Source of the DNA: a virus
IMG/VR virus record: IMGVR_UViG_3300020442_002243
Span: 1-20,782 of that record
Length of the DNA: 20,782 nt
Direction: 5' to 3' (one strand)
Shown here: positions 1-20,782 of the stretch, one piece after another
How positions within the stretch are numbered: position 1 is the stretch's first letter
Layout: every line of letters begins with the position of its first letter
Made by a program: the position numbers and the translations under genes
Notes under the pieces: model-generated
Told to the model about the DNA's origin: nothing
What the model saw: the letters and a program-made list of their open reading frames with translations, nothing else
Database searches by the model: none

Positions 1-99
1 ATTAATAATAGAATCTGTAGAGTCTAAATCATCAGGGTTAACGTACAGTATCCTACCTTCTACGTTCTTAATAAAATTGTCTAACTTATTCAGAGGCAT
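1..99 (-). CDS. Virion structural protein, N-terminal 33 codons only
   Basis: The gene reads leftward off the window edge, so only its beginning is visible. The translation starts MPLNKLDNFIKN and continues with EGRILYVNPDDLDSTDSI. This opening is familiar from large structural proteins of T4-like cyanophages; in those proteins the NP.DLD.TDSI stretch is followed by a beta-helix type region, which cannot be checked here. The ATG at 97-99 has a weak purine stretch (AGAAG) about 12 bases upstream rather than a strong ribosome binding site. A late-promoter-like box lies at 132-139. The frame is open to the edge. Identification comes from the first 33 residues only, so the product should be read as a structural protein of unknown exact position in the virion. 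Confidence 0.72.
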   Translation of the reverse strand, partial: MPLNKLDNFIKNVEGRILYVNPDDLDSTDSIIN

Positions 100-131
100 C
101 GTATTTTTGCTTCTATATTATTTCTATGTTT

Positions 132-139
132 TATTTATG
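132..139 (-). promoter_or_regulatory. Candidate T4-type late promoter (CATAAATA)
   Basis: On the minus strand the sequence reads CATAAATA, one mismatch from the T4 late box TATAAATA recognised by the phage sigma factor gp55. It overlaps the stop codon of the 106-residue gene and would give a leader of about 25 bases for the structural gene that begins at 99. Position between two genes supports it; an 8-base AT-rich match is weak alone. Confidence 0.4.
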
Positions 140-455
140 GTGATAAATCTTCCCCACAAATGTAATCGATGTCTTTAGGCATGTCCTCTGGATTTTGCAA
201 ATCTAGATCAAACAAGCATGGATGTGCCTGTTCGTCAACCAAATAGAATGAATAATTATACAATTCGTGAACACTATATTTTCTATTCTTTCTCGCTTCA
301 TCCGACATATCTTGATCAACAGTTTGACCATCTTCCAATTCATCATATGTAAATGGAATACCTTCTATAAAATACATTCTAACTAGTTTGGTATTACCAT
401 TAAGGTCATACCCATACCAACAGTAATTAGATGAGATTTTATATTTGTAAGACAT
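135..455 (-). CDS. Hypothetical acidic protein, 106 residues
   Basis: The product is an acidic, soluble-looking protein with no signal peptide or membrane segment. It is rich in Tyr and Asp/Glu, with an aromatic N-terminal part (YCWYGYDL at residues 11-18), a DELEDGQ turn near 38-44 and an acidic C-terminal third. I do not recognise a family. The start is well supported: a Shine-Dalgarno sequence GGAAG (461-465) lies 5 bases before the ATG, and a late-promoter-like AATAAATA box is at 475-482. It is placed between the tRNA cluster and a structural gene, so it may be a minor late protein, but nothing in the sequence shows a function. Confidence 0.75.
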   Translation of the reverse strand: MSYKYKISSNYCWYGYDLNGNTKLVRMYFIEGIPFTYDELEDGQTVDQDMSDEARKNRKYSVHELYNYSFYLVDEQAHPCLFDLDLQNPEDMPKDIDYICGEDLSP

Positions 456-474
456 AAACTCTTCCGTTTAATCT

Positions 475-482
475 TATTTATT
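475..482 (-). promoter_or_regulatory. Candidate late promoter (AATAAATA)
   Basis: The minus strand reads AATAAATA, one mismatch from the T4 late box, about 20 bases upstream of the ATG of the 106-residue ORF, with a good ribosome binding site between. It lies just after the 3' end of the last tRNA, so transcription of the small gene can be separated from the tRNA unit. Confidence 0.4.
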
Positions 483-486
483 TTAA

Positions 487-559
487 TACCCGCTGCCGGA
501 TTCGAACCGGCACTGGAAAGATTTTAAGTCTTCTGTCTCTGCCGTTGGACTAAGCGGGC
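487..559 (-). tRNA. tRNA-Leu (anticodon UAA), short variable loop
   Basis: A 73-base cloverleaf reads GCCCGCT for the 5' acceptor strand and AGCGGGT plus discriminator A for the 3' strand, with one G-U pair at 1:72. The D stem is GUC/GAC with GG in the loop; the anticodon stem is GAAGA/UCUUU with loop CUUAAAA, giving anticodon UAA for Leu UUA codons. The T arm is GCCGG-TTCGAAT-CCGGC. CCA is not encoded. The variable loop has only 5 bases (CCAGT), whereas bacterial tRNA-Leu normally has a long extra arm. It is the last of three tandem tRNAs on this strand. Confidence 0.93.
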
Positions 560-563
560 AAGG

Positions 564-636
564 TGCTCCATGCGTGGATCGAACACGCCTCAGGCGAATT
601 ATGAGTTCGCTGCATTCACCAGATTGCTAATGGAGC
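564..636 (-). tRNA. tRNA-Met (anticodon CAU)
   Basis: A 73-base cloverleaf with acceptor GCTCCAT/ATGGAGC, discriminator A, D stem GCA/TGC, anticodon stem GCGAA/TTCGC with loop CTCATAA (anticodon CAU), variable loop CTGAG and T arm GCGTG-TTCGATC-CACGC. All acceptor pairs are Watson-Crick, including G1-C72, so it is not an initiator tRNA. CAU could also be an Ile tRNA after lysidine modification, but a separate Ile-UAU tRNA next to it makes elongator Met the simpler reading. The 3' end reads A-CC-T, so a complete CCA is not encoded. Confidence 0.92.
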
Positions 637-638
637 GA

Positions 639-710
639 TAGGAATGCCGGGAATTGAACCCGGATGACCCCGTTATAAGCAGGGCGCATTAACCTTTATG
701 CGACACTCCC
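639..710 (-). tRNA. tRNA-Ile (anticodon UAU)
   Basis: A 72-base cloverleaf: acceptor GGGAGTG paired to CATTCCT with G-U pairs at 1:72 and 5:68, discriminator A, D arm GCAT/ATGC, anticodon stem CCCTG/CGGGG with loop CTTATAA giving anticodon UAU, a 4-base variable loop, and T arm CCGGG-TTCAATT-CCCGG. It would decode AUA, a codon that appears often in the AT-rich genes here (for example the third and fourth codons of the gene starting at 19873). It is first of the three tRNAs in transcription order and is separated from the Met tRNA by only two bases. Confidence 0.9.
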
Positions 711-720
711 CGATAATGAA

Positions 721-891
721 TTAGTTTGCTTCGTCGTGATCTGTGTATATTCGAAGTAATTCATCATCAGATGGTATCATTACTGCTCTATTTCCGTTCT
801 CGTTTTCTACACCTATCCTCTCTCCATTTTGAACTCTGGAGAGAAGATCTTCCCAATTTTCTTGCCACTCTTCCACTGTGTAGATTTTCAT
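721..891 (-). CDS. Small Phd/YefM-antitoxin-like protein, 56 residues
   Basis: The ORF encodes 56 residues starting MKIYTVEEWQENWEDLLSRV and ending with an acidic tail. The pattern (N-terminal strand, helix with E.W...L..V, then NGERIGVEN, NGNRAVMIP and a DDEL turn) resembles the N-terminal dimerisation half of Phd/YefM antitoxins, which have N-G-E-I-I-R-G-AV-spaced features. It is shorter than typical members (about 80 residues) and lacks an obvious toxin-binding tail, and no toxin gene is adjacent. No good ribosome binding site precedes the ATG. It lies between the 64-residue ORF and the tRNA cluster and is probably cotranscribed with both from the promoter at 1123-1151. The family assignment rests on pattern alone. 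Confidence 0.68.
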   Translation of the reverse strand: MKIYTVEEWQENWEDLLSRVQNGERIGVENENGNRAVMIPSDDELLRIYTDHDEAN

Positions 892-902
892 AAGTGATCT
901 AT

Positions 903-1097
903 TTAGTCAATGGTAGCAAGGTCTGCGTATTCAATTTGATCTTCAGTCATATTAGCAGTAACAACCTCAAGAACATTCATGAATTGATCTACTGTATCGC
1001 ATTCAACAATCTTTTCATCTCCTTGATCGCTAAGAAGCATAAAGGAGCGGGAGCAGATGTCGATAACAATGCCTTCAACGTATTCTGCGGTGTTCAT
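903..1097 (-). CDS. Hypothetical protein, 64 residues
   Basis: This small acidic protein begins MNTAEYVEGIVIDICSRSF and has alternating hydrophobic residues followed by a helical, acidic C-terminal half (TEDQIEYADLATID). It probably folds as a small alpha/beta domain; no catalytic motif is seen and I cannot name a family. It is the first gene downstream of the strong sigma-70-like promoter, with a leader of roughly 20 bases that contains an AAGGGA purine stretch usable as a ribosome binding site. Position suggests early expression together with the Phd-like gene and the tRNAs. The opposite-strand ORF over the same bases is a shadow. Confidence 0.72.
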   Translation of the reverse strand: MNTAEYVEGIVIDICSRSFMLLSDQGDEKIVECDTVDQFMNVLEVVTANMTEDQIEYADLATID

Positions 1098-1122
1098 TGG
1101 GTTTTCCCTTGATTACCCCCAT

Positions 1123-1151
1123 ATTATAGGGCACCAGACCCAGAGCGTCAA
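1123..1151 (-). promoter_or_regulatory. Near-consensus sigma-70 promoter for the small-gene/tRNA unit
   Basis: On the minus strand TTGACG (1146-1151) and TATAAT (1123-1128) are separated by exactly 17 bases, matching the bacterial vegetative consensus at 11 of 12 positions. Transcription would begin near 1115-1117 and lead to the 64-residue ORF, the Phd-like ORF and the three tRNAs. It is the only sigma-70-type promoter of this quality that I noticed; the surrounding structural genes show T4-type late boxes instead. Confidence 0.85.
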
Positions 1152-1174
1152 GGGGTGTGTGCCAGTTTAACAAG

Positions 1175-2608
1175 TTACAAGGTAATGGTGGAAGAAGAGA
1201 AACTGCCGGCAGAATCAGTCATTGCCCCCGTAGCTGCATTCAATGATAATGCTGTTGAGGCCATTGCTCTTGAAGCAGTAGCGTATGTAGAAGTTGCAGA
1301 AGTAAAAGAACTGGCCGCGTATGTCCAACGACCGTATGTTCCTGTTAAAGATCCATCTGTAGGAAGTTTTGCAATAAAAGCGAGCGATTTAACATCGAAG
1401 ACACTGACTACATTGGTTTCAGTCATACCAGTAACATAAACAGTACCCTTATTATCTACTGTTATACCATATGCCTCATCTATCTTACCATACTGGGAAT
1501 TAGCCAAAGTACGTTGCCATTGAAGAGTGCCAGAAGAATTGTATTTTGCGATAATAGCATCATTACCCCGAGAAACAGAAGTGCCATTTGTGTCAAAAAA
1601 TCCACAAACATAAACATTACCAGAGGAATCTACTGCCACATCTTCTCCTATCTCGCCAAATGAGGTTCCATTTAAAGTGCGTTGCCATTGAATCACACCA
1701 GAGTTATTATATTTTGCAATTATCATTCTCCGACTAGCAACTGTACCTGTATAACCATACCCAATAACATAAATGTTACCTGAACTATCCACTGTTATAC
1801 CTTCACCGGTTTCCGTATTAGTAGTATTAGTATCACCACCAAGTGTCTGTTCCCACTGAACAACGCCAGAGGAATTAACTTTTGCGACAAATATTCCATC
1901 GAATGATGAACCGTTTGCCCTGTTTCCCCCATAGCCAACAATATAAAAATTTCCCGAACTATCTATTGCTGCATCCCTAATTTGGTGTCTCCAGTTAACA
2001 CCCACAGAGCGTTGAAACTGAAGAGTACCAGAAGAATTGTATTTTATGAGAATTGTACTATTAACTGCCATATTACGCGCCTTTCCTGCGGCATACACAT
2101 TACCCGAACTATCTGTACCTATGCCGTATAGTTCATTACCATAATAATCTCCAAGTGCGTTTCCATTCATAGTGCGTTGCCATTGAATCACACCAGAGTT
2201 GTTATACTTAGCAACAAAATTTCTGCGGACTTCATCTGTCCCACAAACATAAACATTACCTGAACTATCTATTGATATGTCGAATAGATAAACCCCACCT
2301 GATGTTATACCTGGTTGACTCAAAGTACGTTGCCACTGAAGCACACCAGTTTTATCATACTTAACAATAAAACCTGTATGTACCTTGTTACCGTTACTAG
2401 AATTGTAAGTGTTACTATACCCACCCATATAAACATTGCCTGCATTATCTACTTTTACTTTTCTTCCTCTGTCTTGTAATGTACTAGAACCAAATTCTGC
2501 AATCCAGTAATCAATACCTGAATGCATACCCATAATAAAACGTGATGCTCCTCCACCCATCCCAAGAAATGAGTTGAGTGGGGATTCTTTTCTATAAAGT
2601 TCTCTCAT
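1175..2608 (-). CDS. Beta-propeller repeat tail fibre/adhesin protein
   Basis: The 477-residue protein carries seven copies of a D-S-S-G-N-V-Y-V-x-G element, at about residues 53-63, 113-123, 165-175, 215-225, 273-283, 327-336 and 384-394, spaced 50-60 residues. Most are followed by A-K-Y-N-S-S-G-x-x-Q-W-Q-R-T-L. This is the SBBP/beta-propeller type of repeat, and seven units fit a closed seven-bladed propeller, with the first strand supplied by DYWIAEFG (33-40). The C-terminal 60 residues are Ser/Thr/Ala-rich and low complexity. The first 30 residues (Gly- and Met-rich) may attach it to a fibre. Its place at the end of the fibre block suggests a distal receptor-binding component. A GAGGAAAG ribosome binding site precedes the ATG. 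Receptor and virion position are inferred. Confidence 0.82.
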   Translation of the reverse strand: MRELYRKESPLNSFLGMGGGASRFIMGMHSGIDYWIAEFGSSTLQDRGRKVKVDNAGNVYMGGYSNTYNSSNGNKVHTGFIVKYDKTGVLQWQRTLSQPGITSGGVYLFDISIDSSGNVYVCGTDEVRRNFVAKYNNSGVIQWQRTMNGNALGDYYGNELYGIGTDSSGNVYAAGKARNMAVNSTILIKYNSSGTLQFQRSVGVNWRHQIRDAAIDSSGNFYIVGYGGNRANGSSFDGIFVAKVNSSGVVQWEQTLGGDTNTTNTETGEGITVDSSGNIYVIGYGYTGTVASRRMIIAKYNNSGVIQWQRTLNGTSFGEIGEDVAVDSSGNVYVCGFFDTNGTSVSRGNDAIIAKYNSSGTLQWQRTLANSQYGKIDEAYGITVDNKGTVYVTGMTETNVVSVFDVKSLAFIAKLPTDGSLTGTYGRWTYAASSFTSATSTYATASRAMASTALSLNAATGAMTDSAGSFSSSTITL

Positions 2609-2620
2609 TACTTACTTTCC

Positions 2621-3121
2621 TCAAGAGGTTGTGATATGCATCCCAATGACAGTGAAGGTTGCATTTGCTGTTTTAATAATGGTAAATGAGTGTACATCAA
2701 CCCCACTACTACCACCAGCAGTAGGAGCAGAACCTCCAATCCAATTTTCTGTTACAGCTGTACCATCAATAGTGATGTTTGCTGAAAAAGCAGCGGCAGC
2801 AGCAGTTGTAATCAAAGTAACAACAATAGACTGACCAATACTCATTTTAGAATTTAGAGAAGTAGAAGCATTGTATCTAATATTTGGTGTTGATGTAGTG
2901 GTCTCTGTTGTAGTGAAGAGATGAATCATCCCATTTTCAAGATCGATGTTTGTGTTGCCACTCAATTTACCAGCAGTTATATTGACCTCCTCTGTGAGAA
3001 GGTTTTGCATATTAACTCCACCTTGAAAGGTATATGTACCAGAAATTATTGCATCATTAGTAAAATCAACTCCTCCTCCAGTCTCTACCCATTGACCATC
3101 GTGACGTACTTTAATACCCAT
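2621..3121 (-). CDS. Small tail fibre-associated structural protein, 166 residues
   Basis: The protein begins MGIKVRHDGQWVETGGG, an opening seen in short structural proteins of marine T4-like phages. It continues with a Thr/Asn-rich beta-rich body, an Ala-rich stretch (TTAAAAAFSANITIDGT around 103-120) and a C-terminal piece VDVHSFTIIKTANATFTVIG resembling fibre-tip domains. There is no signal peptide or enzyme motif. It lies between the collar-domain fibre and the beta-propeller protein, so it is probably part of the same adhesion apparatus. No clear ribosome binding site or late box precedes it (spacing 24 bases from the upstream gene). Function is inferred from context and resemblance only. 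Confidence 0.7.
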   Translation of the reverse strand: MGIKVRHDGQWVETGGGVDFTNDAIISGTYTFQGGVNMQNLLTEEVNITAGKLSGNTNIDLENGMIHLFTTTETTTSTPNIRYNASTSLNSKMSIGQSIVVTLITTAAAAAFSANITIDGTAVTENWIGGSAPTAGGSSGVDVHSFTIIKTANATFTVIGMHITTS

Positions 3122-3145
3122 TTCTAGTATTTTTTAGTATATATG

Positions 3146-4552
3146 TTAGATCTTCATAATGAAGGCAAGAGCATAATATGGTGGTCTGTTTTCGTGGAAC
3201 TTATCTCCACCTGTATTACCGGTGGTGGTTTGCACTGTATTGCTTCCTCCGCCTCCAACAGAACTACCACCACCTTGAATCTGATTGGATAAGGAGTGAT
3301 TGTGAGCTGCAAGTTCATCGATATCCAGTTGGTGACCACTTTCACCACCAATATCACCAGGTTCATAGGTTGAGTTACTAAGAAGACCCAATCCACCAGT
3401 AGTACGATTAAGAAGAGGACCTGCCTGTGTAGTGGTTCCTGTTTTGTTCATATCATTTGATGCCACTACAAACCTATTTCTTAGGTCTGGAGTTCCATTA
3501 GTTCCATCACAAAATGCCCACCCAGCTGGTGCTGCAGTTCCAGAGAACATCATGATCATACCAGCTATAAATGGACTAGCACCCGATAAATCATACCAAA
3601 CATCACCATCACAAACATCAGTTGTTGGTTCTGCTGTTTGAATATATTTTCTACCATAAGCATTACTTGTAGAACCAATACCTATAGTTGCTGTTGAACC
3701 AACTACTGTCACAGCAATTGGTTCACTACAACTGCGTTCTGTTTGAATATCATCAGAATATTGTTTTAGATCAACACCAGCCGCAGATCCATCAGTTCCT
3801 TGAGTACCATTTATACCAGCAGTACCTTGAGTACCTGTAGCGCCTTGTGCACCAGTGATACCTTGTATTCCTTGAATACCTTGGATACCCTGACGACCTT
3901 GTGTTCCTTGGAGACCCTGAATACCCTGACGACCTTGTGTTCCTTGAGCACCACCACCACCTTGGGTACCTTCACCCTGAAGACCTTGAATACCTTGAGT
4001 TCCAGTTGCTCCTTGAGCACCACCACCACCTTGGACACCATCACCCTGAAGACCCTGAATACCCTGACGACCTTGTGTTCCTTGAGCACCACCACCACCT
4101 TGAGTACCTTCACCTTGAAGTCCTTGAATACCCTGACGACCTTGAGTACCCTGAACACCATCACCTTGAAGACCTTGAGTACCCTGAACACTCTCACCTT
4201 GAAGACCTTGGATACCCTGAGTGCCTTGAGAACCTACGTCTCCAATAGTACCCTGACGACCTTGTGCTCCTTGAGTGCCAGTAGTACCTTGAGAACCACC
4301 ACCACCTTGAGTACCATCAGCACCTTGAATGCCGTCAGTACCTTGAGTACCAGTTATTCCTTGAATACCCTGAATACCTTGTGTTCCTTGAAGACCTTGA
4401 ATACCCTGAATGCCTTGGATACCCTGAAGACCTTGTAAACCTGTACTATCAGAAAATCTAACCCAATAAGTACCATTCCACTTCCAGGTAACACCATTAG
4501 CAGTGTAAAGTTCGTTTAATGCTGGATTTGATGGAAAATCGAATTGCGCCAT
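3146..4552 (-). CDS. Collagen-like tail fibre with phage collar domain
   Basis: The 468-residue protein has three parts. Residues 1-37 form a short N-terminal domain (FDFPSNPALNELYTANGVTWKWNGTYWVRF) seen in marine phage fibres. Residues 38-255 are Gly-X-Y collagen-like triplets, mostly G-I-Q, G-L-Q, G-T-Q and G-R-Q, with short interruptions (GGGG, GDGV, GESV). Residues 329-365 match the phage tail-collar domain (FSGTAAPAGWAFCDG...TPDLRNRFVV), followed by AAHNHS (415-420) and RPPYYALAFIMKI at the end. The architecture indicates a trimeric fibre whose C-terminal head folds and may bind the receptor. A perfect late box lies just upstream at 4569-4576. The long ORFs on the other strand in this region are repeat shadows. 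Confidence 0.9.
   Translation of the reverse strand: MAQFDFPSNPALNELYTANGVTWKWNGTYWVRFSDSTGLQGLQGIQGIQGIQGLQGTQGIQGIQGITGTQGTDGIQGADGTQGGGGSQGTTGTQGAQGRQGTIGDVGSQGTQGIQGLQGESVQGTQGLQGDGVQGTQGRQGIQGLQGEGTQGGGGAQGTQGRQGIQGLQGDGVQGGGGAQGATGTQGIQGLQGEGTQGGGGAQGTQGRQGIQGLQGTQGRQGIQGIQGIQGITGAQGATGTQGTAGINGTQGTDGSAAGVDLKQYSDDIQTERSCSEPIAVTVVGSTATIGIGSTSNAYGRKYIQTAEPTTDVCDGDVWYDLSGASPFIAGMIMMFSGTAAPAGWAFCDGTNGTPDLRNRFVVASNDMNKTGTTTQAGPLLNRTTGGLGLLSNSTYEPGDIGGESGHQLDIDELAAHNHSLSNQIQGGGSSVGGGGSNTVQTTTGNTGGDKFHENRPPYYALAFIMKI
3788..4441 (-). repeat. Collagen-like coding repeat tract, copy 2
   Basis: The tract encodes residues 38-255 of the collar-domain fibre as 9-base Gly-X-Y units with strong nucleotide similarity between units. 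A 32-base stretch (3921-3952) is identical to one in the other fibre gene (5954-5985). Such tracts can expand, contract or recombine. Confidence 0.85.
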
Positions 4553-4568
4553 TATCTAGCTTTTTAAA

Positions 4569-4576
4569 TATTTATA
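4569..4576 (-). promoter_or_regulatory. T4-type late promoter (perfect TATAAATA)
   Basis: The minus strand reads CTATAAATATTT, containing an exact TATAAATA box just after the stop of the lectin-like gene and 17 bases before the ATG of the collar-domain fibre. In T4 this box directs late transcription through gp55; start would be near 4563, leaving a short leader. Confidence 0.72.
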
Positions 4577-4578
4577 GT

Positions 4579-5544
4579 TCAAGTTCCAGCCCATATGGCT
4601 GGAGATTTAGACCCATTATCATGAAATGTACTAACTTCAGTAGAAGATAATTCAATTTTCCACCAAACGGATTTATACCACCTACCACAAAAAGTTGCTG
4701 TGGTATATCCAGCATCAGTTGAACCACCAAATTGCCAATTACCTATAACATAACCAACTTCATTAATAGTATTACTCTCCGTATATGAGTCTCTTAAAGT
4801 TCCATCAACATACAATTTCATATTACCACTAGTTGACATTGTTAAAACCAGAGAATAAAGCGTTTCTTCTGAGAAGACAAAATTAAATATTTTTGCAACA
4901 GTAAAATTACCACTACTATCTCTACGCACTGCCCTTAACTTACTATCACTATCATCAATATACCATCCAACTTTAACTTCTCCTGAAGGTGGATTAGAAC
5001 TTGCTAGATTACCAATTGGTTGTCTAGAAGAACTGCTGCCATTCCCCGATTTTTTATATTTAAACCATAAACCATAACTAAGAGGATATGATCCTGGATA
5101 TGCTTCAATATCATTTCCACCACTATTTGCTGGAGTTAACGTACTAGGTAATCCATCATTAGCTCCAGCAGTTGACCAATCAAATCCTAACGCACTGTCA
5201 AAAGTTAAATGTCTTCCACCAGAATCTGTAGCAATACCAATATAAAAATCTCTTCCACCTAAACCCCAATTAAAATTATTTACAGCACCATTTCTATCAT
5301 CACCACCACCAGCATTCCAGTCAAATCTCCTGTTTATAGCAAGAGTTTGTAAAATTCCACCTTCACCATAAGATGTAGTTGCTGTTGATGGAGCACCGGC
5401 CTCCTGCCATCTTCCACTCCAGGCTGACCACAATCCTCTCAGATTATCAGAAGAATAATACACCAAAACCTCTTCAGGTCTAGGCACATCAGGTTGCTGA
5501 TGAGTAAAAGGTAAAAAATATTGTGATTGTAATGCTCCAGCCAT
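4579..5544 (-). CDS. LamG/jelly-roll lectin-like structural protein, 321 residues
   Basis: The C-terminal half (about residues 155-305) has the pattern of a LamG/concanavalin-like jelly roll: LSYGLWFKYKK, later LYSLVLTMSTSGNMKLYVDGTL and FCGRWYKSVWWKIELSSTEV. The hairpin M-K-L-Y-V-D-G-x-L is the usual signature of such folds, many of which bind carbohydrate. The N-terminal half is rich in Gly, Asn, Trp and Asp (WNAGGGDDRNG near 76-86) and may be another beta domain. No signal peptide is present. Its start ATG overlaps the stop of the upstream fibre gene by one base (TAATG), implying translational coupling. A role in binding host surface glycan is inferred from fold type and position between two fibre genes. 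Confidence 0.75.
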   Translation of the reverse strand: MAGALQSQYFLPFTHQQPDVPRPEEVLVYYSSDNLRGLWSAWSGRWQEAGAPSTATTSYGEGGILQTLAINRRFDWNAGGGDDRNGAVNNFNWGLGGRDFYIGIATDSGGRHLTFDSALGFDWSTAGANDGLPSTLTPANSGGNDIEAYPGSYPLSYGLWFKYKKSGNGSSSSRQPIGNLASSNPPSGEVKVGWYIDDSDSKLRAVRRDSSGNFTVAKIFNFVFSEETLYSLVLTMSTSGNMKLYVDGTLRDSYTESNTINEVGYVIGNWQFGGSTDAGYTTATFCGRWYKSVWWKIELSSTEVSTFHDNGSKSPAIWAGT

Positions 5545-7604
5545 TATGCCAATCCTGTACCAGAAACTAAGAATGTGTTGCTAGCGATACAGAGTATGGT
5601 AGCAATACCATTTTGAACTAGGAACATATCTTGCTCTAGATCAGTTGAAGCATAAATCAAAGTTACACCAGTACCAGCATCAATGTCCCTTCTATATGTT
5701 CCGTTAGAAGTATTTGCATCTGTGTTAATAATAGTTATAGTATCACCAGCAGAGAATACGTTTGGTGGAACGATAATTCTCCAGTTAGCATCAATATTTA
5801 CAATCTTACCATTATCACTTGCTACTAAAGTTGCTGGTGGTGAAGGAGTTAAGTTTTGGTTAGGGCTAGGTCCAAGTGAACGGAATCCTAAACTACCTGC
5901 ACTACCTGCTGTTCCCGGAGCACCAGTAGCACCTTGAGTACCAGCTCCTGTTATACCCTGACGACCTTGTGTTCCTTGAGCACCAGTAGTTCCTTGACTA
6001 CCACCTCCTCCTGCAATACCCTGACGACCCTGAATACCCTGACGACCTTGAGTACCCTGAGTACCCTGAGCACCACCAGTTCCTTGAGTACCAGTTCCTG
6101 TTATACCCTGACGACCTTGAGTGCCCTGAGTTCCTGTAGTACCCTGATTACCTACACCATCTGTTCCATCTGTTCCTTGAGCACCAGTAGTTCCTTGAGT
6201 ACCAGTTCCTGTTATACCCTGACGACCCTGTGTTCCTTGAGCACCACCAGTTCCTTGAGTACCATCACCCTGAAGACCTTGAATACCCTGACGACCTTGA
6301 GTACCCTGACGACCTTGAGTGCCCTGTGCAGCAATGGCTGACGCATCTTGACCTTGAATACCTTGAAGACCTTGAGTACCCTGTGCAGCAATGGATGATG
6401 CATCTTGACCTTGGATACCCTGAATACCTTGGATACCTTGGATACCCTGAATGCCTTGAATACCTTGAATACCTTGAGCACCAGTAGTTCCTTGGAGACC
6501 AGTTCCTTGGAGACCAGTAGCACCTTGAGTACCAGTGAGTCCTTGGAGACCAGCTGGACCTTGAGAAACCTGAACCCAAGCACCATCATAAAAGATTAGT
6601 AATGGTCCATCATCATTATCCCACCATAAGTCAGCATAATCTGGATTTTGTGGTGGGTTTGGTGAAATAGAAACTGTTTTTCCACCACCAGTAAGAACAT
6701 CACTAGAATCAATCCAACTTACACCAACACCTGTTGATACTAATAAAGAAGACGCTGTTCCAACATTTCCATGAATATCTTTAATATATCCTTCTAATTC
6801 AAGTGCTCCTGCCGTAATTTCTTGAGTTACTTCTACATCACCCCTAAAGAATGAATCACCCAAAACATCCAATTGTTTTGTTGGAATAGTACTTCCAATA
6901 CCAACCCTATCAGTATCACTGCGATATACTAACTTATCTGCTCCACCTAAGGCTCCAGCAGTATTATGAAATTGAACCTCAAATATAGTTCCACCAGCAC
7001 CGACAACAATATCTGCTTGTTGCTCCCATACAAGACCGCCAGTAGCACTCTTGACTAGAATCTCCCCTTGACCACCCTCAAAATTATTACTATCATAAAT
7101 CGTACCTAATAATTTTATATCACCATTTACATCTAGTTTTGTTTCTGGAGATGTAGAACCAATACCAAGTCTATTGTTGATATTGTCAAAAATTATTGTA
7201 TCAGTTGTATTAAAATTACCATTATCATTAAATAACAATCCTCTAGTAGAACCAGGAGCAAAGAATCTAACCGTAGCTGCTACTCCAGGATCACTTCCAA
7301 TAGCAGTTACACCAGAACCAGTAAAATTAAGTTGGGTAGTACTATTCGCTACACCAACCAGTGTGCCATCATCAAATACAGAAATTCCAGAAGGAATAAC
7401 TCCACCTGCAATCTCTACCCAGTATCTTTTTCCAGGATTAGATTTAAGAGATACAATTTGATATTGTTGTCCAGGTGGAGGTGATTCACTCTCTGGATCA
7501 CCCAAATTGGGTTCTGCTTGATCTAGACCAAGAAAATTATATCTATCTTCAGTTAATTTGTCTTGAGGAGTTCTTTTTACTCTCCCACTAATATACTTAG
7601 CCAT
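5544..7604 (-). CDS. Collagen-like tail fibre with trimeric fibre repeats
   Basis: The 686-residue protein has an N-terminal region (1-145), then two fibre repeats of the type LGIGSTSPETKLDVNGDI (146-163) and VGIGSTIPTKQLDVLGDS (234-251), common in trimeric phage fibres. A short W-rich piece (DLWWDNDDGPLLIFYDGAWVQV, 325-346) leads into collagen-like triplets at about 349-570. These contain two GQDAS.IAAQGTQG interruptions near 399 and 418. A C-terminal beta-rich cap (590-686) follows, with no collar domain. It shares triplet cassettes with the fibre at 3146-4552, implying paralogy or recombination. Start follows the upstream gene by 6 bases without a clear ribosome binding site. A fibre role is well supported; exact position in the virion is not. 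Confidence 0.85.
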   Translation of the reverse strand: MAKYISGRVKRTPQDKLTEDRYNFLGLDQAEPNLGDPESESPPPGQQYQIVSLKSNPGKRYWVEIAGGVIPSGISVFDDGTLVGVANSTTQLNFTGSGVTAIGSDPGVAATVRFFAPGSTRGLLFNDNGNFNTTDTIIFDNINNRLGIGSTSPETKLDVNGDIKLLGTIYDSNNFEGGQGEILVKSATGGLVWEQQADIVVGAGGTIFEVQFHNTAGALGGADKLVYRSDTDRVGIGSTIPTKQLDVLGDSFFRGDVEVTQEITAGALELEGYIKDIHGNVGTASSLLVSTGVGVSWIDSSDVLTGGGKTVSISPNPPQNPDYADLWWDNDDGPLLIFYDGAWVQVSQGPAGLQGLTGTQGATGLQGTGLQGTTGAQGIQGIQGIQGIQGIQGIQGIQGQDASSIAAQGTQGLQGIQGQDASAIAAQGTQGRQGTQGRQGIQGLQGDGTQGTGGAQGTQGRQGITGTGTQGTTGAQGTDGTDGVGNQGTTGTQGTQGRQGITGTGTQGTGGAQGTQGTQGRQGIQGRQGIAGGGGSQGTTGAQGTQGRQGITGAGTQGATGAPGTAGSAGSLGFRSLGPSPNQNLTPSPPATLVASDNGKIVNIDANWRIIVPPNVFSAGDTITIINTDANTSNGTYRRDIDAGTGVTLIYASTDLEQDMFLVQNGIATILCIASNTFLVSGTGLA
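5895..6560 (-). repeat. Collagen-like coding repeat tract, copy 1
   Basis: The tract encodes residues 349-570 of the 686-residue fibre as Gly-X-Y units. It includes a run of seven consecutive Gly-Ile-Gln triplets (residues 378-398) and two near-identical Gln-Asp-Ala-Ser interruption cassettes. Nucleotide identity with the tract at 3788-4441 is high over stretches of about 30 bases. Confidence 0.85.
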
Positions 7605-7610
7605 ACTTTA

Positions 7611-8591
7611 TTATGATGTGCTATTCTCCAGAATACTCATGATAAATTCCATTTGTAATGGAGCAATTTGACCGCCACTTGAAGAAATACCAACATCAAC
7701 AGTAAAAGTATTTGCTGTTACATTAGCTACCACCAAATCTTGACCAGAGGCAGGATCTGTAGGTCTAGGATAAGTATGAACAGATCTATGTTTATCCATA
7801 CTGCAAGTGAATGAAAGTGAATTATCTGTTATTTGTATTTCATTTCCATTCGATAATCCATGAGCAGCATCAAAACTAAGTGTTAGGATACCAGTATCAG
7901 GAACATATGATCCACCAGTTGGTGTAAACGGTCCACCAACTCCAGTTGTAACTGTTATGGAATTTGCTTCAGATTTAATGAAATTATGATCTGCTGGTTG
8001 ATAAGTGTGTGGAATATTATTAACAACACCAGCATCAACTTGAAACTTTTCTATATCATCAATTGCAGTAACAGTGAATGATCTTTGTGGAGTTGGGAAG
8101 AATGATGTTGTAATACCACCACTATATCCACCACAATCAAATTTGATATTATTCATTGTAATTTCATCATTTACACTAAAACCATGTGGCGATAGTGTTC
8201 TGACTGTTGCTATTCCAGATTGATTATCATAATCTACGTTTGTAATAGTTCCTACACCAGATTGTATTCCTTCAATAACAACTGAATCTTGTACAATCGC
8301 AGTCTTTTCTAGTACAAGTCTTCCATCAATGATGACAAGTGAATCATTAGGTGGAACTTCTACATCTTTTATAACACGAATATTTCTAATATTTCCTGAA
8401 GTCTTTGTCGAAGTACTTGTTCTTCTATGAGTGAATGTAACAGTTGGATATGTGGTTGCAGCACCAACATTAGAAACTGATGCATAAAGAACAATAGCAG
8501 ATACACCAGTAGGAGTTTTATAAACGGTCTGTTCTCCTGGAGCAACTGGTACTGCTACTGTTAAAAATTTATTAAGTGGTGCGATTGCCAT
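7611..8591 (-). CDS. Virion structural protein, 326 residues
   Basis: The protein begins MAIAPLNKFLTVAVPVAPGEQTVYKTPTGVSAIVLYASVSN, a beta-rich opening found in structural proteins of T4-like cyanophages. The body contains two related elements in which a G-x-x-T or G-I-L-T-L strand is followed by a His-Gly turn and a ligand-like EI hairpin: SPHGFSVNDEITMNN (residues 134-148) and AAHGLSNGNEIQITDN. They look like an internal duplication of a beta-sandwich domain. No enzyme motif, signal peptide or coiled coil is seen. It sits one base downstream of the 869-residue protein and upstream of the fibre genes, so a baseplate-to-fibre connector is plausible, but this is inferred from position. Confidence 0.75.
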   Translation of the reverse strand: MAIAPLNKFLTVAVPVAPGEQTVYKTPTGVSAIVLYASVSNVGAATTYPTVTFTHRRTSTSTKTSGNIRNIRVIKDVEVPPNDSLVIIDGRLVLEKTAIVQDSVVIEGIQSGVGTITNVDYDNQSGIATVRTLSPHGFSVNDEITMNNIKFDCGGYSGGITTSFFPTPQRSFTVTAIDDIEKFQVDAGVVNNIPHTYQPADHNFIKSEANSITVTTGVGGPFTPTGGSYVPDTGILTLSFDAAHGLSNGNEIQITDNSLSFTCSMDKHRSVHTYPRPTDPASGQDLVVANVTANTFTVDVGISSSGGQIAPLQMEFIMSILENSTS

Positions 8592-8592
8592 A

Positions 8593-11202
8593 TTATCTCA
8601 GCGCAAGTATGAGTGGTGTAACTTCTGCTTGAATTGATCTACTAAAGTCTCTACCTCGGATAATAGAAGCTGTTTGATCAATTTGAAGACCATCACCAAT
8701 ATCAAAGTTTCCTTTTTGATCGGTGCTTGTAAATGGAATTTGTGCTCCATTACGAGCAACAACTTCATTTTCCTTAATTGGAACTCCACCCTGGAATGGT
8801 AGTGAACTATTTATTAGAGTGCCCGTACCAATATATTCAAAAGAATGAGAAGATGTGAGAATTCTGCTAATCCTTCTCAGTTCCATTGGATCATTAGCAA
8901 ATAATTCAAATGGAATGAATTCATTAAATGTAATTGTTGTGATACCAGTAGCAGCTACTGGTTCTGTTGCTTCTAGAACCGTAAAATAGATAGGTTCCAT
9001 TATTGCAGTAGCAAGCGTAGTATCACCATCAATATCAACAACTATATTCTGTGTTGCTAAGTAATTTCTTCCAGAGTTTATAACATCAATTTCTACAATT
9101 CTTCCATCAGCATCAATAGTAGCATCAGCCTCAGCAATAATACCCTGTGGTCCTTTTGGAGTCAGTTCACCATCAGCATCACGAATAATAACACTTGGAG
9201 GACTTTCTTGACTAAATCCTGATCCAGGATTATCTACTCGGATAGATTGTAGTCTTTCTAATGGATCAGCAATTCTACCAGAACCAACTGCGTCTGGATA
9301 ATTATCCAAATCAATTTTAAACCATAATGCCTGACCATCATAAGGTCTTCTGAAATTATTACTAGAATCACTAAGTCCTACAGCAACAACAACATCGAGT
9401 TCTGCTATTTGATCAACATTAACTCTTCCAGTATAATCTATTGCACCCAAACCATCAGCAACTAATCCAAAGTTACCAAAGGATGAGTTGGAGTTTGTTA
9501 AATCACATTGCCCACCAGTATCAGCATAAATTCCAATATCACAGTTAATTGTAAAGATAGAAACTAACTGTGCATAAGCATTATTAGTTAAAGATACACC
9601 AATACCTGCCTCATTATACTGGGTAAATGAATCACAAACCATTGATTTAATATCTGCACCAGGAATTGATGCTGTTGCATCATCTCCATTAATTCTCATA
9701 CCAATACTTCCAGTCATGAAGTTGGTACAGTTCCTAATATATGGAGATCTCCATCTATTCGTCGGTCCTGCTGTTGCTGGACCAACATCTGTAAATCCAC
9801 TAGCAGCATTTACTCCTGTTATTGGGAACGCAACAGCACCAGCAATAGGACCATGTTGAACACCAACAGTTGCTCCTGCAAAGTTTAAATTCTCAATTAA
9901 ACACCCTCTTCTAACCCAAAAAACATCTTTATCTTGATTTTGTGGTTCGATTGTGACGAGTCTTAAATCTTCTCCAGTAATAGAAACATCTCTATTAAGT
10001 CCCACTGGATTGTTCTCAATATATCTTCCAGGACGAATCTTAATCGTGTCACCAGGTTGAGCAATAGAAGCTGCTGCTCCTACCGTTGCTTTAGCATCAC
10101 CTTCCAGTAATCCACTATTAGAGTCATCACCATCTTTTGATACCCAAATGGTATTTTCTGTTTCTACACCAGATGGTCTCCAAGATACACCTGTACCAAC
10201 AGATGATAAACGATAATCTTTCCCTGCTTCTCCTGTTTCCTGATTTATATCAATCAAAGAATTATTCAGTTCTGTTGTTCCATCTACTTCTAAAGTACTA
10301 TTAAGTGTTGTAGCATTATCAACATCTAAAGTATTATTGAGTGTCGTAGCACCATCAACATTTAGAGTTCCATTTACATCTAATGCAAATCCTGGATTAT
10401 TTCTATTAATTCCAACATTGGTCATTCTGTAAATGTTACCAGAATCATTATACCCCCACAAATCTTGTGTTTGTATTCTAGCAATTTCAATAGGGTTAGA
10501 TGGATCAGGTATTGGAATACATGTATCTGTACCAACACCTAAACTATTACTCTGCACATAGTTAAATACAGTAAAAGACTGTGCAGCACCTACAAGGGGT
10601 ATATACTGACCCTCATCCTGAACAAAAATACCTTCAGAGAATGCTGGTTCAAATGTAACCCAACGAATACCAAATTGATCACGATTCAAAAATGCACCGT
10701 TCACACCAGGAGAATTTGCTGAGTCATAGATAAACTCATCAATTTTAACACTACCTATTACATCCAGTAGTTGTTCAGGAGAATCTGAATTAATACCAAC
10801 CTGTCCATCAATTATTAATGTTTTGTCTATGGCATGTGCAGTTATAAAAGTACTTCCAATACCAGTGGTTCCAAAAGCTAATAAATCTTTATCAAAATCT
10901 AGTTGAAATAAATGTGTACCAGTTGTTGCAAGTCCTACAGTAAATAACTCTTTAACCAAAAGATTATCTACTGTGAGATCATCTATATTAACATCACCAT
11001 AAAAGGTTGAAATTCCAATAACTTCTAGGTTACCATTAATCTCGATATCACCTTCAATATCAAATTCACCATTAGAAATTATATCTCCATTAAAAATAGA
11101 ATCACCATCTGAGGTGAATCCATTTGCCATAAAGACATTATCATAAAAGGTTACCCTTTTATTAAAAAAAGTTTCCTTACCGTGTACCTGAATATCACTC
11201 AT
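8593..11202 (-). CDS. Large structural protein with parallel beta-helix domain
   Basis: The 869-residue protein starts with repeated short beta units (FNGDIISNGEFDIEGDIEINGNLEVIG, residues 37-63) typical of fibre shafts. Fibre repeats of the V-G-I-N-x-x-x-P-x-x-L-D-V-x-G type occur at about 135-150 and 263-278, followed by DVDNATTLNS-like repeats (280-315). From about residue 350 to 590 comes a pectate-lyase-like beta-helix, beginning TIWVSKDGDDSNSG and PGDTIKIRPGRYIENNP. The C-terminal 250 residues are beta-rich with a GSGFSQESPPSVII element. No catalytic acid cluster can be assigned, so it is called structural. It begins one base after the needle gene and links the hub block to the fibre block. 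It could be a baseplate wedge or fibre protein. Confidence 0.8.
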   Translation of the reverse strand: MSDIQVHGKETFFNKRVTFYDNVFMANGFTSDGDSIFNGDIISNGEFDIEGDIEINGNLEVIGISTFYGDVNIDDLTVDNLLVKELFTVGLATTGTHLFQLDFDKDLLAFGTTGIGSTFITAHAIDKTLIIDGQVGINSDSPEQLLDVIGSVKIDEFIYDSANSPGVNGAFLNRDQFGIRWVTFEPAFSEGIFVQDEGQYIPLVGAAQSFTVFNYVQSNSLGVGTDTCIPIPDPSNPIEIARIQTQDLWGYNDSGNIYRMTNVGINRNNPGFALDVNGTLNVDGATTLNNTLDVDNATTLNSTLEVDGTTELNNSLIDINQETGEAGKDYRLSSVGTGVSWRPSGVETENTIWVSKDGDDSNSGLLEGDAKATVGAAASIAQPGDTIKIRPGRYIENNPVGLNRDVSITGEDLRLVTIEPQNQDKDVFWVRRGCLIENLNFAGATVGVQHGPIAGAVAFPITGVNAASGFTDVGPATAGPTNRWRSPYIRNCTNFMTGSIGMRINGDDATASIPGADIKSMVCDSFTQYNEAGIGVSLTNNAYAQLVSIFTINCDIGIYADTGGQCDLTNSNSSFGNFGLVADGLGAIDYTGRVNVDQIAELDVVVAVGLSDSSNNFRRPYDGQALWFKIDLDNYPDAVGSGRIADPLERLQSIRVDNPGSGFSQESPPSVIIRDADGELTPKGPQGIIAEADATIDADGRIVEIDVINSGRNYLATQNIVVDIDGDTTLATAIMEPIYFTVLEATEPVAATGITTITFNEFIPFELFANDPMELRRISRILTSSHSFEYIGTGTLINSSLPFQGGVPIKENEVVARNGAQIPFTSTDQKGNFDIGDGLQIDQTASIIRGRDFSRSIQAEVTPLILALR

Positions 11203-11203
11203 T

Positions 11204-11782
11204 CTAGAAACCTAAGAGAGATGAAACTGTATTTAAAATTGGATTACTAGCACCAACAAGATCACTAACAACATCCTCACCAACATAGGAACCAGCAAAT
11301 ACTTGCTGCGTAAATCCTTTTCCAAGATCATCAATCAGATTTCCAGTAGGAGCATCATAATCAATCTTGTTTCCTTGCATCAGGATTCTACCTGATCCAG
11401 AATTCATCGTTATATTTCTTCCTGCCTTGAATTGGATATCTTCATCCGCTTCAATCATAACATTCTCTGCTCTGATTCTAACCATACCCTCAGCAGCAGA
11501 GAGGGATATATTTCCATTCTTACCAATTAAAACAATATCTTCAGATTTTGCAGTGTTCTTTTCACCAGCACATATCTCAATCACATGGTCATTGTGAATG
11601 GACATGAACCCAGAAGAGCTCAGCGAAATAGAAGACTGATTGCTTCCATCATCAGTGACGCCATACATTGTATAAACATCAGTTCCACTGACACCCATTT
11701 GGGGATTAGCAGTATCAATCCTAAAATTAGTATTGAAACTAATTAGTTGTCTTCTAAAAATATTCTGCGGTCTTTCAGACAT
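11204..11782 (-). CDS. Beta-helical needle protein (gp5 C-terminal-like)
   Basis: The 192-residue protein contains a run of regular beta-strand units at about residues 82-145 (IVLIGKNGNISLSAAEGMV, then IRAENVMIEADEDIQFKAG and RNITMNSGSGRILMQGN). These resemble the trimeric beta-helix of the T4 gp5 C-terminal needle and VgrG tips, where alternating hydrophobic and polar residues face in and out. The N-terminal 30 residues (RPQNIFRRQLISFNTNFRID) may join the hub; the C-terminus is helical and hydrophobic. It lies one base downstream of the OB-fold gp5-like gene, suggesting they act together, with the needle as a separate polypeptide. The needle role is inferred from repeat pattern and gene order. 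Confidence 0.75.
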   Translation of the reverse strand: MSERPQNIFRRQLISFNTNFRIDTANPQMGVSGTDVYTMYGVTDDGSNQSSISLSSSGFMSIHNDHVIEICAGEKNTAKSEDIVLIGKNGNISLSAAEGMVRIRAENVMIEADEDIQFKAGRNITMNSGSGRILMQGNKIDYDAPTGNLIDDLGKGFTQQVFAGSYVGEDVVSDLVGASNPILNTVSSLLGF

Positions 11783-11783
11783 T

Positions 11784-13661
11784 TTAATCTGGGCAATCTA
11801 TGGAGATATTAAGACCCTCTGGAAGTCTTACTTTACCAAGCAATGGTCGTAATATAGCACCATTACCATTTGAACTTTCAACAAATAAGAGTGGTAGAGA
11901 ATCTGTGAGGTTAATATCACTATTTAGAGGTTTAACACTATTAATTTGTCCGTTTACAACTTGAGTTACATACTCATTTCCTTTATCATCAACCACAATA
12001 TCTCCATCTTCATAACCATCTCCACCATCCTCAACGATAACATCAATAATAATATAATCATCTATATCACCTACACAATAATTCTCACCTTCAGAAACAA
12101 TATAGATTGATTCTACTTCACCTTTATCATTGATAATGGACCTAGCAATTCCACCATATCCCTGATTGCTATTATCTACAATCTCTACAAATGGTGGGAA
12201 AGTATAACCAGAACCGCCGTTCGTAACCTGAACACCAATCACACTACCAAGTGCAACACATTCAGACTCATTCTCGATAGGAACAATATTACCAAAAATA
12301 GGAACTGCAGTAGCACCAGAACCTGGTCCACCAAATATCTCAACCGTAGGTGGACTTGATGCTGGTGGACCAGTAAAGCATTCTGTTATTGAATTTAAAT
12401 CAATCCCAGCATTAGCAGCATCAGCAAGTTCTTGTATTGCTGTATAAGAATCTGGTCCAATCGCTTTTGCTCCAGCACCAACTATCCACTGGTCAATCAT
12501 ACCCTGGAAGTTCTTTGTGCCTTGGTTACAATCAAATGCTGCGACTGCTGCTCCAACAATACCATCAATAACTCCTCTAGCAAGATTGCCAATATCAAAA
12601 TCGGTAAAGAATTGGAGAAGTTTGTCAACCAAAGCAAGAGGACCAGTCATCAGATTCTCAAGAACACCAATCATAGTATTCAGCAAAGAACCAACAAATT
12701 GATCAGAAGCACAAGTTACAAAATTTTCAACTTCTGCTAATGTTGAATAAATTAAATCCTCAACTTGAGATGTAATACTATTAATCACACCAGAAGCAAC
12801 ACAAGTAAACTGATCTTCCAAAGCTTTAACTGGACCAAGCATTGCTTCCTGTGCAGCAACACCTGCATCGTGTGCGATAGGATCACTTAAAGTTGCAGCA
12901 AAAGTTAAACTATAAACCAAATCATATAACAATTCCAATCCACCTTTAAGAACAGTTCTCAATTGTGTTATAACCTCACCCATGAAAATTCCAACATATT
13001 CATTCATCAAAACAACAATCTTATCTGTTGCTTGACGAATATAACCACTTATCTGTGAAATTTCATTTTGTGCTCTCTGAAGTTGTTTAAGAAGCCAATC
13101 AATAGTTGATTTAACTTTATTAATCTTGGAATTCTGTGCGTTATTTGCAAGAGGAACTAGATCTTTTATTGCTTCACTTCTAGGTAAGCGACCATATGCT
13201 AATGCTGTATTAATATCAAGTAGTGGTGGTGTCGGTTGTGAAGTCTTTTTTGGTTCATTTGTATGATCATCATTCACCTTAGCATTTACAGGATCTGTAG
13301 CTGGTCTTGGTTCTGGTGTTACTTGTGCCTGAGCAGGAAATACATTTGTAATTACTGGTTGTTGTCCATCATCACCATCTAAAAAGAAACCAACAACTCT
13401 ATCACCAGGTTTGATCTGAATACCTTGAGCGACATTTGCTAGACCAGAACCTGCTGTAGTCGGAATGAGTGCTGTTGCCCATGGTAAATCCTCATCCGCT
13501 AACTCTTGTGTATGGTAACCTTGAATGCGAACTTTAAATCGGTTTCCCCATCCACCACCTTCTACTTGTTTGCCCTGAGCTTCAAGAGGGGCTACTTTTC
13601 CAACCCACCAGAAGAAACCATCTCTACCAATAACATTAGTCTGAAAATTGTTATCAATCAT
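11784..13661 (-). CDS. 5: gp5-like baseplate hub protein (OB-fold, no lysozyme domain)
   Basis: Residues 14-110 match the gp5 N-terminal OB-fold: WWVGKVAPLE, RFKVRIQGYH, LPWATALIPTTAGSG, IKPGDRVVGFFLDGDDGQQPVITNV. These parallel the T4 gp5 order of strands, the LPW motif and the V-G-x-F-L-D hairpin. Residues 170-430 are mainly helical and hydrophobic, replacing the lysozyme domain of T4 gp5. The C-terminal part (about 470-625) holds beta repeats beginning VTNGGSGYTFPPFVEI, again distinct from the T4 needle. Its ATG overlaps the gp27-like stop by 8 bases. It probably forms the central hub spike with the gp27-like protein, while puncturing enzyme and needle are on other genes. Confidence 0.85.
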   Translation of the reverse strand: MIDNNFQTNVIGRDGFFWWVGKVAPLEAQGKQVEGGGWGNRFKVRIQGYHTQELADEDLPWATALIPTTAGSGLANVAQGIQIKPGDRVVGFFLDGDDGQQPVITNVFPAQAQVTPEPRPATDPVNAKVNDDHTNEPKKTSQPTPPLLDINTALAYGRLPRSEAIKDLVPLANNAQNSKINKVKSTIDWLLKQLQRAQNEISQISGYIRQATDKIVVLMNEYVGIFMGEVITQLRTVLKGGLELLYDLVYSLTFAATLSDPIAHDAGVAAQEAMLGPVKALEDQFTCVASGVINSITSQVEDLIYSTLAEVENFVTCASDQFVGSLLNTMIGVLENLMTGPLALVDKLLQFFTDFDIGNLARGVIDGIVGAAVAAFDCNQGTKNFQGMIDQWIVGAGAKAIGPDSYTAIQELADAANAGIDLNSITECFTGPPASSPPTVEIFGGPGSGATAVPIFGNIVPIENESECVALGSVIGVQVTNGGSGYTFPPFVEIVDNSNQGYGGIARSIINDKGEVESIYIVSEGENYCVGDIDDYIIIDVIVEDGGDGYEDGDIVVDDKGNEYVTQVVNGQINSVKPLNSDINLTDSLPLLFVESSNGNGAILRPLLGKVRLPEGLNISIDCPD

Positions 13662-14991
13662 TATCGTCTCTTGCCTCTTTATTGATTCCGAATGTATCTC
13701 TAACTAATTTCATTGAAGTGTACGATCCTTTCGTATCAAAATAATGACATAATTCTTTTATCATATATAGACCACTTGTTTCAGTATCAAACTCAACTGT
13801 CTTTGAATCTGAGATTCTAGGGAACATACATTCAATAACATCACCTGCTCTCAGATTAGTATTTGAAGAAACTGTTATGGATAATGTTTGAATAAACAAG
13901 GTATTATATCTCATCAACTTTTGTGATTGATAATTTGCCTGATCATTATTTACATCTTCACTAGCAGCATCCTTCGCTCCAACATCTAAGACAGCACTAA
14001 TAACTCTAGATGGTGATTGACCAAGAGGTTTTTCAAGTCCTTCAATGACTGGTAAATCTAGTTCAGGTGATCCCAGATGTTTTACAGTTTCCTTATATAA
14101 GTTTTCGTCATATCCAATTTTAACAGATTCAAAAGTAAGTGGGTTGAAATAATATCTTTCACTAGAATATGCTCCCATTCTCAACTTTTCAATCAGATTT
14201 TGATTTCTATCTACACTATAAGTTAAAATCTTTCTATCATTATTGATCTTTCTTTCTTCATTATCATAAGCAAGACTTACTTCAGAATAATAATACGTTG
14301 CTTTTGGTTTCTTTTTAACCAACTTATCAAGTGATTTAAATCTAAATCCATCCTTTGTCTGGAAGAATACAAATCCAGCACTCTCATTAGCAATCGTTGA
14401 AATACATTTAGATGCTAACCAAGTTATGACCCAGAAAGGTTTTTTATTATTACCAATAAAATCATATGAATTTTTAACTTCATCAAAATTACTAAAGTTA
14501 AATTTATCAGTCTTTAATACATTAGTCAAAATTGTATTTACAGAGTCTCTTATATTTCCAGTATATCTCAACTTGACTCTATTAGTTTCGTTCATCAATG
14601 CTTCTTTTGAAACTAGATTGAGAGTAAATACTTCTCTCTTAGTTTCAGACATCACATCACTTATACTAGAGACATATAAAGAATCCTCAGCTTTCAACGA
14701 GAAATCTAGTCCTGGATTTGAAACAGAGTTGCCTGATATTTTTAGTTCTAACTTCTCACCACCACGAAGAGGGAGACCATTATAGATTGATTGTGAATAT
14801 GTACCAGCATCATCAAAAGGTTTGATAGCACCAGAGGCATTTACAACGTGTACCTTTGCTGTGATTGTAGGAGAAAGAATATCCTCATAATATGAGATAC
14901 CAATAATTCCAGCACGAATATCTACACTTCTACTAGTGTCTTGAGCAGAAAATAATTCTGCTTTTTCTACAATTGACTTGAGTATTGACAT
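13654..14991 (-). CDS. 27: gp27-like baseplate hub protein
   Basis: The 445-residue protein is similar in length to T4 gp27 (391) and lies directly before the gp5-like gene, as gp27 partners gp5 in the hub. It starts with MSILKSIVEKAELF and SVDIRAGIIGISYYEDILSPTITAKVHV, a beta-barrel type opening. Further features are GEKLELKISG, the VFTLNLVSKEALMNETNRV strand, a helical part (RDSVNTILTNVLKTDKF) and KPFWVITWLASKC. The end contains RAGDVIECMFPRI and SGLYMIKELCHYFDTKGSYTSMKLVRDTFG, typical of tail-hub proteins that pass the tail tube onto the spike. Its start overlaps the upstream stop by one base (TAATG). I am confident about the family, less about individual domains. Confidence 0.87.
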   Translation of the reverse strand: MSILKSIVEKAELFSAQDTSRSVDIRAGIIGISYYEDILSPTITAKVHVVNASGAIKPFDDAGTYSQSIYNGLPLRGGEKLELKISGNSVSNPGLDFSLKAEDSLYVSSISDVMSETKREVFTLNLVSKEALMNETNRVKLRYTGNIRDSVNTILTNVLKTDKFNFSNFDEVKNSYDFIGNNKKPFWVITWLASKCISTIANESAGFVFFQTKDGFRFKSLDKLVKKKPKATYYYSEVSLAYDNEERKINNDRKILTYSVDRNQNLIEKLRMGAYSSERYYFNPLTFESVKIGYDENLYKETVKHLGSPELDLPVIEGLEKPLGQSPSRVISAVLDVGAKDAASEDVNNDQANYQSQKLMRYNTLFIQTLSITVSSNTNLRAGDVIECMFPRISDSKTVEFDTETSGLYMIKELCHYFDTKGSYTSMKLVRDTFGINKEARDDND

Positions 14992-16814
14992 TATTGTTGC
15001 AATTTATCGAAAACTAATTGTTTCCATAATCTATTTACCACAGAAAGAGTATTGTCTTCTGCAAGATCCAACCCACTCTCAGATACTATTGGTGGAGATT
15101 GTTGATTCATCTGAGATTTTTTCACCATAATAATTTTTGTGCCTTGTCTTACTGGAGTAAGTGTATCCAAATATTTAAGTGGATTCATAGTTCCTTCAAA
15201 TCCATAACTTTCACTACCACCTTTTCTTATCTCATAGTGGAATACTCCTGTTTGATGAGTACCTCTCTGAATTGGTGTTCCTGGTTGAACTTTATCACCA
15301 ACACTAACTAAGTTCTCAGATCCTTCTGCAATTCTTTCAGTTACACCCAGTTTCTTATTATAAATGTCAACATAATTACCATAACCTTCATCAGAATCTT
15401 TCAAAATTCTCACAACTTTTCCACCAATTCTAGAATAGAAAGTATCATTTGGTCCAGCATCAAAGTCTTGACCAGCATGTCTTCTTGCACCTTGATCTCT
15501 TGAAGCTCCATAATTCTGCCCTTCCAATGTATTAGTTGGTGGCAGATTGGGAAGCATTGTCGATTGTGGTTGTGTCTTAGCAGTCTGTGATGCCTTGACT
15601 TTTGAATCATAAAGGTTCTTGAGTGTTTCATATCTCTTAACTGGTTGACCATATGTACTTCTACCAGCAACATTAGGAATAGATGCCCATTCAGGTGAAA
15701 GTGCAGCAGATATTTCTCTACTAAATCCCATCGATTTCAATGCTTGTAAAGTAACACCTCTTTGTTGACACAAAGTTACTGCTCCTTTATCCTGATTACT
15801 AGGCGACATATTCATACCACCGGTTTCTGGAATATTTCCACCAGCAGCACAGGCACCACCTAATCCAATCCAAGTTCTAGGCATAAATTGATACCTACCA
15901 AAGGCAGCACTAGCATATCCAGGAGTTCTTTTTACTATGTTGGGGTGCTTACTCAGATCTTCTGTTTGATCAAAACCAAAGTGAGTATTATATCCATTGT
16001 TTGGTTGATCAAAAGTTCCTTCAGCAAAAGCAATAACATCTAAAAGAGCTCTCCATTCTATTGCTAATCCTGCTCCAGGAACTGCACCAGAACCTGTTAT
16101 TACTGCAGGTTTAGGATCTGGTGGTCTTCCTTGACCGTAAGTTCCTTCTCCAAATGATGTTCCATCTTTTCCATCCCCAGTATTTGCTTGAGCATCAGGT
16201 CCTGTACTTCCAAAAGGTGGAATCACTTGACCACTATATGCTCCTTTTCCTTCTTCATCTATAAGTGGTGTTGTAAGTAACTTAGCACTCTCATCAAGTT
16301 CTCCTGCAATGCTATTAAACTCTTTGGTAATTTCTTCCCATGCCTTATTGAGTCTTCCTTGAGAATCATTAAAATCAAACTCTTTTAAATTCGTAAACGC
16401 TGCAACTATAAGGTCCTTCATTCCAGTAAATATTCCCTTCACCGAATCAAATATGTTAACTGCTATTTCTTTAAATTTCTCTGCTCTAGCAAGAAATTCT
16501 TGACCATAACCAATTAAAGTTGGGAGATTATTAAGTAACCATCCTGCGGCAAGATATCCCATAAACTTCAATATTCTTCCCAAAAGATCCTTTCCTGCAC
16601 CAGCGATCTTAGTCAACCCAATTCTACCAGAGAATGATTTTACAAGATTGGAAGCTTCAAGAGCACTTTCATTTGCTCTTCTTCTTGTATTCTCTTTTCT
16701 CCTTCTTTTTAAAGTAAGACTTTTACGAAATTGTTTCTCATTAAACTTCTTTCGCTTAACGATCAAACTTCTTATATTTTCTAAGTTTTCTTCTATTGAT
16801 TTATTGACGCTCAT
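14991..16814 (-). CDS. Hub lysozyme: GH104 (lambda R-like) domain plus degenerate M23 peptidase domain
   Basis: Residues 1-60 are highly basic and helical, followed by a hydrophobic segment (ILKFMGYLAAGWLLNN, 81-96). About 250-400 match lambda R-type murein transglycosylases: ALLDVIAFAEGT with the catalytic-type Glu at 265, SAAFGRYQF (302-310), SPSNQDKGA (337-345), WASIP (376-380) and YGQ (388-390). About 430-550 match M23/LytM endopeptidases: HAGQDFD (H446, D450) and VFHYEIR (H526) keep the three zinc ligands, but the two catalytic His positions appear as V524 and, in the RIAEGSEN stretch, none. The protein probably replaces the lysozyme of T4 gp5 and digests peptidoglycan during DNA entry. 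A GGAG ribosome binding site at 16823-16826 lies 8 bases before the ATG. Confidence 0.85.
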   Translation of the reverse strand: MSVNKSIEENLENIRSLIVKRKKFNEKQFRKSLTLKRRRKENTRRRANESALEASNLVKSFSGRIGLTKIAGAGKDLLGRILKFMGYLAAGWLLNNLPTLIGYGQEFLARAEKFKEIAVNIFDSVKGIFTGMKDLIVAAFTNLKEFDFNDSQGRLNKAWEEITKEFNSIAGELDESAKLLTTPLIDEEGKGAYSGQVIPPFGSTGPDAQANTGDGKDGTSFGEGTYGQGRPPDPKPAVITGSGAVPGAGLAIEWRALLDVIAFAEGTFDQPNNGYNTHFGFDQTEDLSKHPNIVKRTPGYASAAFGRYQFMPRTWIGLGGACAAGGNIPETGGMNMSPSNQDKGAVTLCQQRGVTLQALKSMGFSREISAALSPEWASIPNVAGRSTYGQPVKRYETLKNLYDSKVKASQTAKTQPQSTMLPNLPPTNTLEGQNYGASRDQGARRHAGQDFDAGPNDTFYSRIGGKVVRILKDSDEGYGNYVDIYNKKLGVTERIAEGSENLVSVGDKVQPGTPIQRGTHQTGVFHYEIRKGGSESYGFEGTMNPLKYLDTLTPVRQGTKIIMVKKSQMNQQSPPIVSESGLDLAEDNTLSVVNRLWKQLVFDKLQQ

Positions 16815-16819
16815 TTATA

Positions 16820-18148
16820 TTACTCCACCAAATTAAAAAGATTTTTTGCGGTAGATGTATATTGGTTATCTAAATCTGAAGAACTAATAGCAGGAACATC
16901 TGTTCCACTATCAACTGCACCACCAGGATTCCATGAACCAACTCCATCACTAGGTCCATCTTCAACATAAACTATTTCTGGTGGCATATCCATCAATGTT
17001 AGATCTTTAAACTTCTGATTTATTTTTGAGAAGTTAAGATGATCAAGTTTATTTTCAGGCTCAAAGTAGTATCCCTCATCAAACTCAGACTTAATAGCAC
17101 CAACAGTGAATGCTGCTGAAAGAGCCTGAGTATATCCACTAGGGAAAAGATTAGCAACTCCACCAGCGGCATACATTCCAGCAGCTTCTGTATTCCCACG
17201 CATATATGCCTTAACGGCATCATAAAAATCAACTGCAGATCCTATAACAGGGAATGACCCGGCTAAAATTCTACCACCAAATCTCTGACCAACTTTAACA
17301 CCTGTCTTTTGAGCAGCGGTCTCTGCCAATTCAGAACCAATTTTTTTACCAAATACCTTAGCACCTAATGCTGCAAATTTATTTGAAACCTTAATACCAA
17401 GTTTTTTTGCAAAATCAGGAGCAACTGCAGCAAATCCTGCTCTTATTGTCTTAAAAGTAACCTTAGCAAGTTTGCCTAAAAGTTGAAAAGATTTTCTTGC
17501 TCCCTTAATAAGTAATTTTCCTATAGATTTACCTATTCCCAAAAATGACCTAATAAGTCTATTAATCCCTCGCCAAACAGCACCAACTAGAGTAACTGCT
17601 TTAGTAATTTTATCTATGATATTATCTTTAATTTTCTTTAATTCATCTATTGCCCCATCACGGGCTGCTTCCAAAGCCTTAAGACCTTGATTTGCTAACC
17701 AACCTACACCTAATAAAAGGAAGAAATTCTTTATACGATCAAATATATTACCAAGTTTGTTCTGAACTTTCTGAACAGGTTTTTCTATAGCAGAGGATAT
17801 TTTATCACCAACACCTTCAAGTGCAGCCTCAGATGCTTCTCTACGATTATTTCTAGTTTCTTGTGCTATTCTCTTTTGCTCAGATAATACTCTAAGTTTT
17901 TCTTCCTCAGATTCCAACAATAAGAGACCGTAGATATTAGTCAGACCATTATTGATATTGACTAATTGAGTCTGCAGATTTATTATTTGATCTTGTAAAG
18001 AAATATCGCTCTGATTGTTCTCTTGTATTAATTTCTGCTGATCTATTAAAGCCTGCTGTGGACGTACTAATCTAGATCCACCAGAAAAACGTGCTCTGGT
18101 GGCAGTGCCTCTATTCCCAAATAGTGATCGCAGGCTCAGTCTAGCCAT
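16820..18148 (-). CDS. Helical tape-measure-like tail/hub protein, 442 residues
   Basis: The protein is basic and largely helical. Residues 35-110 look like a coiled coil (QQKLIQENNQSDISLQDQII, LQTQLVNINN, EEEKLRVLSEQKR). Residues 141-160 are hydrophobic (FFLLLGVGWLANQGLKALE), 240-290 are Lys/Gly/Ala-rich, and 289-352 form a Gly/Ala-rich hydrophobic segment like a membrane hairpin (VIGSAVDFYDAVKAY, AAGMYAAGGVANLFPSGY). The C-terminal 50 residues are acidic. Lying after the putative frameshifted chaperone and before the hub, it occupies the place of a tape measure, but at 442 residues it is shorter than T4 gp29 (590). A hub component is the alternative. The upstream stop overlaps its start by 8 bases. 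Confidence 0.72.
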   Translation of the reverse strand: MARLSLRSLFGNRGTATRARFSGGSRLVRPQQALIDQQKLIQENNQSDISLQDQIINLQTQLVNINNGLTNIYGLLLLESEEEKLRVLSEQKRIAQETRNNRREASEAALEGVGDKISSAIEKPVQKVQNKLGNIFDRIKNFFLLLGVGWLANQGLKALEAARDGAIDELKKIKDNIIDKITKAVTLVGAVWRGINRLIRSFLGIGKSIGKLLIKGARKSFQLLGKLAKVTFKTIRAGFAAVAPDFAKKLGIKVSNKFAALGAKVFGKKIGSELAETAAQKTGVKVGQRFGGRILAGSFPVIGSAVDFYDAVKAYMRGNTEAAGMYAAGGVANLFPSGYTQALSAAFTVGAIKSEFDEGYYFEPENKLDHLNFSKINQKFKDLTLMDMPPEIVYVEDGPSDGVGSWNPGGAVDSGTDVPAISSSDLDNQYTSTAKNLFNLVE

Positions 18149-18314
18149 TTTGTTGTGCTTTTAAGTTTTCCTCTTCAATGTATTGCGCTAGGAGAGTAAC
18201 ATATATTTCTCGTTCCCAAGGCATCATATTTTCTAGTTCTGTTAATGAGTATTTATGATGCTGCATCAAAGAAAAATTAGTTTTGTAGTATGACTCAAGA
18301 CTTTCATGAGCCAT
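18141..18314 (-). CDS. Small tail assembly chaperone-like ORF, 57 residues
   Basis: The 57-residue ORF (MAHESLESYYKTNFSLMQHH, then YSLTELENMMPWEREIYVTLLAQYI) is helical. It lies between the gp26-like gene and the tape-measure-like gene, where tail assembly chaperone second parts occur in other phages. Its ATG is 2 bases after the gp26-like stop and no Shine-Dalgarno sequence precedes it. It lies in the -1 frame relative to gp26-like, with no stop between, so a slip at 18323-18329 would join RLA plus this ORF to the upstream protein. Its stop overlaps the next start by 8 bases. Whether it is made alone, as a fusion, or both cannot be decided from sequence. Confidence 0.8.
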   Translation of the reverse strand: MAHESLESYYKTNFSLMQHHKYSLTELENMMPWEREIYVTLLAQYIEEENLKAQQNG

Positions 18315-18329
18315 CGCTAAGCGAAAAAA
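18292..18329 (-). promoter_or_regulatory. Candidate -1 programmed frameshift site (slippery heptamer plus stem-loop)
   Basis: On the minus strand the end of the gp26-like gene reads TCT TTT TTC GCT TAG. The heptamer T-TTT-TTC (18323-18329) fits the X-XXY-YYZ rule in the correct frame. Ten bases after it, GGCTCA (18307-18312) can pair with TGAGTC (18292-18297) across a 9-base loop, giving a possible stimulatory hairpin. Slippage would give a 298-residue fusion instead of the 239-residue product. Confidence 0.6.
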
Positions 18330-19036
18330 GATGTTAATCCTTCCAGCGTAACATCACTCTCAACACCAGTCTTTGGATTTTTAATCGTAATGGTATGAGC
18401 CAACTTAGGCATAGTCTCAAAGAAAGTTTCAATTTCTTTGAATTGTGTAGACGTAAGTTGCTCCAAAAATTCTCTCAACTCTTTAGGTGTTGAATCAGAA
18501 CTTGCCCAAGATTCCTCTTCATTATAAATTTGTTCGATGCATCCAGTAATCATACCAAAGGTATCATCAATACTCATATCTTCTTCGTTTGAGAAGTTAC
18601 TCTTTACAAATTCATTCAATGAAGGATACTTCATACGAAGAGTCAATTCATCATCGAGTTTAATATCTCTATTATGCTTTGGATCCTTAACAACTTTAAT
18701 CTCATCGAGATTAATCACCATAGGAACTTGAGTCTCCTCATCATCTGGACAAGTAACCATTACCTCAACTTCTTCACCAACAGACTTACCACGAATGTTG
18801 AGAAACAAATATTCAATATCAAAAGTAGAAAGTTTATCTACTTTCACACCACGAGTAATGATACAGTTATTGATTACATTCTTTACAGATTCAGCAATCT
18901 CTTTAGGGTCATTAGTCTCCATAGCAAGGAGAAGAATTTTTTCTTCTTTTACTAGGAATGGACGATACTTAATTTTCTTCTTAGTTGATGGTATTTCCAA
19001 TTCATATGTTGGAGTTGCAATTTTTGGTAAAGGCAT
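18317..19036 (-). CDS. 26: gp26-like baseplate hub / tail assembly protein
   Basis: The 239-residue protein matches the T4 gp26 baseplate family in the form seen in T4-like cyanophages: MPLPKIATPTYELEIPSTKK, KYRPFLVKEEKILLLAMET, NCIITRGVKVDKLSTFDIEYLFLNIRGKSVGE, a CPDDEETQV loop, LRMKYPSLNEF and EFLEQLTSTQFKEIETFFETMPKL near the C-terminus. T4 gp26 has 208 residues. It would act in assembling the baseplate hub. It ends TSFFA on a T-rich run that may allow -1 slippage into the next ORF. A late-promoter-like box lies at 19057-19064; the ATG has no strong ribosome binding site. The palindrome TGAGTGACTCA just before the start may affect initiation. Confidence 0.88.
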   Translation of the reverse strand: MPLPKIATPTYELEIPSTKKKIKYRPFLVKEEKILLLAMETNDPKEIAESVKNVINNCIITRGVKVDKLSTFDIEYLFLNIRGKSVGEEVEVMVTCPDDEETQVPMVINLDEIKVVKDPKHNRDIKLDDELTLRMKYPSLNEFVKSNFSNEEDMSIDDTFGMITGCIEQIYNEEESWASSDSTPKELREFLEQLTSTQFKEIETFFETMPKLAHTITIKNPKTGVESDVTLEGLTSFFA

Positions 19037-19039
19037 AAT

Positions 19040-19050
19040 GAGTCACTCAG
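19040..19050. other. Perfect 11-base palindrome before the gp26-like start
   Basis: TGAGTGACTCA is an odd-length palindrome with a single central base, about 4 bases upstream of the gp26-like ATG. It could be an operator or RNA structure, but a hairpin loop this tight is unlikely and it may be chance. Confidence 0.3.
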
Positions 19051-19056
19051 TGTGAT

Positions 19057-19064
19057 TATTTATT
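19057..19064 (-). promoter_or_regulatory. Candidate late promoter (AATAAATA)
   Basis: AATAAATA on the minus strand differs from the T4 late box at one position and lies about 21 bases before the ATG of the gp26-like gene, directly after the stop of the preceding gene. Confidence 0.45.
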
Positions 19065-19066
19065 GG

Positions 19067-19873
19067 TTAAAAATTAGTGTTTATATCTGGAATATCAACA
19101 CCAATATCTGTATTAAACGCTTGTTCAGCATCGACAGTAGCAGAAAAAGCTGATGTAGAATAATTTGGAAAACCAGTCGAACTTGTTGGTTCAAAGAAGA
19201 ATGGATTTCTTCCACCATAGTTTCCAATGATGTGTTCATTCACACTATCAACCTTTCCAATAATAAATCTATCGAAATAGAATTGAACAGACATTTTCAT
19301 CACCTGAGAACCCTCATATGATATGGGAATCTCATTAATCTGGAATGGATACAGACCTACAAAGTTATATTCTACAAAGGTTTGATAGTCTCTATCAAAT
19401 TTAAAAATCTTTGTTAGATTTGACTTATACTCTTGAGGATATTGCATCCTGACAAAGTAGTTTAAATTGTTTTCCGATATTGCTGGTCTTTCATTTACAA
19501 TTCCAATTGGATTAGTAGATCCAGAAGCAATGAAATCAACCCAACTTTCAATGAACTTGAGGTTTCTATATCTAGTATCGACATAGAACTCAAGAGTAAT
19601 CTCATTATACTGTTTAGTATGAGCAAACTTCTCAGTGATGCCCATATAATTACCAGTCACATTACCACTAGCAAGTCTTGCTGTTGGGATAATCGCATTG
19701 AAACACAATAATCCAGCATCCTCTGCTGCAAATCTACTGCCGACACTTCGATCTGCCAGATATCGAATCAACTCTGATGGAAGTCCACCAAATCTAACTT
19801 CATAATGGGACGTTTGTGCAACATTCGTCAGAAGTGACTTAACTTCTGATATTTTACGGGGTATTATTGACAC
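19067..19873 (-). CDS. Tail-tube-fold baseplate protein (gp48/gp54 candidate)
   Basis: The 268-residue protein opens MSIIPRKISEVKSLLTNVAQTSHYEVRFGGLP and contains LCFNAIIPTARLASGNVTGNYMGITEKFAHTKQYNEITLEFYVDTRYRNLKFIESWVDFIASG, then a KIFKFDRDYQTFVEYNFVGLYPFQINEIPISYEG stretch. The pattern of IP, a beta-hairpin, EFYVD...FIESW and F.G.YP...IP.SY is that of tail-tube-type proteins, larger than T4 gp19 (163 residues) and closer to the baseplate tube proteins gp48/gp54. It probably sits where hub and tube meet, but I cannot choose between those two. It starts at GTG (19871-19873) with AAGG as a ribosome binding site 8 bases upstream; no in-frame ATG fits better. It heads the minus-strand run, divergent from gp4. 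Confidence 0.8.
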   Translation of the reverse strand: MSIIPRKISEVKSLLTNVAQTSHYEVRFGGLPSELIRYLADRSVGSRFAAEDAGLLCFNAIIPTARLASGNVTGNYMGITEKFAHTKQYNEITLEFYVDTRYRNLKFIESWVDFIASGSTNPIGIVNERPAISENNLNYFVRMQYPQEYKSNLTKIFKFDRDYQTFVEYNFVGLYPFQINEIPISYEGSQVMKMSVQFYFDRFIIGKVDSVNEHIIGNYGGRNPFFFEPTSSTGFPNYSTSAFSATVDAEQAFNTDIGVDIPDINTNF

Positions 19874-19895
19874 TCTAAATACCTTATATGAGTCT

Positions 19896-19903
19896 TAGTT
19901 ATA
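19896..19903 (-). promoter_or_regulatory. Weak late-promoter-like box in divergent intergenic region
   Basis: TATAACTA on the minus strand is one mismatch from TATAAATA and lies 23 bases before the GTG start of the tail-tube-fold gene, in the 39-base divergent gap. A promoter is expected here, since genes run both ways, but the match is modest. No equally good box is seen for the plus strand. Confidence 0.35.
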
Positions 19904-19912
19904 GTTATTTAG

Positions 19913-20347
19913 ATGTCGTATAAAGGAAAATTTCAACCGTCATATCCAAAAAAGTATAAAGGTAATCCAGCAAACATCATATATCGTTCTTTATGGGAAA
20001 GAAAGTTTATGGTGTACTGCGACAAAAATGAAAATATACTAGAATGGGCAAGTGAAGAAATAGCGTTACCGTATCGCTCTCCAGTTGATAATCGAGTTCA
20101 TAGATACTTTCCAGATTTTTATATCAAATATAAAGATACGAGTGGAAAAATAAAAAGTTCTCTGATTGAAATCAAACCAAAGAGACAAACTGCTCCACCA
20201 AAGAAACCAACCAGACAAAATAAAACGTATATCAGAGAAGTTTACGAGTACGCAAAAAATCAATCTAAATGGAAAGCAGCAGAAGAATATTGTGCTGATC
20301 GTGGTTGGGAATTTAAAGTTCTTACTGAAAGGGAATTAGATGTATGA
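19913..20347 (+). CDS. 4: gp4-like head completion nuclease-fold protein
   Basis: The 144-residue protein has the form of T4 gp4, a head completion protein with a TnsA-like, PD-(D/E)XK-type nuclease fold. Visible elements are IIYRSLWERKFMVYCD with Glu at 29, EWASEEIALPY, the motif RYFPDFYI with Asp at 68, and the core strand LIEIKPK with Glu 86 and Lys 88. The C-terminal part (YAKNQSKWKAAEEYCADRGWEFKVL) is the helix and strand that close the fold. T4 gp4 is about 150 residues, so this is full length. It is thought to act on DNA ends or the portal when heads are finished and joined to tails. It begins a plus-strand unit and overlaps the next gene by 4 bases. Confidence 0.9.
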   Translation: MSYKGKFQPSYPKKYKGNPANIIYRSLWERKFMVYCDKNENILEWASEEIALPYRSPVDNRVHRYFPDFYIKYKDTSGKIKSSLIEIKPKRQTAPPKKPTRQNKTYIREVYEYAKNQSKWKAAEEYCADRGWEFKVLTERELDV

Positions 20348-20691
20348 GTAGAGTAAATGAAATTGTAGCAAATCTAGTTGGGAATGAAGACCCCGATGAT
20401 TTGATGCTGGAAATTTTAGAAGTATTAACTGAAAGTGAGATAATCCCAGAGAGTGGTAGTTACTATACATTCATCTATAAACCCAAAACACCAGATATAC
20501 AATACGATGAACATCCTCTTGTAGCAGTTACAGATATCTTCTCTTGGGGATTTCGTGGATTCAACTATCACTGGGGTGAAATGCGTCAGTATACTTGGAA
20601 TGAAGTGATAGGACAAATGCATGTTGTAAGAAGAAGTGAACTAGATGATATGAGAACCATTCCTTATGGAAAAATCAGACTAAATAGTTAG
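20344..20691 (+). CDS. Conserved-looking hypothetical protein, 115 residues
   Basis: The protein begins with a helical part (NEIVANLVGNEDPDDLMLEIL, then EVLTESEIIP) and continues with an aromatic beta-rich part: YYTFIYKPKTPDIQYDEHPLVAV (residues 40-62), DIFSWGFRGFNYHWGEMRQYTW (64-85), and a final IPYGKIRL. The W-G-F-x-G-F-N-Y-H-W-G motif and the preceding Y-D-E-H-P are distinctive and suggest a conserved fold, but I do not know its name. It is translated from an ATGA overlap with the gp4-like gene, so the two products are probably made together. A role in head or baseplate morphogenesis is inferred only from this coupling and location. Confidence 0.8.
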   Translation: MSRVNEIVANLVGNEDPDDLMLEILEVLTESEIIPESGSYYTFIYKPKTPDIQYDEHPLVAVTDIFSWGFRGFNYHWGEMRQYTWNEVIGQMHVVRRSELDDMRTIPYGKIRLNS

Positions 20692-20701
20692 AAAAAATAT
20701 A

Positions 20702-20782
20702 ATGTCTGTTTTTCGATATCCACTAAGAAAACTAGATACTGCCGAAGATTATATCCAAATTGATATTCTAGATTATGTTCCT
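20702..20782 (+). CDS. Truncated structural ORF, first 27 codons
   Basis: An open frame begins at an ATG 10 bases after the preceding stop and reads MSVFRYPLRKLDTADEY-like sequence: exactly MSVFRYPLRKLDTAEDYIQI and then DILDYVP to the window edge. The opening MSVFRYP is familiar from structural proteins of T4-like cyanophages, though 27 residues are too few for a sure call. The upstream bases are A-rich (AGAAAAAATATA) with no good ribosome binding site. It continues the plus-strand unit of the gp4-like gene. Confidence 0.68.
   Translation, partial: MSVFRYPLRKLDTAEDYIQIDILDYVP

Follow-up and report, generated by a model that had tools for sequence, protein, structure and literature searches.

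The gp5 protein of bacteriophage T4 is the textbook cell-puncturing device, and the locus described here raises the question of what it means when an OB-fold protein, a needle and a muralytic enzyme are found as separate genes. The initial annotation had presented this arrangement as a T4 gp5 split into pieces. The stretch of DNA analysed (the window, 20,782 nucleotides), an IMG/VR fragment, belongs to a T4-like Kyanoviridae cyanophage with S-SRM01 as its nearest isolate, and all of the ORFs named in that annotation are present, intact and adjacent on the minus strand. Three elements lie beyond its account: an M23-like domain in the enzyme gene, a paralogue of that gene (the two products are called here slot proteins X and Y), and a gp51-like ORF. 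The locus probably encodes a Kyanoviridae tail-tip module in which separate chains share the work done by gp5 in T4 and the slot enzyme is virion-borne. Its features are as follows.

11204..11782, minus strand: needle, 192 aa, encoded by its own gene; predicted VgrG/gp5C-type beta-helix, phrog_3363
11784..13661, minus strand: gp5-like hub ring protein, 625 aa, with an OB domain and no lysozyme
12555..13127, minus strand: helical stretch of the ring protein (residues 179-369; AlphaFold2 helices), at the place of the lysozyme in T4 gp5
13332..13613, minus strand: Gp5-type OB domain of the ring protein, approximately residues 17-110 (Gp5_OB, PHROGs, hhalign to T4 gp5, PDB profile matches, modelled strands)
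13654..14991, minus strand: gp27-position hub protein, 445 aa (phrog_350 and position)
14991..16814, minus strand: slot protein Y, 607 aa, with an N-terminal module, a GH104 lysozyme domain and a degenerate M23-like domain
15213..15482, minus strand: M23-like domain of Y, residues 445-534 (PF01551, 33.3 bits, cut-off 28.7)
15600..16058, minus strand: GH104 (lambda R-type) lysozyme domain of Y, residues 253-405 (3d3d/1am7, phrog_90)
16395..16814, minus strand: residues 1-140 of Y, its N-terminal module, with a homologue at the N-terminus of X
16820..18148, minus strand: slot protein X, 442 aa, paralogue of Y with no recognised enzyme
18141..18314, minus strand: gp51-like hub assembly factor, 57 aa, an ORF seen once the size limit was lowered
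18317..19036, minus strand: gp26-like baseplate hub/assembly protein (PF12322, E=3.5e-76; phrog_150, E=4.5e-83)

Separate ring, needle and enzyme genes are the normal layout of the cyanophage family and not a broken T4 gp5. The gp27-like, OB (gp5) and needle genes stand apart and in the same order in all 73 of 73 cyanophage-family loci, and the full order of gp26, X, Y, gp27, gp5 and needle is kept in 57 loci. Gene order is identical to that of the window in S-SRM01, S-CAM7 and P-SSM2, and largely so in S-SKS1, S-T4 and S-PM2; the 57-aa ORF matches the annotated gp51 of S-SRM01 in size, in place and in its overlap with X. Cultured Kyanoviridae (S-SRM01, S-CAM7, P-SSM2, S-PM2, S-CREM2) share with the window the gene order, a lysozyme-free OB protein, a separate needle and the X-Y pair. 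They differ in the slot enzyme, which in the window is a GH104 domain with a degenerate M23 domain in Y, whereas S-SRM01 combines an M23 domain with a weak match to SLT, S-CAM7 has a domain of the Amidase_5/NlpC type, and S-CREM2 has both GH19 and GH24 enzymes.

The OB-fold proposed for the 625-aa protein is confirmed by several lines of evidence. The protein matches phrog_1922 (E=8e-81) and, under the Pfam family cut-off, Gp5_OB (E=0.0023); its family profile aligns with T4 gp5 (hhalign, 92% probability, E=6e-7), and PDB profile matches to the T4 and KP1 central spikes are confined to the OB stretch. An AlphaFold2 model, built from an alignment of the window protein and IMG/VR rows and of low confidence (mean pLDDT 61), has T4 gp5 (1k28) as its top fold match, with OB strands at residues 17-23, 41-46, 61-64, 88-96 and 99-108. 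Downstream of these strands the model has helices (179-196, 201-257, 260-273, 275-310, 318-343 and 357-369), a stretch to which no enzyme family matches, and the C-terminus is beta (residues 439-610). No lysozyme family matched any of 33 OB-protein orthologues (the window protein and 32 relatives), whereas T4 gp5, as a positive control, matched strongly (phrog_7, E=8e-22); the suggestion that no lysozyme is hidden in this protein therefore held. Compared with T4 gp5, the chain has the gp5-type OB domain and is devoid of both the T4-type lysozyme and the needle. Cyanophage gp5 orthologues are still annotated as 'tail lysozyme', and those examined here are without lysozyme.

The 192-aa protein is probably a VgrG/gp5C-type beta-helix needle, a fold assignment made from profile matches. 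The initial annotation had seen a needle-like beta-helix here, and support comes from a DUF2345 match over residues 50-145 (E=6.2e-7, 29.8 bits, slightly below the cut-off of 30.7) and from a match of the family profile to the VgrG spike 8gra in the PDB (E=1.4e-5). The family phrog_4540, 'hub and tail lysozyme', matches residues 78-144. In the AlphaFold2 monomer, residues 90-130 form an extended chain (pLDDT 85-89), and a PDB fold search with this model gave no significant match, with spikes listed at E of about 1-2. Direct hhalign of the needle family with T4 gp5C gave no match.

For the 445-aa protein, the proposal of a gp27-like gene between the spike and enzyme genes stands on its conserved place beside gp5 and on the annotation of its relatives as 'baseplate hub protein' or 'baseplate central spike', and the label 'gp27-like' is used here in that sense. 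It matches phrog_350 (E=1e-103). Similarity to gp27 itself did not emerge, as hhalign of the family profile with the single T4 gp27 sequence gave no match, and a PDB profile search with the family likewise returned none.

Slot protein Y would account for the murein-degrading function predicted for this gene. Its GH104 domain matches lambda lysozyme (3d3d/1am7, E=2.5e-6) and phrog_90 (E=1.7e-22), and Glu265 (in AEGT) aligns with lambda Glu19 (in SEGT), so that the putative catalytic glutamate is retained; the EGT and GRYQ motifs are present in the closest relatives. The enzyme is thus of the lambda R-like GH104 type and not a T4 lysozyme, as had been surmised. In the M23-like domain, alignment inspection indicates that the zinc-ligand positions (HxxxD and the second His of HxH) are kept as His446, Asp450 and His525, and that both catalytic histidines are replaced (ERIAEG and TGVFHYE). 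Relatives L008 and L014-L021 have the same ERIAEG/TGV[FI]HYE class of domain. The different N-terminal module to which the enzyme was said to be fused is homologous to the N-terminus of X: the X and Y profiles align with 98% probability (hhalign, E=1.6e-13, 134 columns), phrog_3405 is common to both proteins of the window, and X and Y of S-PM2 fall in the same single PHROG. Both proteins also have conserved C-terminal tails. No Pfam enzyme was found in X among 35 relatives. Matches of X to PDB profiles (huntingtin fusions and a toxin) were dismissed as low-complexity or hydrophobic chance matches, and no clear membrane helix is claimed for X or Y because their hydropathy peaks reach only 1.0-1.3.

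The domains found in the slot vary widely. Among 48 Y proteins, Pfam matches comprise M23 (31), Phage_lysozyme2 (11), SLT (6), SLT_3 (3) and M15_3 (2), with GH24, VanY, Amidase_5, Hydrolase_2 and CHAP once each, and X of some isolates carries a GH19, GH73-type glucosaminidase, VanY or Phage_lysozyme2 domain. The enzyme domain of the slot is exchanged among related viruses for unrelated muralytic enzymes, and related phages have made such swaps repeatedly. Because the enzyme is not part of the ring-needle protein, a new one can be taken up with no change to the spike. This two-gene slot may be where phages abundant in marine and fresh waters encode their wall specificity.

A literature search found no structure of a Kyanoviridae tail tip. 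In the mechanism that we propose, three copies of the OB protein would form a ring seated on the gp27-position protein, with a needle trimer beneath it that would pierce the outer membrane on sheath contraction. Within the virion, X and Y would occupy the hub or the tail lumen, held via their shared N-terminal module, and would be released into the periplasm, where the predicted GH104 activity would cut glycan strands; the role of the M23-like domain may be limited to peptidoglycan binding.

A further reading extends this explanation and does not oppose it: X and Y may be tape-measure proteins, two paralogous chains that fill the tube, set its length and carry wall enzymes like warheads, as happens with tape measures in some other phages. 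We regard this as plausible, if somewhat short of probable. Published tail lengths correlate with the length of X (r=0.92, rho=0.81, 8 isolates) and of Y (r=0.91, rho=0.86, 7 isolates), both without kinship correction; the control proteins gp27, gp5 and gp26 from these phages have lengths unrelated to tail length. In 8 of 9 isolates, tail length per residue of X is 0.13-0.19 nm (an alpha-helix has 0.15 nm), and the lengths of X and Y covary over 32 phages (rho=0.86). S-CREM2, with a 418-nm tail, has an X of 1565 and a Y of 1456 aa, and relatives with the same enzyme types and tails of 138 and 129 nm have X/Y of 933/722 and 936/735 aa. The pair adjoins gp51 and gp27, near the place of genes 28-29 in T4, and the tape measure of cyanophages and pelagiphages was not identifiable in an earlier study (PMC7029224). 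There is also a precedent in the tape measure of mycobacteriophage TM4, a virion protein with a long structural part and an active muralytic motif (PMC1796659); its length is tied to the tail, a role that is hypothetical for X and Y, and TM4 differs in being a siphovirus with a single such gene.

Against this, the isolates are few, their tails were measured in different laboratories, and S-CREM2 exerts strong leverage (r=0.71 and p=0.07 for X in its absence, n=7). For X alone, S-CREM2 also fits poorly, with 0.27 nm per residue. Only one slot gene exists in S-CRM01 and in S-RSM4, and X lacks profile similarity to T4 gp29 (hhalign, 1.2% probability) and to the genes of phiN3 and Melnitz that lie after gp51. 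The matches of Y to 'tape measure' PHROGs were discounted as evidence because they are located on the M23 domain. As an alternative tape measure, the 2668-aa virion protein of S-CREM2 (ORF124) was judged unlikely because a 2484-aa protein lies in the apparently corresponding place, by position, in S-CRM01, which has a 140-170 nm tail. The more specific idea of a duplicated two-gene tape measure, in which both chains fix tail length and carry interchangeable wall enzymes, is offered tentatively. If true, one slot would couple tail length with wall specificity and supply the enzyme function missing from gp5. It would also put a name to a protein that earlier work on these phages failed to find, and control of tail length in cyanophages, the 418-nm tail of S-CREM2 among them, would become open to direct test.

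The ancestral-fusion reading implied by the initial annotation, that a T4-type gp5 was broken apart in the lineage of the window, is improbable. Homology of the OB domain with that of T4 gp5 is in its favour, and OB, needle and enzyme genes are indeed separate; this much of the earlier claim stands. The separate-gene layout is however general in the family, the needle has no detectable similarity to T4 gp5C, and the enzymes come from families with no relation to the gp5 lysozyme and are housed in a paralogous gene pair. By its sequence relationships the enzyme appears to be an occupant of that unrelated pair and not a relocated piece of gp5. The T4 needle is itself cleaved from gp5 at Ser351/Ala352 during maturation (PMC3004832), and a separate needle chain is therefore not foreign to T4 virions.

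That X and Y act late as endolysins that lyse the host and are just neighbours of the baseplate genes, as the 'endolysin' labels in S-N03, S-H34 and S-T4 and the interpretation of the authors of PMC7472177 would have it, is very unlikely given their detection in virions of two relatives, their large shared N-terminal modules and conserved C-terminal tails (unlike ordinary endolysins), and their fixed position between gp51 and gp27 in the hub operon. Both slot proteins were found by mass spectrometry in virions of S-CREM2 (73 and 71 unique peptides; PMC10665884) and of S-SCSM1 (ORF213/214; PMC9602691), which are distant relatives of the window virus.

A tail-tip module with divided jobs resembles the T4 gp5-gp27 complex in having an OB ring protein beside a hub protein, a predicted beta-helix needle (a separate chain in mature T4 as well) and a tail-delivered muralytic enzyme. 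It differs in that each of OB, needle and enzyme has its own gene, the OB protein is free of lysozyme, and the enzyme is of predicted GH104 plus M23-like and not T4 type, in a paralogous two-gene slot. In the Anabaena myophage A-1(L), the hub protein gp15 has lysozyme-like, endoglucanase and peptidase domains (PMC10966104). There too the hub of a cyanophage brings several wall enzymes to the host and the central spike is only OB and beta-helix, but A-1(L) carries the enzymes as parts of the hub protein itself, whereas those of the window belong to separate slot genes.

The hub genes of this T4-like cyanophage all lie on the minus strand and, in transcription order with the M23-like domain of Y, are:

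18317-19036, minus strand, gp26-like gene
18141-18314, minus strand, gp51-like ORF of 57 aa
16820-18148, minus strand, slot protein X (442 aa)
14991-16814, minus strand, slot protein Y (607 aa)
15213-15482, minus strand, M23-like domain within Y
13654-14991, minus strand, gp27-position protein
11784-13661, minus strand, OB protein (gp5-like hub ring)
11204-11782, minus strand, needle

The window comprises an entire IMG/VR virus record of 20,782 bases. Among cultured phages, the closest to it is Synechococcus phage S-SRM01 (Kyanoviridae), with identities of 60% for the needle, 54% for the gp27-position protein and 46% for gp5. A near-identical metagenomic copy (L008/L023) shares 94-100% in four of six hub genes, 89% in X and 96% in Y. 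The six genes gp26, X, Y, gp27, gp5 and needle are all present and in order in 57 fetched loci, and gp27, gp5 and the needle are separate ORFs in order in 73 of 73 loci, a sample biased toward this layout because the 80 needle loci were retrieved via the needle gene. The separate-gene layout is family-wide, and is already apparent in public annotations. Most of the relatives inspected keep the X-Y pair between gp51 and the gp27-position gene; a single gene occupies that place in S-CRM01 and S-RSM4. Three consecutive tRNA genes (Leu-TAA, Met-CAT, Ile-TAT) occupy 486-710, downstream of the fibre genes.

The OB domain proposed for 11784-13661 is backed by PHROGs, by profile comparison of the protein family with T4 gp5 (92% probability, E=6e-7), and by profile matches, confined to the OB stretch, with the central spikes of T4 and KP1. 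AlphaFold2 modelled the full-length protein with low confidence (mean pLDDT 61), and the top PDB match of the model is T4 gp5; residues 179-369, the position of the lysozyme in T4, are modelled as long helices. No lysozyme family match was found in this protein or 32 relatives, while T4 gp5 itself, run as a control, was detected; the hidden lysozyme that would have refuted the initial annotation was therefore not found. Glycine- and tyrosine-rich beta repeats in the C-terminal third match the same repeat-type PHROGs (phrog_4406, 701, 460) as the neighbouring fibre genes 7611-8591 and 8593-11202, which suggests a beta module common to spike and fibres.

The needle matches DUF2345 slightly below the family cut-off (E=6e-7), and its family profile matches a VgrG spike in the PDB (E=1.4e-5). 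Its monomer model gave no significant fold match in the PDB, with spike proteins low in the list; one chain modelled apart from its intertwined trimer is ill suited to such a search. Sequence evidence for the beta-helix predicted in the initial annotation is good but falls short of proof. No PAAR-type needle-tip gene was seen beside the needle (around 11204); such a gene is nearby in T4 (5.4) and S-CRM01 (L107:234-527), and may here lie outside the fragment.

The murein-degrading domain of Y was correctly assigned to the lambda-type GH104 family, not the T4 type: it spans residues 253-405, and Glu265 aligns to lambda lysozyme Glu19. An M23 domain, overlooked in the initial annotation, scores above the family cut-off at residues 445-534. 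On inspection of the alignment by eye, zinc-ligand positions His446, Asp450 and His525 are retained and both catalytic histidines are substituted (motifs ERIAEG and TGV[FI]HYE). The altered motifs recur in related loci L008 and L014-L021, and so represent a conserved class, seen in about ten viruses, rather than a local mutation. Such a domain may be a pseudoenzyme that binds peptidoglycan without cleavage.

The device had been read as T4 gp5 split into separate genes. The observation of separate OB, needle and enzyme genes is confirmed, and the parts would work like those of the T4 device, but the interpretation is only partly supported, as fission accords poorly with an unrelated enzyme and a family-wide layout. 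Only the OB protein belongs to the gp5 family; lysozyme and needle in one chain, two of the features that define gp5, were both sought there and neither was found. The Y enzyme shares no homology with the lysozyme of T4 gp5, so enzyme replacement or a separate recruitment is a better explanation than fission of gp5. In T4 the needle is freed from gp5 through cleavage at maturation (PMC3004832) and only then becomes its own chain, whereas here it has its own gene, giving a similar end state. Sinorhizobium phage phiN3 (L112:4592-7770) differs in having the OB and gp5 trimerisation domains fused and an M15 peptidase in the adjoining gene, another route to a separate enzyme in a T4-like phage.

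Three features deserve attention: the slot with its interchangeable enzymes, the conserved class of altered M23 domains, and the relation of slot-protein length to tail length. Profile comparison reveals a common N-terminal module in X and Y (98% probability, E=1.6e-13), which are therefore paralogues, at least N-terminally; in S-PM2 both fall in one PHROG. Pfam searches of 48 Y proteins returned M23 (31), Phage_lysozyme2 (11), SLT (6), SLT_3 (3), M15_3 (2), and one each of GH24, VanY, Amidase_5, Hydrolase_2 and CHAP. X enzymes in isolates include GH19 (S-CREM2, S-N03), glucosaminidase (S-SCSM1), VanY (S-CREM1) and Phage_lysozyme2 (S-PM2). Judged from these domain assignments, the slot enzyme is exchangeable between viruses; no paper treating X/Y as a single exchangeable slot was found in the open-access library searched. 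Mass spectrometry found both proteins in particles of S-CREM2 (PMC10665884) and S-SCSM1 (PMC9602691), but the authors took them for endolysins or non-structural proteins. In S-PM2, X (L109:1813-5316) joins an N-terminal ADP-ribosyltransferase (PF01129, E=1.3e-5, residues 66-218) to Phage_lysozyme2 in one chain, and the tail slot may there carry a host-directed activity.

It is possible, though somewhat less likely than not, that X and Y are tape-measure proteins. A published study states that it failed to identify a tape measure in these phages (PMC7029224). Reported tails measure about 100 nm in S-SRM01 (PMC8557907), 113.6 nm, the top of the published range, in S-SZBM1 (PMC9146016), 124 nm in MS29 (PMC10436341), 129 nm in S-H34 and 138 nm in S-N03 (PMC7472177), 140-170 nm in S-CRM01 (given in PMC10665884; entered as 155 nm), 165 nm in S-CREM1 (PMC9964418), 173 nm in S-SCSM1 (PMC9602691) and 418 nm in S-CREM2 (PMC10665884). 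Tail length correlates with the length of X (r=0.92, rho=0.81, n=8, MS29 excluded) and Y (r=0.91, rho=0.86, n=7) and not with those of gp27, gp5 or gp26, and X corresponds to 0.13-0.19 nm of tail per residue, S-CREM2 excepted (0.27). However, the isolates are few, the correlations ignore shared ancestry, and that for X leans on S-CREM2 (r=0.71, p=0.07 without it); moreover, some phages have a single slot gene, X has no similarity to T4 gp29, and the idea was derived from the very data used to support it. Unusually long slot pairs occur in S-CREM2 (1565+1456 aa, L103:6484-15555) and in locus L012 (1559+1246 aa, 2950-7629 and 7633-11373); if X and Y are tape measures, the tail of the L012 virus should be very long.
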